Shown here piece after piece: positions 1 through 51,190 of a stretch of DNA of 51,190 nt. Under the pieces are notes generated by a model that was not told the DNA's origin, searched no databases, and was given only the letters and a program-made list of their open reading frames with translations. Source of the DNA: a virus; the IMG/VR virus record IMGVR_UViG_3300032516_000039, positions 1 through 51,190 of that record; one strand, 5' to 3'. The number at the start of each line of letters is the position of its first letter. Position 1 is the first letter of the stretch. The translations under genes and the position numbers were made by a program.

Positions 1-1
1 C

Positions 2-124
2 GGTATATCTGGAGATTACAGTGAAAACTTAGAGGGATGTTTTGTTCAGAAAAACGAGTCAAGAAAATCAACTTGTTTGAAATGTATAAAAATTTTTAAT
101 AAAGAAAATGGCAATTTCATATAA
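2..124 (+). CDS. C-terminal fragment of an unidentified protein (cut by window start)
   Basis: Frame 2 is open from the first base to a TAA at 122-124, giving 40 residues with a CxxC pair (TCLKC). The gene starts outside the window. I do not recognise it. The open frame, polarity and position fit the end of a small phage gene, but 40 codons are weak proof. The stop lies just before the folded element at 132-194. Confidence 0.35.
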   Translation, partial: GISGDYSENLEGCFVQKNESRKSTCLKCIKIFNKENGNFI

Positions 125-131
125 CGAAACG

Positions 132-194
132 GCATACCCGAAGTTTCGCATGGTAGTGCGGAATTTGGGCGAGCGTTCAGCGAGCCGGGTATGC
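132..194 (+). other. Folded three-way-junction inverted repeat (structured RNA or attC-like site)
   Basis: The outer arms 132-140 (GCATACCCG) and 186-194 (CGGGTATGC) are perfect 9-bp complements. Inside, 141-150 pairs with 157-166 (10 bp, two G-T wobbles, 6-nt loop). Bases 169-174 and 180-185 are both GCGAGC and can pair with two central tandem G-A mismatches around a 5-nt loop. The result is a compact three-way junction in a gap between genes. The right arm followed by GTTGTT resembles the right end of integron attC sites (GTTATGC-type), but the core is GGTATGC, so a decayed attC is only a guess. A structured RNA is the alternative. Confidence 0.5.
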
Positions 195-236
195 GTTGTT
201 GTACGACGTAAACGGGCGACTAAACTGGAGGGATGT

Positions 237-401
237 ATGGATAAAAGATTATTACATTTATGCAAAGTTGAATATTTGTTAGAACAACCTGATTTCAGCG
301 GGCATATAAAACACGTTGATTATTGGTACAGAAAAATATTCAATAATCGGAGGGGAAAAAGTGCGACAGAAAGGTATAACGAACGGAAAGTAAAAAGCTA
401 A
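237..401 (+). CDS. Small basic hypothetical protein (54 aa)
   Basis: An ATG at 237 follows a GGAGGG ribosome site at about 226-232; a longer in-frame extension upstream would run through the folded element and lacks a ribosome site. The product is short and basic, with aromatic residues in its middle (DYWYRKIF). I see no known domain, membrane segment or signal. Existence is supported by the ribosome site and spacing to the next gene, not by homology. Confidence 0.5.
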   Translation: MDKRLLHLCKVEYLLEQPDFSGHIKHVDYWYRKIFNNRRGKSATERYNERKVKS

Positions 402-472
402 GCCCGTTTATTTCGTATAACGATAATCGGCGTTTAAGACGTTATTTAATTTTTACAGAAGGAGATTAAAAG

Positions 473-772
473 ATGAGTAGTGGATTAAATTGGGATGTCA
501 GAATTGAACAAGAAATCATGGTACTTAAAAGTAGAGTTGATGAATTAGAAAAATTAAATAATGTGGCGGAGCCGGACTTGAACGCCGTGTTACATGAAGT
601 TGCAGAATTTACAGAATATTTAGAAAAAGAAATACAAACATATCGGGATATAATGAACAAGCCTATCAACCAGTATATTCCGTGTTTAGATAATTTAATA
701 GCAAAATATCAAATGATGGCATTGATGGTAGTATTGGAAAATTTTAAAAAGAAATTATGCAATTTTATGTAA
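473..772 (+). CDS. Hypothetical coiled-coil protein (99 aa)
   Basis: A strong AGGAG precedes the ATG by about 8 nt. The protein is acidic and helical. Residues 10-30 look like a coiled coil (IEQEIMVLKSRVDELEKL) and a second helix covers about residues 40-65. No enzymatic motif is visible. It may be a small structural or regulatory phage protein; no function is assigned. Confidence 0.65.
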   Translation: MSSGLNWDVRIEQEIMVLKSRVDELEKLNNVAEPDLNAVLHEVAEFTEYLEKEIQTYRDIMNKPINQYIPCLDNLIAKYQMMALMVVLENFKKKLCNFM

Positions 773-824
773 TAAGGGATATCGGCAACAGGTTAGATAT
801 ACCTTAAATTAAAGGGATAACAGA

Positions 825-1142
825 ATGACAGGCAAAGAACAACTTGAATACATACTTAAAGATTTAAAATTGAAATATGAGATTGAATATAAATTCGATT
901 CAAAAAGAAAATGGAGATTTGATTATTGCATACCGGAGAAGCGGGTCGCAATCGAATATGAGGGCGGGGTATTTACGAACGGCGGGCATACGAGAGGATC
1001 GGGTTATTCAGATAACTGCGAAAAATACAACGCCGCCGCTATTCAGGGGTGGCGGGTATTAAGATACACGGTAAAGAGTTTGAGAAATTCAAAGGCAGTA
1101 GCGGATGAAATAGTCAGGGCGATAATGGCAAGTATTTTTTGA
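825..1142 (+). CDS. Vsr/DUF559-like small nuclease
   Basis: A 105-residue protein of the restriction-endonuclease fold type found often in phages. Visible elements are a strand with an acidic residue (WRFDYCIPEKRVAIEYEGG, residues about 28-46), where the D and E-x-E/G positions resemble a PD-(D/E)xK metal site, then a basic helix and GWRVLRYT near residues 76-83, typical of DUF559/Vsr-like proteins. Such small nucleases are suspected to act in repair, recombination or branched-DNA resolution. The family is reasonably clear; the substrate is not. It is followed after a few bases by an HNH-type gene, so the two may form a nuclease pair. Confidence 0.7.
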   Translation: MTGKEQLEYILKDLKLKYEIEYKFDSKRKWRFDYCIPEKRVAIEYEGGVFTNGGHTRGSGYSDNCEKYNAAAIQGWRVLRYTVKSLRNSKAVADEIVRAIMASIF

Positions 1143-1149
1143 GGTGGAT

Positions 1150-1479
1150 ATGAATTTTAAAATTCGATGTAATCCGGGGAGTACGGATGCGGAGGTGATA
1201 ATTGTGAAAATAAATGAAAAGCTCAATAAGAAGTTTATGTTTTGCGAGACTACAGATTGCGGAAATAGAGCCTCAGAAAAACATCATATTTTTTCCGACA
1301 AGAAGCAAAATAGAAAATTATATGGCACGTTAATAGATCACGATAACAATATTCAATTTCTATGTTACAACTGTCATCATTTTAAACCGTTAAAGAAATT
1401 CACAGAGGTTGAATTTTGCGAAGCTGTAGAAATTGAGCCATTGAGTAAAACCGGACAACAAAAAAAGAGGTTCGGATAA
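1150..1479 (+). CDS. HNH-like zinc protein / putative endonuclease
   Basis: The start is placed at ATG 1150 because GAGG at 1141-1144 gives normal spacing; a GTG at 1144 would overlap that site. The 109-residue product has two cysteine pairs bracketing a histidine core: FCETTDC, then EKHHIF, then LCYNCHHF, an HNH/treble-clef pattern with zinc-binding cysteines and a catalytic-type His. It could be a free-standing homing endonuclease or a phage recombination nuclease. It follows the Vsr-like nuclease within 8 bp and is probably co-translated. Confidence 0.65.
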   Translation: MNFKIRCNPGSTDAEVIIVKINEKLNKKFMFCETTDCGNRASEKHHIFSDKKQNRKLYGTLIDHDNNIQFLCYNCHHFKPLKKFTEVEFCEAVEIEPLSKTGQQKKRFG

Positions 1480-1582
1480 AAAATAAAAGTATCAATACTT
1501 ATTTATAATTATATATACTTTCAACGGAGGGGGGAATGAGGAAAACGACAAAATAAATTCATAGATGTGAGGTATATTGCAG

Positions 1583-1611
1583 TTGACAGGTTTATTAAAA
1601 TATATTACATT
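1583..1611 (+). promoter_or_regulatory. Possible sigma70 promoter upstream of the NUMOD/HNH gene
   Basis: A perfect TTGACA (1583-1588) is followed after 17 nt by TACATT (1606-1611), four of six matches to TATAAT. It lies in the 151-bp gap before the homing endonuclease at 1631. The -10 is weak, so this is tentative. The rest of the 1480-1630 gap is AT-rich; a GGAGGGGGG ribosome-like site near 1525 leads only to a six-codon frame. Confidence 0.4.
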
Positions 1612-1630
1612 GTCAGAAAAATAGGAGAAT

Positions 1631-2221
1631 ATGGCAATGTGGAAACAAATTAAGGGTTACGAAGGTTTTTACGAAATAAACGAAAATGGGAAAATTAAAA
1701 GTTTGGAAAGGAGCGAACAAACAAGAGGAAGATTCGGGATGATGACAAGGCATAGAAAAGAAATGATTTTATCTCAAAATTTAACTCCGAATGGATATTG
1801 TATAATTGAATTAAATAAAAACAAAGTATCGAGAAGACATTTAATTCATAGACTCGTCTACGATAATTTTATAGGAGATTTGATAAAAGGCAAATTAATT
1901 CATCATAAAGATGAGAATAAAAAAAATAATCATTATTTCAATTTAGAACAAATATCTTTTATAACGCATAACAATATTCATAAACACGAAGCATGGAATA
2001 AGGGATTAAAGGGATTTAGAATTGGAGAAAAAAGAGATCCAAATTGGTATAACGGTGTAAGAAAAAAAGTAAAATGTGTTGAAACTGGAGAAGTTTTCGA
2101 TTCTGTTAATTTAGCGGCATTTGCAGTGGGTTTAAAAGCAAATTCTATAAGTAGGGCTTTACACAATAATAAATATAGGGCAGGGAAATATCATTATGAA
2201 ATCATTAAAGATGCCATGTGA
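1631..2221 (+). CDS. NUMOD4/HNH homing endonuclease
   Basis: A 196-residue free-standing homing endonuclease with a standard layout. The N-terminal NUMOD4 motif reads WKQIKGYEGFYEINENGKIKS. An HNH_3 core follows (HRLVYDNF, then LIHHKDENKKNNHYFNLEQ), in which the HH and N-x-x-NL positions form the metal site. The C-terminal NUMOD1-type DNA-recognition helix (VNLAAFAVGLKANSISRAL) ends the protein. Such genes spread by cutting phage alleles that lack them and usually give no benefit to the phage. The ATG follows AGGAG closely; a second ATG at 1637 has better spacing. It is intact, with no intron visible beside it. Confidence 0.88.
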   Translation: MAMWKQIKGYEGFYEINENGKIKSLERSEQTRGRFGMMTRHRKEMILSQNLTPNGYCIIELNKNKVSRRHLIHRLVYDNFIGDLIKGKLIHHKDENKKNNHYFNLEQISFITHNNIHKHEAWNKGLKGFRIGEKRDPNWYNGVRKKVKCVETGEVFDSVNLAAFAVGLKANSISRALHNNKYRAGKYHYEIIKDAM

Positions 2222-2225
2222 TGTA

Positions 2226-2375
2226 ATGACAAGGACAGTGGGTTATTTTGCTGTAGTGAGACAGATGAATGCTGGTATTAAAGAGCAAGTAAAAGATAGA
2301 TATAAATATCATGAAGCAGACGTAATAAAAGCACTGGAAGCAAAGCCACGTAGTTTACGGGCTATAACGATATAA
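2226..2375 (+). CDS. Small basic hypothetical protein (49 aa)
   Basis: An ATG four bases after the preceding stop opens a 49-codon frame ending TAA 2373-2375. The product is basic (MTRTVGYFAVV start, KEQVKDRYKYHEADV middle). No strong ribosome site is visible, though translation could be coupled to the upstream gene. No domain is recognised. Confidence 0.4.
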   Translation: MTRTVGYFAVVRQMNAGIKEQVKDRYKYHEADVIKALEAKPRSLRAITI

Positions 2376-2419
2376 GGTGAACGGTATTGAAAAGACGTTA
2401 AAGGATATGTTCCTATCGT

Positions 2420-2445
2420 GGGCCGGGGTATGGATGCCTCGGCCC
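2420..2445 (+). other. Strong GC-rich hairpin before a small ORF
   Basis: GGGCCGGGG (2420-2428) and CCTCGGCCC (2437-2445) form a nine-pair stem with one G-T wobble and an 8-nt loop, in otherwise AT-rich DNA. No T-run follows, so it is not a standard terminator. It ends about 5 nt before the GGAGGG ribosome site of the gene at 2459 and could shape translation or stabilise the mRNA. Confidence 0.5.
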
Positions 2446-2458
2446 TACAGGAGGGTAG

Positions 2459-2623
2459 ATGGACGCGGAAAAAGAATTTGTTAAGAAGTGGGAATTTGAA
2501 AAAAATATTGTTGTTTTGATGAGTGAATATTTTAATCAATTTAATGAACGGTTGACTGCTGAAAAGTATAAACAGATGATAAAAAATTATTACGCAGAGG
2601 AGGGTGTACGATGCGAATTATAA
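2459..2623 (+). CDS. Small charged hypothetical protein (54 aa)
   Basis: The ATG follows a strong AGGAGGG site. The frame runs 54 codons to a TAA at 2621-2623 and overlaps the start of the lytic transglycosylase gene by 13 bp, suggesting coupled translation. The product is helical and charged (EFVKKWEFEKN; NERLTAEKYKQM). No known domain. It may work with its neighbour, but that is only context. Confidence 0.55.
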   Translation: MDAEKEFVKKWEFEKNIVVLMSEYFNQFNERLTAEKYKQMIKNYYAEEGVRCEL

Positions 2624-3183
2624 TTGTCATATCTTGCGCGGCAATTTTAATCAGTGGGTGTGTGATATTATTAACGTGTTATTTAAATACAGGTCACGAG
2701 ATAGGAAATCGTAATCACATAAACAAGCGGATAATAGAGATGTTCAATGCTGGGCGGGCTGACGATGTTTATAATTTTTATAATGGATTTATTAAGAATA
2801 GGATTGCGACAATTTATATAATTAACACGGCTTTAATTTATAAAATCCCTGTCCATTATTTTATCGGATTGGCTTATCAGGAGAGCAGATTTGATTTTGA
2901 CGAAATATCAAAACGTAATACAGACGGGAGTATAGACATCGGTGGATATCAACTAAACAGCAACCAATATAAAAAATACAAAATAGATTACCTGCTGGAA
3001 TTGGAAAACAATATTAGACTGGCAGGGTCGCACTTAACGGCCAATTATTTACAGGCGGGTGACTGGTATACGGCCCTCGGAATTTACAATTCGGGAAACG
3101 AAAATAATATCAATTTCAGGCACGTCCGAAACATACTGCTTTATGCGGACAAATTGGACGAGAGTTTTGCGGAAAAATTTTGA
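2611..3183 (+). CDS. Lipoprotein-type lytic transglycosylase (SLT fold)
   Basis: A 190-residue peptidoglycan lyase candidate. The N-terminus is a hydrophobic signal with a lipobox-like ISGC at residues 14-17, so it is probably exported and perhaps lipidated. The SLT core has the catalytic-glutamate motif YQESRFD (Glu about residue 91), the glycine-rich GGYQLN at 111-116 and a later YNSG (ALGIYNSGN), the usual order for SLT/GEWL enzymes. These enzymes cleave the MurNAc-GlcNAc bond with anhydro-ring formation. Far from the holin-like and lipase genes, it may act in DNA entry or cell-wall remodelling, not final lysis. The ribosome site is GAGGAGGG. Confidence 0.8.
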   Translation: MRIIIVISCAAILISGCVILLTCYLNTGHEIGNRNHINKRIIEMFNAGRADDVYNFYNGFIKNRIATIYIINTALIYKIPVHYFIGLAYQESRFDFDEISKRNTDGSIDIGGYQLNSNQYKKYKIDYLLELENNIRLAGSHLTANYLQAGDWYTALGIYNSGNENNINFRHVRNILLYADKLDESFAEKF

Positions 3184-3224
3184 TTGATAATCTGGATTTA
3201 AAATATAGGATGGACAAAAAAGAA

Positions 3225-3368
3225 AGCCATATAATATGAGAAAACCAGCCATTGTGAGCGAGCCAAAAAAAGCGAGAAAACCAGAGACGGGGAGCGAGCC
3301 AATAAAAGAGAGAAAACCAATAGATGTGAGCGAGCCATAGGTGCTGAGTAAACCACTAACAATGAGCG
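3225..3368 (+). repeat. Array 1: four 36-bp dual-spacer modules (TIGR-like array)
   Basis: Exactly 144 bp, four modules of 36. Loop-type repeats GAGAAAACCA start at 3238, 3274 and 3310, and GAGTAAACCA at 3346. Edge-type repeats GAGCGAGCCA start at 3256, 3292 and 3328. The array opens with a half edge repeat (AGCCA 3225-3229) and closes with the other half (GAGCG 3364-3368). The eight spacers, all 8 nt and all different, are tataatat, gccattgt, aaaaaagc, gagacggg, ataaaaga, atagatgt, taggtgct and ctaacaat. The last loop repeat carries the A-to-T variant. The array lies between the transglycosylase gene and the ParB-like/Tas-like operon. Confidence 0.85.
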
Positions 3369-3408
3369 TTTTTCAAACTACGGCGAAGTCGTAGAAAAGT
3401 TTCAAAAA
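3369..3408 (+). other. Imperfect hairpin at the end of array 1
   Basis: CTACGGC (3378-3384) pairs with GTCGTAG (3388-3394) around a GAA loop, and outer TTTTTCAAA pairs imperfectly with TTTCAAAAA (3400-3408). It begins directly after the terminal GAGCG of array 1 and ends about 10 nt before the ribosome site of the ParB-like gene. No T-run follows on the + strand, so it is more likely a processing or pausing structure than a strong terminator. Confidence 0.45.
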
Positions 3409-3428
3409 ATAAAACCGAGGTGACCTTG

Positions 3429-4106
3429 ATGGTTACTAAAAAAGTAAAAGCAGTTGAGTTAATATTCGATTGGAATTTATGGCCACGACATGAAGCCGGG
3501 GAATTAGATTCAACGAATATCTCAAAAATGAAACAAGCGATATTGGCAGGAGTAAAACTTCCGCCGGTTATCGTAAATGAAAAAGACAATAGAATTGTGG
3601 ACGGCTTTCACAGAGTGCAAACAGTTCTAAATCTTTACGGAGACGATGCAGAAATTGAAGTAATTTACAAGACTTACAAAAACGATGCTGAAATGTTTAT
3701 CGAATCCGCAAGGATGAATAATCAGCACGGCCTTCCACTTTCCCCACGAGATCGCGCTCATGTAATATTAAAAGCGCGTAGATTTAAAATTCCATTTCCG
3801 GCGATTGCCGAAGCTCTCGGACTTGAAGTTGAAGAGGCAAAGGCTTTTCTTGCTAAAAGGACAGCCAAAAATAGAGACGGCGAAATTGTGACTTTGTCGG
3901 GCGGGGCATTATCTCTCGCGGGAAAAGTATTAACAGCAAAGCAAGAAGAGTACATCAAGAAATGTCCGGGGACAAGCGCACAGCTTTACACGCGGCTTTT
4001 ATTAAACGCGCTCAATGCTGATGCTGTAATTTTCACTGATAAAATTCTTGAAACATTATTGCAGTTAAAAAATAAGATTGAAAAAATACTTGCGGAGGCG
4101 GCATAA
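3429..4106 (+). CDS. ParB/Srx-type N-terminal domain protein with HTH, operon partner of the Tas-like gene
   Basis: Start chosen at ATG 3429, 8 nt after GAGG; a GTG at 3420 would lie inside that site. The 225-residue protein has a ParB N-terminal domain: LPPVIVNEKDNRIVDGFHRVQ at about residues 44-64 holds the conserved vdG-hR signature. A conserved acidic/basic stretch follows (NNQHGLPLSPRDRA, about 98-111), then an HTH-like region (IPFPAIAEALGLEVEEAKAFLA) and a C-terminal helix that could dimerise. ParB domains bind or hydrolyse nucleotides and commonly accompany DNA-binding roles. Its stop overlaps the next ATG by one base, and it lies between arrays 1 and 2, so a job with the arrays is plausible. 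It may also be an independent phage regulator or a defence-related ParB-like protein. Confidence 0.8.
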   Translation: MVTKKVKAVELIFDWNLWPRHEAGELDSTNISKMKQAILAGVKLPPVIVNEKDNRIVDGFHRVQTVLNLYGDDAEIEVIYKTYKNDAEMFIESARMNNQHGLPLSPRDRAHVILKARRFKIPFPAIAEALGLEVEEAKAFLAKRTAKNRDGEIVTLSGGALSLAGKVLTAKQEEYIKKCPGTSAQLYTRLLLNALNADAVIFTDKILETLLQLKNKIEKILAEAA

Positions 4107-4813
4107 TGGAAGATAAAAAAAATCAGTCTCTGCAAATATTAACACGGGCGTATTATGATTATCAGAGAGAGAGAATTTCACTTGATGGACAGATAGGGCG
4201 GCGTAAAGATGGAGAGTTAAAAAAGAACACACCGGACAGAGACGAATCAATGTTGATTTCTCTCATGGAAAGGCGGGCAGTAATTGAAGAAATGGAAAAT
4301 CAGATAGGGAAGGACATTGCAAAGGAAGTTCACTTAACGCCGCTATGGAAGGAATTTCTTGTCAACGTCAAAGGATGCGGCGAAGGAATGGCCGCCGTGA
4401 TAATAACTCAATTTGATATTCATAAATCTTTAACGGTGAGTAATATGTGGAGTTTTGCCGGACTTGCGCCGGGAAAAGATAGACGTGTCAAAGGGCAGAA
4501 ATGCACATACAATCAATTTTTAAAAGCAAAGATGTGCGGGGTACTTGGAAGCGGATTTTTGAAAGCCAATAGTCCTTACAGATCGTTTTATGATGATATG
4601 AAACACCGGCTTGAATCGGCGGACTGGGGAACTTTAAGCAAGAATCCGACAGACAAGAAAAGACCGAAAGCCGGACATCAGCACAAAGCCGCCAACAGGT
4701 ATATGGTCAAGATGTTCATAAAAGATTTATATGTTGCATGGAGGACACTGGAGGGGTTGCCGGTGAGAGAGCCGTATCAGGAGGAGTATCTAAATAAAAA
4801 ACATACGGTATAA
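4106..4813 (+). CDS. Tas-like protein: coiled coil plus Nop/IS110-C-terminal-like domain, no nuclease
   Basis: A 235-residue protein matching the C-terminal half of IS110/IS116 transposases, without their N-terminal DEDD RuvC domain. Residues 1-80 are helical (coiled-coil-like). A helix-hairpin-helix VKGCGEGMAAVII lies at 88-100, SFAGLAPG at 116-123, and a basic C-terminal helix (HKAANRYMVKMFIKDLYVAW, about 193-212) occupies the place of the usual ARKL helix. The catalytic serine segment expected after GLAP is replaced by KGQK, so transposition is unlikely. Nop-domain Tas proteins bind 36-nt dual-spacer guide RNAs and resemble IS110 and box C/D proteins. Array 2 begins 7 bp after this stop. 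With no HNH or RuvC domain it would be a binding-only (TasA-like) form. Alternative: a domesticated transposase fragment. Confidence 0.78.
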   Translation: MEDKKNQSLQILTRAYYDYQRERISLDGQIGRRKDGELKKNTPDRDESMLISLMERRAVIEEMENQIGKDIAKEVHLTPLWKEFLVNVKGCGEGMAAVIITQFDIHKSLTVSNMWSFAGLAPGKDRRVKGQKCTYNQFLKAKMCGVLGSGFLKANSPYRSFYDDMKHRLESADWGTLSKNPTDKKRPKAGHQHKAANRYMVKMFIKDLYVAWRTLEGLPVREPYQEEYLNKKHTV

Positions 4814-4820
4814 TTGAGGT

Positions 4821-5360
4821 TGCCACAGGGAAAGAGAAAACCATTGACGAAGAGCGAGCCATAATCGGTGAGAAAACCATGACCATAGAGCGAGCCATTT
4901 TTTATGAGTAAACCAGCGAATAAGAGCGAGCCACAACATAAGAGAAAACCAGAACCTGTGAGCGAGCCATCTACAACGAGAAAACCAATTGGCGTGAGCG
5001 AGCCAAATAATGCGAGAAAACCAATGAAGCCGAGCGAGCCATTTCACCTGAGAAAACCATGATAAACGAGCGAGCCATCGGGCGGGAGAAAACCAGCAAC
5101 CGTGAGCGAGCCAAAGCGATAGAGAAAACCAGTGTAAAAGAGCGAGCCATCAATAATGAGAAAACCAAAAATTTCGAGCGAGCCAACAAAGTAGAGTAAA
5201 CCAGCGATAATGAGCGAGCCAAAATATGTGAGAAAACCATTAAAGAAGAGCGAGCCACTTAACAAGAGAAAACCAGTCAAGGAGAGCGAGCCAGTTTATG
5301 GGAGTAAACCATGGTGTTGGAGCGAGCCATAACAGAGGAGAAAACCACTTTCAATGAGCG
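4821..5360 (+). repeat. Array 2: fifteen 36-bp dual-spacer modules (TIGR-like array)
   Basis: Exactly 540 bp, 15 modules without a single indel. Loop repeats (GAGAAAACCA, or GAGTAAACCA at 4906, 5194 and 5302) start every 36 bp from 4834 to 5338. Fourteen full GAGCGAGCCA edge repeats lie midway, bounded by half repeats TGCCA (4821-4825) and GAGCG (5356-5360). All 30 spacers are 8 nt and none repeats, from cagggaaa and ttgacgaa at the left to taacagag and ctttcaat at the right. Conserved 10-mers with hypervariable 8-mers fit guide segments and not ordinary tandem duplication. The array follows the Tas-like gene and ends at a terminator, so + strand transcription from the ParB-like/Tas-like operon is likely. 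Confidence 0.9.
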
Positions 5361-5396
5361 AAATATAAAGGGGCAGAAAAGCCTCTTTATATTTTT
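5361..5396 (+). terminator. Rho-independent terminator closing array 2
   Basis: Bases 5361-5374 and 5381-5394 form a 14-bp stem with one G-T wobble and an AGAAAA loop, followed by a short T-rich tail on the + strand. It begins on the base after the terminal GAGCG. The opposite strand has no T-run beyond the stem, so the array is read in the + direction. Confidence 0.8.
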
Positions 5397-5400
5397 ATAC

Positions 5401-5428
5401 TTGACAAATTAAACATTATTATCATAAT
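5401..5428 (+). promoter_or_regulatory. Sigma70-type promoter restarting transcription after array 2
   Basis: TTGACA (5401-5406), 16 nt, then CATAAT (5423-5428), five of six at the -10. It sits between the array terminator and the gene at 5468 and would drive the small genes, the first cytidylyltransferase, array 3 and the sugar cassette. Confidence 0.65.
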
Positions 5429-5467
5429 GTACTGAATGAAAATAAAATAAAATCAAAGGAGAAACAA

Positions 5468-5722
5468 ATGAAAAAAATAATTACGCTTTTAATTTTTCTA
5501 TCGGTTGCTTTTTGTGCGGTTGCTCAGGAGGACGCTCCAGACTGGGTACGCAACATGAGACAAAAAAACAGTCAGACATCATTTATCAATTCAATAAAAA
5601 TTTTGGAAACTGGCAACAAAGGAAAATATGTAATGACCGTGATGTGTATCGGCAATAAAAAATATTTATTCGTGAACGGCAATTCAACAGTCGTAATGCC
5701 GATAGGCGAAGAATGTGAATAG
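5468..5722 (+). CDS. Small exported protein (84 aa) with signal peptide
   Basis: The ATG follows AAAGGAG. The first 20 residues form a typical signal peptide (KKIITLLIFLSVAFCAVA, cut probably before QEDAPDW), leaving a mature protein of about 64 residues with one well-separated cysteine pair (VMCIGN and EECE). No family recognised. It is the first gene behind the promoter at 5401 and sits between arrays 2 and 3. It could be a periplasmic or surface factor, for example one affecting superinfection, but nothing in the sequence proves this. Confidence 0.65.
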   Translation: MKKIITLLIFLSVAFCAVAQEDAPDWVRNMRQKNSQTSFINSIKILETGNKGKYVMTVMCIGNKKYLFVNGNSTVVMPIGEECE

Positions 5723-5939
5723 TCAATTTTGTTTATATTGCCGATTTAGAAGTAATGAAGGATATTGCCATTGTCCGGATGCTAAAATATTATTTCCAAA
5801 ACCGACATCGGACACAGTATCTTTTATTTATAGTTACAATGAGGATGGATGTTTAAAAGTAAGTGATTATTTTGCGTGCATTTATTTTATAACTCATCCG
5901 CGTTATATAGATTATCCGCAAGAGATAGGGCAGGGATAA
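5715..5939 (+). CDS. Small cysteine-rich hypothetical protein (74 aa)
   Basis: A GTG start overlaps the previous gene by 8 bp. The N-terminus carries CLYC and then CHCP, a likely zinc-binding cluster, with a further isolated cysteine in the C-terminal half. The product has no signal peptide or membrane segment. Weak ribosome site; translation may be coupled. Function unknown. Confidence 0.5.
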   Translation: MNSQFCLYCRFRSNEGYCHCPDAKILFPKPTSDTVSFIYSYNEDGCLKVSDYFACIYFITHPRYIDYPQEIGQG

Positions 5940-5944
5940 TATAA

Positions 5945-6706
5945 ATGAAATTTAAGAATTTACTGACAGATAAAAAAATCGCAATCATCCAATGTCGCAT
6001 GGGTAGTAATCGCCTGCCCGGCAAAGTCCTTGCTGATATCGGGGGCAACCTTTCTCTCGATATTCTCATAAGCAGACTTCAAAAATCAAAGCTGATAAAT
6101 AAAATTGTTTTAGCGACTACATTAAATAAAGAAGATGATATTCTTGAATATTTCGCTCAGGCAAAAGGTATATCCATTTATAGAGATAACGCGGATGTAT
6201 TAAAAAAGGTCTGTAATACGGCGGATAGTTCCAAAGCAGACTTGATAATTGACGTAACCGGAGACTGTCCTTTTATTGATCCGGTGGAAATCGACAAGCT
6301 GATTTTAAAATTGTATTTATTTGATTGCGATTACGTCAGCAATATTTTTCCGCGCAACTTGCCGATAGGATTTGACATTCAGGTTTACAAAAAAATTATA
6401 TTAACCCAGATAAATACATTTGTAATTGATAAAGCACATCGCACTCATTCAGGTTGGAATATTTTGAACAAAGCGGAAATGCTGGGATTAAAAATAAAAA
6501 ACAACAAAATAATAAAAAGATTTTATCATCCCGAATGGCGGATTGTACTTGATTACATGGAGGATTTAATCTTGCTCAATAAGATTTACAATCATTTCGG
6601 GCATATAGATTTTTCACAGTGGGACGTAATCCGGCTACTTGAAAAGAATTTAGAGTGGTTGGATATAAATAAAAATTGCAGGCAGAAAAAACCTGAGGAA
6701 ATTTAA
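5945..6706 (+). CDS. SpsF-like cytidylyltransferase (CMP-sugar synthetase family), copy 1
   Basis: A 253-residue nucleotidyltransferase with a Rossmann-like GT-A fold. The N-terminal signature CRMGSNRLPGK (about residues 18-28) is the nucleotide-binding loop of the SpsF/NeuA/KdsB group, and DVTGDCPFIDP (about 99-109) carries the metal-binding aspartates. Relatives activate acidic or amino sugars as CMP-sugars for surface glycans. It resembles the gene at 12095 in length and motifs (both have TGDCP and LDYx(D/E)D), so the phage carries two diverged paralogues. Its stop codon abuts the left half repeat of array 3. Confidence 0.8.
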   Translation: MKFKNLLTDKKIAIIQCRMGSNRLPGKVLADIGGNLSLDILISRLQKSKLINKIVLATTLNKEDDILEYFAQAKGISIYRDNADVLKKVCNTADSSKADLIIDVTGDCPFIDPVEIDKLILKLYLFDCDYVSNIFPRNLPIGFDIQVYKKIILTQINTFVIDKAHRTHSGWNILNKAEMLGLKIKNNKIIKRFYHPEWRIVLDYMEDLILLNKIYNHFGHIDFSQWDVIRLLEKNLEWLDINKNCRQKKPEEI

Positions 6707-6708
6707 TT

Positions 6709-6816
6709 TGCCATATCTGTAGAGAAAACCAAGATAATAGAGCGAGCCAACAACCGGGAGTAAACCAATAACAATGAGCGAGCCAAAAGGCAAGAGAAAA
6801 CCAGTGGAATTGAGCG
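6709..6816 (+). repeat. Array 3: three 36-bp dual-spacer modules (TIGR-like array)
   Basis: Exactly 108 bp, three modules. Loop repeats start at 6722 (GAGAAAACCA), 6758 (GAGTAAACCA) and 6794; full edge repeats at 6740 and 6776; half edge repeats TGCCA at 6709-6713 and GAGCG at 6812-6816. Spacers: tatctgta, agataata, acaaccgg, ataacaat, aaaggcaa and gtggaatt. No spacer equals one in the other arrays, though ataacaat and array 1 ctaacaat differ only at the first base. It sits between two sugar genes with no terminator after it, so it is probably transcribed within the sugar operon. Confidence 0.85.
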
Positions 6817-6857
6817 TATTTTAAAAATTATTAAAAAATTAAACAGTGGGTATAAAT

Positions 6858-7805
6858 ATGTACAATGTTTTGATTGTCGGAGCTGGCAGTGTCGGAACTT
6901 CCAAGCCGGATAAGTACGATTCACCGCTGACAGAAAATATCCTTACACACGCGCACGCGGTTTATAATAATGACGATTTAAAACTCATCGGGGTTGTCGA
7001 TAAGGATTTAAAGAAAGCAAAAAAAGCCGGTGACAAATGGAGTTGTAATTATTACGGAAATATAAACGAGTGTAAAGATAAGATTGATATCGTAGTTTGT
7101 GCGGTCAACACCGAATATCATAAAGAGGTGATGAAGCAGATTATACAAATTGATCCGCGTATTGTAATTGCTGAAAAGCCATTGACGAATAGTTATAAAG
7201 ATTGTCAATACATAATTGATTTATACGCTGGAAACGGAATCCCGATTGCAGTAAATTTTCCGCGCCGGTATATCCCGGAGATTCAAAACTTAATGATATC
7301 TTTACGCAAAAGAAAAATACAGAATATAAATGTCCAGTATGTCAGAGGCTTCCAGCGGGACGCCTGCCATGCGATAGATTTACTCAATCAATTTCTCGGT
7401 GAATATAAAGACGGATGGATTTTAAATGTTGAAGAGATACTTGATAATCCAGATGACGCGACTTTGACAGCACATTTAATTTATGACAAATGTGATAACG
7501 TAATAATTCAGGGATGTAACGGAAAGCATTATTCGGTATTCGATATTAAGATCATGGTTGATAACGGGCTGATTGAAATAAAATCACATAGTAGCGTAGT
7601 TTATTTTTACGGGTTAAAGGCGACAGAGTATGGAAATTTCAAATCGCTTGATTATGGATTTGACGGATTTTACACAAGCATGAATAAGCATTTAATTTAT
7701 CTTTACAAAAATGTCGTCAATCATTTAAAGCATAAAGAAAAATTGATATGCACTGGCGCGGACGCGTTGAAGGTGCAGAAAATTTATAAGGAGATCGGAT
7801 TATGA
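6858..7805 (+). CDS. Gfo/Idh/MocA-family sugar oxidoreductase
   Basis: A 315-residue NAD(P)-dependent enzyme. The Rossmann motif GAGSVG is at about residues 7-12, and the family signature AEKPLTNS lies near residue 100 (EKP is the cofactor/substrate-binding motif). Length is typical (300-370). Such enzymes oxidise or reduce nucleotide sugars or inositols; with the adjacent DegT gene (4-bp overlap), a keto-sugar for transamination is a reasonable product. Start set at ATG 6858, which begins directly with the Rossmann strand; a GTG at 6846 adds four residues. It follows array 3 by about 40 bp. Confidence 0.82.
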   Translation: MYNVLIVGAGSVGTSKPDKYDSPLTENILTHAHAVYNNDDLKLIGVVDKDLKKAKKAGDKWSCNYYGNINECKDKIDIVVCAVNTEYHKEVMKQIIQIDPRIVIAEKPLTNSYKDCQYIIDLYAGNGIPIAVNFPRRYIPEIQNLMISLRKRKIQNINVQYVRGFQRDACHAIDLLNQFLGEYKDGWILNVEEILDNPDDATLTAHLIYDKCDNVIIQGCNGKHYSVFDIKIMVDNGLIEIKSHSSVVYFYGLKATEYGNFKSLDYGFDGFYTSMNKHLIYLYKNVVNHLKHKEKLICTGADALKVQKIYKEIGL

Positions 7806-9157
7806 AACTCGCCATAAATGGAGGCCCAAAAATCCGCACAAAGCTATTTAATCCGCAACCTTCCATCGGAGTTGAAGAGATCGCGGCGGTTACGAAGTTT
7901 ATAACTCAGGACGATGTTTTACTTTCGGGGTTTCGCGGGAATAATACGGATGCCTTCTGGGGCGGGCCACAGGTCAGAAAGTTTGAAGCTGACCTCGGAA
8001 AATATCTTGGTTGCAGTCAGGTGCTTGCTGTCAATTCTTGTACGTCCGCGCTTCATATTGCTTGTGGGGCAATCGGTTTAAAGCCTGGAGATCAGGTAAT
8101 AGTTACGCCGTGGAGTATGAGCTGTTCGGCAACCGCGCCGATGGTGTACGGTGCAATCCCAGTATTTGCAGACATTGAAAAAGATTTTTTCTGCCTTGAT
8201 CCTGAAAGCGTAGAATCTAAAATCACAGACCGGACAAAGGCGATAATCGTAGTTGATTTATTTGGATTGCCTTACGATGTCGAGCGGATAAATGCGATTG
8301 CAGAAAAGCATAATCTTTATGTAATAGAGGACGCGGCGCAGGCTCTGGGATCGGAATACAACGGCAAGAAGTCAGGAACGCTCGGGCATATCGGATGTTT
8401 TTCTTTTACGCAGGGGAAGCATCTAACTTGTGGAGAGGGCGGGGCGATAGTGACAGCGGATAAAGATTTATATTTAAAGTGCGCCGCGTTACGGAATCAT
8501 ATCGAGGCGGTTACAAACGGGATGACCGATAAACAACTTGTAAATTATTACGGTGTATCAATGGCTGGATACAATATGAGAATGACGGAATTAAACGCGG
8601 TGATAATGCAGGAGCAGTTGAAAAAACTTGATGGCTATGTTAAAGATAGAATTACAAATGCTGAATTTCTTTATAAAGGCATTTGTGAAATACCATTCAT
8701 AAAATCCGCATTCGAAATAACACCGCCATTTCCGGAAGGAGATAAATGTCGGACTGAATGGATTGGATTCGACAATTATCCTCATTCATTCTATTGTCAG
8801 GCTTTTCATTATGATAATAATTTATCTGATGGGATACACCGGAATAAATTTATCGAAGCTGTCAAGGCGGAACTGGTCGGGGATAGACAGCGGATTGACA
8901 GAGGCGTTCCGATATCAACCGGTTACATAACACCGCTTTATAAGTTTCCGGTATTCCAATATAATCTGCATTGGACACTTCAACAGCACAAGACGGATTA
9001 TAGAGACGTATTTTTGCCGGTTGCCGAAGAGTTACACAATAACGAATTATTTATCAGCCTTTATCATGGGCTTGATTTAGACCTTGACGATTTAATGGAT
9101 ATTGTAAACGCATTTAAAAAAGTTGCTGATAATATGGATGAATTGAGAACAAAATAA
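7802..9157 (+). CDS. DegT/DnrJ/EryC1 (ArnB-type) sugar aminotransferase
   Basis: A 451-residue PLP enzyme. NSCTSALH (about 78-85) binds the phosphate, EDAAQALG (about 176-183) contacts the pyridine ring, and Lys206 in SFTQGKHLTCGEGG is the Schiff-base lysine. These enzymes transfer an amino group from glutamate to a keto-sugar nucleotide. The gene overlaps the oxidoreductase by 4 bp, giving an oxidise-then-aminate pair as in bacterial amino-sugar and nonulosonate pathways. It is somewhat longer than usual (370-400), with extra sequence in the C-terminal third. All key residues are present. Confidence 0.88.
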   Translation: MKLAINGGPKIRTKLFNPQPSIGVEEIAAVTKFITQDDVLLSGFRGNNTDAFWGGPQVRKFEADLGKYLGCSQVLAVNSCTSALHIACGAIGLKPGDQVIVTPWSMSCSATAPMVYGAIPVFADIEKDFFCLDPESVESKITDRTKAIIVVDLFGLPYDVERINAIAEKHNLYVIEDAAQALGSEYNGKKSGTLGHIGCFSFTQGKHLTCGEGGAIVTADKDLYLKCAALRNHIEAVTNGMTDKQLVNYYGVSMAGYNMRMTELNAVIMQEQLKKLDGYVKDRITNAEFLYKGICEIPFIKSAFEITPPFPEGDKCRTEWIGFDNYPHSFYCQAFHYDNNLSDGIHRNKFIEAVKAELVGDRQRIDRGVPISTGYITPLYKFPVFQYNLHWTLQQHKTDYRDVFLPVAEELHNNELFISLYHGLDLDLDDLMDIVNAFKKVADNMDELRTK

Positions 9158-9181
9158 AATAAAAATAAAAGGAGATAGTAT

Positions 9182-9655
9182 ATGTTTAAAAGATTTAAAA
9201 GAGTAATAAAATCATGGTGCGGGATAGCTCTTGATAATTTGGAAGAGCCGATATCAACAATGGAAGCAATCATTGAAGAATCGAAAGGGGCTATTTACAA
9301 GCTGTATGTAAGTCTTGAACAGGTCAAGGAATCAATTTTAAAACTGGATAAAGTAAAATCAGATACTATATCGCCTGAAATGTTGGCAAAGGAAAAAGAA
9401 AACCTTAAAAAGTATGAAGAGAAATTAACAAAAGATATTTCTAAGTATAAAACAAAAATATTAGAATATAGCCGTAAATTGGAATACATGAAAGCCAAGA
9501 ATGAAGCCCTTTCCGCTATACTTAAAATTAAAGAGAATATATCAAATGTAAACTCGTCAAATGCGATATCTACATGGAACAGGATGGAAAAGAAAATATC
9601 GAATAAAGAAATAAAAATAAAAGCCTATGAAGACATGGACGATTTTGAAGTTTAA
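9182..9655 (+). CDS. PspA/IM30-like coiled-coil protein
   Basis: A 157-residue protein resembling the N-terminal two thirds of phage-shock protein A: MFKRFKRVIKSW as membrane-touching amphipathic helix, DNLEEPISTMEAIIEES (about 19-35) like the LDxxEDPxKM region, then a long lysine/glutamate coiled coil (about 60-115). PspA proteins protect membranes under stress and form ESCRT-III-like polymers. A phage copy could guard the host membrane during infection or act as decoy. Shorter than PspA (about 220). Strong ribosome site GGAG at -8. The next gene begins inside its 3' end. Confidence 0.65.
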   Translation: MFKRFKRVIKSWCGIALDNLEEPISTMEAIIEESKGAIYKLYVSLEQVKESILKLDKVKSDTISPEMLAKEKENLKKYEEKLTKDISKYKTKILEYSRKLEYMKAKNEALSAILKIKENISNVNSSNAISTWNRMEKKISNKEIKIKAYEDMDDFEV

Positions 9656-10226
9656 AGTTAGATATGTATTATTGTCGTTTATATTTCTGTATGGATGTGT
9701 CAACGGCAAAGGATGTAATGAAAACTATATTGAAGATTTGCCTGAAGTTTATTTCGATGCTTATACTTTTATAATAAATGGCGAATCTATAAACAAAGAA
9801 AGTAATTATTACAATATCCCATATTCAACAAAATGTCCTTGCGATATAAACGATAATAATACAACGTCTAATCTCAAAATTATAAATAAAAATAATGGAG
9901 AGAAAATAGAGGATTTAAAAGTTACTCAAGACGGAGTGAAAACAAAAATAGGTTTAATATTTAGAGTTGTAAGTAGCGATAGTACGGCATATAGTACAAA
10001 GCTAAAGATAGTATATTACGAATATGATATTACTGAAAAAGAAAATGACATGAGTTATATTATAATACTTTTATGGTTAGCTGGCGTAATGATTATGATA
10101 CTTATTGCTGCGTTATATGTAATAGACGCAGGTCTAAAATATAGAGACAGGAAAGAAAGAGAAAAAATCAATGATGTAACAAAAAGAAATATAGTAGAAT
10201 TTATAATTAAATCTGAAAAATATTGA
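9627..10226 (+). CDS. Lipoprotein-like single-pass membrane protein (199 aa)
   Basis: The N-terminus has a hydrophobic stretch ending FLYGC (lipobox-like, Cys about residue 24), a central extracytoplasmic part of about 115 residues with CPC and CNE cysteines, and a C-terminal transmembrane helix (IIILLWLAGVMIMILIAALYV, split here at about 145-165) followed by a basic cytoplasmic tail. It overlaps the PspA-like gene by 29 bp and may form a membrane pair with it. No family recognised. Very AT-rich. Confidence 0.6.
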   Translation: MKTWTILKFKVRYVLLSFIFLYGCVNGKGCNENYIEDLPEVYFDAYTFIINGESINKESNYYNIPYSTKCPCDINDNNTTSNLKIINKNNGEKIEDLKVTQDGVKTKIGLIFRVVSSDSTAYSTKLKIVYYEYDITEKENDMSYIIILLWLAGVMIMILIAALYVIDAGLKYRDRKEREKINDVTKRNIVEFIIKSEKY

Positions 10227-10227
10227 T

Positions 10228-10401
10228 ATGAATATGCTTGTATATATTATTTTTATACCTATTCTGTTATATACTTTTTATGTTATATACGAAGACATTA
10301 TGAAGGATAAAAAAATTATGATAGCAAAAAATTACAAGATTGATAAAATAAGACATGAAAGAGATATAATAAATATGGTAATGAAGTCAGATGAATTTTA
10401 G
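10228..10401 (+). CDS. Small membrane protein (57 aa)
   Basis: An ATG two bases after the previous stop begins with one transmembrane helix (LVYIIFIPILLYTFYVIY) followed by a charged tail rich in Lys, Asp and Glu. No strong ribosome site, so coupling to the gene upstream is likely. Its N-in/C-out arrangement is unknown. It could be a partner of the lipoprotein-like gene. Confidence 0.5.
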   Translation: MNMLVYIIFIPILLYTFYVIYEDIMKDKKIMIAKNYKIDKIRHERDIINMVMKSDEF

Positions 10402-10412
10402 GAATAATTAAG

Positions 10413-10979
10413 ATGAATAAAAAAAACACAGTAACACTTATCCCGATGTTTTACCACGAGATTTATTTAAAGTTAATTTCAAACTGGCGGAATATGCCGG
10501 AAGTGAAAAAGACTTTAAGATCGTACCTTGACACGAATCAAGACAATCAAAAAGATTTTGTCGACAGGATAAGAAAATCCAATGATATGTATTATTACAT
10601 AATGCAATCAGAGACTAACGATTCGAGTTACACCGATAAAGAATACAACACCGATCCACGTAAATATATAAATACGCTTGTTGGATATTGTGGACTGGAT
10701 AAAATACATCAGGCAAACAGGACGGCGGAAATAAGTCTTTTAATCGCGCCTCAATTTCAAAGGGCTGGTCACGGACTGAGCGCGGTAAAATTATTGTTAT
10801 TAAAAGCGTTCGATGAAGTGAATTTGAATTTGATATTTGCAGAGACTTACTTCGGCAAGGAGTTCTGGATTAAGTGCGGATTTAAACAGGACGGCATAAT
10901 GAGAGATCGGAAATATTATGCAGACAAGTATCATAATTCTTATATGCTAAGCATAACAAGACAGGAGTTTTACAAATGA
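10413..10979 (+). CDS. GNAT-family N-acetyltransferase 1
   Basis: A 188-residue GNAT enzyme of the RimJ/RimL type. LIAPQFQRAGHGLSAVKLLL (about 109-128) carries the acetyl-CoA loop (Q/R-x-x-G-x-G/A), and GFKQDG near residue 157 is the usual C-terminal strand. In this cassette it probably acetylates the amino group made by the DegT enzyme, as LegH/PseH-type enzymes do, but protein acetylation cannot be excluded. It overlaps the NeuB-like gene by 4 bp. Confidence 0.78.
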   Translation: MNKKNTVTLIPMFYHEIYLKLISNWRNMPEVKKTLRSYLDTNQDNQKDFVDRIRKSNDMYYYIMQSETNDSSYTDKEYNTDPRKYINTLVGYCGLDKIHQANRTAEISLLIAPQFQRAGHGLSAVKLLLLKAFDEVNLNLIFAETYFGKEFWIKCGFKQDGIMRDRKYYADKYHNSYMLSITRQEFYK

Positions 10980-11614
10980 ATAATATTTTTATTTTAGATT
11001 TTGGTAGTGGAAATACTTGTAAAAATAATTATGTTACAATTCAGCGGATGATAGACGAGATTGCGGATATAGATTATGATAGAAAGTTTATAATTAAATA
11101 TCAGCTTTTTGAAAAGGCTGGAAATAACATACCTCTTTTTCTAAGCTGTTTTAATAAGGCTTATGAATATGCTGAAAAACTCGGATATCAGACTACAGCG
11201 AGCGTTTTTGATATTAACAGTTTGAACTTTTTAATGAATTTCGACGTGCCATTTATAAAAATAGCTAACCGTCCAGAATTATATCATCTTATCGGAGAAG
11301 TACCTCGGAAAATACCAGTATTGACAAGTGTCAAAGATCAATGGTATAATCCGATAGATGTGCAATTTTCAAATACTTTGGCCTGCGTTTCAAATTATCC
11401 GGCGAAGATAGAATATTACGAAAAGAATTTCTCAGTCAATATTTTAAAAGCCGGAATCAGCGATCATACGGAGGGCTGGGATCTGTTTGAAAAGTATCTG
11501 CCACGGATTTATGAATGTCATTTTTGCTTAGAACATGATAACAATAATCCAGACGCGGGGCCATTTGCGAGAACGCCTGAGATGTTAAAAAAAATACTCG
11601 GAGTTATGAAATGA
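10976..11614 (+). CDS. NeuB-like (nonulosonic acid synthase) TIM-barrel domain, no SAF domain
   Basis: A 212-residue protein resembling the barrel of sialic/legionaminic acid synthases: the second strand region KYQLFEKAG, a FIKIANRPEL strand and turn, SDHTEGWDLF (like the gYSDHTxG motif) and YECHFCLEHDN (like the metal-binding xEkHfxLd). Full NeuB proteins have about 340 residues with a C-terminal antifreeze-like SAF domain; here the gene stops after the barrel, and the N-terminal strand is short. It may be a specialised or partly degenerate synthase. The gene between GNAT and cytidylyltransferase genes supports a nonulosonate-like route. Confidence 0.68.
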   Translation: MNNIFILDFGSGNTCKNNYVTIQRMIDEIADIDYDRKFIIKYQLFEKAGNNIPLFLSCFNKAYEYAEKLGYQTTASVFDINSLNFLMNFDVPFIKIANRPELYHLIGEVPRKIPVLTSVKDQWYNPIDVQFSNTLACVSNYPAKIEYYEKNFSVNILKAGISDHTEGWDLFEKYLPRIYECHFCLEHDNNNPDAGPFARTPEMLKKILGVMK

Positions 11615-11796
11615 AAATAGAATTAGATGAAAAATGTGTATTTACATATTCCAAAGAAGATTTGAGTATTCATATTCATAGACATACAGAAAAAAGATAT
11701 TCTGGTAAAGTAGAATATGAAGGCAGTTTACGATTTTTCGATAAAGCACAAATGTCACAATTTTTAGAAATGATGGAATTATGTTTAAATAAATAA
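11611..11796 (+). CDS. Small hypothetical protein (61 aa)
   Basis: Starts in a 4-bp ATGA overlap with the NeuB-like gene. Predicted beta-rich with His-containing strand (LSIHIHRHTEKRYSGK) and a C-terminal helix (QMSQFLEMMELCL). No known domain. Confidence 0.55.
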   Translation: MKIELDEKCVFTYSKEDLSIHIHRHTEKRYSGKVEYEGSLRFFDKAQMSQFLEMMELCLNK

Positions 11797-11876
11797 AGTG
11801 AACAATTGCATATAACATATGAGTTATAAAATGAAAAAAATTCAGTCGTGTTTAAAACAATGTAAGGAGAATATTC

Positions 11877-12080
11877 ATGTTTAGAACATGGTGGATAATA
11901 ATATCGGGTGTGGTAGTATTAGCGTCGGGCGTATATCTTGTTATTAAAAACGAATATCATGTTATCATTATTATATTATGGATATTTTGGTATATAGATA
12001 GAATGATGGAAGATTTAGAAAAAGAAGGCCGGAAACTGCAAAAGAAATATGATGATTTTAGAAAACGCCATGGAATATAA
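11877..12080 (+). CDS. Small two-helix membrane protein (67 aa)
   Basis: AAGGAG precedes the ATG. Two hydrophobic segments (about residues 4-23 and 27-42) are followed by a charged amphipathic tail (DRMMEDLEKEGRKLQKKYDDF). It may be a small accessory membrane protein of the glycan cassette. No family recognised. The 80-bp gap before it holds only a 17-codon frame. Confidence 0.6.
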   Translation: MFRTWWIIISGVVVLASGVYLVIKNEYHVIIIILWIFWYIDRMMEDLEKEGRKLQKKYDDFRKRHGI

Positions 12081-12094
12081 ATAGGAGATATTAA

Positions 12095-12862
12095 ATGAAA
12101 AAGATTGCAGTAATACCCATCAGAGACGATTCGACCAGACTGGAAAGGAAGGCCACCGGATTTAAACTTTACAAGAATTTTACGCCGATTGAATGTATTA
12201 TGAAACGGCTCGAATTAAGCAAAAGGCTTGATGATATTATCTTCATATCACCGGCCACGGCGATAAATAAAAGTATAGAAAAGATATGTAAGAAAAACGG
12301 GTATAAATACTATGCAGGGTCAACGAACGACATATCAAGACGCGCTCTCGAAGCGGTTGAATACTCAGATTGCTGTATGGTTGACATTACGGGCGATTGT
12401 CCGCTTGTCGATCCGCTTCAGGTAGACCGGCTTTTATTCGAGTATGAACGGAATAAGAAAAGTTGGCCAGATATTGAATATCTTTATATTACGAACATCT
12501 TGACAAGATCGTATCCGGACGGATTTGACATTCAGGTATTCGATTCAAAGCTCTTGGAATTGGCGCGTAACATATCAATTGATAAAAAAGAAATTACAAA
12601 TTACGGCTGGGATATAATGCACTATTCAGGATATATCAATGCTGATTTTCGGATATTGAATTTCCCGGCAAGTGAGGAGTATTGGTTTCCGAGGTGGGGA
12701 TTGACTCTTGATTATCAAGACGATGTTTTTCTATTACAAAAAGTATATCAGCATTTTGATAATTTCAAGTTCACCTGCGAGGATGTAATAGAGTTCATCA
12801 AAAAGAATGAAAATATATTAAAAATAAACGAAGAATGTGAAAGGAAAATATCGGGGGAATAA
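12095..12862 (+). CDS. SpsF-like cytidylyltransferase, copy 2
   Basis: A 255-residue protein of the same family as the gene at 5945. The nucleotide-binding loop is altered: IPIRDDSTRLERKATGF (about 7-23) in place of RMGSxRLPGK, keeping the Arg and Lys but losing LPGK, while VDITGDCPLVDP (about 106-117) keeps the metal aspartates. Altered loop plus intact metal site suggests another nucleotide or sugar, or reduced activity. Ribosome site AGGAG. Copies 1 and 2 could activate two different sugars. Confidence 0.75.
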   Translation: MKKIAVIPIRDDSTRLERKATGFKLYKNFTPIECIMKRLELSKRLDDIIFISPATAINKSIEKICKKNGYKYYAGSTNDISRRALEAVEYSDCCMVDITGDCPLVDPLQVDRLLFEYERNKKSWPDIEYLYITNILTRSYPDGFDIQVFDSKLLELARNISIDKKEITNYGWDIMHYSGYINADFRILNFPASEEYWFPRWGLTLDYQDDVFLLQKVYQHFDNFKFTCEDVIEFIKKNENILKINEECERKISGE

Positions 12863-12865
12863 ATT

Positions 12866-13084
12866 ATGAATACAGCATCTTTCAAATTATCGAAATTGGA
12901 TTTATTTGAATTGATAGGAATGCCTTTTCTTCTGGCTGATATACAAAAAATAGAAGTATACCACGATCATTTGAAAATATTTATTGCAGGAATAGACAGC
13001 AGGATTCCAGAAGGTGAAAATTTTGAAGAGAGTTATGTAATCCATAAAAAGACCGAAGCGTATTTTAAAAAGATTGAGGTATAA
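12866..13084 (+). CDS. Small hypothetical protein (72 aa)
   Basis: ATG three bases after the preceding stop, with GGGGGA as ribosome site inside that gene. The N-terminus is helical and hydrophobic (LSKLDLFELIGMPFLL), the remainder mixed with charged residues. No domain recognised. Confidence 0.5.
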   Translation: MNTASFKLSKLDLFELIGMPFLLADIQKIEVYHDHLKIFIAGIDSRIPEGENFEESYVIHKKTEAYFKKIEV

Positions 13085-13086
13085 TA

Positions 13087-13257
13087 ATGCAGATTGGTGA
13101 AACACGGCACGCGGAAGTAATGTATTATGAACATAATACAGAATGTGATATGTGTGATAAAAAATCATCTTGCATTATTATAAAAACGCTCGGAACTGAT
13201 TGTTTATGTATCTGTATAGATTGTCTTGAAAATATAGTAAAGGAAAGTGGATTATAA
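13087..13257 (+). CDS. Small cysteine-rich protein (56 aa), probable zinc ribbon
   Basis: A 56-codon frame between two genes with a 1-bp overlap to the next. Cysteines are arranged as CDMC, a single C, then CLCIC and C, seven in all, typical of a small metal-binding domain. Comparable pattern to HNH or treble-clef scaffolds, but no catalytic motif. Function unknown. Confidence 0.55.
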   Translation: MQIGETRHAEVMYYEHNTECDMCDKKSSCIIIKTLGTDCLCICIDCLENIVKESGL

Positions 13258-13928
13258 TGTTAGGTATATCAATAGGCTCTGTTCACAAGATAGTCGGAGA
13301 CGATAAAGACCGCAACGAATATATAAAGTATATCAGAGATTGCGGATTAAAATTCGAGGCGATTGAATTGAACGCGCTTTGTAGTGACTTCAGATTGACC
13401 AATGATAACAGGACTTATTTAGATACGATGAAGCACGTATCAATTCACTTGCCGGTTGTGGATTATGATTTCTGGAAAGTATTACAGCAATATGATTTTA
13501 AATACTGGGTGGGACATTCCGATGTAAATTATAACGATGAAGATTTAATTGAAATTGAAGACGACGATATTATGCTAATTGAAAATCTGGATGCAGAAAC
13601 ATTATTAAAAATACCGGAAAATTATTTTAATGAACTCATAGAGAATTTTGATATCTGCTTCGACATATCCCACGAATTAAGCAAAGGACTTGACCTCTGC
13701 AAGTTTAACCTTGCTATGTATAAAGACAAAATAAAAGAGATACACATATCCGGATATAACAAAAAATGTCACGTACCTTTTTATTATGGGACACTACTTG
13801 AAATAGCAGAGTCATTAAAAAGGAATAATCTTTTAGAACTTCCGATAATCATGGAATATAATTTCGATAATCTTGAAGAAATGGAACATGAATATAATTT
13901 ATTAAAGGAAACATTATGTATAAAATAG
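13257..13928 (+). CDS. TIM-barrel protein of the sugar isomerase/AP-endonuclease-2 type
   Basis: A 223-residue protein with alternating strands: MLGISIGSVHK start, FEAIELNAL, VSIHLPV, FDICFDISHE (metal-type D-x-H), IKEIHISGYN and LPIIMEYNF (Glu at a metal-ligand position). That order fits xylose isomerase-like barrels, which epimerise or isomerise sugars using divalent metal. In this cassette an epimerase/isomerase step is plausible. Short for the family (250-300). Overlaps the downstream GNAT gene by 13 bp. Confidence 0.6.
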   Translation: MLGISIGSVHKIVGDDKDRNEYIKYIRDCGLKFEAIELNALCSDFRLTNDNRTYLDTMKHVSIHLPVVDYDFWKVLQQYDFKYWVGHSDVNYNDEDLIEIEDDDIMLIENLDAETLLKIPENYFNELIENFDICFDISHELSKGLDLCKFNLAMYKDKIKEIHISGYNKKCHVPFYYGTLLEIAESLKRNNLLELPIIMEYNFDNLEEMEHEYNLLKETLCIK

Positions 13929-14449
13929 AACCGTTGACTAAAGAACACAATTATAAAAAAATTGCTGGATGGTTTAATGATCCGATATTAAATAAATATA
14001 CAAGCCATAGAACGAAAAATATGTCTGATGAAGATGTGCAATATTATATTTATACTCTTGAAATTGTAGAAAATAAAAAAGCGTGGGCTATTTATGAAAT
14101 ATTTACTTTTTGCGGAACATCTGAATATAAGCATTACGGAAATATAAGTTTGCAAAATATCAATAATATAAATCGTTCGGCGGAAATAGCCTGGATGATA
14201 TCAGAGCAAGGGAAAGGGGCAGGGACGGAAGCCGGAAAGCAGGTGCTTGATTATGCTTTTAATATTCTCAATTTAAATCGTGTCTGGTGCGGGTGTGTTA
14301 AAGAAAATATTGGCATGGTAAAACTTGCTGGAAAGCTGGGTATGAAACAGGAAGGGATATCCCGCGAGGCTTTTTTCCTTGATGGTCGATATACAGATAT
14401 AATACAATTTGGAATTTTGAAAGGGGAATGGAATGAACATAAATCTTGA
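13916..14449 (+). CDS. GNAT-family N-acetyltransferase 2 (RimJ/RimL-like)
   Basis: A 177-residue GNAT enzyme: GNISLQNINNINRSAEIAWMI strand region, the acetyl-CoA loop GKGAGTEAGKQVLDYAF (about 98-114), LNRVWCGCVKEN, then LGMKQEGISREAFF. This matches PseH/LegH-like and RimJ-like enzymes that acetylate amino sugars or protein N-termini. Close to the MAF gene (17-bp overlap), an amino-sugar substrate is the natural guess. Distinct from GNAT 1, so two acetylation steps or substrates are possible. Confidence 0.8.
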   Translation: MYKIEPLTKEHNYKKIAGWFNDPILNKYTSHRTKNMSDEDVQYYIYTLEIVENKKAWAIYEIFTFCGTSEYKHYGNISLQNINNINRSAEIAWMISEQGKGAGTEAGKQVLDYAFNILNLNRVWCGCVKENIGMVKLAGKLGMKQEGISREAFFLDGRYTDIIQFGILKGEWNEHKS

Positions 14450-17099
14450 AAATAATCTCAAAGTAATAAGAAAGGTAAGCAAGAATCTTGCCGATGATAT
14501 TAAGAAATCATCTTGTACATGGGCGGAAATAATAAAGTCGAAGAACGGCAAGAACAATCTATACATAAATAAAAACAACCGTCCGGCGTATGCTTACAAT
14601 CCTGAAAATCCGATGAAGTCCGCAAAGATGATCGGCAAGCAGAAAGTATTTTATAAAGACACGGCCACGATGATTATCGGTATGGGTCTGGGACATACGG
14701 CATACGAAATTTTAAAACATAAAGAGAAAGGCCACAGGGTTTTTATAATCGAGCCTACTTTATGGATGATGAAAATGGCGTTCTCTGAATATGATTTCTC
14801 GAAATACATAACTGACGGAAGTCTTGTAATAGCAACCTCGAAAAATGATGTTGTCTATCTGTCAAACGTACTTGATACGCTCTATGTTATTCAGGATTGG
14901 ATGACAATCACGGAGCAGTATATTTTAACCTGCGAAGAATATAAAGAGATCGGCCAGTTTGCGCTTGAAATTATAAATCAGTTGCGGTGCAATACGGGAA
15001 CGGTGATGGGCGCGGGCCACATTATCGCAGAAAACGATATCAAGAATCTGCCGTATGTTATCAGGCATAGAGGGGTTATCGATTTAAAAGACCTGTTCAA
15101 GGGCAAGCCTGCAATATCCGTAAACACCGGCCCGTCATTGGCAAAGAATATCCATCTGCTTAAAGATGTCGCTGACAAGGTCGTTATTATTGCCGTAGCG
15201 CAAGCATTAAGAATATTACTTGCTTATGGTATCAAGCCAGATTTTATCTGCACGGTGGATTATGGTAAGGTTAACAAGGAACATTTTAACGGATTATTTG
15301 ATGAAAAGGATGTAAATCTCGTTTGTCTCAATCGGACATACGCGCCGATTATAAAGCAATGGCAAGGAACAAAGTTTATCGCCGGCACGCCGTGTCCAGG
15401 GTTTGAAGATTTTACAAAGGTATTACAGAGCAAGGGATTTTTAGAGCAGGGCGGAAGCGTGTCTCATATGAATCTGGGGCTGGCTTTACATCTTGGATGT
15501 GATCCGATTCTGGTCATAGGTCAGGACTTCGCGTATAGTCCGGATTTTCTTTCACACATTGAACAAGTGGACGCGGGCGGTCAGGTCAAGATTGATAACG
15601 GTATGTTGAAGTGGAAAATTAAAGATCCCAGGTCGAGTATAAAGACCGGAACTCATCCGATGGGCGGGGTTGTAATGGTTGACGGGTTACTCGGTGAATC
15701 AGTACCCACGAATATCGGACTTGCTTCGTTTATTTTATCATTTGAACGGATAATCGAAGGCAAGGGAAACAGGGTTATCGATTGCACTGAAGGCGGGGCA
15801 AAGAAGAAAGGCTCAATCCCGATGACACTGGAAAAGGCAATATCGGAATACTTAAAAAAGCCGATTGATAAATCAGTCATAGAACCGTTTAAGACAATCG
15901 ATCCGAACGCTGAAAAGTTGGTTGATGAAAGTCTTGAAGTATTGGTCAAAGACATTGAAAACCTTAAAAATATAATCGAACATTCGGCCGCGGGGCTGGC
16001 GACTTGTGAGGATATAAAGACAGCCATTAAAAAGCGTAAACGCAGTAAAAATAAAGATATTTATACAAAGAAAATTGACAAACTGCTGGAAGTGAATTTA
16101 AAACAAAGTCAGGACGCGCACGAATGCACGCTTAAAAATAACCTCATGGGAGTATCGATATTCCATGCCAGCCGAAGGATTAACGCACGGGATCTGGCTG
16201 TTTCCGGAAAGAATACCTACAAACAGAATAAAGAGGATTTACTCAATATACGGATCAAGCGGAACGAGACTATTTTGACAGCGGTGAAGGATTCTGCCGA
16301 AAAGCTATTGCCGATTTACAAAAAAACATATACTATATTAAAGAAGTACAAAGACACTGGAGATTTGAGCTTATTGGAAACGCCTATAGAAGAGACGATA
16401 AACTTGAAAGACGCCGATAAATATTTCAAGGTTGGCAACTGGGCTCATCCACTGGTTGATGCTGAAAAGGTTCTGAAAAAGCATAGCGATCTTGAAGCGC
16501 ACGAAATAATGAAAAAAGCGTGGGAGATGAGAGGATACGCCATTAACAAGGCGAAGGAATTATACAAGACCGAAAAGAGACAGGACCTCATAGACTACAA
16601 TGAATGGTGTGAACAATCTTACAAGCTCGGAAGGGCTGGAGACTTTAAAAAAGCCCTTGACTTTTTGATAAAGGCATATAAACTCAATCCAGACAAAGAG
16701 CGGGCGCGATGGGGGCTATCTAATACGTATTTCAGGCTCGGAAACATAGACAAGTGCATTGAATATTTCGAAGGGCTGGTCAAGGATTTTCCGGACGTAC
16801 TTCAATATCAATTTGAACTTGGTATTGTGACATTTGAAAAGGACTTGAACAAAGGAATTGAACTCATCACGGCCTTAATGGCCAAGACTGAATTATACGA
16901 TTATTTCTTTAAGGATTTGGGTCAGTTATTTATGGAATCCGGACAAACTGAAAAGGCGGTAGTTGCTTATGAGAATTACATTTCGAAGTATCCCGCTAAT
17001 TATGAAATATATAAAACTCTTGCGACACTTTATAAAAAACTGGGAGATATTAAGCAATCAGATAAAATGGATAAAATCTATAAGGAAATGACAGCTTAA
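14433..17099 (+). CDS. MAF/DUF115 (MptE-like) glycosylation protein with C-terminal TPR domain
   Basis: An 888-residue protein. The N-terminal part has a Rossmann-like segment (GMGLGHTAYEIL, then VFIIEPT), followed by the DUF115/MptE-like core with ISVNTGPSLAKN, FICTVDYGK and PILVIGQDFAYS (about residues 220-360). This is the fold of Maf proteins, which move nonulosonic acids onto flagellin or other proteins. Residues about 725-888 form TPRs (LGRAGDFKKALDFLIKAY; LGNIDKCIEYF; SGQTEKAVVAYENYI) suited to binding an acceptor protein. It ends the sugar cassette, so transfer of the phage-made sugar is its likely role. Acceptor unknown: virion, flagellin or host surface protein. Confidence 0.82.
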   Translation: MNINLENNLKVIRKVSKNLADDIKKSSCTWAEIIKSKNGKNNLYINKNNRPAYAYNPENPMKSAKMIGKQKVFYKDTATMIIGMGLGHTAYEILKHKEKGHRVFIIEPTLWMMKMAFSEYDFSKYITDGSLVIATSKNDVVYLSNVLDTLYVIQDWMTITEQYILTCEEYKEIGQFALEIINQLRCNTGTVMGAGHIIAENDIKNLPYVIRHRGVIDLKDLFKGKPAISVNTGPSLAKNIHLLKDVADKVVIIAVAQALRILLAYGIKPDFICTVDYGKVNKEHFNGLFDEKDVNLVCLNRTYAPIIKQWQGTKFIAGTPCPGFEDFTKVLQSKGFLEQGGSVSHMNLGLALHLGCDPILVIGQDFAYSPDFLSHIEQVDAGGQVKIDNGMLKWKIKDPRSSIKTGTHPMGGVVMVDGLLGESVPTNIGLASFILSFERIIEGKGNRVIDCTEGGAKKKGSIPMTLEKAISEYLKKPIDKSVIEPFKTIDPNAEKLVDESLEVLVKDIENLKNIIEHSAAGLATCEDIKTAIKKRKRSKNKDIYTKKIDKLLEVNLKQSQDAHECTLKNNLMGVSIFHASRRINARDLAVSGKNTYKQNKEDLLNIRIKRNETILTAVKDSAEKLLPIYKKTYTILKKYKDTGDLSLLETPIEETINLKDADKYFKVGNWAHPLVDAEKVLKKHSDLEAHEIMKKAWEMRGYAINKAKELYKTEKRQDLIDYNEWCEQSYKLGRAGDFKKALDFLIKAYKLNPDKERARWGLSNTYFRLGNIDKCIEYFEGLVKDFPDVLQYQFELGIVTFEKDLNKGIELITALMAKTELYDYFFKDLGQLFMESGQTEKAVVAYENYISKYPANYEIYKTLATLYKKLGDIKQSDKMDKIYKEMTA

Positions 17100-17117
17100 A
17101 AATAAAAGGAGATATAT

Positions 17118-17414
17118 ATGATAAATCAAGAAGTGATTAACTGTCTGGGAAAAAAAGCACAGGATAAAATAACAGGGGCAACCGGAATAATAGCCTCCGT
17201 AAGTTTTGATTTATATGGATGTATTCAAGCTTTAATCAATCCGTGTAAAGTAGATAAAGACGGTAAAGAAGTATTTTCTATGGGCTGGATAGATATTAAC
17301 CGGGTAAAAATATTAGGAGATAAGACCATAATGGAAAATCCGCATTATTTACAAACCAATTCCGATACTATAAAATACGTAAGGGGATGTGCGAATAAAC
17401 CGATGAAGGTATAA
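17118..17414 (+). CDS. Hypothetical protein (98 aa)
   Basis: Strong AAAGGAG ribosome site. Beta-rich N-terminal half (KITGATGIIASVSFDLYGCIQALI), with DKITGATGI resembling small SH3-like domains in phage proteins that sit before terminases. No enzymatic motif. It starts the packaging region. Confidence 0.6.
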   Translation: MINQEVINCLGKKAQDKITGATGIIASVSFDLYGCIQALINPCKVDKDGKEVFSMGWIDINRVKILGDKTIMENPHYLQTNSDTIKYVRGCANKPMKV

Positions 17415-17415
17415 A

Positions 17416-17787
17416 TTGCCGATCAAAAAAGAAAATCTAAAACTCTATCCCGAGAATTGGAAAGAACTATCAGCCAGGCTAATTCAGGCCGCCGGAAACA
17501 AATGCCAGAAGTGCAAAGCTAAGAATAAAGAGCTTCATCCGCTCAGAGGTAAAGTCGTACACCTGGCAGTCGCCCACCTTGACCACGATCCGACAAACTG
17601 CAAGAAAAGCAATCTTAAAGTCTTTTGCCAGTGGTGTCACCTTGAATACGACAGACGGCATCATTCCATAAATGCGAATATGACTAAAATAAATAAAAAT
17701 AGTCCTGTACAAGTAAATGATTTTGATTCGTTTATAAAAACATTGCAGGAGAATTTTAATAAAGCGGTTAAACTGACGGAAAACTGA
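17416..17787 (+). CDS. HNH endonuclease next to the terminase genes
   Basis: TTG start after GAAGGT. 123 residues with CQKC, then VAHLDHDPTNCKKSNLKVFC and CHLEYDR, i.e. an HNH nuclease with two zinc CxxC-type pairs and catalytic His in HLDHD. HNH proteins encoded beside terminases in HK97-like phages (gp74 type) assist DNA packaging by cleaving at the genome end. Position directly before TerS-like and TerL supports that role; a homing endonuclease is the alternative. Confidence 0.8.
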   Translation: MPIKKENLKLYPENWKELSARLIQAAGNKCQKCKAKNKELHPLRGKVVHLAVAHLDHDPTNCKKSNLKVFCQWCHLEYDRRHHSINANMTKINKNSPVQVNDFDSFIKTLQENFNKAVKLTEN

Positions 17788-17793
17788 CAAGAA

Positions 17794-18168
17794 ATGGCAA
17801 ATTTAGAGAATCTTAAAAACGGCAAGAAATTCAAGAAAGGGCATCCTCCGATGGGAGGTAGGCCGAAGAACGTATTTACTCAGTACGCCGATAAATTCCA
17901 ATTAAGCAAAACAGACGTAAAGAACGTAATAAACCTTGTTCTCTCCAAAAATACCACAGAACTTGAAAAGATGATGAAGGACAAAGAGACCTCTGCGCTT
18001 CTGCTCGCCTTTATTTCAGCGTCAATCACAGCGATTAAGAAAGGCGATACAAGGTCTATTGAGTATATGCTTGACCGGTCTATTGGAAAGGTTGCGGATA
18101 AGCTGGATTTAAGCGCGGATGCTAAAGTCAGGATTGAAATCAGCAAAGAACTACTGCCGAAGAAATGA
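17794..18168 (+). CDS. Probable terminase small subunit-like protein
   Basis: 124 residues: a basic N-terminal tail (LKNGKKFKKGHPPMGGRPKN, like DUF5681 DNA-binding segments) and a helical middle and C-terminus. It overlaps the TerL gene by 4 bp, the normal position of TerS, whose oligomers recognise the packaging site. No direct motif proves TerS; the call rests on position, size and the basic DNA-binding-like N-terminus. Confidence 0.6.
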   Translation: MANLENLKNGKKFKKGHPPMGGRPKNVFTQYADKFQLSKTDVKNVINLVLSKNTTELEKMMKDKETSALLLAFISASITAIKKGDTRSIEYMLDRSIGKVADKLDLSADAKVRIEISKELLPKK

Positions 18169-19361
18169 GCGAGATATTAAAGGTACATGAACAGGTCAAC
18201 ACGACATTTAAGCATAGGGAGTTTTTCCAGTGTGACGATAGGATTGTATTATTCTACGGCTCTGCCGGATCCGGAAAAACGTTCACGACAGCCGACAAGA
18301 TACTCATTCGGACAGGCACAGAAGAAAAACTAAAGATAATAGTTGCAAGAAAGACATTGCCATCCTTGCGCCGGACTTGTATTCCAATCATTGAAGACCG
18401 CGCGAAGGCTCTCGGCATACCTTACCGCCTGAATAAATCCGATTTTATCGCGGATGTCAATATCGATTCTCAGATTTATTATCTATCCATGAACCATAAA
18501 GAAGATTACGAGAAAGTAAAATCAATAACAGATGTTGACATGATATGGATAGAAGAGGCGACCGAACTATCAGAGCAAGCGTTCGACATTCTTAATCTAC
18601 GTCTTCGGGGCGGGCAGGGCAATTACAGACAGTTGATATTATCGTTTAATCCTATCGGCACGACATCTTGGATTTACGATAAGTTTTTCATCCGAAATGA
18701 ACAGTGTACTAAAATACAGGCATTGATTAAAGACAATCCATACGCCGATAAAGAGTATGTCCAGATACTCGAAAACCTCAAAAATACAAACATGAATCTA
18801 TATAATGTTTACTGCCTGGGCGAGTGGGGCAGTCTTAAGGGGCAGATATATCAATATGAGATTGCTGAAAAGCCGCCGACTTACTTTGATGAGATTATTT
18901 ACGGGCTGGACTTCGGGTTTAATAATCCGACTGCATTGATTAAGATTTACGCGGTTGAAGATAAAGTATATCTTGAACAGATGATTTATAAATCCGGTCT
19001 GACAAATAATGACCTGATAAAAGAGCTGGGCTTACTCGGCATTGATAAGAATGCGCCGATATACGCAGACAGCGCGGAGCCGAACAGGATAGAAGAGATT
19101 TTCAGGGCCGGATATAATGTACGTCCGTCCGATAAAGACGTAAGCGCGGGCATTAGTTTTTGTCAATCGCGCAAGATATTTATAACCGAGGACTCATCTG
19201 ACTTGATAAAAGAAATGCAATCGTACATTTGGGCAGAGGATAAGAACGGTAAAGCTCTCGATGTGCCGGTCAAGTTTGCGGATCACCTGAATGATGCCTA
19301 CAGATACGCCTGTTACACACATCTCGGAAAGAGGGATGAAGTCAAGGTCAGATTTATATAA
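18165..19361 (+). CDS. terL: Terminase large subunit (PBSX-type ATPase/nuclease)
   Basis: A 398-residue packaging motor. The ATPase domain has Walker A GSAGSGKT at residues 32-39 and Walker B DMIWIEEATE (about 125-134). The RNase H-like nuclease has all three acidic clusters: YGLDFGFNNPTA, YADSAEP and DHLNDAYRYA. It docks on the portal, pumps DNA with ATP and cuts the concatemer. Length and motif order match PBSX/Terminase_3 family members. It is separated from the portal gene by about 7.5 kb of tail-fibre-type genes and endonucleases, unlike the usual adjacent order. Confidence 0.95.
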   Translation: MSEILKVHEQVNTTFKHREFFQCDDRIVLFYGSAGSGKTFTTADKILIRTGTEEKLKIIVARKTLPSLRRTCIPIIEDRAKALGIPYRLNKSDFIADVNIDSQIYYLSMNHKEDYEKVKSITDVDMIWIEEATELSEQAFDILNLRLRGGQGNYRQLILSFNPIGTTSWIYDKFFIRNEQCTKIQALIKDNPYADKEYVQILENLKNTNMNLYNVYCLGEWGSLKGQIYQYEIAEKPPTYFDEIIYGLDFGFNNPTALIKIYAVEDKVYLEQMIYKSGLTNNDLIKELGLLGIDKNAPIYADSAEPNRIEEIFRAGYNVRPSDKDVSAGISFCQSRKIFITEDSSDLIKEMQSYIWAEDKNGKALDVPVKFADHLNDAYRYACYTHLGKRDEVKVRFI

Positions 19362-19366
19362 AGTTC

Positions 19367-19394
19367 TTGACATTTTGGAGTATTAGGTTATACT
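19367..19394 (+). promoter_or_regulatory. Sigma70-type promoter after terL
   Basis: Perfect TTGACA (19367-19372), 16 nt, TATACT (19389-19394, five of six). Expected start near 19401. It faces a terminator at 19614-19658, so it predicts a short transcript of about 255 nt. Confidence 0.65.
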
Positions 19395-19571
19395 ATGGAT
19401 GATTTGCAATTTTTTCAAGGTTTGGACAATTATAAAAATAGTACTTTGAAGTTTATTAACGACTACTTGGGGGGGGATATTACAAATTTAAACATATATG
19501 TAAATCCTAAAATTTCAGTAGTTACAATCGATCTGTTGATAAGGCAGGACATAACGAAAATAAACAAATAA
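19395..19571 (+). CDS. Possible small ORF (58 aa) downstream of terL
   Basis: A 58-codon frame with acidic N-terminus (DDLQFFQGLDNYK) and a strand-like C-terminal half (ISVVTIDLLIR). Its ATG falls between the -10 box and the expected start of the transcript at about 19401, and GGAG lies about 15 nt upstream, too far for good translation. It contains an unusual run of eight G (19469-19476). Either it is translated from terL mRNA or the region is a non-coding RNA. Confidence 0.35.
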   Translation: MDDLQFFQGLDNYKNSTLKFINDYLGGDITNLNIYVNPKISVVTIDLLIRQDITKINK

Positions 19572-19613
19572 GGCCGGTATTACTTAATACAGGTCACGGA
19601 GTACTTATACAAC

Positions 19614-19658
19614 AAAAGCCCGTTTCCTTTGGTGTTTACCAGAGGTCGGGCTTTTTTT
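19614..19658 (+). terminator. Rho-independent terminator after terL region
   Basis: AAAAGCCCG (19614-19622) pairs with CGGGCTTTT (19647-19655). Inside, CCT-TGG pairs with CCA-AGG around a short loop. T-run at 19652-19658. It closes the packaging transcript and the short transcript from 19401, and precedes the homing endonuclease. Confidence 0.85.
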
Positions 19659-19674
19659 GCGTTAAGGATAAATT

Positions 19675-20175
19675 ATGAAATTAGAAATAATCAGTAAAAA
19701 ATACGGGATTAAAACAATCGTAATCGACGATGAAGATTATAATAAAATTAAAGATTATAAGTTACATATTATTTTTTGCAAAAAGAGTAAAGGTTTTTAT
19801 GCGAGGGCATACAAGAAAAAAACAGAATGTGAAACGAGAAAACAATATTATCTACATAGATATTTGGTCGATTGTCCCAAAGGTAAAATAACAGACCATA
19901 TTAACGGTGACTCCCTTGATAATAGAAAACAAAATTTAAGAATTTGTGATGGGTCTGAAAACATATGTAATTCAGGCAAAAGAGATATGGATTCAACATC
20001 AAAATACAAGGGAGTTAGTTTTGTTAAAAAGGAAAAAAAGTGGCAAGCGGCAATAATGAAAAATAAACAGACGAAATTTTTAGGCCATTTTATAAAAGAG
20101 ACGGACGCGGCTATGGCATATAATCAAGCGGCAATAAAATATCACGGTGAATTTGCACGATTGAATGAAATATAG
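19675..20175 (+). CDS. HNH homing endonuclease with AP2 DNA-binding domain
   Basis: 166 residues. The HNH_3 core is at LHRYLVDCPKGKITDHINGDSLDNRKQNLRI, with catalytic DH, then N-x-x-NL; the AP2 domain (STSKYKGVSF, KKWQAAI, FLGHFIKETDAAMAYNQAAIKY) follows. This is a widespread phage homing endonuclease class. It sits immediately behind the terL terminator. No intron or intein flanks are apparent, so it is a free-standing mobile gene. Confidence 0.9.
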   Translation: MKLEIISKKYGIKTIVIDDEDYNKIKDYKLHIIFCKKSKGFYARAYKKKTECETRKQYYLHRYLVDCPKGKITDHINGDSLDNRKQNLRICDGSENICNSGKRDMDSTSKYKGVSFVKKEKKWQAAIMKNKQTKFLGHFIKETDAAMAYNQAAIKYHGEFARLNEI

Positions 20176-20199
20176 TCTTATTTACATTGGAGGTTCAAC

Positions 20200-20589
20200 A
20201 TGGCGTTCACGAAAAAATATCTACCTTACGCAAGAGCTGAATACTTTGAATTTTACGCAGACGGAGACGGCGATACTGCGGACATGAATGAGAGCCTTGA
20301 CTTCTCTGTCTATGCTTATGAGCTGGCGGGGATACGGGTTACTTTCAGCGGCGTATGCTCTGCTGACATTTATCTCCGGGCTTACCTCGATAGTCCACAG
20401 AGTACGCATTCGACGCGGTACGATGGATATTTCTTATCTTACGCGCTCAATAATTCAATCTGGTATCAGTGGCAACCTTCAGTCGCGCCGATGCTGTTTC
20501 AAAATTCTGAAATCGTAATCATATCTTGTATCACTGACAATATTTATTCTCTGACCGTCTGGGGCTGGGCGATAACCGGAAGGGCTTAA
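20200..20589 (+). CDS. Hypothetical virion-associated protein (129 aa)
   Basis: TGGAGG ribosome site. The product is beta-rich with many Tyr/Trp (SIWYQWQPSV; SLTVWGWAITGRA), no signal peptide and no catalytic motif. Composition fits a small carbohydrate-binding or fibre-tip protein, and it precedes the collar-type fibre gene. No family identified. Confidence 0.6.
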   Translation: MAFTKKYLPYARAEYFEFYADGDGDTADMNESLDFSVYAYELAGIRVTFSGVCSADIYLRAYLDSPQSTHSTRYDGYFLSYALNNSIWYQWQPSVAPMLFQNSEIVIISCITDNIYSLTVWGWAITGRA

Positions 20590-20681
20590 TGACACGGGAT
20601 AAAATCAGAAAGCAGAAAGGATGTAACAACTGCAAAAAGGCAGAGGTCAAGAAGCTCAATAAGATTTTTGAGAAGAAATAA
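20589..20681 (+). CDS. Tiny lysine-rich protein (30 aa)
   Basis: Start overlaps the previous stop by one base (TAATG); 30 codons; basic, with CNNC. Too short for homology, but compact packing between two genes supports it being translated. Confidence 0.4.
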   Translation: MTRDKIRKQKGCNNCKKAEVKKLNKIFEKK

Positions 20682-20682
20682 T

Positions 20683-20871
20683 ATGAATTTAACAACTACA
20701 ACCAGATTAAAACAGCAGAGCGGATACGAAGAGATCCTCGGACTTGTCGAGGGCGACATGATAGAAATATCAAAGACAGTGAAAGGCGTTAAAACAAGAA
20801 TACTTGAATACGAACCGCCTGAAGGTATCACCGCAAAAGTAGAATTATCGTTTCACGTAACCGAGGGATAG
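20683..20871 (+). CDS. Small hypothetical protein (62 aa)
   Basis: ATG 20683 chosen over an upstream TTG, which would overlap the preceding tiny gene. Mixed strands (EEILGLVEGDMIEISK; AKVELSFHV). The frame ends on the base before the fibre gene starts, so it is probably part of the same operon and may assist fibre assembly. No family recognised. Confidence 0.5.
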   Translation: MNLTTTTRLKQQSGYEEILGLVEGDMIEISKTVKGVKTRILEYEPPEGITAKVELSFHVTEG

Positions 20872-21948
20872 ATGCTGGAAGATATTCCAACTACAGCAGG
20901 CAAAGTTTCGATAGCTATAGCAGGCAAAGTTCCGATAGGCGGGATAATAATGTGGTCAGGTACCATTGCGGCCATACCCATTCCCGTCTGGCAGTTATGC
21001 GATGGCACGGCGAATACACCTGGGCCTGATTTACGGGATAAATTTATTGTCGGTGCGAAACAGGATGACGCTGGAGTTGCCAAGTCAAATATACTTGGTG
21101 TGCTATCTCAATCTGGCGGGGCCACAGGCCATAGTCACAGCGGACACGCGGCGTTATCGCACACGGGCGCGAGTGTGGGAGACCATACAGGGCTGACACA
21201 TGGTTTATCGGTCGCCAATCATCCAGACCTTAAACATGTCGCACTTGCATCGCATCCGGCATTGTCCTTGCCAGGGCTGACACATGCTGATTTATCAGTT
21301 CCAGGGTACACCCATCCGCTATTGACAATAGAAGGACAAACCCACGAGGGTACATCCCCAGGAGCAACACATCCTTTATTAACAATAGAAGGCCAAAGTC
21401 ATGCCGTTCTATCTATTGCGGATATGACTGTTTCCGGTCCCGGGTTAACACATTCTGTTCATGGGAGTAGTGCAGCGAGTGTAGCGAGTGGCACGCCATC
21501 AAGATGGACAATAAGCTATGCTTTAACCGCCGCGCATCCAAGTCATCCGGCTTCACAGAATGTTGGAACACTGACAGCATGGAGCATATCACCCGCAAGC
21601 CATCCGACCTATACTGCAAGCGCACCAGCAAGCCATCCGACAGGCGGATTGACGATAAATTCTCACCCGACTTTCACGGCTTCAGCTCCGGCAAGTCACG
21701 CGGCGTTGAAGATTACAAGAGCGAGTCATCCGACATATACAGCAGACGGATTAGCACACGGCGGAGTCGGAACTCATGTAGGCACGGATTACGGAGTTCA
21801 CACATTCACAGCGCCTGCAGCGCACGGCACAGCGGGAACGGTGACACACTCATTTACAGAAGATTCGGCGCACGCGGTTTCGGCACATGATACGGTAACA
21901 CAAGTGCCGTCATTTTTTGCTTTGGCTTTTATCCAACGAATGTTATGA
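20872..21948 (+). CDS. Tail-collar-type fibre protein with His-rich repeats
   Basis: 358 residues. The N-terminal third has a phage tail-collar domain: IIMWSGTIAAIPIPVWQLCDGTANTPGPDL split about residues 24-53, then DKFIVGA, as in T4 gp12-like proteins. Residues about 85-330 hold many short repeats of the type (L)THADLSV / SHPTFTASA, with histidines every 6-10 residues. In trimeric fibres such histidines line the axis and bind metal ions, so a needle-like trimer is likely. It is a candidate receptor-binding protein. Base composition is richer in GC than the neighbouring endonuclease. Confidence 0.75.
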   Translation: MLEDIPTTAGKVSIAIAGKVPIGGIIMWSGTIAAIPIPVWQLCDGTANTPGPDLRDKFIVGAKQDDAGVAKSNILGVLSQSGGATGHSHSGHAALSHTGASVGDHTGLTHGLSVANHPDLKHVALASHPALSLPGLTHADLSVPGYTHPLLTIEGQTHEGTSPGATHPLLTIEGQSHAVLSIADMTVSGPGLTHSVHGSSAASVASGTPSRWTISYALTAAHPSHPASQNVGTLTAWSISPASHPTYTASAPASHPTGGLTINSHPTFTASAPASHAALKITRASHPTYTADGLAHGGVGTHVGTDYGVHTFTAPAAHGTAGTVTHSFTEDSAHAVSAHDTVTQVPSFFALAFIQRML

Positions 21949-21960
21949 TATAGAGAATAT

Positions 21961-22551
21961 ATGAAAGAAACGAGCAAATATAAAACGTACACGGAAACTG
22001 GGCTGGCCAAATGTTCGATACATGGCGAACACAATGAATGGTCGAAACAGAATGGCCATCAAATACGGAAAGGAAGAGAATATAAGTGGAATGGTTTGGA
22101 GTGTTTAAAATGTAGCCGAGAAAGACAAAAAGCATGGAGAGAAGAACATCCCAATTATCAAGACAGATATAGATTTACATGGCGGGGGACAATATCACGC
22201 GCGTTAGCATATGCTCAACGAAGAGCAAAAGATAAAAAACTTCCTTTCGAGATAAATTCCGAATGGATGATAAATATGTTAAATAAACAAAACAGTAGAT
22301 GTTTCTATTCTGGAATAGAATTTGAATGGGAAAAATCAATCAATGGAAAGCCAAGATATAAACTTGTTTCCATAGATCAACGGGTTGCGGGTAAGGGATA
22401 TACTAAAGATAACAGTGTTCTTGTGTGTTGGGGTATAAATTTAATGAAACATGAAATACCATTAGATCAATTTATTGAATTTTGCAAAAGTGTTTCTTCT
22501 ACGCAAAAAGAGAATATAATGATTAAATTAGCAATGGAGGTAGGGGCATGA
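21961..22551 (+). CDS. Zinc-finger HNH-type endonuclease
   Basis: 196 residues. The N-terminal zinc segment has CSIHGEH then CLKCSRERQKAWREEHPN; the C-terminal part carries RCFYSGIEF and VSIDQRVAGKGYTKDN, a variant of the phage HNH pattern C-Y-S/T-G, S-L-D-R-I-D. Free-standing mobile endonuclease, inserted between two virion genes. The usual catalytic His-Asp pair is not obvious, so it could be inactive or divergent. AT-rich compared with its neighbours. Confidence 0.7.
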   Translation: MKETSKYKTYTETGLAKCSIHGEHNEWSKQNGHQIRKGREYKWNGLECLKCSRERQKAWREEHPNYQDRYRFTWRGTISRALAYAQRRAKDKKLPFEINSEWMINMLNKQNSRCFYSGIEFEWEKSINGKPRYKLVSIDQRVAGKGYTKDNSVLVCWGINLMKHEIPLDQFIEFCKSVSSTQKENIMIKLAMEVGA

Positions 22552-23267
22552 CAGCAAAAGGAAAAGCACTTGTGAGTTGTCCTTCATACGCAGGCAAGCA
22601 GTATTGCCTCGATGCTTGGATCGATGCGTACAACGCGCTGACATATCCAGACAAACATGCTTATCAGGTGGATAACACCAGAGTATCTATGGCATATTTC
22701 GAATTATTAAGAAGTAAAGGAATTGATTGTTCCCATCTTCAGCCTTGGCCCGATTGGGACAGGAGTTTTTTTAAATGCTGGGAATTGATTTTGAAACGGG
22801 CACAAGATTTAGACTGTTACTGGGTTTACTCAGTAGAAGCGGACAACATCCCGGCTCCGGAGTCTTTGGAAATTATGATTGATATGGCCCTGTACGGAAA
22901 CTGCCACTTAGTCACACACGCCTATCCGATACACGCGAGCGCGGCGAAGGCAAGCGGTATACCAGAGAACTCTTGGTACTACCACGAACTCGGGTGTATG
23001 CTGATGACACGATCTTTACTCGAAAGGGCGATAAATGAGTTTGAAGAGTTTGGAAATATAGTATCCGCAATTTATAGTTTGAATGAACGCTATATGGGCG
23101 GATATATTAAACTCACGAATCGTTTCAAGGTTGGTCATCTTGACGGATACGAAATGAGTTTTCAAAATTTAGGGCCGTCAGAAATACCTGGGCTGATTTG
23201 TCCGACTCCGGAAATGCCCGCTGATTACGGCACACAATTACCGCCATGTTTGAAAGGAGCTGAATAG
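22548..23267 (+). CDS. Glycosyltransferase-like protein (GT-A type)
   Basis: 239 residues. The N-terminal strand (KALVSCPSYAG) and the central YWVYSVEADNIPAPESLEIMI (about residues 101-121), with E-x-D before N-P-A-P, resemble GT-A glycosyltransferases that bind metal and nucleotide sugar. WYYHELGCMLMTRSLLERA resembles the acceptor-site region. It may glycosylate a virion or surface component in concert with the sugar cassette. It overlaps the HNH gene by 4 bp and the methyltransferase gene by 1 bp. Confidence 0.6.
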   Translation: MTAKGKALVSCPSYAGKQYCLDAWIDAYNALTYPDKHAYQVDNTRVSMAYFELLRSKGIDCSHLQPWPDWDRSFFKCWELILKRAQDLDCYWVYSVEADNIPAPESLEIMIDMALYGNCHLVTHAYPIHASAAKASGIPENSWYYHELGCMLMTRSLLERAINEFEEFGNIVSAIYSLNERYMGGYIKLTNRFKVGHLDGYEMSFQNLGPSEIPGLICPTPEMPADYGTQLPPCLKGAE

Positions 23268-23800
23268 TGGAAGAGAAGAAAAGAAAACCAAAGTCAAAAG
23301 AAAAGAAGAGAATCAAGGTTGACGGAATCGTCAAACTCGATATTGGCGGCGGGACTTACAAGCGCGATGAAGATTATACATCCGTGGATATTCAGGGCGG
23401 GGACGTTACCGCTGAAATGTGGGACTTGCCCTATGATGATGATGTGATTGAATTTATCTGGTCATCGCATACTTTAGAACATGTTGGTATTTACAAGGTA
23501 TCTCAGACTTTAAAAGAATGGTACCGGGTTTTGAAGTTCGGCGGCAAGGCGATTATATCGGTTCCGAACTTTGATTATGTGGCGAAATATTGGCTGACCG
23601 GCCCCGACAGAGCGTGGGCGGAGGCTATGGTTTTCGGGCATCAAGCCCACGACGGAGAATATCACAAATGTGCATTTACCGCGGCATCTTTAAGGGCAGA
23701 CCTCGAAGCGGCGGGATTCAAAGTTGAACGAATAGAAATGAGATGGTCACACACACAAGAGATTTTACAGGCAGTGTGTAAAAAAGAGAAAAAGGCATAA
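23267..23800 (+). CDS. SAM-dependent methyltransferase (type 11)
   Basis: GTG start after AAAGGAG. 177 residues. KLDIGGGTYKRD is the SAM-binding glycine loop, SVDIQ the ribose-binding acid, WSSHTLEHV and EWYRVLKFGGKAIISVPNF the conserved class I motifs. The basic N-terminal 20 residues are an extension (KKRKPKSKEKK). It possibly methylates a sugar or small molecule; it follows the glycosyltransferase-like gene without gap. Confidence 0.85.
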   Translation: MEEKKRKPKSKEKKRIKVDGIVKLDIGGGTYKRDEDYTSVDIQGGDVTAEMWDLPYDDDVIEFIWSSHTLEHVGIYKVSQTLKEWYRVLKFGGKAIISVPNFDYVAKYWLTGPDRAWAEAMVFGHQAHDGEYHKCAFTAASLRADLEAAGFKVERIEMRWSHTQEILQAVCKKEKKA

Positions 23801-26305
23801 ATGGACGGCAAGAAAAATTCAGTAATGTACGATGATTTTGTAGTCATCAATGCGGCAGGCGCGAGAGTTGCCGGGCTTGTCAATGGCGATTTTACGAGAT
23901 CATTATACAATCCTTCGAACGCGGAAGTGTCCGGTGCTATTACTGTCACGATAACAGAGCTTGGCGGCGGGTCTTATCGTGCAAGATATACGCCGAACGC
24001 TTCGGGCCTTTGGAAGTTGGACATATTTCAAGCAACGCATTTTCCGGAAGGGAAAACGGCCAATCATCAAATATACGATGCGAACATTGACACAGTAGGC
24101 GCGAAGTTGCCTACAAATTACATAATGGGTAGTCCTGATGCTGCGGATAAGTTGATTGTGACTGGAACACCGATAGTTCCATATTCAGTAGACCTTGCGG
24201 CTACATCTGCGGTATATTTTGGGATAATGTTATCTACTAATAGAGGGGCAGTTCCGACAACAGCAGAAATAACACCCGGCACATTTTATATTCACCGGAA
24301 AGCAAAAGGGGCGACAAGCTGGACGACAATGCGAAATGGCGTTGCTTTAGAAGAAGTTACGGGGTATGTGAGATATGGCGAGATTTTTAGTGCCGCTAGT
24401 GGATATGCGGAAGGAGATAGTTTGAGAATAGGTTTTGCAGGAGTATCTGTTGTTATAAATGGAGTCACTTATGAAGTATGTACTGCAACCCCAGGTGCGT
24501 ATTATCATACCCATATTCGGGAAACCGGCGTAAAAGAAATGTATGCGAAGTTACCTACAAATTATATTATGGGATCAAGCGATGTTGATAATCACGATAC
24601 AGATATAGACTCGATCCTTTCGGCAGTTGAGGGAATTGGAACTGCGGGCGGGGCGGCCATAAATGTCGATACTGCTGTTGACAATTATGCCAGTGGTCAA
24701 GGGGCTGTTTGCGCTGTCGTTCAAGCGACCGGAGTCTGCACTCCAGTGGTTAATCCTGTTTGGGTTATAAACGCACTGGCGGGAAAACGTATTTTATTGA
24801 ATGCTGTCTGGTATACGATATCAAGCAATACGGAAACAACTTGTACTATAACTGGCGCGCCCGCAAATGGAAATTATACATGGAGAGTTGAAGGTATCTC
24901 AGGGGTTACAATAGATACACCTAAGATAGGAACACAGACGGGAACGTATATAAATACGAGCAATGTTAACGGCGTCTATCATGTGATGACTCACGAAAGT
25001 CAAGTTGTAGATATAGTTTATGAATTTTTGACTGGTGGTGGTACTTCTCCTGTTTCATGTGTTTGGACTGGAATATTAAACCCCATAAATGACACTGCCT
25101 CTGTTTATGCCTGGAATCATGTAGGTGGCACTTGGGAGATGATCGGATCTATAGCAGGGCAGACATCGACGACTTCGAATATTGTGAAAAATATGACATT
25201 ATTTGCAAGACATCGCGGGACTTCATCGGCGGAACTTGGGAAGGTATATATTCGCATAACTTCATCAGCGGCTTATAATCATATTTTAAGAACAGATCAG
25301 ATAGTAGTATCTTACGCGGTTACATCGAGAACAGTAGGCTATGCAGACGGGGCAGTATGGGTCAAGGCAACGGGAACGGCAGGCACAGAGCTTTATGTCA
25401 ATGGCACGGCTGACAATCCCTGCCCCTGGGCGAACGCGCTGACGATTGCGGCGGCTCTTGGTATATCAAGATTCAGGATTAAAAACGGTGAACTTGTAAC
25501 ATTGACGGCTGGATTGACTAACTGTACGCTTATTGGTAATTTGTGGGCTTTGAATTTAGCGGGGCAGGTTGTAGACGATTGCTATTTTGATAACGCTTCC
25601 GTATATGGTTCTTGTACATCAAGCCCGACAAAAACGCCATTTTTCAGAAATTGCAAAATTGCGGATATCGGAGCGGTCAGTACAAACGGGGCATATTTTG
25701 TTGGTTGTATGCTTGTCGGAAATATAACACTTTCGGAAGTCGGAAATTACACCTTTGAAAATTGCATAGACGGAACTCCGGGCGTTACTACCAATCCGGT
25801 AATTATCTTCACGGCTGGCGCGGTATATGCAGGCTTCAGAAATTGGTCAGGCGGAATACAGTTTAATACGATAACAACAGACAATATGATAGCGATTGAA
25901 GGCAACGGGCGGATTATATTACATACGGATTGTCATCATGGCGGGACTTTAATTATCCGCGGGCATTCCGGTCTAACGGATAACTCCGGCGGATTTGTCG
26001 CAGGCGGTGGGTCTTTAACTCAGACTGAAAGGTTCGATACCGTCACCCAAGATTTAATGCATGGACATCTCGATACAATTGTTACAAAACTACCGACAAA
26101 TTATATTATGGGATCGAGTGTTGCTACAGATAAAGATGATGAAATAGATTATCTTTACAATATTGAAGGTGGCAAGTGGAAAATTGAAGCCAATCAGATG
26201 ATATTCTATAAGTCCGACAATTTGACGGAAGTAGCGCGGTTTAATCTCAAAGACTCAACCGGTAATCCAGCGATGAGCAACGTATACGAGAGGTCCCGCG
26301 TATGA
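23801..26305 (+). CDS. Large tail/receptor-binding structural protein with repeated KLPTNYIMGS motif
   Basis: 834 residues. The N-terminal domain resembles carboxypeptidase-like or Ig-like modules (VVINAAGARVAGLVNGDF). The motif KLPTNYIMGS occurs three times (about residues 104, 252 and 765), a hinge often seen in phage structural proteins. Residues about 530-740 look like a beta-helix (short G/N turns, repeated C-x-F), as in tailspikes. The C-terminus ends with an ARFNLKDSTGNP segment typical of phage tail proteins. Probable host-binding or baseplate periphery protein. Confidence 0.7.
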   Translation: MDGKKNSVMYDDFVVINAAGARVAGLVNGDFTRSLYNPSNAEVSGAITVTITELGGGSYRARYTPNASGLWKLDIFQATHFPEGKTANHQIYDANIDTVGAKLPTNYIMGSPDAADKLIVTGTPIVPYSVDLAATSAVYFGIMLSTNRGAVPTTAEITPGTFYIHRKAKGATSWTTMRNGVALEEVTGYVRYGEIFSAASGYAEGDSLRIGFAGVSVVINGVTYEVCTATPGAYYHTHIRETGVKEMYAKLPTNYIMGSSDVDNHDTDIDSILSAVEGIGTAGGAAINVDTAVDNYASGQGAVCAVVQATGVCTPVVNPVWVINALAGKRILLNAVWYTISSNTETTCTITGAPANGNYTWRVEGISGVTIDTPKIGTQTGTYINTSNVNGVYHVMTHESQVVDIVYEFLTGGGTSPVSCVWTGILNPINDTASVYAWNHVGGTWEMIGSIAGQTSTTSNIVKNMTLFARHRGTSSAELGKVYIRITSSAAYNHILRTDQIVVSYAVTSRTVGYADGAVWVKATGTAGTELYVNGTADNPCPWANALTIAAALGISRFRIKNGELVTLTAGLTNCTLIGNLWALNLAGQVVDDCYFDNASVYGSCTSSPTKTPFFRNCKIADIGAVSTNGAYFVGCMLVGNITLSEVGNYTFENCIDGTPGVTTNPVIIFTAGAVYAGFRNWSGGIQFNTITTDNMIAIEGNGRIILHTDCHHGGTLIIRGHSGLTDNSGGFVAGGGSLTQTERFDTVTQDLMHGHLDTIVTKLPTNYIMGSSVATDKDDEIDYLYNIEGGKWKIEANQMIFYKSDNLTEVARFNLKDSTGNPAMSNVYERSRV

Positions 26306-26478
26306 TAGTGACAAGGGGTTACGGTGCAGGCGGTTCAACAATTTTAGAATACAAAGGCGGGGCTATAGATGTTGGTATATTTGATATTGTAGATATGTCA
26401 ATTGCAGTAGGGGCTGATACTATAGCAGTGTCAGTTGATATAAGTATAACCGATGATGTTACGGTTACGGTGATATAA
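26302..26478 (+). CDS. Small glycine/valine-rich protein (58 aa)
   Basis: ATGA overlap with the previous stop and TAATG overlap with the next gene. Beta-rich composition (IAVGADTIAVSVDISITD) suggests a small structural fold, perhaps a tail-fibre accessory. No family recognised. Confidence 0.55.
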   Translation: MIVTRGYGAGGSTILEYKGGAIDVGIFDIVDMSIAVGADTIAVSVDISITDDVTVTVI

Positions 26479-26819
26479 TGGCAGAGATAAGAGTTAAAAA
26501 CGGAGAAGCGAAGACAATAACTTTCACAGTTACGCGGAGCGGCGCAGTATTAGATTTAACAACCGCCGTATTAGCTTTCGGCGTGAAAGCAAGTTATGAT
26601 GATACGGCCTTTTTAATTTCAAAAACTACTACAGACTTTACCCTGACTCAGGCTTCAGTTGGAATTATAAGCGTGAATTTATCGTCAACCAATTTAGCGA
26701 AATCTAACATACCACACGGCACTTATAAAGCTGAATTGTTTATTCAAGTGACGGCTCTGGTTGACATTGATATTTGCGAGACTATAGACTTTGTTGTTGA
26801 AGATTCTTTATACGGTTAA
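26478..26819 (+). CDS. BppU-N-terminal-like baseplate/fibre protein
   Basis: 113 residues. VKNGEAKTITFTVTRSGAVLDLTTAVLAFGVK split here and the later IPHGTYKAELFIQV fit the N-terminal domain of lactococcal BppU-like proteins, a beta-sandwich that joins fibres to the baseplate. Downstream of the large tail protein, it probably belongs to the same host-binding unit. Confidence 0.6.
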   Translation: MAEIRVKNGEAKTITFTVTRSGAVLDLTTAVLAFGVKASYDDTAFLISKTTTDFTLTQASVGIISVNLSSTNLAKSNIPHGTYKAELFIQVTALVDIDICETIDFVVEDSLYG

Positions 26820-26821
26820 TT

Positions 26822-28135
26822 ATGAACGTTAAAAATTATTTAAAATCGATTTTTAAAAGAGAGCGAAAGGAAAGCCGTTCGCAGGCCGCGCTTGCCGTTG
26901 GTTATGGCGGTGGGGTCTGGCCTACACGCAACTATGCGACTTTCGCGAAAGAAAGCTATATGCTTAACGCTATTGCTTTCAGATGTATCGATTTAATTTC
27001 AAAGAGTGCCGGTTCGGTTACGTGGAAATTATTTGAACAGGTCGGAGATGAGAATACAGAAGTTTTTAACCATCCTATAAATAAACTTTTGAAAAGACCT
27101 AATCCGCGTATGGCTTGGAATTATTTACAGTATGAAATTATGTCGTATTTGATTATGTCCGGTAATTCGTACATCGAAAAGATATCACCGATGACAGGCA
27201 TGAATAAAAACATCCCGCTTGAATTGTGGCCCTTACGTCCGGACAGAATGACAATCAAAGTTGATGATAAGACCGGAGATATAAACAAATATGTTTATAC
27301 GGTGAACGGGCAAGAGATCATTTACGATGTCGATATAATCACGGGCCAATCAGATATTTTGCATTTAAAGTTTTTCAATCCGCTTGATGATTTTTACGGC
27401 ATGGCATTAACGGAGCCAGCGGCGCGGGAAATCGACACATCAAACAGCGCGATAGAATGGAATAAAGATTTACTTGATAATCAGGCCCGGCCCGGACTGT
27501 TAATGATGTTTGAAAAGAATTTGACGGATCAGCAATATCTGAGATTAAAAAAAGATATTGAAGATCAGAGGACTGGCGCAAAGAACGCCGGGAAGTCCAT
27601 GATACTTGAAAATGCGCGGGACGTTCGGCCTTATGGATTTTCACCGACTGAGATGGACTGGATCAATTCTAACCTTGAACTGTCAAGGCGTATATGTCTG
27701 GTATACGGAGTACCTGCCCAGATGATTGGCATACCGGATACAAGCACATACGCTAATTATTCCGAAGCCCGGACTTCATTCTGGGAGGATACTATAATCT
27801 TTTATCTGTCACTTCTGAAGAGTGAATATAACGCATGGATATTTCCCGATGAAAGCTTATTCCTCGATTACATTTTAGATGACGTTCCGGCTATGCAGTA
27901 CAAGCAAGAACTCAAATGGAAACGCGCACAAGCAAGCACGTTCCTCACCGAAAATGAAAAGCGTCAGATGTGCGGATTTGATGAGGTTGACGGTGGCGAT
28001 GTTATCCTGGTATCAGCAACAATGATCCCGCTTGGCAGTGAGCCGGAAACAGAGACAGAGATTGAAGACGCTGACAAAGTTGCGAAGGATAAATTGAAAC
28101 AGATCGGGCTTGGCGATATTGAGGGCGCGGTATGA
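26822..28135 (+). CDS. Portal protein (HK97 family)
   Basis: 437 residues. SYMLNAIAFRCIDLISKSAGSV (about 41-62, split) and NPRMAWNYLQYEIMSYLIMSGN match the start of HK97-type portals; the middle has ELWPLRPDRM, and the C-terminal domain GVPAQMIGIPDTSTYANYSEA is the hallmark leading to the crown. Twelve copies form the vertex channel and dock the terminase. Length normal (390-440). Confidence 0.92.
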   Translation: MNVKNYLKSIFKRERKESRSQAALAVGYGGGVWPTRNYATFAKESYMLNAIAFRCIDLISKSAGSVTWKLFEQVGDENTEVFNHPINKLLKRPNPRMAWNYLQYEIMSYLIMSGNSYIEKISPMTGMNKNIPLELWPLRPDRMTIKVDDKTGDINKYVYTVNGQEIIYDVDIITGQSDILHLKFFNPLDDFYGMALTEPAAREIDTSNSAIEWNKDLLDNQARPGLLMMFEKNLTDQQYLRLKKDIEDQRTGAKNAGKSMILENARDVRPYGFSPTEMDWINSNLELSRRICLVYGVPAQMIGIPDTSTYANYSEARTSFWEDTIIFYLSLLKSEYNAWIFPDESLFLDYILDDVPAMQYKQELKWKRAQASTFLTENEKRQMCGFDEVDGGDVILVSATMIPLGSEPETETEIEDADKVAKDKLKQIGLGDIEGAV

Positions 28136-28908
28136 TTAACATAACCGGAAAAAAGCGCAAGATGAGAATAGCGATTGAGAACAACAGGCTTATGATGTCT
28201 TTTGAGCGGGCCTTTGCAAACGACCTCTCGAAGATAATCGATATGCAATATGAGAGCGCGGCGAAAAGATTAGACGATTTTAATCTGAGATTTGAAAGCG
28301 CGATAGAGTCTTATAATCCGGAACTGAAAACTATTTACCGGAATAATTTAAAAAGAATAATGAGTCACTTCGGATATCGCGCACTTGCGGCGATAGGATA
28401 CAAAGAACATAAAAGCCCGATGAGCGACTTTCTGGTTTATATGGATAATTATATAGCTCAATATGTCGCATTGAAAGTTGTCGCCGTGTCAAAGACAACG
28501 ATAAATGTAATCAACCATATAATCAGAATCGGTAACGATGCCGGATGGACAAACGCAGAAATGGCAAAGAAGATCAGAGACGTTAAAGAAATATCAAAGA
28601 TCACACGCGCGCGGACTATTGCAAGGACAGAGACTCATTCGGCGGCAATGAACGCCTTTCAAGGCTCGATGGAAATCAGCGGTATGATAAGAGAGAAAGA
28701 ATGGATAAGCGTCAACGATTCACGGACGAGGACATCACCTTTCAATCATGCAGGGATAACCGAACGTGTAGGAATAAATGAAATGTTTCACGAGACTGGC
28801 GAAGCACTCAGATATCCGGGCGACATGCAGAACGGAAGCGCGGCTAACGTGATCAATTGTAGATGCAATCAACTATTTTTTACAGATAGAACTATAAACG
28901 CGGCGTAA
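28132..28908 (+). CDS. Mu F-like minor head / morphogenesis protein
   Basis: 258 residues. The first half is helical; ARTIARTETHSAAMNAFQ (about 161-178) and WISVNDSRTRTSPFNHAGI, GEALRYPGD, ANVINCRCNQLFF match the phage Mu gpF domain (minor head protein). It assists head assembly or genome ejection in HK97-like and Mu-like phages. 4-bp overlap with the portal gene. Confidence 0.88.
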   Translation: MINITGKKRKMRIAIENNRLMMSFERAFANDLSKIIDMQYESAAKRLDDFNLRFESAIESYNPELKTIYRNNLKRIMSHFGYRALAAIGYKEHKSPMSDFLVYMDNYIAQYVALKVVAVSKTTINVINHIIRIGNDAGWTNAEMAKKIRDVKEISKITRARTIARTETHSAAMNAFQGSMEISGMIREKEWISVNDSRTRTSPFNHAGITERVGINEMFHETGEALRYPGDMQNGSAANVINCRCNQLFFTDRTINAA

Positions 28909-28923
28909 TGGAGGTTAAACATA

Positions 28924-29604
28924 ATGGATAAAATTTTAGATATGCCTTTTGAAATAAAGGCGGATGATTTAAAAGAAGACGGGACATTTTCAGGCATGGC
29001 GTCAACTTTCGGAGGTGAGCCGGATTCGCATAATGATATTATAATAAAGGGTGCATTTACAGAGACTTTAAAAACTAACGGATTTAAAGGGCGCGGAATT
29101 AAGATGCTCTGGCAACATGATTATCACGCGCCGATTGGAAAATGGATGACTATAGAAGAAAACAATAAAGGGCTTGCAGTAGTTGGGAAATTGACACGTG
29201 GCGTCAAGCAAGCAGATGAAGCGTATTTTTTAATGAAGGACGGTGCGCTCGATGGGTTATCAATCGGCTTCGGAATTGATGAAGACGGATATGATATAGA
29301 CAACAAAACAAAATGCAGACGGTTACGGAAGATAGACCTCTGGGAAATTTCTCCGGTAACGTTTGGAAGTAATGCAAACGCGCGCATTACGAACGTCAAG
29401 AGCGCGGTTAAAGATGCGAAAACTATAAGGGAACTGGAAGCGGCTTTGAGGGATTCAGGGTTGAGCGTGAAAGATTCTCTATACGTTATAAGTTTACTTA
29501 AAAAAGAAAGTCTGGGACAGGCTTTTAAAGATCCGATTTTGGAAGCATTGAAAAAAGTAAATGCTGAAATGACGGTTTATAAATTTTTTAATATGGAGGC
29601 TTAA
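28924..29604 (+). CDS. Prohead protease (HK97 family, peptidase S78)
   Basis: 226 residues. Catalytic residues visible: His65 in MLWQHDY, Ser113 in GLSIGF. TFSGMASTFG near the start and WEISPVTFGSN in the middle are family landmarks. It matures the capsid by cutting scaffold and capsid N-termini. The C-terminal 60 residues (DAKTIRELEAALRDSGLS) are a helical extension that could work as scaffold. Confidence 0.93.
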   Translation: MDKILDMPFEIKADDLKEDGTFSGMASTFGGEPDSHNDIIIKGAFTETLKTNGFKGRGIKMLWQHDYHAPIGKWMTIEENNKGLAVVGKLTRGVKQADEAYFLMKDGALDGLSIGFGIDEDGYDIDNKTKCRRLRKIDLWEISPVTFGSNANARITNVKSAVKDAKTIRELEAALRDSGLSVKDSLYVISLLKKESLGQAFKDPILEALKKVNAEMTVYKFFNMEA

Positions 29605-29605
29605 A

Positions 29606-31009
29606 ATGGCAGACGGTATTGTATATGTAGATGAAGCTACAACTAAGGCCATACAAGCGGAAATTGGAAAACTCGGAAACGATTCAAAGGCTATTTATGA
29701 AGGGCTGAGAAAAAATGTTGAAGAGTTTCGGTCAACGCTGGAAGGCAAAAACAAAGAAGACGTTCTTTTAAAAGAGAAAGTCGATAAGTTGGTGACGGAC
29801 GTTTCGTTAAGGCAGGAAGCCCTTGACAAGAAATTCGACGAAGCCAACAAGAAAGCGAACGAGAGACTTGACGCGGCGGAAGTTGCTTTTAAACGCAGTC
29901 CGAGAAGTAATTCACCGGACAACGAGAAAGCGATTAAAGACGCTATTGATTTTCAGATTTCTTGTGCTATAAACAAGAGCAAGAAAGAATACGGATTGCA
30001 GATTGAAGACATGGAAAGGATTAACGCCAATCCGGATGTTGAAAAATTCCAGAATTATCAAAAAGTTTTCAATAAGTTTTTACGCAGGACGGGCGGGAGC
30101 AAAGACGCAGTTCTGGAGCCTGACGAATCAAAGACTCTTTCAGTCGGTGTTGACCCTGACGGCGGTTACACGGTAACTCCTCAGATGGCATCAACGATAA
30201 TTACAACCATCAGAGAAAGCGATCCGATAAGACAGCTCGCCTCGGTGGAAAGTATATCAACGGATTCAATCGAATGGCTTGTAGATGTTGACCAGATGGG
30301 CGCGGGATGGGAGACAGAGACCGGCGCGGGCGCAGTTACTACAACCGCAGATTTTAGAAAGAAAATGATTTTTGCGCATACGATGTATGCAAAAGTTCGT
30401 GCAACCCAGAAACTTCTCGAAGATAGTTCTCTGAATATTGAAAATTGGATTGCAAACAAAACAGGTGACAGGTTCGGAAGGCTGGAAGGCGCGGCGTTCG
30501 TAACTGGTACAGGTGTGGGACAGCCGAGAGGTTTTCTAACTTATGCTAACGGCACGGCGTGGGGTCAGGTTGAACAGGTTGTCATGGGTGCGGCGGCCGC
30601 TTTGACTGCTGATGGTTTTATTGATGTTAAATATCATCTTCTTGAAGCTTATATCGAGAGAGCGAATGCGTGGCTTATGTGTAGATCGACACTGGCGGCG
30701 GCCATGAAACTTAAAGATGGGTCTGGAGAGTATATTTGGAAACCGAGCTTAATAGCACTCGATCCAGCAAGTTCAATTCTTGGCATACCTGTTAAGATGT
30801 CAGCCACTATGCCGGTAATTGCGGCAAACGCTCTGTCCGTAGCTCTGGCAGACTGGAAAGCGGCTTATACAATAGTTGATAGGCTGGGGATTACAGTACA
30901 GCGCGATCCGTACACTCAAAAACCTTTCGTAGAATTTTACACGCGAAAGAGAGTTGGCGGAGATATCATAAACTATGATGCCATAAAGATTGGCATAATA
31001 TCAGTATAA
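29606..31009 (+). CDS. Major capsid protein (HK97 fold)
   Basis: 467 residues. The first 110 form a long coiled-coil (delta) domain probably removed by the protease; the start of the fold proper is SVGVDPDGGYTVTPQMAS (about 190-207), followed by MGAGWETETGAG, VRATQKLLEDSSLNIENW, GTGVGQPRGFL (about 300) and a C-terminal IPVKMSATMP and FYTRKRVGGDII. These are typical HK97-like capsid landmarks. Ribosome site GGAGG inside the end of the protease gene. Confidence 0.95.
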   Translation: MADGIVYVDEATTKAIQAEIGKLGNDSKAIYEGLRKNVEEFRSTLEGKNKEDVLLKEKVDKLVTDVSLRQEALDKKFDEANKKANERLDAAEVAFKRSPRSNSPDNEKAIKDAIDFQISCAINKSKKEYGLQIEDMERINANPDVEKFQNYQKVFNKFLRRTGGSKDAVLEPDESKTLSVGVDPDGGYTVTPQMASTIITTIRESDPIRQLASVESISTDSIEWLVDVDQMGAGWETETGAGAVTTTADFRKKMIFAHTMYAKVRATQKLLEDSSLNIENWIANKTGDRFGRLEGAAFVTGTGVGQPRGFLTYANGTAWGQVEQVVMGAAAALTADGFIDVKYHLLEAYIERANAWLMCRSTLAAAMKLKDGSGEYIWKPSLIALDPASSILGIPVKMSATMPVIAANALSVALADWKAAYTIVDRLGITVQRDPYTQKPFVEFYTRKRVGGDIINYDAIKIGIISV

Positions 31010-31022
31010 AGGGAGGGATAAC

Positions 31023-31529
31023 ATGATAAGAGATTTATATTCTAATTTAGCTTTTTATAACGCGTTTATTCCCGGGCCTTCCGCAGTAGCGGCGGGCGCG
31101 ACTGAAGGGAATACGATTGATATGCGAGGATTCAATGCGGCGGCTATGGCTATCGCGCTGACCAGCTTCTGTTCAGGCGGTGCAAACGGTGCGGGCGATT
31201 ATATTATATTCTGCCTACAGCATGGCACGGCGAGCGCGGCGGGCGTTGACCAGTGGTCACTCGTTCCGGAATCACAGCTCATACATAGTGTTATGGGTGG
31301 ATACGATTCAACAGCGGAAACCGGATTGATTATGTCGATCACTTCGGCTACGGAAATTACCGGATCAACTCAGGCATCGATAGTTCTTAGGGTCGGTTAC
31401 AAGGGAGACGGAACTCACAGATATTTGAGATTGCATTATTCAAATGTCGGCAACGCTTCGGGATGTTATGTAGGGGCTATTTGTGTTCTTGGCCTTCCTG
31501 CGGATTGGCCGATAAACAGCCCTGTATAA
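31023..31529 (+). CDS. Probable head decoration-type protein (168 aa)
   Basis: Strong GGGAGGG ribosome site directly after the capsid gene. Beta-rich, alanine/glycine-rich product (FNAAAMAIALTSFCSGG; YLRLHYSNVGNASG). Similar-sized proteins behind capsid genes in HK97-like phages decorate the head. No specific family identified. Ends before a probable attenuator. Confidence 0.6.
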   Translation: MIRDLYSNLAFYNAFIPGPSAVAAGATEGNTIDMRGFNAAAMAIALTSFCSGGANGAGDYIIFCLQHGTASAAGVDQWSLVPESQLIHSVMGGYDSTAETGLIMSITSATEITGSTQASIVLRVGYKGDGTHRYLRLHYSNVGNASGCYVGAICVLGLPADWPINSPV

Positions 31530-31542
31530 GGGATGAAATAAA

Positions 31543-31571
31543 AGAGGGGTGGATATACTGCCCCTCTAATT
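31543..31571 (+). terminator. Hairpin attenuator/terminator after capsid genes
   Basis: AGAGGGG (31543-31549) pairs with CCCCTCT (31561-31567) around an 11-nt loop, followed by AATTTTC. Weak tail suggests partial termination, raising capsid transcript amounts relative to genes beyond it. Confidence 0.6.
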
Positions 31572-31591
31572 TTCAAGAGGAGTTTTAAAAA

Positions 31592-32095
31592 ATGACAAAA
31601 CGAGACAATACTTATCAAAATTCAAAAGTTGCTTTACCTCAGGGCGGGGACAGATTAACGATAGACTCTGATGGATATCTGGATTTTTACAGCACTGAAG
31701 TTGCAGGATCATTGCTTAAAAAATTTCTGTATACGAATCACATCAAATACAGCGTTCAGACTACGGCGGCTGTGTTATCTGTAGTTAATTTAAGGGTCGG
31801 AGTTAATTTTTTAGCTCCATCTGTAGGCGGTTCTAATATGTCCGCTTGGCTTCCGTCTTGTACTATCGGCGATGAGATAACCGTTATGCTCGGACACGGG
31901 CCACTTGTGGAAAGTGTTTTATCTTTGTACATAAGCACTTCGGGCTGTTCTATTCTGGGTCAGGTGTTCAGAGATGCTTCCGGCGTAAGTCTGCATACTT
32001 CTAATTTATCTACTGGATGGATTAAGTTTAAATGTTTTGTAGACGGGGAATGGGCTATAGTTGCCAGAGCCGGCAGACAAGTCACAGAGCATTAA
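31592..32095 (+). CDS. Hypothetical virion protein (167 aa)
   Basis: AGAGGAG ribosome site. The N-terminus has a short peptide (NSKVALPQGGDRLTIDSDGYLDFY, split at residues 11-34) and a beta-rich C-terminal domain ending WIKFKCFVDGEWAIVARAGR. A similar C-terminal ending (LLCIKDGSWAIKQ) is in the next gene, so these two are related in their C-terminal domains. Possibly a head fibre or decoration pair. Confidence 0.6.
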   Translation: MTKRDNTYQNSKVALPQGGDRLTIDSDGYLDFYSTEVAGSLLKKFLYTNHIKYSVQTTAAVLSVVNLRVGVNFLAPSVGGSNMSAWLPSCTIGDEITVMLGHGPLVESVLSLYISTSGCSILGQVFRDASGVSLHTSNLSTGWIKFKCFVDGEWAIVARAGRQVTEH

Positions 32096-32106
32096 CGGGG
32101 GGATTT

Positions 32107-32850
32107 ATGGCAGATACATCATATGTAGAAAAAGTTTACAGACGACAAGAGGGAGACGTGCTTGTTGTTGCCGATCATGGAGAATTGGTGGTCGAGTCCG
32201 GCGGACTTTTAAGTGTAGAGTCCGGAGGCGAAATCAATGTTGAAACTGGAGGGGCGATAACTTACCAGACCGGAAGTTATTTAAATGTTGAAAGTGGCGG
32301 CGAGATTGATGTCGAGTCCGGCGCACATGTAGACGTAGAATCCGGCGGTGTGGTACATCTTGAAGCGGCTGGAAGTTTACTGAGATTTTTTTCAGCAGAA
32401 GATTACACAGCCACTCAGATATCAGCATTGATGAGGTCGATGACAACTCTGGAATTGACTAACCATTCAACGGCCGCGACTACATTGTCAACGCTTGGAG
32501 GGAGTCAGCCGACTGTAATACCGTCAACAATCGGAATTTTACAGATATCCTGTTCGGCTGGTTTGGTTGCCGGTTCCATGAGATTATTCTCAGGGGTTAC
32601 CGGACAGACTTTAAAGATAAGATTCGTGCCGGACATGGGCGGCGCACACGCGACTATTACAATCTATACATCTATCGGCGGATTTTCCGGAGTTAAAATT
32701 TTCGGATCGGCGAGAGCTGAAATATCAACACTGTTGCTCAAGTGTTCAACCAATTCTCAGGCGTCCGTCGAATTACTATGTATAAAAGATGGTTCTTGGG
32801 CGATTAAACAAAGTTCGGCCACACAAGTAACTGAACAGGCATCGGCATAA
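32107..32850 (+). CDS. Repeat-bearing head/tail fibre protein (VESGG repeats)
   Basis: Start at ATG 32107, just after a GGGGGGA site. 247 residues. Residues about 22-90 contain seven to nine copies of a strand-turn unit like LSVESGGEINVETGG, a left-handed beta-roll/helix pattern, linked to a C-terminal domain shared with the previous gene. Such units form thin trimeric stalks. It could be a head fibre, given its position among head genes. VESGG repeats can vary in number between relatives. Confidence 0.65.
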   Translation: MADTSYVEKVYRRQEGDVLVVADHGELVVESGGLLSVESGGEINVETGGAITYQTGSYLNVESGGEIDVESGAHVDVESGGVVHLEAAGSLLRFFSAEDYTATQISALMRSMTTLELTNHSTAATTLSTLGGSQPTVIPSTIGILQISCSAGLVAGSMRLFSGVTGQTLKIRFVPDMGGAHATITIYTSIGGFSGVKIFGSARAEISTLLLKCSTNSQASVELLCIKDGSWAIKQSSATQVTEQASA

Positions 32851-32859
32851 GGAGAGATT

Positions 32860-33084
32860 ATGAAGATTAAAATGTTGAAGACTCAAAGGGGATCGGTAGA
32901 CGGTATCCATTCACAGTTTTATGAAATAGGCAATGAATATGAATTATCTGGAAAACTTTTAAAGATATTTCTGGATAATAAATGGGCTTCGGAAGTTGTT
33001 GAAGTGAAAGCTCAGTCAGTGCCGGAAAACAAAATGGAATACGCACCGGTTGAAAACAAAAAAGAAAAGAGGGACAAGAAGTGA
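32860..33084 (+). CDS. Small hypothetical head-region protein (74 aa)
   Basis: AAGGAGAG ribosome site. Begins KIKMLKTQRGS and contains YEIGNEYELSGKLLKIFLDN, as in small proteins near head-tail connectors of HK97-like phages; a Lys/Glu-rich tail ends the protein. It overlaps the connector gene by 4 bp. Confidence 0.55.
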   Translation: MKIKMLKTQRGSVDGIHSQFYEIGNEYELSGKLLKIFLDNKWASEVVEVKAQSVPENKMEYAPVENKKEKRDKK

Positions 33085-33674
33085 TCAACGAAAAATCATC
33101 GCCTGATAATCGCGTCTGGAAAGTTACAACTCATCCAGCTACAGAGCCTATAACTTTACAAGAGTTGAAGGACTTTGCGAGAATTGACGGCACGGATGAG
33201 GACACACTTCTTAATAGTTTTATAGAGTCGGCGAGACGGGCTTGTGAAAATTATCTGGGGCGCGCTCTGATTGAGCAAACGATAACCATGAAAATGGATT
33301 TATGGCCGAGAATAATAATTGAACTTCCCCGTCCGCCGCTCATCTCTATAACGGCGGTCGAGACGCTTGATGAGAGCGATGTAGCGACAGTTTACGCAAG
33401 TAGTAATTATTTTATCATTACAACAAGCGAGCCGGGAAGTCTGGTTATAAAAATTGGCGCAAGTATGCCAAACAATACAGCGAGAAATTACGGCGGATAT
33501 CAGATACGTTATAAAGCCGGTTACGGGTCGTCAAAAACTGACGTTCCATCGGCGATAAGAGACGGGATTAAACTATGGGCTACTGATATTTATGAAAACA
33601 GATTTGTGCGGGACGAGCCGCCCCCGGAAGCGATGAGTTTATTATATCCTTATAGAGTCTTGAGGGCTGACTAA
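33081..33674 (+). CDS. Head-tail connector protein (gp6-like)
   Basis: GTG start in a GTGA overlap. 197 residues: ITLQELKDFARIDGTDEDTLL and FIESARRACENYLGRALI (about 24-70) are the helical landmark of HK97 gp6/SPP1 gp15 adaptors, and VPSAIRDGIKLWATDIYENR near the C-terminus matches as well. It forms the ring beneath the portal. Length is typical. Confidence 0.85.
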   Translation: MINEKSSPDNRVWKVTTHPATEPITLQELKDFARIDGTDEDTLLNSFIESARRACENYLGRALIEQTITMKMDLWPRIIIELPRPPLISITAVETLDESDVATVYASSNYFIITTSEPGSLVIKIGASMPNNTARNYGGYQIRYKAGYGSSKTDVPSAIRDGIKLWATDIYENRFVRDEPPPEAMSLLYPYRVLRAD

Positions 33675-34121
33675 ATGTGGATGACTCCTAAATTAGGACG
33701 GCGGATACAAATTCAGAAAGCCGTACAGACCGAAAACACGGACGGGGGATTTGATATTACTTATGAAACTTTGATAACCGTCTGGGCAGGAGTTGCGCCG
33801 GCAAAAACAGGACTCAATAAATACATCGAAGCTATAAGAGGAGAGACAACATCAGCAACAGAGACACACGAATTTATCGTAAGACAGACGGCGGTATGGA
33901 ATCTCGGGAAGGAATATACAAGCGCGTTCTCATCAGCGTTTAAAAATATGGGCGATATCGCGCCGATTAAAAGTGATATGTTTATTTTCATGGAAGAAGG
34001 GTCAACAGTGAAGGGCAGATTATTTCAAGTGACCTCATTGATGAGAGACGAAGAGCGCGGGGAATATTTTAAATTTAGATGTCGAGAAATTGAAGAACAC
34101 GGGACTGGATGGCCTTCGTAA
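33675..34121 (+). CDS. Head-tail joining protein (gp16/FII-like stopper)
   Basis: 148 residues. RRIQIQKAVQTENTDGGFDITYE near the start and TVWAGVAPAKT are characteristic for the phage head-tail joining (SPP1 gp16-like) family, then HEFIVRQT and FQVTSLMRDEERGEYFKF complete the beta barrel. It seals the channel after packaging. It starts on the base following the connector stop. Confidence 0.85.
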   Translation: MWMTPKLGRRIQIQKAVQTENTDGGFDITYETLITVWAGVAPAKTGLNKYIEAIRGETTSATETHEFIVRQTAVWNLGKEYTSAFSSAFKNMGDIAPIKSDMFIFMEEGSTVKGRLFQVTSLMRDEERGEYFKFRCREIEEHGTGWPS

Positions 34122-34600
34122 TGATTGAAACAAAATACATAAAGGCGACATCGGACAAACTCAAAAAGCTCGGAGATAATCTTTACACTCAGGGTTTTAA
34201 GATACCCGGACAAGTCAATCGGACGCTGTTCACTCATGGAAATCACATGAGAAACGCGATAGTGTCCGCCATGAAAAATACACAGAGGGCGACATGGTTT
34301 TATAAAGTGACGAAGGCGGGCAAGACACATAAACCGTCCGCGCCTGGGTATCCACCCGCTATAAACACCGGCGAACTTTCACGCAGTTATAATTTTGATG
34401 TGGGAAACATGGAACTTGAAATCGGGTCAAGAGCTAAATATTCAAAATTTCTCGAAGATGGAACGATAAACATGGAAGCGCGTCCGGTTCTTGATCCGAC
34501 GGTCGAGGCGTACAAAGACGGGATATTTGAAGACCTCGGAAAAATAGCGCAGGATATTACAGCGGAATCTTTTAGAAATTCAGGGATTACAAAACGATGA
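34121..34600 (+). CDS. HK97 gp10-like tail completion protein
   Basis: ATG 34121 overlaps the previous TAA by one base and is preferred over ATG 34109, which would extend the overlap by 12 bp. The 159-residue product has TLFTHGNHMRNAIVSAM, GYPPAINTGELSRSYNF and YSKFLEDGT, typical for the gp10/HK97-type tail component family. Acts in tail completion or joining. Confidence 0.75.
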   Translation: MIETKYIKATSDKLKKLGDNLYTQGFKIPGQVNRTLFTHGNHMRNAIVSAMKNTQRATWFYKVTKAGKTHKPSAPGYPPAINTGELSRSYNFDVGNMELEIGSRAKYSKFLEDGTINMEARPVLDPTVEAYKDGIFEDLGKIAQDITAESFRNSGITKR

Positions 34601-35298
34601 GAATATCTCCGATAGTGATAAGATTAAGAACTGCAATAACTGATTATGTAATTGCAGGCGCGGCGGAATTGGATGTTGCAATACGTAATGTCCTGAAAAA
34701 AGATTGCATGTTTGTTGTGCCGATATCGGAGTCTTGTGCTGATAATCAGAAAGACTCTGGTATAGATCAGAAGATTATAGAGCGGTTTGCGGTGGTTGTC
34801 GCTCTGGCAAACGATGTAAGCGACAAAGAAAAAACCGGCGTACTTGCTTATGATAAGTTGCACGAAATAAGATCAAGATTATTCAGGGCTTTTCTCGGTT
34901 ACGAAATTAACGGTGCGGAAAGCAATATCTATTATAAGGGCGCGACCTTGTGGGGAATTAACGCCGCGTATCTTTGGTATCAATATGATTTTGAAATTAC
35001 AACACGGATTATTCAGTATGACGGATATAATGATGTGGCAGGCGCGAACGATGCGATTGAAGGACAGATAAGAAATCTACAGCAAAGATCGACGATTGAT
35101 GATTTGAATACTATTTACAGTCAATTCTTATTATGGCCGGACGCTGACCTTCCGTGGACTGGTGATATTCCGATTGATACGAGCTTACCGGACATGAGTA
35201 CGTTTATTGATTTTACAGACGATCCAGCGGCGGGAGCATTTGACAGAAGTTTCGGCGAAGAGTTTGATTTTTATAAAATTTTAAACAGAAGAATATAA
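34597..35298 (+). CDS. Tail terminator-like protein (Mu gp37 family)
   Basis: 233 residues. The first 145 resemble the gp37-like tail-completion proteins of Mu-type phages (RFAVVVALANDVSDKEKTG; YDKLHEIRSRLFRAFLGY; WGINAAYLWYQYDFEI). The C-terminal 80 residues are an acidic extension with no recognised family. It overlaps the previous gene by 4 bp. Confidence 0.7.
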   Translation: MRISPIVIRLRTAITDYVIAGAAELDVAIRNVLKKDCMFVVPISESCADNQKDSGIDQKIIERFAVVVALANDVSDKEKTGVLAYDKLHEIRSRLFRAFLGYEINGAESNIYYKGATLWGINAAYLWYQYDFEITTRIIQYDGYNDVAGANDAIEGQIRNLQQRSTIDDLNTIYSQFLLWPDADLPWTGDIPIDTSLPDMSTFIDFTDDPAAGAFDRSFGEEFDFYKILNRRI

Positions 35299-35312
35299 TA
35301 GGAGGTGGCGAT

Positions 35313-35540
35313 ATGGATGAGGCTTACAGATTCGTTAAACCGTTAAAAGGTTTGATTGTACGAGATCCGACAAGCAAGGCGATAACTCCAGAGGGCGGAA
35401 CCACGGTCCCTTGGATAGGGCCGGAGGGCCGATACTGGAGACGCAGGCTTAAAGAGGGATCGATTACAATCGAAGAACAACCAATAACGGAAGTTAAAGA
35501 AGAAGTCAAACCAATCTACAAAAAATATACTAAGGAATAG
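35313..35540 (+). CDS. DUF2635 protein
   Basis: 75 residues: FVKPLKGLIVRDPTSKAI then EGRYWRRRLKEGSI is the DUF2635 pattern found between gp37-type and sheath genes in Mu-like phages. Role unknown. Ribosome site AGGAGGTGG. The C-terminal 20 residues are acidic and basic, unlike the family core. Confidence 0.8.
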   Translation: MDEAYRFVKPLKGLIVRDPTSKAITPEGGTTVPWIGPEGRYWRRRLKEGSITIEEQPITEVKEEVKPIYKKYTKE

Positions 35541-35552
35541 AGGAGGATAACA

Positions 35553-37049
35553 ATGATAACTTTTAACAATATACCGGCCACAATAAGAACGCCGGGGGTT
35601 TTTACAGAGATTGATAACAGCCGCGCTTTAAAAGGCCTGGTCGCAAATCCGCACAAGGTTTTAATAATCGGAGAGAAAAAATCAGACGGCACGGCTTCAG
35701 TCGAGACGATTAAACAGATAACCTCGAAAAATTTAGCAGATGGATATTTTGGGGTTGGTTCTATCTTATCCCGTATGTGTGCCGTTTTTAAAGATAACAA
35801 TCCGAATACGGAACTTCATGCAATCGCACTTTCAAAAACCGGCGGAACAAAAGCAGAAGGGATGATTAAGTTTGATTCGGGTCTTTCAGCTACAGCAAAT
35901 ACAACTTATTATCTGATAATCAACGGTAAGAAAGTAACGACTACACTCAATTCAGCATGGAGCATTGTTGACGTATGCTCTGCAATCGTGGCGAACGTAA
36001 ACGCAGATTCTACTTTGCCGATTCATGCTTCCGTATCTGCGAGCGCGGCGGGCAGTCAGCATATCTGTATGGTCGCGACTCAGAGCGGAACACTTGGAAA
36101 CTATATTGACATCAGAGGAAATTATTATACAGGGGAGAGCAATCCTGCGGGCTGGTCGATTCTCGGAATTTCTTACACTGCATTAACGGGCGGGGCAACT
36201 GATCCATCGCTTAACGATGCTTGGGCGATTATAGATAATGAGCAGTATCATTATATAATCCAGCCTTACTGGGATGCAACAAATTTGACAAGCATAGAAG
36301 GCGAACTTGCTGACAGATTTAAGCCTCTTGAAGATATGCAAGGCCATGGATTCTGCGGATATCGCGGAGTGCAGGCAAGCTGTTCAACTTTGGGAAATAC
36401 CCGAAACAGTCCGCACAATACAATCATCGGAGCTTACGGATCACCGACATCCCCGATAGAGTGGGCGGCGGCACTGGGCGCGGTTGCGGCGTGGAATTTA
36501 AACAACGATCCGGCCCGGCCTTTACATACTCTGACTTTGAAAGGCGTATTGCCTCCGATTGTCGATGCAAGATTCACACGTTCGGAAAGGGACATATTAC
36601 TTTATGACGGTATATCAACTTTCATTGTCGACTCGGGCGGGAATGTTCAGCTTGAAAGGGTCATTACGACTTATCAGAAAAACTCTTTTAACACTGCCGA
36701 TCCTTCGTATCTTGATATTCAGACTCTGGCAACTCTGGGAGAAATCAGATATCAGTACAAGACAAGAATGTTGAACAGATTTATCCAGCCGCGTTTTAAA
36801 CTGGCCTCGGATACTTTCCCCGTACAGCCTGGGTCTTATGTGGTGACTCCGAAGGTAGTAAAACAGGAAATCATATCTCTGTTTTATCTGTTACAAGATC
36901 GCGGATTGATTGAGAACATTCAAGACTTTGTTGACAATCTTGTTGTCGAGAGAAATTCGACTGATGTAAATCGGATCGATGTGCTATTGCCGCCGGATTT
37001 AATTAATCAATTCGTAGTGATGGCCTCGCTCATGCAGTTTGTGTTATAG
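35553..37049 (+). CDS. Tail sheath protein (Mu gpL-like)
   Basis: 498 residues. IRTPGVFTEIDNSRAL near the start, LIIGEKKSDGTAS, the conserved GGATDPSLNDAW, RGVQASCSTLGNTRNSPH and C-terminal LDIQTLATLGEIRYQYKTRM split and RFIQPRFKLA, with FVDNLVVERNSTDVNRID at the end, match contractile tail sheath proteins of the Mu family. It proves a contractile tail. AGGAGG ribosome site. Confidence 0.93.
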   Translation: MITFNNIPATIRTPGVFTEIDNSRALKGLVANPHKVLIIGEKKSDGTASVETIKQITSKNLADGYFGVGSILSRMCAVFKDNNPNTELHAIALSKTGGTKAEGMIKFDSGLSATANTTYYLIINGKKVTTTLNSAWSIVDVCSAIVANVNADSTLPIHASVSASAAGSQHICMVATQSGTLGNYIDIRGNYYTGESNPAGWSILGISYTALTGGATDPSLNDAWAIIDNEQYHYIIQPYWDATNLTSIEGELADRFKPLEDMQGHGFCGYRGVQASCSTLGNTRNSPHNTIIGAYGSPTSPIEWAAALGAVAAWNLNNDPARPLHTLTLKGVLPPIVDARFTRSERDILLYDGISTFIVDSGGNVQLERVITTYQKNSFNTADPSYLDIQTLATLGEIRYQYKTRMLNRFIQPRFKLASDTFPVQPGSYVVTPKVVKQEIISLFYLLQDRGLIENIQDFVDNLVVERNSTDVNRIDVLLPPDLINQFVVMASLMQFVL

Positions 37050-37082
37050 TTTCAAATAGATTATTTTAAGGAGGATTTTTAA

Positions 37083-37481
37083 ATGGCAAGAATTACAGGC
37101 AGAATAGAATTAACCGTCAACGGAAATCTCATGTTAACGAAAAGCGGATCGACGACAATCAATGGACTCGGATTGTCAGGTATGCCAAACTATGAACTCA
37201 AAGAGGTCATGGGTGATACCGGCATACAGGGCTTTGTCGAAGATCCAATCCCGGCCACGTGTGAATTTAACATCACCGACAGAGACGATGTGAAGATTGA
37301 TACGATTGCCGCGATTCGGGAAAACGGCACTATCGTGGTCAGCGCGGCGGGCGGTGGGAAGGTTTACACTTTATCCGGTGCGACTTGTAAGCGTAATATC
37401 AAGTTGACCTCGGGTGAAGGGGAAACTGCGGTAACGTTCATCGGCAACTACTGGGTTGAAACTACAGCGAGTGTAGCTTGA
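37083..37481 (+). CDS. Tail tube protein (Mu gpM-like)
   Basis: 132 residues: ITGRIELTVNGNLMLTKSG, then GLSGMPNYELKEVMG and CEFNITDRDDVKID fit the Mu-type tail tube family. Hexamer rings form the inner tube within the sheath. Ribosome site AAGGAGG. Direct successor of the sheath gene as in Mu. Confidence 0.88.
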   Translation: MARITGRIELTVNGNLMLTKSGSTTINGLGLSGMPNYELKEVMGDTGIQGFVEDPIPATCEFNITDRDDVKIDTIAAIRENGTIVVSAAGGGKVYTLSGATCKRNIKLTSGEGETAVTFIGNYWVETTASVA

Positions 37482-37786
37482 TGGAAAGTAAAACTGTAAA
37501 ATTAAATTTTCCGATCAAGATAAAAAAAGACGGTGCTGATGTTGAATGTAAAGAGCTGACTTTTTCACGGTTCAAGACAAAGCATTTAAAATTACTGCCG
37601 TCTGATTTTGTCGGTAAAGCGAAGGACGGAGTTGTCGAGCCTGCCGGACTTTTGCCGCTCATCGCAGGGCTGGCAGGGCTGGACATTAAGGAAGCCGAAG
37701 AGATCGACATGAGTGATTTTGTTTTAATCATGGAGGAGATACAAGATTTTTTCGGCGGGTTCCTGATGGGGACTGGAAAGAAATAG
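37481..37786 (+). CDS. Tail assembly chaperone, short form (Mu gp41-like)
   Basis: 101 residues from ATG 37481 (1-bp overlap with the tube gene). KLNFPIKIKKDGADVECKEL, FSRFKTKHLKLLPSDF and LPLIAGLAGLDIKEAEEID match Mu gp41/TAC proteins that coat the tape measure during assembly. The stop at 37784-37786 lies within an open -1 frame (see next entry). Confidence 0.82.
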   Translation: MESKTVKLNFPIKIKKDGADVECKELTFSRFKTKHLKLLPSDFVGKAKDGVVEPAGLLPLIAGLAGLDIKEAEEIDMSDFVLIMEEIQDFFGGFLMGTGKK

Positions 37787-37908
37787 TATGGACGGTTACA
37801 TACAAATTCAATTTTAACTCTCAGGAAGTAATGGAAATGACTCTCGATGAATTGAATTTCTGGGTCGAGGGCAGTCACTGGATATCGGAAATTGAGAAAG
37901 GGACGTAA
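37777..37908 (+). CDS. Frameshifted extension of the tail assembly chaperone (gp42-like)
   Basis: The -1 frame relative to the chaperone is open through the stop and on to TAA 37906-37908, about 43 codons, ending LDELNFWVEGSHWISEIEKG. GGA AAG AAA at 37775-37783 directly before the 0-frame stop resembles the lambda slippery run (GGGAAAG). A short and a frameshifted long chaperone are the rule in phage tail genes between tube and tape measure. An internal ATG at 37831 gives a 25-residue alternative. Tape measure ATG overlaps the stop. Confidence 0.7.
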   Translation, partial: KEIVWTVTYKFNFNSQEVMEMTLDELNFWVEGSHWISEIEKGT

Positions 37909-39566
37909 TGGCAGACAATTACATAATATCAACGATATTTAAAATCATCGACGAGGCTACTGATCCGGTCAGAAAAATAGGCCGGTCGCTCGGCGGTCTG
38001 TCCGAAGGCATGAGTAAAATGTCCTCAAAGTTGGCCGCGTCCGGAAAGAAGATGCAGACTTTCGGGAAAGATATGTCCGGCGTAGGAACTGACTTGTCGA
38101 TGAAATTAACCGCGCCGTTCTTGCTGATTGGCGGGTACTCATTGAAAGCCGCGTCTGATATGGAATCGCTGACAACCTCTTTTGAGACTATGATGGGCAG
38201 TGCGGAAGGCGCGAAGAACATGATGGAAGAGCTTGTCAAGTTTGCGAACGCCACGCCTTACGAACTTGATGAGGTAGCGAACGCGGCGCGATCTTTAATG
38301 GCGGCGGGTGTAGGGCCGGAAGAGATTACTAAAAAATTGACATTGCTTGGCGATATCGCGTCAACTGCCAAAATACCGCTCGATGAGCTTGTCAGAGTTT
38401 ACGACAAGATGAAAAATAAGGGGAAGGCAAGTCTTGAGGAGTTAAATCCGATTGCTGAAAAGGGCATACCCATATTTCAGGCACTCGCTGACACGATGGG
38501 CGTTACTAAAGATCAGGTTTTCGATATGGCAAGCAAGGGCCGGATAAGTTTTCAACTGGTCGAGGCCGAACTCGAAAAGATGACAGAGAAAGGCGGGCGG
38601 TATTTTCAAGGGATGTTAAAACAGTCAAAGACTTTCGCGGGCGCGATGTCAAATTTTAAAGGCGTGATTGACGCAACTGCGGTATCATTCGGAACTTTTT
38701 TAATGAATGAAATGGGACTGAAAGACGGGCTGGTGTCGCTGACTATATGGCTTGATGAAGCAAGAGTAAGTTTTCAGAGGTGGATAAAAATTCATCCGAC
38801 ATTATTTAAATGGTTAGTAATTGTGGCCGGTGCTATCGCAACAATAGGCCCGTTACTTTTGATGCTGGGTTCCTCAATCGGCATGGTCGGAATGGCCATA
38901 ACCGGACTTGGAAAAGCATTCTCTGTAATTGGTTCATTAACAATGAAGGGAACTTCGATGGCATTGTTAAAAATTGTAATAATCGCGGCGGCGATCTTGG
39001 CTATAATGTATCTGGTAAAAAAAGCGTTCGATGCAATTGATAACATGAAATTGAAAAGCATAAACGATAGATTATCGGATATGAAAAAAGCGATTAAATT
39101 TAATGAAGTTGAATTAAAATTAGCAGAAGGCGCAGGGGATAAAGATAAGGTTTCAAGTCTACAGCAAAAAATAAATCAATTGATGAGAATGCAAGTAGAC
39201 ATCGAAAAAGAAAAAAGAGAACTGACCGGAGATGAAAACGAAGGCGAAAAAAATATAATAGAAAAGATAAAAGATAAAACTGATAAAATAAAAGAGATGT
39301 TTCAAACTGCCGAATCTGGAAGCGGAAAAGCTAAAGAAGATTTATATACCGATAGCGCGGTTTATAAAGCTAATCAGAATATTGCGTCCGAACAATTGAA
39401 GGCTTCGGTATCTAACGGAAGCAAGTCAGAGGTTCATATAGTTTTGGAATTACCGGACGGGGTCAAGGCGATTGCTAAAAATAAAAAGACTGATAGAAAT
39501 ACAAACTTGATATTTGATATGAATTATAACGCCGGATATTTGAATCCGGGATTGGCAGGCGGCTGA
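37908..39566 (+). CDS. Tape measure protein
   Basis: 552 residues. Helical N-terminus (FKIIDEATDPVRKIGRSLGG), TMP-domain region (SLKAASDMESLTTSFETMMG; NATPYELDEVANAARSLMAAG; DMASKGRISFQLVEAE), two long hydrophobic stretches (WLVIVAGAIATIGPLLLMLG; ALLKIVIIAAAILAIMYLV) and a C-terminal coiled coil. It sets tail length; 552 residues imply a short tail, roughly 80 nm by the usual 1.5 Angstrom per residue relation. Confidence 0.9.
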   Translation: MADNYIISTIFKIIDEATDPVRKIGRSLGGLSEGMSKMSSKLAASGKKMQTFGKDMSGVGTDLSMKLTAPFLLIGGYSLKAASDMESLTTSFETMMGSAEGAKNMMEELVKFANATPYELDEVANAARSLMAAGVGPEEITKKLTLLGDIASTAKIPLDELVRVYDKMKNKGKASLEELNPIAEKGIPIFQALADTMGVTKDQVFDMASKGRISFQLVEAELEKMTEKGGRYFQGMLKQSKTFAGAMSNFKGVIDATAVSFGTFLMNEMGLKDGLVSLTIWLDEARVSFQRWIKIHPTLFKWLVIVAGAIATIGPLLLMLGSSIGMVGMAITGLGKAFSVIGSLTMKGTSMALLKIVIIAAAILAIMYLVKKAFDAIDNMKLKSINDRLSDMKKAIKFNEVELKLAEGAGDKDKVSSLQQKINQLMRMQVDIEKEKRELTGDENEGEKNIIEKIKDKTDKIKEMFQTAESGSGKAKEDLYTDSAVYKANQNIASEQLKASVSNGSKSEVHIVLELPDGVKAIAKNKKTDRNTNLIFDMNYNAGYLNPGLAGG

Positions 39567-40936
39567 TGTGGCGCGATAAATTAACATGGACATCGGGAAA
39601 TTACGGCAAGGCTTCTTTTAGAGGTGCGCCTTTCTTTGTCGCCAATGCAGAGACTGGAGTTGGTCGCAGGACGGAGGTTCACGTTTACCCAGATACGAAG
39701 GCCGGAATCAATAAGGATTATGTATGGGCAGAAGACCTCGGCGCGGAAGCTGACGAGTTTGTTGTCGAAGGTTTTGTTATTCAGAATTTAGACAACGGCT
39801 TTGACCATTTCCCCGAACGTGACAAACTTATAAAAGCATTAAAAACTTATACCGATGTAAAAAAAAGAAATGTCGGAATTTTGGTTCATCCTTTTTATGG
39901 AAAATTGGAAGTCTCTCTTGTCGGAAAAGCAAAGATAACAGAAAGCCTTACAAAAGACGGCGGGATTGCCCGCTTTCAAATGACCTTCGTGCAATACAAT
40001 AAACCAATTTCTAAACAGCAAGTACCGGATCCGGACGCGGTTGTCGATCAATCAGCACTTGATGCAATCAATGATGCGCTTGATAGCTTTACGGCACTGA
40101 TGAGAACTGGCGGAAATTATTTATCAACTTTGACAAGTCGTATCTCCAGTGTTATGAATAAAATGCAGACGGCCATAAGCGCGGTCACGGGCGCGGTCGC
40201 AAGCACGATAAACACGGCTTTAAATTTGGTATCTTCTTCAATAGCCTTGATCGATTCTGTTTTAAACGCGCCTTGCGATTTGGCAAATTTGATTTTGAAC
40301 GCTTGCGATGCTATTAAGCAAATACCTGGCATGGCCGGAGATGTCATTCAAGGCGGTATCGTGGGCGGTTGTAGCGGTATCACAAGAGGCAATCAGACCG
40401 TACTTGACGGGGTTATAGTCCCTGAAGAGATTGGAACTTCGGCGTCAAGAAATTTAGCACTGCAAAGTAATTACACGGATGCGAGCTTCGGGCAGATATC
40501 CGCAGAGCAGGCGGATAATTTAACGCTTGTTAATAACATGGCACAGACGGCGATGATCGGAAACGCTTGTATGATATCTATCAGGACGGACTTTTCAAGT
40601 CAGGATCAAATGCTTTTAACACTTGCGGAAGTAACGGCCGCGCTCGATAGTTTGATTGATAGACTCGGCGCGCAAAATGACAACGTATCTGATGAGACAT
40701 TATTCCAGTCTATCCAGAAATTAAGGGCGGATTACATAACATCAATGATGAATAAGTTTTCCAACCTTGCGAAAGAATATGATTATAAGGTTATGCCGGA
40801 TGTAGAATCGACTTTGACGTTGGCTTACAGAAAATATAACGACCTTGATAGGGCGGATGATATCACTTACAGAAATAAATTGAGACATCCCGGGTTCTTA
40901 CCGTCCGGCGATAATGTCAGGTTATTGAGCGAATGA
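39566..40936 (+). CDS. Mu gpN-like baseplate protein (DNA circularisation N-terminal domain)
   Basis: 456 residues. The N-terminus WRDKLTWTSGNYGKASFRG followed by FFVANAETGVGRRTEVHVYP and AEDLGAEADEFVVEGFV is the DNA_circ_N domain of Mu gpN. The middle is helical (ALDSFTALMRTGGNYLSTL). It joins tail tube and hub. ATG overlaps the tape measure stop by one base. Confidence 0.88.
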   Translation: MWRDKLTWTSGNYGKASFRGAPFFVANAETGVGRRTEVHVYPDTKAGINKDYVWAEDLGAEADEFVVEGFVIQNLDNGFDHFPERDKLIKALKTYTDVKKRNVGILVHPFYGKLEVSLVGKAKITESLTKDGGIARFQMTFVQYNKPISKQQVPDPDAVVDQSALDAINDALDSFTALMRTGGNYLSTLTSRISSVMNKMQTAISAVTGAVASTINTALNLVSSSIALIDSVLNAPCDLANLILNACDAIKQIPGMAGDVIQGGIVGGCSGITRGNQTVLDGVIVPEEIGTSASRNLALQSNYTDASFGQISAEQADNLTLVNNMAQTAMIGNACMISIRTDFSSQDQMLLTLAEVTAALDSLIDRLGAQNDNVSDETLFQSIQKLRADYITSMMNKFSNLAKEYDYKVMPDVESTLTLAYRKYNDLDRADDITYRNKLRHPGFLPSGDNVRLLSE

Positions 40937-40937
40937 A

Positions 40938-41996
40938 ATGAGCAGATTGGTTTTGAAAATAAATAATTACGAATACAGCGGATTTGAGGACATCTCAATT
41001 TTTAAAAGTATGAACACAATATCCGGGCAATACGGATTGTCGATAATGAATTTTTTCAAGGGCGGGACAATGATTAAAGATATCAAAATGGATTACGCGG
41101 TTAAATTAGAAATAGACGGGACTCCGGTTATCAACGGCTGGATTGATAAGATGCCGATACGATACGGAAAAGATTATGACCGCATGGATATTTTCGGACG
41201 TGATAAGACTTGTGATTTGATAGATTGTTCTTTTGACTTTACGCCGAACGAGTGGAAAAAACAGACCGTTTATAATTTGATTAAAAATTTATGCAAACCG
41301 TTTTCAATCGATGTGACGCTTGACTCATCGGTGACAACTCAGGGAAATATTCAGGTTGAAAGTTTTAAGGCGAACGAAGGCGAAACGGTATTTGAACAGA
41401 TCGCGGAACTTTGCCGAGATTATGCAATCATCCCACTTTGTTTGAACGATGGCAAGGTCACACTGACAAAGGCAACGACTGACAAATTTACCGTTGACGG
41501 AATTACGACGAGTATAAACGCAAAGTCCGGATACCTGGATCAGAGTAATGTAAATCGATATTCTACATATAAAGTCAAAGGCTATGGAATCGGAAATGAT
41601 AATAAAACTCTGGCAGATTATATTTCCTGCAGTGGTAGTTTTTCAGATTCCACAATATCGAGGGTCAGACCTCTGGTGATTTTCGCGGACACGGCAACGA
41701 ACACCGGACAATGTATTAACCGTGCAAAGTGGGAGGCGCGTCTCAGGGCCGGGCTTTCACGCAGACAGGAATACGAAGTGCAAGGCTGGACTCAGAGTAG
41801 CGGGCAACTCTGGGAAATAAATAAACTTGTGAAAGTGGATGATAGTTTTACCGGATATAAAGCGACAATGTTAATCAGCGATATAAATTATATCTATTCT
41901 GCCGGAACTGGAGAGATATCAAGGATAACAGTGGTTGATAAAGATACTTATAATCTAAGCAATAACGCCATAAACATAAAGAGTAAATATGATTAA
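40938..41996 (+). CDS. Mu gpP-like baseplate hub protein
   Basis: 352 residues of the gpD/gpP hub family: LVLKINNYEYSGFEDISIF start, NGWIDKMPIRYGKDYDRM, DIFGRDKTCDLIDCSFD, YNLIKNLCKPFSIDVTL, RYSTYKVKGYG and the C-terminal LWEINKLVKVDD with LISDINYIYSAG. Hub trimers sit under the tail tube and carry the spike. Preceded and followed by its normal Mu-type neighbours. Confidence 0.85.
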   Translation: MSRLVLKINNYEYSGFEDISIFKSMNTISGQYGLSIMNFFKGGTMIKDIKMDYAVKLEIDGTPVINGWIDKMPIRYGKDYDRMDIFGRDKTCDLIDCSFDFTPNEWKKQTVYNLIKNLCKPFSIDVTLDSSVTTQGNIQVESFKANEGETVFEQIAELCRDYAIIPLCLNDGKVTLTKATTDKFTVDGITTSINAKSGYLDQSNVNRYSTYKVKGYGIGNDNKTLADYISCSGSFSDSTISRVRPLVIFADTATNTGQCINRAKWEARLRAGLSRRQEYEVQGWTQSSGQLWEINKLVKVDDSFTGYKATMLISDINYIYSAGTGEISRITVVDKDTYNLSNNAINIKSKYD

Positions 41997-42426
41997 CGAG
42001 TTTACAAAATTTATCGATCCGATCAAGCGCAAAATATATTTGATGGTCGGGCGTGCTATATTAACAGCGGTAAAAAATACCGGAAAAACTCAGATGATAC
42101 AAGTGACCGGATTGAAGGATGAGACTATCAGCGACATTGAACGGATGCAGGAATACGGATTTGAAACATATCCAAAAACCGACTCGGAAGCTACTATAAA
42201 TTTTATCAACGGCAATCGGGATCATGGACTTGTGATTTGTATTTCCGACAGACGATACAGGCCGACAGATTTAACGGAAGGCGACACCCGGCATTATGAT
42301 TATCGCGGAAATAAAATAACGTGTAAAAGTACCGGAATTGAAATTGAATGCAAAAACGGGAATAAAATAGAATTGGTATCAGGAGAGATGAAGGTGAACG
42401 GTACCAACTTGGAGGTGTTATTGTGA
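41989..42426 (+). CDS. Mu gp45-like baseplate spike (gpV family)
   Basis: 145 residues. The N-terminal half RKIYLMVGRAILTAVKNTGK, MIQVTGLKDETISDIERMQ and NGNRDHGLVICISDRRYRP match Mu gp45; the C-terminal end has short repeats (NKITCKSTGIEIECKNGNKIEL) of a triple-stranded beta-helix. Trimer forms the membrane-piercing spike. 8-bp overlap with the hub gene. Confidence 0.87.
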   Translation: MINEFTKFIDPIKRKIYLMVGRAILTAVKNTGKTQMIQVTGLKDETISDIERMQEYGFETYPKTDSEATINFINGNRDHGLVICISDRRYRPTDLTEGDTRHYDYRGNKITCKSTGIEIECKNGNKIELVSGEMKVNGTNLEVLL

Positions 42427-42803
42427 GTCTTGAAATCGCAAACGAAGATTTTGCAATCACGATTACACCATCCGGAGCTTGGATGCCGGGGACTCCTGAA
42501 TATACGATGTTCAAGGCGACTAAATTGAAAGTAAATACGAAGTTCGCTTTAATCTGGCATTTACTCTGGCAGTTAACCGCGCTCGATTGTGTTCTTGCTG
42601 GACATACTTTGACAAATGGCGCGGGTATGATAATGCCTACAGGAAATAAATGTTTTACAAATGGAGACAATCCATTGAGGCGAACTGATTCTGGAAAATG
42701 CAACGGAGTTTTCAAAAATAATGCTGATCCGGCGGTTACTGTTTTATGTAGCTGTAATTATGAGATTACGAACGCGGGACAGAATAAGGCTTTGTGTAAC
42801 TGA
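42423..42803 (+). CDS. Hypothetical baseplate protein, possible spike-tip (126 aa)
   Basis: GTG start in a GTGA overlap. The product contains six cysteines in the C-terminal two thirds and a short TNGAGMIMPTGNKCFTNGD segment that recalls PAAR-like tip proteins (glycine turns, G-x-P). It lies between spike (gp45) and gp46, where a tip protein may be encoded. No His/Cys metal triad is proven. Unusual extra gene in a Mu-type order. Confidence 0.5.
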   Translation: MSLEIANEDFAITITPSGAWMPGTPEYTMFKATKLKVNTKFALIWHLLWQLTALDCVLAGHTLTNGAGMIMPTGNKCFTNGDNPLRRTDSGKCNGVFKNNADPAVTVLCSCNYEITNAGQNKALCN

Positions 42804-43282
42804 TGGCGAACGATATAAAAATAATATGGGATGACGACCTTGCAGAAGGAGACATCCAATTTGACAACGGCGATTTGGTAAGAGAGCCGGGACTTGAAAC
42901 GGCTGTCTTAATGTCGTTATATACCGATAGACTGGCGGACATTGATGACATATTGCCGGATAGCCAGTCAGACGATCGGCGCGGATGGTGGGGGGATTTA
43001 ATAAATAATACGAACGATGACCAGATCGGATCGCGGTTATGGTTGCTTGAACGCGCAACGACAACAACGGAAACTTTAGTTGATGCCAAATTCTACATTG
43101 AAGAGTGCTTACAGTGGATGATTGACGACGGAGTTTGTCAAGATATTGAGGTCGAAGTAGAGAGACAAAATAGAGATGACGGAAGCGCAACACTGGCGGC
43201 AAAAATTTCAATTCTTAAATCGGACGGTACGACAACAGCTATTAAATTTTCTGACTTATGGGACGCGCAAATAGGAGAATAA
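42803..43282 (+). CDS. Mu gp46-like baseplate wedge protein
   Basis: 159 residues: IIWDDDLAEGDIQFDNGDLV, ETAVLMSLYTDRLA, DRRGWWGDLI and RLWLLERATTTTETLVDAK are the gp46 hallmark (gpW/gp25 fold). It bridges sheath and baseplate wedge. TGATGG overlap with the previous stop. Confidence 0.9.
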   Translation: MANDIKIIWDDDLAEGDIQFDNGDLVREPGLETAVLMSLYTDRLADIDDILPDSQSDDRRGWWGDLINNTNDDQIGSRLWLLERATTTTETLVDAKFYIEECLQWMIDDGVCQDIEVEVERQNRDDGSATLAAKISILKSDGTTTAIKFSDLWDAQIGE

Positions 43283-43283
43283 A

Positions 43284-44378
43284 ATGCCTTTTGACAGACA
43301 AACATTATCGGAAATAAATACTCAAATTGAAACTGATATTACATCGAGGATAACCGGCGCGGTCACTTTGCTCAGGCGATCAATTTTAAAAATCTTTGCG
43401 CGGGCCTACGCGGGCGCGGTCCATCTTCTTTATGGAAATATTGAATATAATAAAGATCAACTTTTTGTCACAACGGCGGACGCGGAAAATTTGGAATTGC
43501 ACGCTAACGAATATGGTATAAGCAGAACGGCCGCAGTCAAGGCTACAGGCACGGGAACGGCTACAGGTACGAACGGGACTGTCATCCCGATAAGTACAGA
43601 GCTACAATCAAGCAGTAACGAGGTCTATCTGACAACAGCGGCGGCAACTATTTCCGGGAGTTCAATAACATTATCTTTAAGCGCGAAGGTTGCCGGAGCT
43701 GATGGAAACGAGGTCGGCGGCGCGGTCTTGACTTTTGTCTCTCCTATTGCCGGTGTTGACACATCGGTCACGGTTGCGACTGCTGGCATAGACGGCGGCA
43801 CGGATGAAGAGACTGACGATGATTTAAGGACACGGACTTTAACACGTAAAAGACAGGCCCCTCATGGCGGCGCGGACTTTGATTATCCCGTCTGGATGAA
43901 AGAATGTTCAGGGGTGACAAGAGCATGGAGTATTCCGCTTTATCAGGGAATCGGAACTATAGGGTGCGCGTTTGTACGAGATGACGATGCCGATATAATT
44001 CCATCGGTCGCGGAAATTGCAACGGTCGAGGCATATATCAAAAGTCACGCCGATCCGATAACGGGAAAGACTATCGGAATACCAGCGACAGCGGAAGCCG
44101 GGCTGTATATGATACAATTAACTCCGATGACTTGTGATTTTTCAATTTCAATTTATCCAAATACGTCAGCAGTTCAAACGGCGGTTGAAGCTAAACTTGA
44201 AGAGCTTATTTTAGAGGAAGGCGGGCCGGGGCAGACTTTATATTTAAGTCAGATAAGATCGGCTATAAGCGCGGCGGTCGGAGAGGACTTTCACAATTTA
44301 ATATATCCGACTTTGGATGTAACCGCGTCAACTGTTCAAATTCATGTTATGGGTACGATTACATGGAGTAATTATTGA
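43284..44378 (+). CDS. Baseplate J-like protein (Mu gp47)
   Basis: 364 residues. FDRQTLSEINTQIETDIT start, AVHLLYGNIEYNKDQLF, ANEYGISRTAAVKATGTG, EETDDDLRTRTLTRKRQAPHGG and the later PLYQGIGTIGCAFV match BPJ/gp47. It makes the wedge ring with gp48. Ribosome site AGGAG. Confidence 0.92.
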   Translation: MPFDRQTLSEINTQIETDITSRITGAVTLLRRSILKIFARAYAGAVHLLYGNIEYNKDQLFVTTADAENLELHANEYGISRTAAVKATGTGTATGTNGTVIPISTELQSSSNEVYLTTAAATISGSSITLSLSAKVAGADGNEVGGAVLTFVSPIAGVDTSVTVATAGIDGGTDEETDDDLRTRTLTRKRQAPHGGADFDYPVWMKECSGVTRAWSIPLYQGIGTIGCAFVRDDDADIIPSVAEIATVEAYIKSHADPITGKTIGIPATAEAGLYMIQLTPMTCDFSISIYPNTSAVQTAVEAKLEELILEEGGPGQTLYLSQIRSAISAAVGEDFHNLIYPTLDVTASTVQIHVMGTITWSNY

Positions 44379-45949
44379 TGAGAACTTATAAAGAATATAG
44401 AAGGCTTTTACAAAGTCTTTTCCCACGTGGTAAGTTCTGGACACGTGCTGAAAGCGCGACACTTACACAGGTATTAAACGGGCTGGGTGAGGAGTTGTCG
44501 CGGGTAGAGGGCAGGGCAGAGGATTTAATTATCGAGTCCATCCCGTCAAGGGCAAGCGAGACTTTGGAAGAATGGGAAGAGGATTTTAATTTACCTGAGT
44601 TTGGATTAAGTCTTGCAGATTCAACAGCCGGACGGCAGGCAAGTATAAGTGCAAAACACGTGGCGGTCGGTCAGCAGAATAAAGAATACTTTGAAGAGAT
44701 TGCACTGGCACTCGGATACAACATAAGCGTTACGGAATTTCAAAAGAGCCTTGCGGGTATAGTGACCGCCGGGCATGACGATATCGGAGTTTGCATAAAT
44801 GAGAGCGGATTACTTGACGAAGAGGCAATATGGACAGATCCGATTCACGGGATAGATGACGGAGAATTTAATTTAAACACATTAAAACTCTGTTCGTCAT
44901 TTGACGGAGTTGACGGGTCAAAAGCATATACCGATCCGATACAAGGCGCGGCGACATTTGTCGGAACTGCTCAATTAGATACGGCACAAAAAAAATTCGG
45001 TACGGCTTCGCTTTTGCTTGATGGCAATTCAGATTATGTTACATATCCGGATTCGGCTGATTTCTATCTCGGAGCTGATAATTTTAAAATTAGTATGCGA
45101 GTGCGGCTTGCGGTAGATCAAGCATCCGGTTTTTACGAGCAACATATTGATGTCAATAATAGAATATCTTTTGCTTATAACAAAACTAACACAAGACTTA
45201 GAATATATATTATCTCCAATTCAACTATTGTGACCTATTTTTATTGTTTGTGGTTCCCTGTGGTTGATACATGGTATCACATCGCAACAGTAAGAAGTGG
45301 AAATTCTCAATATATTTTTATCGATGGGATAAGTCAGACATTGATAATTCCTAATCCCATAGCAGATAAAACTCTACCAAATATAACAGCTCCTCTTAAA
45401 ATTGGATACGACCAACAAAATTTTTATTATCACAACGGATGGATCGATGAAGTAGTAATCCAAAAAGGGGGAGAGGTCGAGACTGCCGATTTTACGCCGC
45501 CGACTTCTGCGACTACATACGACAGGGCGATTTATTTAAATGATTCTGCTTATGTATCGACAACGGAGCGCGGGGTGTTTTATTGGCTTGTGAATATAAA
45601 CGTTTCAAAGGCCATGATGGAGTTTTACACGCTGGCGAATATCAGTCTTTTGATATCGAGTATAGAAAGTAAAAAACCGGCTCATTCAATTGTGCTTTTT
45701 AGATTTGTCGGTGTGGAATTTTCAAACGCATTTTCTCAGGACTTTGATTCTGTTCCGTGGTATGATGGGTCAAGCTGGCCGATATCTTTCAGCCGGGATT
45801 TTTCAACAGATTTTGCAAACGCTTATGATTATGATGGTGTGCGGTTGGTCGGTTCTTTCAGCAACGCGTTTTCAGAGGATTTCGATTCTTATAGGGGCGG
45901 ATGTTTTTCATTCGATGAGTTTTCAACGGACTTTTTAAGGCCGAGTTAA
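44378..45949 (+). CDS. Mu gp48-like (DUF2313) baseplate protein with inserted LamG domain
   Basis: Start at ATG 44378. 523 residues, against about 190-210 for normal gp48. N-terminal part LLQSLFPRGKFWTRAES to ALALGYNISVTEF matches DUF2313. Then residues about 170-370 form a concanavalin/LamG domain: LCSSFDGVDGSKAYTD, FGTASLLLDGNSDYVTYP, WYHIATVRSGNSQYIFIDG, GWIDEVVIQKG. The gp48 fold seems to resume at VYWLVN-like FYWLVNINVSK to KPAHSIVLF, followed by a 75-residue tail with FSxxFSxDFD repeats. The inserted part is more AT-rich. LamG domains bind carbohydrates, so this may add a receptor-binding module to the wedge. Confidence 0.85.
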   Translation: MRTYKEYRRLLQSLFPRGKFWTRAESATLTQVLNGLGEELSRVEGRAEDLIIESIPSRASETLEEWEEDFNLPEFGLSLADSTAGRQASISAKHVAVGQQNKEYFEEIALALGYNISVTEFQKSLAGIVTAGHDDIGVCINESGLLDEEAIWTDPIHGIDDGEFNLNTLKLCSSFDGVDGSKAYTDPIQGAATFVGTAQLDTAQKKFGTASLLLDGNSDYVTYPDSADFYLGADNFKISMRVRLAVDQASGFYEQHIDVNNRISFAYNKTNTRLRIYIISNSTIVTYFYCLWFPVVDTWYHIATVRSGNSQYIFIDGISQTLIIPNPIADKTLPNITAPLKIGYDQQNFYYHNGWIDEVVIQKGGEVETADFTPPTSATTYDRAIYLNDSAYVSTTERGVFYWLVNINVSKAMMEFYTLANISLLISSIESKKPAHSIVLFRFVGVEFSNAFSQDFDSVPWYDGSSWPISFSRDFSTDFANAYDYDGVRLVGSFSNAFSEDFDSYRGGCFSFDEFSTDFLRPS

Positions 45950-45970
45950 TATAAAAGCAGGAGGATTCAA

Positions 45971-46573
45971 ATGGCAGATACACAAAGGACGCGGGCGCAA
46001 ATACTTGCATTCCTGAGCGACAACGTAACTGGTCAAATTTCAGCGCAGGACTTGAGGGACACGATAGTAACAATCATGGAGCAAGAGTTTGTCAATTTTG
46101 GCGATTTCTGGGCGATGCCGCAGGCGAAATACATAACAACCGACAAGACGGCGAAAGGTTGGAAAATGTATTCTCAGGTTTTCGGGAGTGCGGTAAGTTT
46201 TATGAACGTGGTTTATCAAGGGGCTTCAGATGGAATGTGGAAACGTGCAAATTTAGCGGTATCCGCACACACGCGCGGACTGCTTGCGCTGGCGATGGAT
46301 AGTTACGCCTCTGATGCTTCGGGAACTGTATTAAGGTGGGGCGTAGTTTACGATTCGTCTTTTTCAACGGTATTCAGTCAGAAGATCGGGATGCCGGTTT
46401 ATCTTGATTCTACAGGTGGGATCGGTTCTATATCGGTCGGCATAACTACCCTTTCAGCGTTCGCGATTGGATGGGTCATGGCAAGCGACGGCGGATCGGC
46501 AGAGAGCGCAATCGGTAAATGGTTTTTCGCGCCGGACTGGGGCATAAAGACAAACACGAGACCGGGAGCATAA
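45971..46573 (+). CDS. Hypothetical tail fibre-associated protein (200 aa)
   Basis: GCAGGAGG ribosome site. The N-terminus (TRAQILAFLSDNVTGQISAQDLRD, split at about 7-30) is a short helical motif common to phage fibre and appendage proteins. The remainder is beta-rich with Gly/Ser (DGGSAESAIGKWFFAPDW). Probably virion-associated. No precise family. Confidence 0.6.
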   Translation: MADTQRTRAQILAFLSDNVTGQISAQDLRDTIVTIMEQEFVNFGDFWAMPQAKYITTDKTAKGWKMYSQVFGSAVSFMNVVYQGASDGMWKRANLAVSAHTRGLLALAMDSYASDASGTVLRWGVVYDSSFSTVFSQKIGMPVYLDSTGGIGSISVGITTLSAFAIGWVMASDGGSAESAIGKWFFAPDWGIKTNTRPGA

Positions 46574-46583
46574 GGAGAATAAT

Positions 46584-47849
46584 ATGCATAGGATAGAAGG
46601 GGAAAATGTAGACGTAACCACCGGCGTTAATCTTTTTAAAACAACGCCGCCGTATACGGTAATCACGCCTGAACTGATGAACGCCATACAGGAAGAGATC
46701 ATGTATGTAATCAGTCAGGCGGGGATGCCATTACTCAATAAGTCGAACGATACACGAGATCAGTTATGGACGGCGATGAGTCGGACAATACAGCCGTATA
46801 ATTATGTAGTGTCAAGTCAGGCGACATTTAACGCGCTGTTTACGCGCACGGCGGCGAACACTTACAAGATGGCCGATTCTTACAGGTCGGTTTATTTTAA
46901 ATACGTCGAGGGCGGATACTCGGTCACTCCCCTTCTGTCCGGCGGTGATACGTGGGGCGATTTATATACGAATAACGCGTCATCGGTCGAGTTTGAAAAC
47001 GGGACTTATATCAACTTCGGTTCGGCGCGGGGAAATATAACTGCCAATACAGCCGGCGGATATTTGCGCAATGTAGATATCCGAGGTAGTGGCGTTGTCG
47101 GTGCGGCGGTCAATTCTTTTTACCTGCAAAATAATTATGTGACTTTCGATAATTGCAAAACTTCGGCACGAAATGCGAATGTCGATTTTGTAGGGTTTCA
47201 AGGAAGCGGAACGGCGTTACATAATACGACAAGCAAGTATCGAGATTGTTCTGTTTATGCGATTGACGGAAGCGATAAGATTTATGGATATAAAGATTGC
47301 AGTAATTTGTCAAACTGTTTAGTTTATGATTTGGCAGGAGGAGTTGATTCTGTTTCCGGATATCATACTTGCAATCAATTATCAGGATGTTTGGCAAATA
47401 CAATAACATCGACAAATACAGGTTCTTTTGGATATCATACTTGCAATCAATTATCAGGATGTTTGGCAAATACAATATCTTCAACTTCAAATGCTCGAGG
47501 CTTTTATACCTGTAATCAAATTTCCGGATGCCAAGCATATACAATAACATCTACAGATGCTCAATCTTTTGGATTTGATGGTTGTGATCAAATTTCAGGA
47601 TGTTATGCATACGCAATTTCGGGAGGAGGTGGTGGTGGAGATGTAGGTTACGGATTTTCATCTTGTAATCAAATATCGGCTTGTAAGGCACAGACTATAT
47701 CAGGATTTACCGACGAAGGTTTTCATGCGTGTAATTACGGTGCGGCTCTTTATACGGATAAAGCGGCGAACACTGGAAACGATTTTATGGATACAACAGA
47801 CGCGAATATAACAAATAAATTCAGCACTATGGCAACAAGCTGGGCATAA
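46584..47849 (+). CDS. Tail spike/fibre with CNQxSGC beta-helix repeats
   Basis: 421 residues. N-terminal 80 form a fibre-attachment part (TPELMNAIQEEIMYVISQAG). Then a beta-helix: rungs from FNALFTRTAANTYKM through NVDIRGSGV and FDNCKT to the C-terminus. Residues about 255-395 hold about 23-24-residue repeats with CNQxSGC (CNQLSGCLANTI, CNQISGCQAYTI, CDQISGCYAYAI, CNQISACKAQTI), stacking Cys, Asn and Gln ladders. Probably host glycan-binding or -cutting trimer. No catalytic residues are identified. Confidence 0.7.
   Translation: MHRIEGENVDVTTGVNLFKTTPPYTVITPELMNAIQEEIMYVISQAGMPLLNKSNDTRDQLWTAMSRTIQPYNYVVSSQATFNALFTRTAANTYKMADSYRSVYFKYVEGGYSVTPLLSGGDTWGDLYTNNASSVEFENGTYINFGSARGNITANTAGGYLRNVDIRGSGVVGAAVNSFYLQNNYVTFDNCKTSARNANVDFVGFQGSGTALHNTTSKYRDCSVYAIDGSDKIYGYKDCSNLSNCLVYDLAGGVDSVSGYHTCNQLSGCLANTITSTNTGSFGYHTCNQLSGCLANTISSTSNARGFYTCNQISGCQAYTITSTDAQSFGFDGCDQISGCYAYAISGGGGGGDVGYGFSSCNQISACKAQTISGFTDEGFHACNYGAALYTDKAANTGNDFMDTTDANITNKFSTMATSWA
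47358..47476 (+). repeat. Near-identical 72-bp tandem repeat in the spike gene
   Basis: A stretch of about 47 bp beginning GGATATCATACTTGC at 47358 recurs identically at 47430, 72 bp later, within the CNQxSGC repeats. The identity at synonymous sites means a recent duplication, so the spike length can change by whole 24-residue units. Confidence 0.75.
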
Positions 47850-47874
47850 ATCAATTTACAACGAGGAGGGTAAG

Positions 47875-48114
47875 GTGGATGAGCAAGCATATAAGCATAT
47901 TATTCAGACTATCGCTGTGGTCATTGGCGTGGTTATACCTATTATTGTTGTACTTTTCAATCGTGTTATAAAAGATCAGGATAAAAAAGTTGAAAAATTA
48001 TTCTCTTTGTGTGATCAGACACACGAGATATTAATTGAAAACACAGTTCGGATCGCTCAACACGGAATTGAAATATTAGCACTAAAAGAAGAAATGCACA
48101 GGACGAATAAATGA
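47875..48114 (+). CDS. Single-pass membrane protein, holin/lysis accessory candidate (79 aa)
   Basis: GTG start after GGAGGG. One N-terminal transmembrane helix (IAVVIGVVIPIIVVLF, about 13-28), then a basic-acidic helical tail (VIKDQDKKVEKLF to LKEEMHRTNK) that resembles XhlA/hemolysin-type membrane-associated lysis proteins. It stands first in the lysis region. Could be a holin, or an anchor for lysis proteins. Confidence 0.6.
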   Translation: MDEQAYKHIIQTIAVVIGVVIPIIVVLFNRVIKDQDKKVEKLFSLCDQTHEILIENTVRIAQHGIEILALKEEMHRTNK

Positions 48115-48617
48115 AACTATTGTTACATAGAATCCATGACAACGGGGATGATACTTTAGGTATTCTGTATTATCGAGATCATTATGCAGACTTGAAATAC
48201 GTCTACACTTTAGAAGATGAATACCGGAAAGAAAAAGTAAAAGGTGAAACGAGAATACCGGAAGGGTTTTATGATGTCATAGCGCGAAAGGGCGGGCGGT
48301 TTTATGAAACATATTCAAAGTCAAGCGTTGAAGCGATAAGGGCGTTCACTCAAAAATATGGCGTGCTGGAAATTATAAACGTCCCGAATTTTGACGCTGT
48401 ACTTTTCCACACGGGAAATACTGACAAGGATAGTTCCGCTTGTGTTTTAATTGCGGACAATGCGAACAACAACAGCGCGGTACCTGGGTATGTATCAAAC
48501 TCTATGGATGCATATTCTCGATTTGTTACGGCGGTCGGATTCTGGCTGGATAAAAACGAAAAGATAATACTTGAAATAAATAATTTTGATATAGACGTTC
48601 AGAGGTTTGTGGAATGA
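48111..48617 (+). CDS. DUF5675 protein in the lysis region
   Basis: 168 residues: LLHRIHDNGDDTLGILYYRD, YTLEDEYRKEKVKGETRIPEG, VIARKGGRFYETY and VLFHTGNTDKDSSACVLIAD match DUF5675, which is found near phage and integrated-element lysis genes; L,D-transpeptidase-like beta folds and a possible endolysin role have been suggested for such positions. His in FHTGN and Cys/Ser in SACVLI are candidate active residues. 4-bp overlaps on both sides. Confidence 0.8.
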   Translation: MKLLLHRIHDNGDDTLGILYYRDHYADLKYVYTLEDEYRKEKVKGETRIPEGFYDVIARKGGRFYETYSKSSVEAIRAFTQKYGVLEIINVPNFDAVLFHTGNTDKDSSACVLIADNANNNSAVPGYVSNSMDAYSRFVTAVGFWLDKNEKIILEINNFDIDVQRFVE

Positions 48618-49282
48618 ATAAATCATTTATAAGAAAATGCTGTCAGGCTTGCATCAATACTTACAAAGGGCAACACGGGAAAGTAAAACAGGTCTTTGTC
48701 AATCCGATTGAATTTGTAAAGGGCGATGTGTCCGGTCACTATGCTATTGAAGATGATACTCTTTATATCGTGTATCAGGGGAGTCACGGGCGCGCGGACT
48801 GGATTGATAATCTGAAAATCTGGAAAAAAGAAGTCCGAAAAGTTAAGCCTTACGGAAACGCGGATTCTGATATTGAAGTACACGCCGGATTTATGGAGCA
48901 ATATAAACAGATACGGCCAACTATACACGGGCTCATGAGAACTAAGAAAATTTATGCGATCGTCTGTACTGGTCACAGCCTGGGGGGTGCGCTTGCGACA
49001 TTAACAGCGGTTGATATCCAGTACAATTATCCCGATAAGAATATAACGTGCGTAACCTTCGGAAGTCCGCGAGTTGGCAATAAAGAGTTTGCGGAAAGTT
49101 TTAATAAACGCGTGCCGGACAGTTGGCGATATGTCAACGGTGATGATATAGTTTGCAAAGTTCCGATGGCGATTTTATTTTATTATCACGTTGACAAGCT
49201 GGTCAATATTGGCAATAAGAAATTTTATAAATTATTTTCGTGGGAGGATCACGAGCCGGAGAGGTACTTAAAAAATATATGA
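48614..49282 (+). CDS. Class 3 lipase (alpha/beta hydrolase)
   Basis: 222 residues. CTGHSLGGALATL holds the nucleophile Ser122 within GHSLGG; VTFGSPRVGNKEF and WRYVNGDDIVCKVP (catalytic Asp region) and YYHVDK (His about 192) complete the Lipase_3 pattern. No signal peptide, so it needs the membrane pathway or cell death to reach lipid. In the lysis region it could hydrolyse membrane lipids, helping to break the outer membrane or envelope. Placed directly after DUF5675 and before a small membrane protein. Confidence 0.88.
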   Translation: MNKSFIRKCCQACINTYKGQHGKVKQVFVNPIEFVKGDVSGHYAIEDDTLYIVYQGSHGRADWIDNLKIWKKEVRKVKPYGNADSDIEVHAGFMEQYKQIRPTIHGLMRTKKIYAIVCTGHSLGGALATLTAVDIQYNYPDKNITCVTFGSPRVGNKEFAESFNKRVPDSWRYVNGDDIVCKVPMAILFYYHVDKLVNIGNKKFYKLFSWEDHEPERYLKNI

Positions 49283-49404
49283 AAGTAGAATATAAAGAAA
49301 CAGCTATAAATATAATTGTAATTATTTTTTTAATTTTCATGTGTGGACTTTTTCAATTTGTTTGCGACCTTGATAAGCCGGACGTACAATATATAGAAGA
49401 GTAA
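49279..49404 (+). CDS. Small membrane protein (41 aa), possible lysis accessory
   Basis: ATGA overlap with the lipase stop. One transmembrane helix (AINIIVIIFLIFMCGLFQFV) with a short acidic tail. Size and place suit a small holin or spanin-like component paired with the lipase. Function unproven. Confidence 0.55.
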   Translation: MKVEYKETAINIIVIIFLIFMCGLFQFVCDLDKPDVQYIEE

Positions 49405-49433
49405 CCGCCATACGGTTTCATATCTCCTTTTTT

Positions 49434-49466
49434 AAGCCCTGCCCTTAATCCGGTAGGGCTTTTTTT
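49434..49466 (+). terminator. Rho-independent terminator closing the late operon
   Basis: AAGCCCTGCC (49434-49443) pairs with GGTAGGGCTT (49452-49461), 10 bp with one wobble, followed by a T-run to 49466. It ends transcription of the structural and lysis genes. Confidence 0.9.
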
Positions 49467-49707
49467 GCGAAACTCTGCTCAGGAGACACACAGAGGCGTT
49501 TCATTTTATCAATCAATCTTGGTCTATCTGTGGGGAAAAGTCTTTAAATTGAGGCCATTCTGTAATTCTGGTGCAATGGGGACATAATACCGCAGACTTT
49601 CCTATTTAGAAAACAGCCATTCTAAACATTTAATCAAAAATGTATATCTTTTTAAGCTAAAAAAATTAACTTTTTCAAGAAAAAATAAGAAAAAATAATA
49701 AAAAGTC
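49467..49707 (+). other. Non-coding spacer between late terminator and next promoter
   Basis: About 240 bp with no supported gene. The second half is strongly A/T rich (poly-A and poly-T tracts, 49620-49707). It could hold a replication-associated or binding region, but no clear repeats or iterons are visible to me. Confidence 0.4.
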
Positions 49708-49736
49708 TTGACAAAATATTATTATGGATATATATT
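49708..49736 (+). promoter_or_regulatory. Strong sigma70-type promoter for the small-gene block
   Basis: TTGACA (49708-49713), 17 nt, TATATT (49731-49736), five of six at -10, in a long AT-rich stretch like an UP element. It drives the run of small genes from 49773 onward. Confidence 0.75.
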
Positions 49737-49772
49737 GTTATTATAAGAGATTAACAAAAAAGGAGAAACAAA

Positions 49773-49946
49773 ATGAATACGAAAGAATCAAGAAATTACA
49801 ACGAAAAAACAGGATACGGCGACAATGAGGCTAACGGCATTTACGAAAATGAAAAAAGTATAACTTGCCCTATAGACAAAAATTACAAATGTAACAGATT
49901 AGCAATCGGCGGAAGTACAGCATGTAATAATTGCTGTATGGATTAA
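49773..49946 (+). CDS. Small cysteine-rich protein (57 aa)
   Basis: AAGGAG at normal spacing. N-terminal half hydrophilic (SRNYNEKTGYGDNEANG), C-terminal half with CPIDKNYKC then CNNCC, a cluster that may bind metal. First gene behind the strong promoter, thus probably an early factor. No family recognised. Confidence 0.6.
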   Translation: MNTKESRNYNEKTGYGDNEANGIYENEKSITCPIDKNYKCNRLAIGGSTACNNCCMD

Positions 49947-49974
49947 CCGGAGAATATAAAAAAGGAGAATGATT

Positions 49975-50154
49975 ATGGAAACAAAAGAAATAATAATTAA
50001 AGCGATTGAATTTGAAAATGGCGATCAGTTGCTGGCAAGTCAGTACAATAAAAATTTTGTATTGGTAAAAGAAAGCGGAGTCCCATCAGGAAAAATAATA
50101 ATGGAATATACCGATAATGAAATGTCCGAAATATATAAATTTTACAAAATATAA
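49975..50154 (+). CDS. Small hypothetical protein (59 aa)
   Basis: ATG 49975 lies 7 nt behind GGAG; an ATG at 49969 is too close. Starts METKEIIIKAIEFENG; mixed alpha/beta. Small protein in the early-type block; no family recognised. Confidence 0.6.
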   Translation: METKEIIIKAIEFENGDQLLASQYNKNFVLVKESGVPSGKIIMEYTDNEMSEIYKFYKI

Positions 50155-50173
50155 TATAAGGAGGTAATATGAA

Positions 50174-50440
50174 ATGAAGATCACAGAAAAAATGTTGTTA
50201 GACAATTACACGGGATTAACGGTATGCGGATGTAAAATATCAAAAATTGAGAAGGATGAAATATACTGGGAATATCGGTATGAGCACGGTGAAGGCGCGG
50301 CAGTATGTAGCCGAGATAAAGCAGACTTGATCAGTTTGGAATACGATAGAGTCGGGGACATTGATCTTGATATTATAGATCACCCGTCAATCGATAAGAT
50401 TAATATCGATGAAGCTAAATTATGGGGCGATCGAATATAA
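50174..50440 (+). CDS. Small acidic hypothetical protein (88 aa)
   Basis: AAGGAGG ribosome site; ATG 50174, because an ATG at 50169 stops after two codons. Acidic, with GLTVCGCKISKIEKDEIYWEY split strands. No known domain. Confidence 0.6.
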   Translation: MKITEKMLLDNYTGLTVCGCKISKIEKDEIYWEYRYEHGEGAAVCSRDKADLISLEYDRVGDIDLDIIDHPSIDKINIDEAKLWGDRI

Positions 50441-50459
50441 AATAATATAAGGAGGTAAC

Positions 50460-50618
50460 ATGAAAAGAGATTATGACAGAATCACGCTGGACATACATCC
50501 GACAATTTTTAAAAAATTAAAAAAAATTATGGATGAACGGAAAGCAGTTGGCGATCCGTGTACTATGTCCGAACTTGTGCGAAAATCAATAATAAAGTTT
50601 CTGGAGGAAAAAAAATGA
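50460..50618 (+). CDS. Ribbon-helix-helix (Arc/CopG-type) regulator, 52 aa
   Basis: AAGGAGG site. The 52-residue product fits an RHH fold: strand RITLDI (about 7-12), helix PTIFKKLKKIMDERKA, helix MSELVRKSIIKFLEE. Dimers insert the strand pair into the DNA major groove. Position behind the early promoter suggests a transcription regulator. ATGA overlap with the next gene. Confidence 0.75.
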   Translation: MKRDYDRITLDIHPTIFKKLKKIMDERKAVGDPCTMSELVRKSIIKFLEEKK

Positions 50619-50785
50619 AAGCGGAAAACGTATTGTATAAAGACCTCGGAGCTATGGAAGTATGTAATGTAATCAGAGACAGGATTAGAAATTCGGAAAA
50701 AAATACTTACAGCGTTATGGATATTTATGATATTATCGATAAGGTAATATCGCCAACGGAAAAAAAGTTCCCAGGAGAGAAATAA
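50615..50785 (+). CDS. Small hypothetical protein (56 aa)
   Basis: Start at ATG 50615, after GGAGG and overlapping the RHH stop; an upstream in-frame ATG would run through the RHH gene. Mostly helical (NVIRDRIRNSEKNTYS; DIYDIIDKVI). No family recognised. Confidence 0.55.
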   Translation: MKAENVLYKDLGAMEVCNVIRDRIRNSEKNTYSVMDIYDIIDKVISPTEKKFPGEK

Positions 50786-51123
50786 TGAAAACATTTAAAA
50801 CAGATCGCAGTATCGACATTGAAGTTGAGATAGAACACTATTCCAAATATCGGAAATCGCCAGACCCGTACAGCCCAGACGATGACGAAGAGTGCGACGT
50901 TATTGCATATATCGTCGAGGGCAAAAAGAAAGTCCCGCTGACACAAGAGCAGATTGCATTTTTAGGATTGGAAAAAGAGGCGATTGACAATATCAAGGAA
51001 GATCAATATGAAGAATATGATCGGATAATCGATGAAAGGTCAGTACCTGAAAAATTACAGGATAGACTTAAAATGCAAATACTTCAAATACAGGAAAATT
51101 ATAAAAAGGGGTTGGGATTATGA
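50785..51123 (+). CDS. Acidic hypothetical protein (112 aa)
   Basis: TAATG overlap with the previous gene. Rich in Asp/Glu with central DPYSPDDDEEC. Strongly acidic proteins of early phage operons often mimic DNA, for example inhibitors of nucleases, but no known family is recognised. Two strands (SIDIEVEIEHY; VIAYIVEG) precede the helical C-terminal half. Confidence 0.55.
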   Translation: MKTFKTDRSIDIEVEIEHYSKYRKSPDPYSPDDDEECDVIAYIVEGKKKVPLTQEQIAFLGLEKEAIDNIKEDQYEEYDRIIDERSVPEKLQDRLKMQILQIQENYKKGLGL

Positions 51124-51190
51124 TAGTCGGAAATATTTACAAGGGAATCAAGCGGATTATAGAATTTAATTTGCGAGCGATGGATGACAA
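51120..51190 (+). CDS. Start of an unidentified gene (cut by window end)
   Basis: ATGA overlap with the previous stop; reads MIVGNIYKGIKRIIEF and continues past the window end without a stop. Only 23 residues are seen. Confidence 0.4.
   Translation, partial: MIVGNIYKGIKRIIEFNLRAMDD

Follow-up and report, generated by a model that had tools for sequence, protein, structure and literature searches.

TIGR arrays alternate edge and loop repeats (8–12 nt) with spacers that are mostly 9 nt long, have edges truncated at the 5' and 3' ends, and are followed by a terminator; in the systems studied, the arrays are processed to 36-nt RNAs (PMC12045711). The spacers of SpTIGR come to 16 nt in all, and TasR bends its target DNA by ~180 degrees (PMC12045711). 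In the group closest to the locus described here (Faure et al. 2025, PMC12045711), tasParB is found in operons with tasA, the arrays lie upstream, downstream or between the genes, and the repeats are 10 nt long; the function of the tasParB-tasA operon is given as unknown, and the published basis for contact between TasA and TasParB is an AlphaFold3 model only. In the literature that we searched, TasParB is named only in PMC12045711.

The window that we analyzed, that is, the whole virus record of 51,190 bases, derives from a contractile-tailed phage as judged by its gene content; together with a terminase, it encodes a portal, an HK97-type capsid, a tail sheath, a tape measure and a Mu-gp48-like protein. 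According to its sequences and predicted structures, the locus listed in Table 1 is a TIGR-TasA system carried by a phage and belonging to the tasParB-tasA subtype, and it adds a member to the group already described by Faure et al. (2025). It shares with that group the operon, the upstream and downstream dual-repeat arrays and the 10-nt edge and loop repeats; however, it comes from an uncultured contractile-tailed phage and has three arrays, one of them far from tasA.

Table 1. Features of the TIGR-TasA locus and of the phage that carries it (positions in the window).
Feature	Position	Strand	Basis or remark
TIGR array 1, four 36-bp units	3225..3368	+	pattern match
Hairpin 3' of array 1, 7 pairs	3378..3394	+	weak: z −0.56, shuffles equally stable
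tasParB, ParB-family protein, 225 aa	3429..4106	+	PHROG, AF2, Foldseek
tasA, Nop-domain TIGR-associated protein without nuclease, 235 aa	4106..4813	+	NCBIfam, PDB, AF2
TIGR array 2, fifteen 36-bp units	4821..5360	+	starts 7 bp past tasA stop
15-pair hairpin and U run, predicted intrinsic terminator	5360..5395	+	folding vs shuffles
TIGR array 3, three 36-bp units	6709..6816	+	inside sugar-biosynthesis gene run
Terminase_3	18165-19361		phage gene

Array 1 precedes the tasParB-tasA unit, and arrays flank tasParB on both sides. The stop codon of tasParB overlaps the start codon of tasA (TAATG), and the hairpin that follows array 2 (−18.3 kcal/mol, z −5.9) was equaled in stability by 0 of 200 shuffles; because of this terminator and the overlap, tasParB, tasA and array 2 appear to form a single transcription unit on the + strand, which ends at the hairpin. 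The best start of tasParB is the ATG at 3429, behind GAGGTGA, with an in-frame GTG at 3420 as a possible alternative. Array 3, located 1.9 kb from tasA, begins 2 bp past the stop of a cytidylyltransferase-like gene; a fold scan found no terminator behind it. Rfam and tRNA scans gave no matches. A preliminary description of this DNA mentioned neither the ParB-family gene in the tasA operon nor the strong terminator after array 2.

The same description had reported three arrays of 4, 15 and 3 modules, each exactly 36 bp, with 44 spacers of which none are identical. The pattern WGCCA-N8-GAGWAAACCA-N8-GAGCG indeed has 22 matches in the window, each 36 bp and with 0 mismatches, at coordinates that agree to the base; all 44 of the 8-nt spacers are distinct on recount, while the repeats and lengths are constant. 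The pattern has 0 matches in 100 dinucleotide shuffles, and no additional units were found at up to 3 mismatches or on the opposite strand. Each unit (10+8+10+8 bp, with alternating edge and loop repeats) runs from an edge remnant through spacer A (8 nt), the loop repeat and spacer B (8 nt) to another edge remnant; spacers A and B within one unit are unrelated. The edge repeats are truncated at the 5' and 3' ends of all three arrays (e.g., array 1 opens with the truncated edge AGCCA and closes with GAGCG). The spacer 8-mers are neither enriched nor depleted in the phage's own genome (1.10 vs 1.06 in others).

Both the edge (GAGCGAGCCA) and the loop (GAGAAAACCA) repeats of the window contain the boxes GAG...CCA (D, C), and they are nearly identical to the edge (AAGCGAGCCA) and loop (AAGACAACCA) repeats of SpTIGR-TasH from Salicola phage CGphi29 (HQ634153). 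The two loci also have in common 36-bp units, 8-nt spacers and homology in the Nop region; however, the CGphi29 protein has an HNH nuclease that the window protein lacks, and no gene within 2.5 kb of it is annotated as ParB. TaTIGR-TasR (PDB 9mty) shares the Nop fold and the array plan with the window but, unlike it, has a RuvC nuclease, 9-nt spacers and UG as box D.

The preliminary description had placed the end of a 235-residue protein 7 bp before array 2, as the open reading frame in Table 1 does, and had read the locus as a TIGR-Tas system; the profile search and the structure prediction that it proposed both sustain this reading, as do the array anatomy and the CGphi29-like repeats. The protein scores 141.4 bits against NCBIfam NF052498 (TIGR-Tas; cut-off 100), and its nearest PDB sequences are TasH (1e-13) and TasR (5e-11). 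Its AlphaFold model (pLDDT 91.2) comprises the Nop part only; the top 11 Foldseek matches of this model are all TasH or TasR, with TM 0.71–0.81 to TasH-tigRNA complexes and 0.73 to TasR. The likeness to IS110 transposases that had also been reported is weak by Pfam (Transposase_20 only, sub-threshold, E=0.17); IS110-family recombinases come next in the Foldseek ranking (IS621, TM 0.61). Pfam detects no nuclease domain (HNH, RuvC) in the protein, and the N-terminal RuvC/DEDD domain of IS110 transposases is absent from it by both Pfam and the model. Because of the NCBIfam and PDB sequence matches, the match to the fold of the TasH-tigRNA complexes and the lack of an HNH or RuvC domain, the protein is, as its sequence and model indicate, TasA as Faure et al. 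use the name, that is, Nop alone and nuclease-less. NF052498 is titled ‘TIGR-Tas system RNA-guided endonuclease’, yet the window protein has neither HNH nor RuvC. PADLOC gave no match to TasA or TasParB.

TasParB matches PHROG 1033 (ParB; E=1e-13), and the best Foldseek matches of its AF2 model (mean pLDDT 93.7) are ParB, Noc and KorB, CTPase clamps with which it has the fold in common. PMC11790492 describes KorB as a sliding clamp with long-distance silencing activity. The window system differs from these clamps in that it has neither a ParA (PF13614 is absent from the window) nor a known parS, and in that the nucleotide-binding boxes of TasParB are divergent: Box II is GxHR, not GERR, and Box III is divergent. 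The GxHR box is invariant across 24 TasParB relatives; the nucleotide specificity of a ParB CTPase is not predictable from sequence (PMC12704722).

We scanned viral and genome collections for relatives and, after removal of repeats, retained 83 distinct TasA or TasParB loci; the sampling was seeded with the window protein, so the counts describe its neighborhood and not TIGR systems at large. CGphi29, the phage of the experimentally studied SpTasH, served as a positive control and was recovered by homology. An array signal is present in 70 of the 83 loci, with a period of 36 bp in every clear case; the other 13 have none in the flanks examined, and the detector used is blind to stem-loop arrays. 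In 29/83 loci, TasParB lies near tasA, on the same strand every time; many tasA loci that lack TasParB have arrays with the same layout. When mapped onto a tree of 39 TasA proteins, the presence of TasParB requires 4 changes (12.2 in shuffles); the window's group (support 82/99) has it in all of its 14 members, and a second group in 9/10. Of 35 related records, one has ParA (PF13614), and TasParB is missing from it. The conservation of TasParB throughout the clade without ParA points to a non-cutting effector, not to partition. One 35-kb virus, represented by two contigs, has TasParB and an array and no recognizable TasA; this counts against the explanation that we favor. The genome records with loci belong to Thermoplasmatota, Spirochaetota, Chloroflexota and others; these are metagenome bins, possibly with viral contigs. 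Most records in which TerL was found have it downstream and on the same strand; this position is common in phage gene order, and we conclude nothing from the synteny.

Edge and loop repeats have the same first base in box D at 34 of the 35 loci with a consensus in both (G/G 20, A/A 12, T/T 2; the one exception is T/A), as expected if a symmetric dimer reads both repeats. At loci with TasParB, this base is fixed and equal in 24/25 (16 G/G, 8 A/A), which gives 8-nt spacers; at many loci without TasParB it varies, that is, the spacers are 9 nt.

Targets were modeled as two adjacent halves, first spacer B and then spacer A in reverse complement, the order that the published 8-nt 3' overhangs suggest; wrongly paired spacers or the chance expectation served as controls. 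The 22 window guides have no target in their own genome at up to one mismatch. When 290 guides of virus records were each compared with their own genome, we found 0 exact matches and 1 with one mismatch, versus 3 in three mispaired rounds. Matches were at chance level in a pooled 1.4 Mb of TIGR viruses with gaps of −3 to 12 bp, in 0.14 Mb from capsid relatives of the window phage, and when 1.16 Mb, mostly from polymerase relatives, was searched with 95 guides from a group of marine TIGR phages; 12 guides of a Dehalococcoidia MAG had none in 0.27 Mb of the same MAG. One conserved marine guide, searched as an 18-nt target, has one match in the whole viral collection, approximately the chance expectation. 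The 95-guide marine search also gave a match in parallel order (A.B, 1 mismatch) to a 120-nt sequence that three contigs share; we dropped this match because it is a single event and not far above chance across the orders tried. Frequent near-perfect targets are thus excluded within the virus itself and the sampled relatives.

The locus very probably encodes an RNA-guided, non-cutting DNA-binding system built on TasA; guided binding is argued from homology, and the target searches, which gave no match above chance in the DNA covered, count against it. By analogy with TasR and TasH, the arrays would be transcribed and, with TasA bound, cut to give 22 separate 36-nt guide RNAs; each guide would be gripped by a dimer of TasA through box C (CCA) and box D (GAG) in both repeats; spacers A and B would pair with opposite strands of an adjacent 16-bp DNA target; and the target DNA would be opened and bent, uncut. 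The least certain steps come last: TasA might load or recruit TasParB at the target, which we propose only tentatively, and the ParB clamp might then spread and silence transcription or replication there. In this programmable ParB loading, the mechanism that we consider likeliest although our confidence in its exact form is rather low, TasA-tigRNA on its 16-bp site would be an RNA-chosen parS for a sliding, silencing TasParB clamp. Other mobile elements or host genes are more likely targets than the phage itself.

RNA-guided TasA could instead regulate host genes or assist integration, and not serve as a weapon against other elements, with TasParB as a transcription regulator; the ParB fold does include transcription regulators, the nearest relative of the window carries a tyrosine integrase, and TasR sharply bends its target DNA. 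However, no integrase (PF00589) was found in the window record, and the host-side target search covers the 0.27 Mb of one unrelated MAG; we regard this alternative as conceivable, if on the doubtful side.

It is very unlikely that the arrays are iterons, DNA sites to which TasParB binds, and not a source of guide RNAs. ParB proteins bind repeated DNA sites, and the position of arrays on both sides of tasParB would fit; but the arrays at tasA loci without TasParB follow the same plan, studied systems produce 36-nt RNAs from such arrays, the spacers all differ between constant repeats, and array 2 shares the operon's coding strand and is closed by a terminator-like hairpin. The ParB-family partner within the tasA operon also raises RNA-guided partition of the phage's own genome, in which guide-matched sites would be programmable parS sites for TasParB. 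Own-genome matches are no commoner than for mispaired spacers and never exact, gapped targets are also at chance, and the single related record with ParA is without TasParB; given the absence of both ParA and own-genome targets, partition is highly improbable. The chance that tasA is a relic of an IS110 transposase that used a bridge RNA is negligible: against the weak Transposase_20 match and the IS621 fold match stand the missing RuvC/DEDD domain, Tas structures that score several orders of magnitude better, and the retention of the gene with arrays in dozens of viruses.

To the preliminary description, our analysis of this locus adds the TasParB partner and the subtype; the co-occurrence of TasParB with TasA across the clade, without ParA; the agreement of box D between the repeats; and the negative target results. 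TIGR-Tas systems are programmable, PAM-free and small, and TasA, their commonest form, is without known function or natural target; the locus is a compact and complete example, with operon, terminator and three arrays. If programmable loading of TasParB by TasA is true, it would mean that a 36-nt RNA directs the long-range silencing of genes in a rival element or the host.

The TIGR arrays of two marine phages (L071 and L072 in the table) seem to change much faster than the DNA around them, since in a pairwise comparison their flanking DNA is 94-96% identical, yet few of about 20 TIGR units are exactly common to both, that is, the first unit and one late unit. One middle unit is distinct in its loop repeat only; the remaining units have half-spacers in common, or their spacers have drifted.

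Features of the window and of related Tas loci
Feature	Position	Source
TIGR arrays	L071 7547-8450; L072 7547-8650	marine phages IMGVR 3300020340_000001 and IMGVR 3300030106_001089, respectively
TasParB with TIGR array directly after	L108 1551-2560; L109 6932-7940	35-kb contig
Two TasA genes, single locus	L042 6594-7607 and 8366-9259	
ParA-type ATPase	G009:C1:39038-39544	record of L029
Genes resembling pseudaminic/legionaminic acid synthesis	5945-17099	window
HNH/NUMOD4 homing-endonuclease-like genes (several)	825-2221, 17416-17787, 19675-20175	window
Three 53-bp units	L194 3245-3404	Rhodococcus phage Peregrin, adjoining gene 187
Tas-like protein	L193 2285-3268	Mycobacterium phage Rich gp50
Tas-like protein	L195 2294-3124	Gordonia phage Morrissey gp42
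36-bp dual-repeat array, ATGCGAGCC / ACGAAACCC	L192 3686-4020	Microcystis phage Mvi-JY20

In the 35-kb contig of L108/L109 (one virus), no TasA was found, including by profile search at full sensitivity; this is either a natural variant without TasA or a deletion. At the locus with two TasA genes, several arrays lie between and around them. A ParA-type ATPase was found among the related records only in G009, the tasA locus of which (L029) is without TasParB.

In the window, array 3 is located inside the sugar-biosynthesis-like run, which includes PseC-, PseH-, PseI- and cytidylyltransferase-like genes as well as a PseD/Maf-type glycosyltransferase with TPRs. One of the homing-endonuclease-like genes is immediately behind the large terminase gene.

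The Peregrin units (the phage is cultured, and its host is known) carry CCA motifs, and their arms are complementary inside each unit and covary from unit to unit; from sequence, they look like a TIGR array of stem-loop type. Rich and Morrissey are cultured actinobacteriophages; no dual-repeat array was found within 2.5 kb of gp50 or gp42. In Mvi-JY20, the array is immediately behind a Tas-like gene (annotated as hypothetical), with the terminase gene just after; because this phage is cultured and its host is known, it is of use in finding targets.

What the first reader, a model, noticed from the sequence alone, without database searches (positions are those of the whole stretch)
4106..4813. 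A nuclease-less, compact Tas-like protein
The protein has a coiled-coil-like N-terminus and a helix-hairpin-helix/GLAP domain but neither RuvC, HNH nor the IS110 catalytic serine segment. If it binds guides it would bind DNA without cutting, which suits gene regulation, transcription blocking of rival phages or recruitment of another effector such as the ParB-like partner.
Basis: inference. Interest (0 to 1): 0.85.

Follow-up and report, generated by a model that had tools for sequence, protein, structure and literature searches.

The report
Phage TasA: RNA-guided DNA binder without nuclease
This phage gene makes a small protein of the recently described TIGR-Tas family that should use 22 neighbouring two-part guide RNAs to find DNA without cutting it; it is a good new example of a published kind, and what it targets is still unknown.

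Summary
ORF 4106-4813 (235 aa) passes the curated NCBIfam TIGR-Tas model (141 bits, cut-off 100). Its AlphaFold model matches, from end to end, only the Nop domain of TasH and TasR (Z 21). Nothing is left over for HNH or RuvC, and no serine lies opposite the IS621 'ESG' serine. It sits beside three TIGR arrays totalling 22 units of 36 nt, with edge GAGCGAGCCA, loop GAG[A/T]AAACCA and 8-nt spacers. The repeats are almost those of Salicola phage CGphi29, whose array is experimentally proven.

The upstream ORF is a ParB-fold protein that overlaps tasA by 1 nt. All 13 TasAs of the window's clade carry this partner, and TasA and TasParB distances correlate at r = 0.90. Solo-Nop TasA and tasParB-tasA operons were both reported by Faure et al. 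2025 (PMC12045711), so this is a new member of a known kind.

Function remains inferred: RNA-guided, non-cutting DNA binding, with TasParB probably acting at the bound site. No natural target was found: no spacer pair matches the phage itself, none is shared with relatives, and matches to related viral DNA are no more frequent than for mispaired controls.

The parts
3226..3367 (+). TIGR array 1: 4 units of 36 nt, opening with truncated edge repeat GCCA and closing with truncated edge repeat GAGC
3429..4106 (+). tasParB: ParB-fold partner (225 aa from the ATG at 3429; GTG at 3420 also possible), overlaps tasA by 1 nt (TAATG)
   Evidence: phrog_1033 E 1.4e-13; AF2 pLDDT 95; KorB/Noc/ParB fold, Z 11-12
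4106..4813 (+). tasA: solo Nop-domain Tas protein, 235 aa, no nuclease domain
   Evidence: NCBIfam NF052498 141.4 bits over cut-off 100; TasH 1e-13 and TasR 5e-11; fold Z 21
4822..5359 (+). TIGR array 2: 15 units of 36 nt (edge GAGCGAGCCA, loop GAG[A/T]AAACCA, 8-nt spacers), truncated edges at both ends
5360..5395 (+). Rho-independent-type terminator hairpin directly after array 2
   Evidence: -18.3 kcal/mol, z -5.9
6710..6815 (+). TIGR array 3: 3 units, same repeats, between a cytidylyltransferase gene and an oxidoreductase gene
   Evidence: neighbours

Best explanation
The gene is tasA of a phage-borne TIGR-TasA system of the TasParB-linked subclade. Transcripts of the three arrays are cut, in a TasA-dependent way by a host RNase, into 36-nt tigRNAs. 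A TasA dimer holds each tigRNA by its edge and loop repeats, and the two 8-nt spacers pair with opposite strands of one adjoining DNA site of about 16-18 bp. TasA lacks a nuclease, so the site is opened and bent but not cut. TasParB, co-translated with TasA, most likely acts on or spreads from the bound site and makes the block (transcription or replication) more than local. Shown here: family membership, absence of a nuclease domain, array anatomy, compensatory pairs in the edge repeat, and a phylogenetically stable TasParB link. Inferred from characterised relatives: tigRNA binding (about 0.95) and guided non-cutting DNA binding (about 0.85). Guess: TasParB as the effector that acts at the guided site (about 0.5). 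Targets are unknown.
For: NCBIfam TIGR_Tas model 4e-41, above curated cut-off. Sequence matches to TasH 1e-13 and TasR 5e-11, profile about 1e-27. Fold: TasH and TasR Nop region Z 21 over 193-224 residues, IS621 Z 15, Nop5 Z 8. 22 units with truncated edges and a terminator, the layout given for TIGR arrays in PMC12045711. Repeats and 8-nt spacers almost equal to those of Salicola phage CGphi29, the SpTIGR locus from which 36-nt RNAs were pulled down. Edge pairs 4:7 (C:G in 44 loci, T:A in 5, no C:A or T:G consensus) and 3:8 (G:C 40, A:T 5, G:T 2) change together. TasParB in 13/13 of the window clade, 11/17 of the sister clade, 0/22 of the far clade; Mantel r 0.90, 0/5000 permutations. Cassette genes are shared while most phage backbone genes are not.
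Against: No biochemical data for this protein. No natural target identified: exact A+rc(B) matches with 0-2 nt gap in 1.3 Mb of related viral DNA number 4 against a mispaired mean of 1.7, reached in 4 of 40 controls. No match in the phage's own 51 kb at one mismatch or fewer in the TasR geometry. A role for TasParB at guided sites rests on genome neighbourhood and co-divergence alone. Edge covariation is counted over related loci and inside a search pattern that allowed only C/T and G/A at those positions.
Confidence: 0.6

Rival explanations
1. TasA plus TasParB work as an RNA-guided DNA bender that helps integration, recombination or packaging of the phage, rather than silencing targets.
For: TasR bends target DNA by about 180 degrees and PMC12045711 suggests TasA may aid integrases; TasA shares its fold with IS110 recombinases, Z 15.
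Against: 22 different guides is many for a site-specific aid; none points to the phage itself; no integrase was recognised among the ORFs I annotated, though not every ORF was searched.
Confidence: 0.1
2. TasParB is the cutting partner: a ParB/Srx-superfamily nuclease that TasA brings to guided sites, so the system does cleave DNA.
For: TasParB tracks TasA; ParB/Srx superfamily members with enzymatic activities on conjugative plasmids exist (Osa; ref. 113 of PMC12045711); the Osa chain appears at Z 3.9.
Against: The best structural matches are the clamp and repressor proteins KorB, Noc and ParB, Z 11-12; the far TasA clade lacks it altogether (0/22).
Confidence: 0.12
3. RNA-guided partition: TasA marks sites on the phage or plasmid genome and TasParB spreads there for segregation.
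For: TasParB has the ParB fold and PMC12045711 notes the ParB link.
Against: No self-target in 51 kb; no ParA gene was recognised near the cassette in the ORFs examined; the contig may be incomplete.
Confidence: 0.08
4. A decayed IS110 transposase piece with no guide function.
For: PHROG 4285 is labelled 'transposase'; Pfam shows a weak Transposase_20 fragment.
Against: Above the TIGR-Tas cut-off and far below the IS110 one (15 bits against 140); conserved full-length family beside arrays in most relatives.
Confidence: 0.02

Closest known systems
TIGR-TasA with tasParB operon (Faure et al. 2025, PMC12045711, fig. S14)
   Same: Solo Nop protein, ParB-like gene in the same operon, dual-repeat arrays with 10-nt repeats upstream and downstream
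   Different: Nothing qualitative found; this locus has three arrays, one of them inside a run of sugar genes. Whether this contig was in their table could not be checked
SpTIGR, Salicola phage CGphi29 TasH
   Same: 36-nt units, 8-nt spacers, edge AAGCGAGCCA against GAGCGAGCCA; 29% protein identity over residues 66-229
   Different: The CGphi29 protein carries an N-terminal HNH nuclease; the window protein does not. CGphi29 loop is AAGACAACCA
TaTasR (PDB 9mty)
   Same: Nop domain fold, Z 21 over 193 residues
   Different: TasR residues 1-106, which hold its RuvC domain, have no counterpart here; its spacers are 9 nt
IS110 / IS621 bridge-RNA recombinase
   Same: Related RNA-binding fold, Z 15
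   Different: No DEDD/RuvC domain, no serine opposite the IS621 ESG, arrays instead of one bridge RNA
KorB / Noc / ParB (for the partner)
   Same: ParB N-terminal fold plus helix-turn-helix region, Z 11-12
   Different: GFHR in place of the usual GERR motif and no ENxxR (motifs of classical ParB from memory), so CTP use is uncertain

Membership tests
TIGR-Tas (Tas protein) | Protein passes the curated family model | tested here: met
   NF052498.1 141.4 bits, cut-off 100
TIGR-Tas (Tas protein) | Nop domain fold | tested here: met
   AF2 pLDDT 91.7; TasH/TasR Z 21, Nop5 Z 8.2
TIGR-Tas (Tas protein) | Adjacent array of alternating edge and loop repeats (8-12 nt) with 8-9 nt spacers, 36-nt units, truncated edges, terminator | tested here: met
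   22 units in three arrays; each array begins with GCCA and ends with GAGC; strong terminator after array 2 only
TIGR-Tas (Tas protein) | Edge repeat has a covarying extra pair besides the box C/D pair | tested here: met
   Positions 4:7 and 3:8 covary over 53 loci
TIGR-Tas (Tas protein) | Arrays yield 36-nt tigRNAs bound by the protein | not testable with these tools
   Needs pull-down and small-RNA sequencing
TasA subtype | No HNH or RuvC nuclease domain | tested here: met
   Whole chain used by the Nop alignment; no nuclease family hit beyond the TIGR-Tas model itself, which covers only the Nop region
TasA-TasParB operon | parB-like gene in operon with tasA | tested here: met
   1-nt overlap; ParB fold; 13/13 in clade
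IS110 transposase | Passes the IS110 family model | tested here: not met
   15.4 bits against cut-off 140
IS110 transposase | Catalytic serine after the GLxP segment | tested here: not met
   GLAPGKDRRVKGQK holds no Ser
ParB CTPase (for TasParB) | ParB fold | tested here: met
   Z 11-12 to KorB, ParB-CDP, Noc
ParB CTPase (for TasParB) | CTP binding and clamp closure | not testable with these tools
   Motif differs (GFHR); needs biochemistry

The most novel reading that the evidence does not exclude
TasA-tigRNA is a programmable loader for a ParB-type clamp: 22 guides choose DNA sites in rival elements or the host, TasParB loads there and spreads, and so silences or blocks replication of the target without any cut, an RNA-guided counterpart of KorB-like long-range silencing.
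Probability: 0.2. Interest if true: 0.85.

Novelty: new member of a known kind. Interest (0 to 1): 0.4.

Why it matters
TasA is the commonest and least understood Tas protein, and its natural targets are unknown (PMC12045711). This locus is compact, has 22 guides and a partner that co-diverges with it, and lies in a clade where the TasParB link is complete (13/13). That makes the question of what TasParB does at a guided site testable. A naming hazard also shows: the NCBI model calls every such protein an 'endonuclease', which is wrong for this one.

Tried and rejected
Target search in about 1.3 Mb of related viral DNA with 583 unique spacer pairs from the window and its relatives: exact A+rc(B), gap 0-2, 4 hits against a mispaired mean of 1.6-1.7; other geometries (rc(A)+B, A+B, B+A) no clear excess. 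At one mismatch true pairs exceed controls at all gaps, including gaps outside the tolerated range, so this is a composition or parsing effect, not targeting. One exact match of window unit 4894 lies in relative L013 but is a T-rich run. Four window units scanned over all of IMG/VR gave 25-85 places each, with the favoured gap differing from unit to unit; no listed locus took an exact match from a second scanned unit, and one further unit (3226) matched once. I read these as chance, with no mispaired control for these scans. No spacer pair is shared with any relative. A decayed IS110 origin was rejected. TerL found only one other contig of the same or a near-identical virus, too short to cover the locus. 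Pfam and PADLOC gave no useful family for tasA or tasParB. Mycobacterium phage Rich and Rhodococcus phage Peregrin hold weak Tas-like hits (24-25%), but no array was found within 3 kb.

Full report
Observation. The ORF at 4106-4813 is real and encodes 235 aa. The window is an IMG/VR virus record with terminase and tail sheath genes.

What the protein is. It passes the curated NCBIfam model for TIGR-Tas proteins (NF052498.1, 141.4 bits, cut-off 100; IS110 model 15.4 bits against 140). By sequence it matches the solved TasH (1e-13) and TasR (5e-11) chains, in the Nop part only. A profile of 53 relatives raises this to about 1e-27 and also touches IS621 and ISCro4 weakly. An AlphaFold2 model with mean pLDDT 91.7 aligns to TasH residues 63-298 and TasR residues 107-316 at Z 21, to IS621 at Z 15 and to archaeal Nop5 at Z 8.2, in each case spanning nearly the whole model. 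The nuclease parts of those proteins have no counterpart. The NCBI name 'endonuclease' should therefore not be carried over to this protein.

The guides. Three arrays on the same strand hold 4, 15 and 3 units, 22 in all, each unit being 10-nt edge, 8-nt spacer A, 10-nt loop and 8-nt spacer B. Each array opens with a truncated edge (GCCA) and closes with one (GAGC). Array 2 is followed by a strong terminator (-18.3 kcal/mol, z -5.9), but the ends of arrays 1 and 3 do not fold significantly. The published description of TIGR arrays gives this layout (PMC12045711). As a positive control, the CGphi29 array, which that paper characterised with its TasH, has edge AAGCGAGCCA, loop AAGACAACCA and 8-nt spacers. 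Across 53 loci the edge positions 4:7 and 3:8 change in a paired way, as reported for TasR edges. The search pattern restricted the letters at these positions, and related loci are not independent, so this is supportive rather than decisive.

The partner. The ORF at 3429-4106 overlaps tasA by one base. Its model (pLDDT 95.1) has the ParB fold, nearest to KorB, ParB and Noc at Z 11-12. In the TasA tree (quick tree, SH-aLRT support), all 13 members of the window clade have it, as do 11 of 17 in the sister clade and none of 22 in the distant clade. In 12 of the 13 members of the window clade the two genes overlap by 1 to 17 nt; in the thirteenth, L015, an array lies between them. Pairwise distances of the two proteins correlate at r 0.90 (0 of 5000 permutations; within the window clade 0.54, 8 of 5000). 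ParB relatives without TasA exist, and none of those loci showed an array.

Mobility. The relatives share the TasParB-TasA cassette and arrays with the window, but other than a few scattered genes they do not share its phage backbone. No spacer pair is shared even with the closest relative at 78% TasA identity. The inference is that the cassette moves between phages and its spacers turn over.

Targets. In TasR, spacer A pairs with one strand and spacer B with the other, with at most a 2-bp gap and 8-nt 3' overhangs. From this I derived the target order spacer A + reverse complement of spacer B. No window pair matches its own genome within one mismatch in that geometry. Across all relatives there is no clear excess over mispaired controls. 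Four whole-collection scans gave scattered places without a consistent gap. This agrees with the paper, which also could not name natural targets. Absence here is weak evidence, since the targets may not be in the collection.

Mechanism. The best-supported account is a TasA dimer carrying a 36-nt tigRNA that binds paired 8-nt half-sites on opposite strands without cutting. What follows binding is not shown. The tight and old link to TasParB makes action of TasParB at the bound site the most economical guess.

Novelty. Solo-Nop TasA, its 36-nt RNAs and tasParB-tasA operons are published (PMC12045711). This locus is a new member. Its added value is the completeness of the TasParB link in this clade, the co-divergence test, and a negative target survey.

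Noticed in passing
window 5945-13928: A run of nonulosonic-acid-like sugar genes (two cytidylyltransferases, Gfo/Idh/MocA oxidoreductase, DegT aminotransferase, GNAT, NeuB-like piece) followed by an MptE-like/TPR protein (14433-17099). Array 3 sits between the first two genes of this run.
   Followed up: partly
L008 2574-3287; L075 12148-14941: Two other TasA loci also carry sugar-modification-type genes just after the cassette (33%, 26% and 27% identity to the window's), so the neighbourhood may recur.
   Followed up: no
window 1631-2221, 1144-1479, 19675-20175, 21961-22551: HNH-type homing-endonuclease-like ORFs; the first has NUMOD4 and HNH_3 domains, the last two were only seen in the ORF list.
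   Followed up: no
window 4106-4813 (NCBIfam NF052498.1): The model named 'TIGR-Tas system RNA-guided endonuclease' covers only the Nop region and so labels nuclease-less TasA proteins as endonucleases.
   Followed up: yes
L334 (Microcystis phage Mvi-JY20, record 21367-22500): A cultured phage with an unannotated TasA (32.6% identity) and a 36-nt dual-repeat array ending in a terminator-like hairpin: a possible wet-lab model.
   Followed up: partly
L102, L103, L104: TasA plus arrays on contigs binned as Thermoplasmatota, Spirochaetaceae and Dehalococcoidia MAGs; these may be viral or misbinned.
   Followed up: no
window 3429-4106 (TasParB residues 59-62): G-x-H-R motif, invariant at G, H and R in 32 relatives, as in sulfiredoxin rather than the GERR of CTPase ParBs (motif comparison from memory; alignment).
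   Followed up: partly
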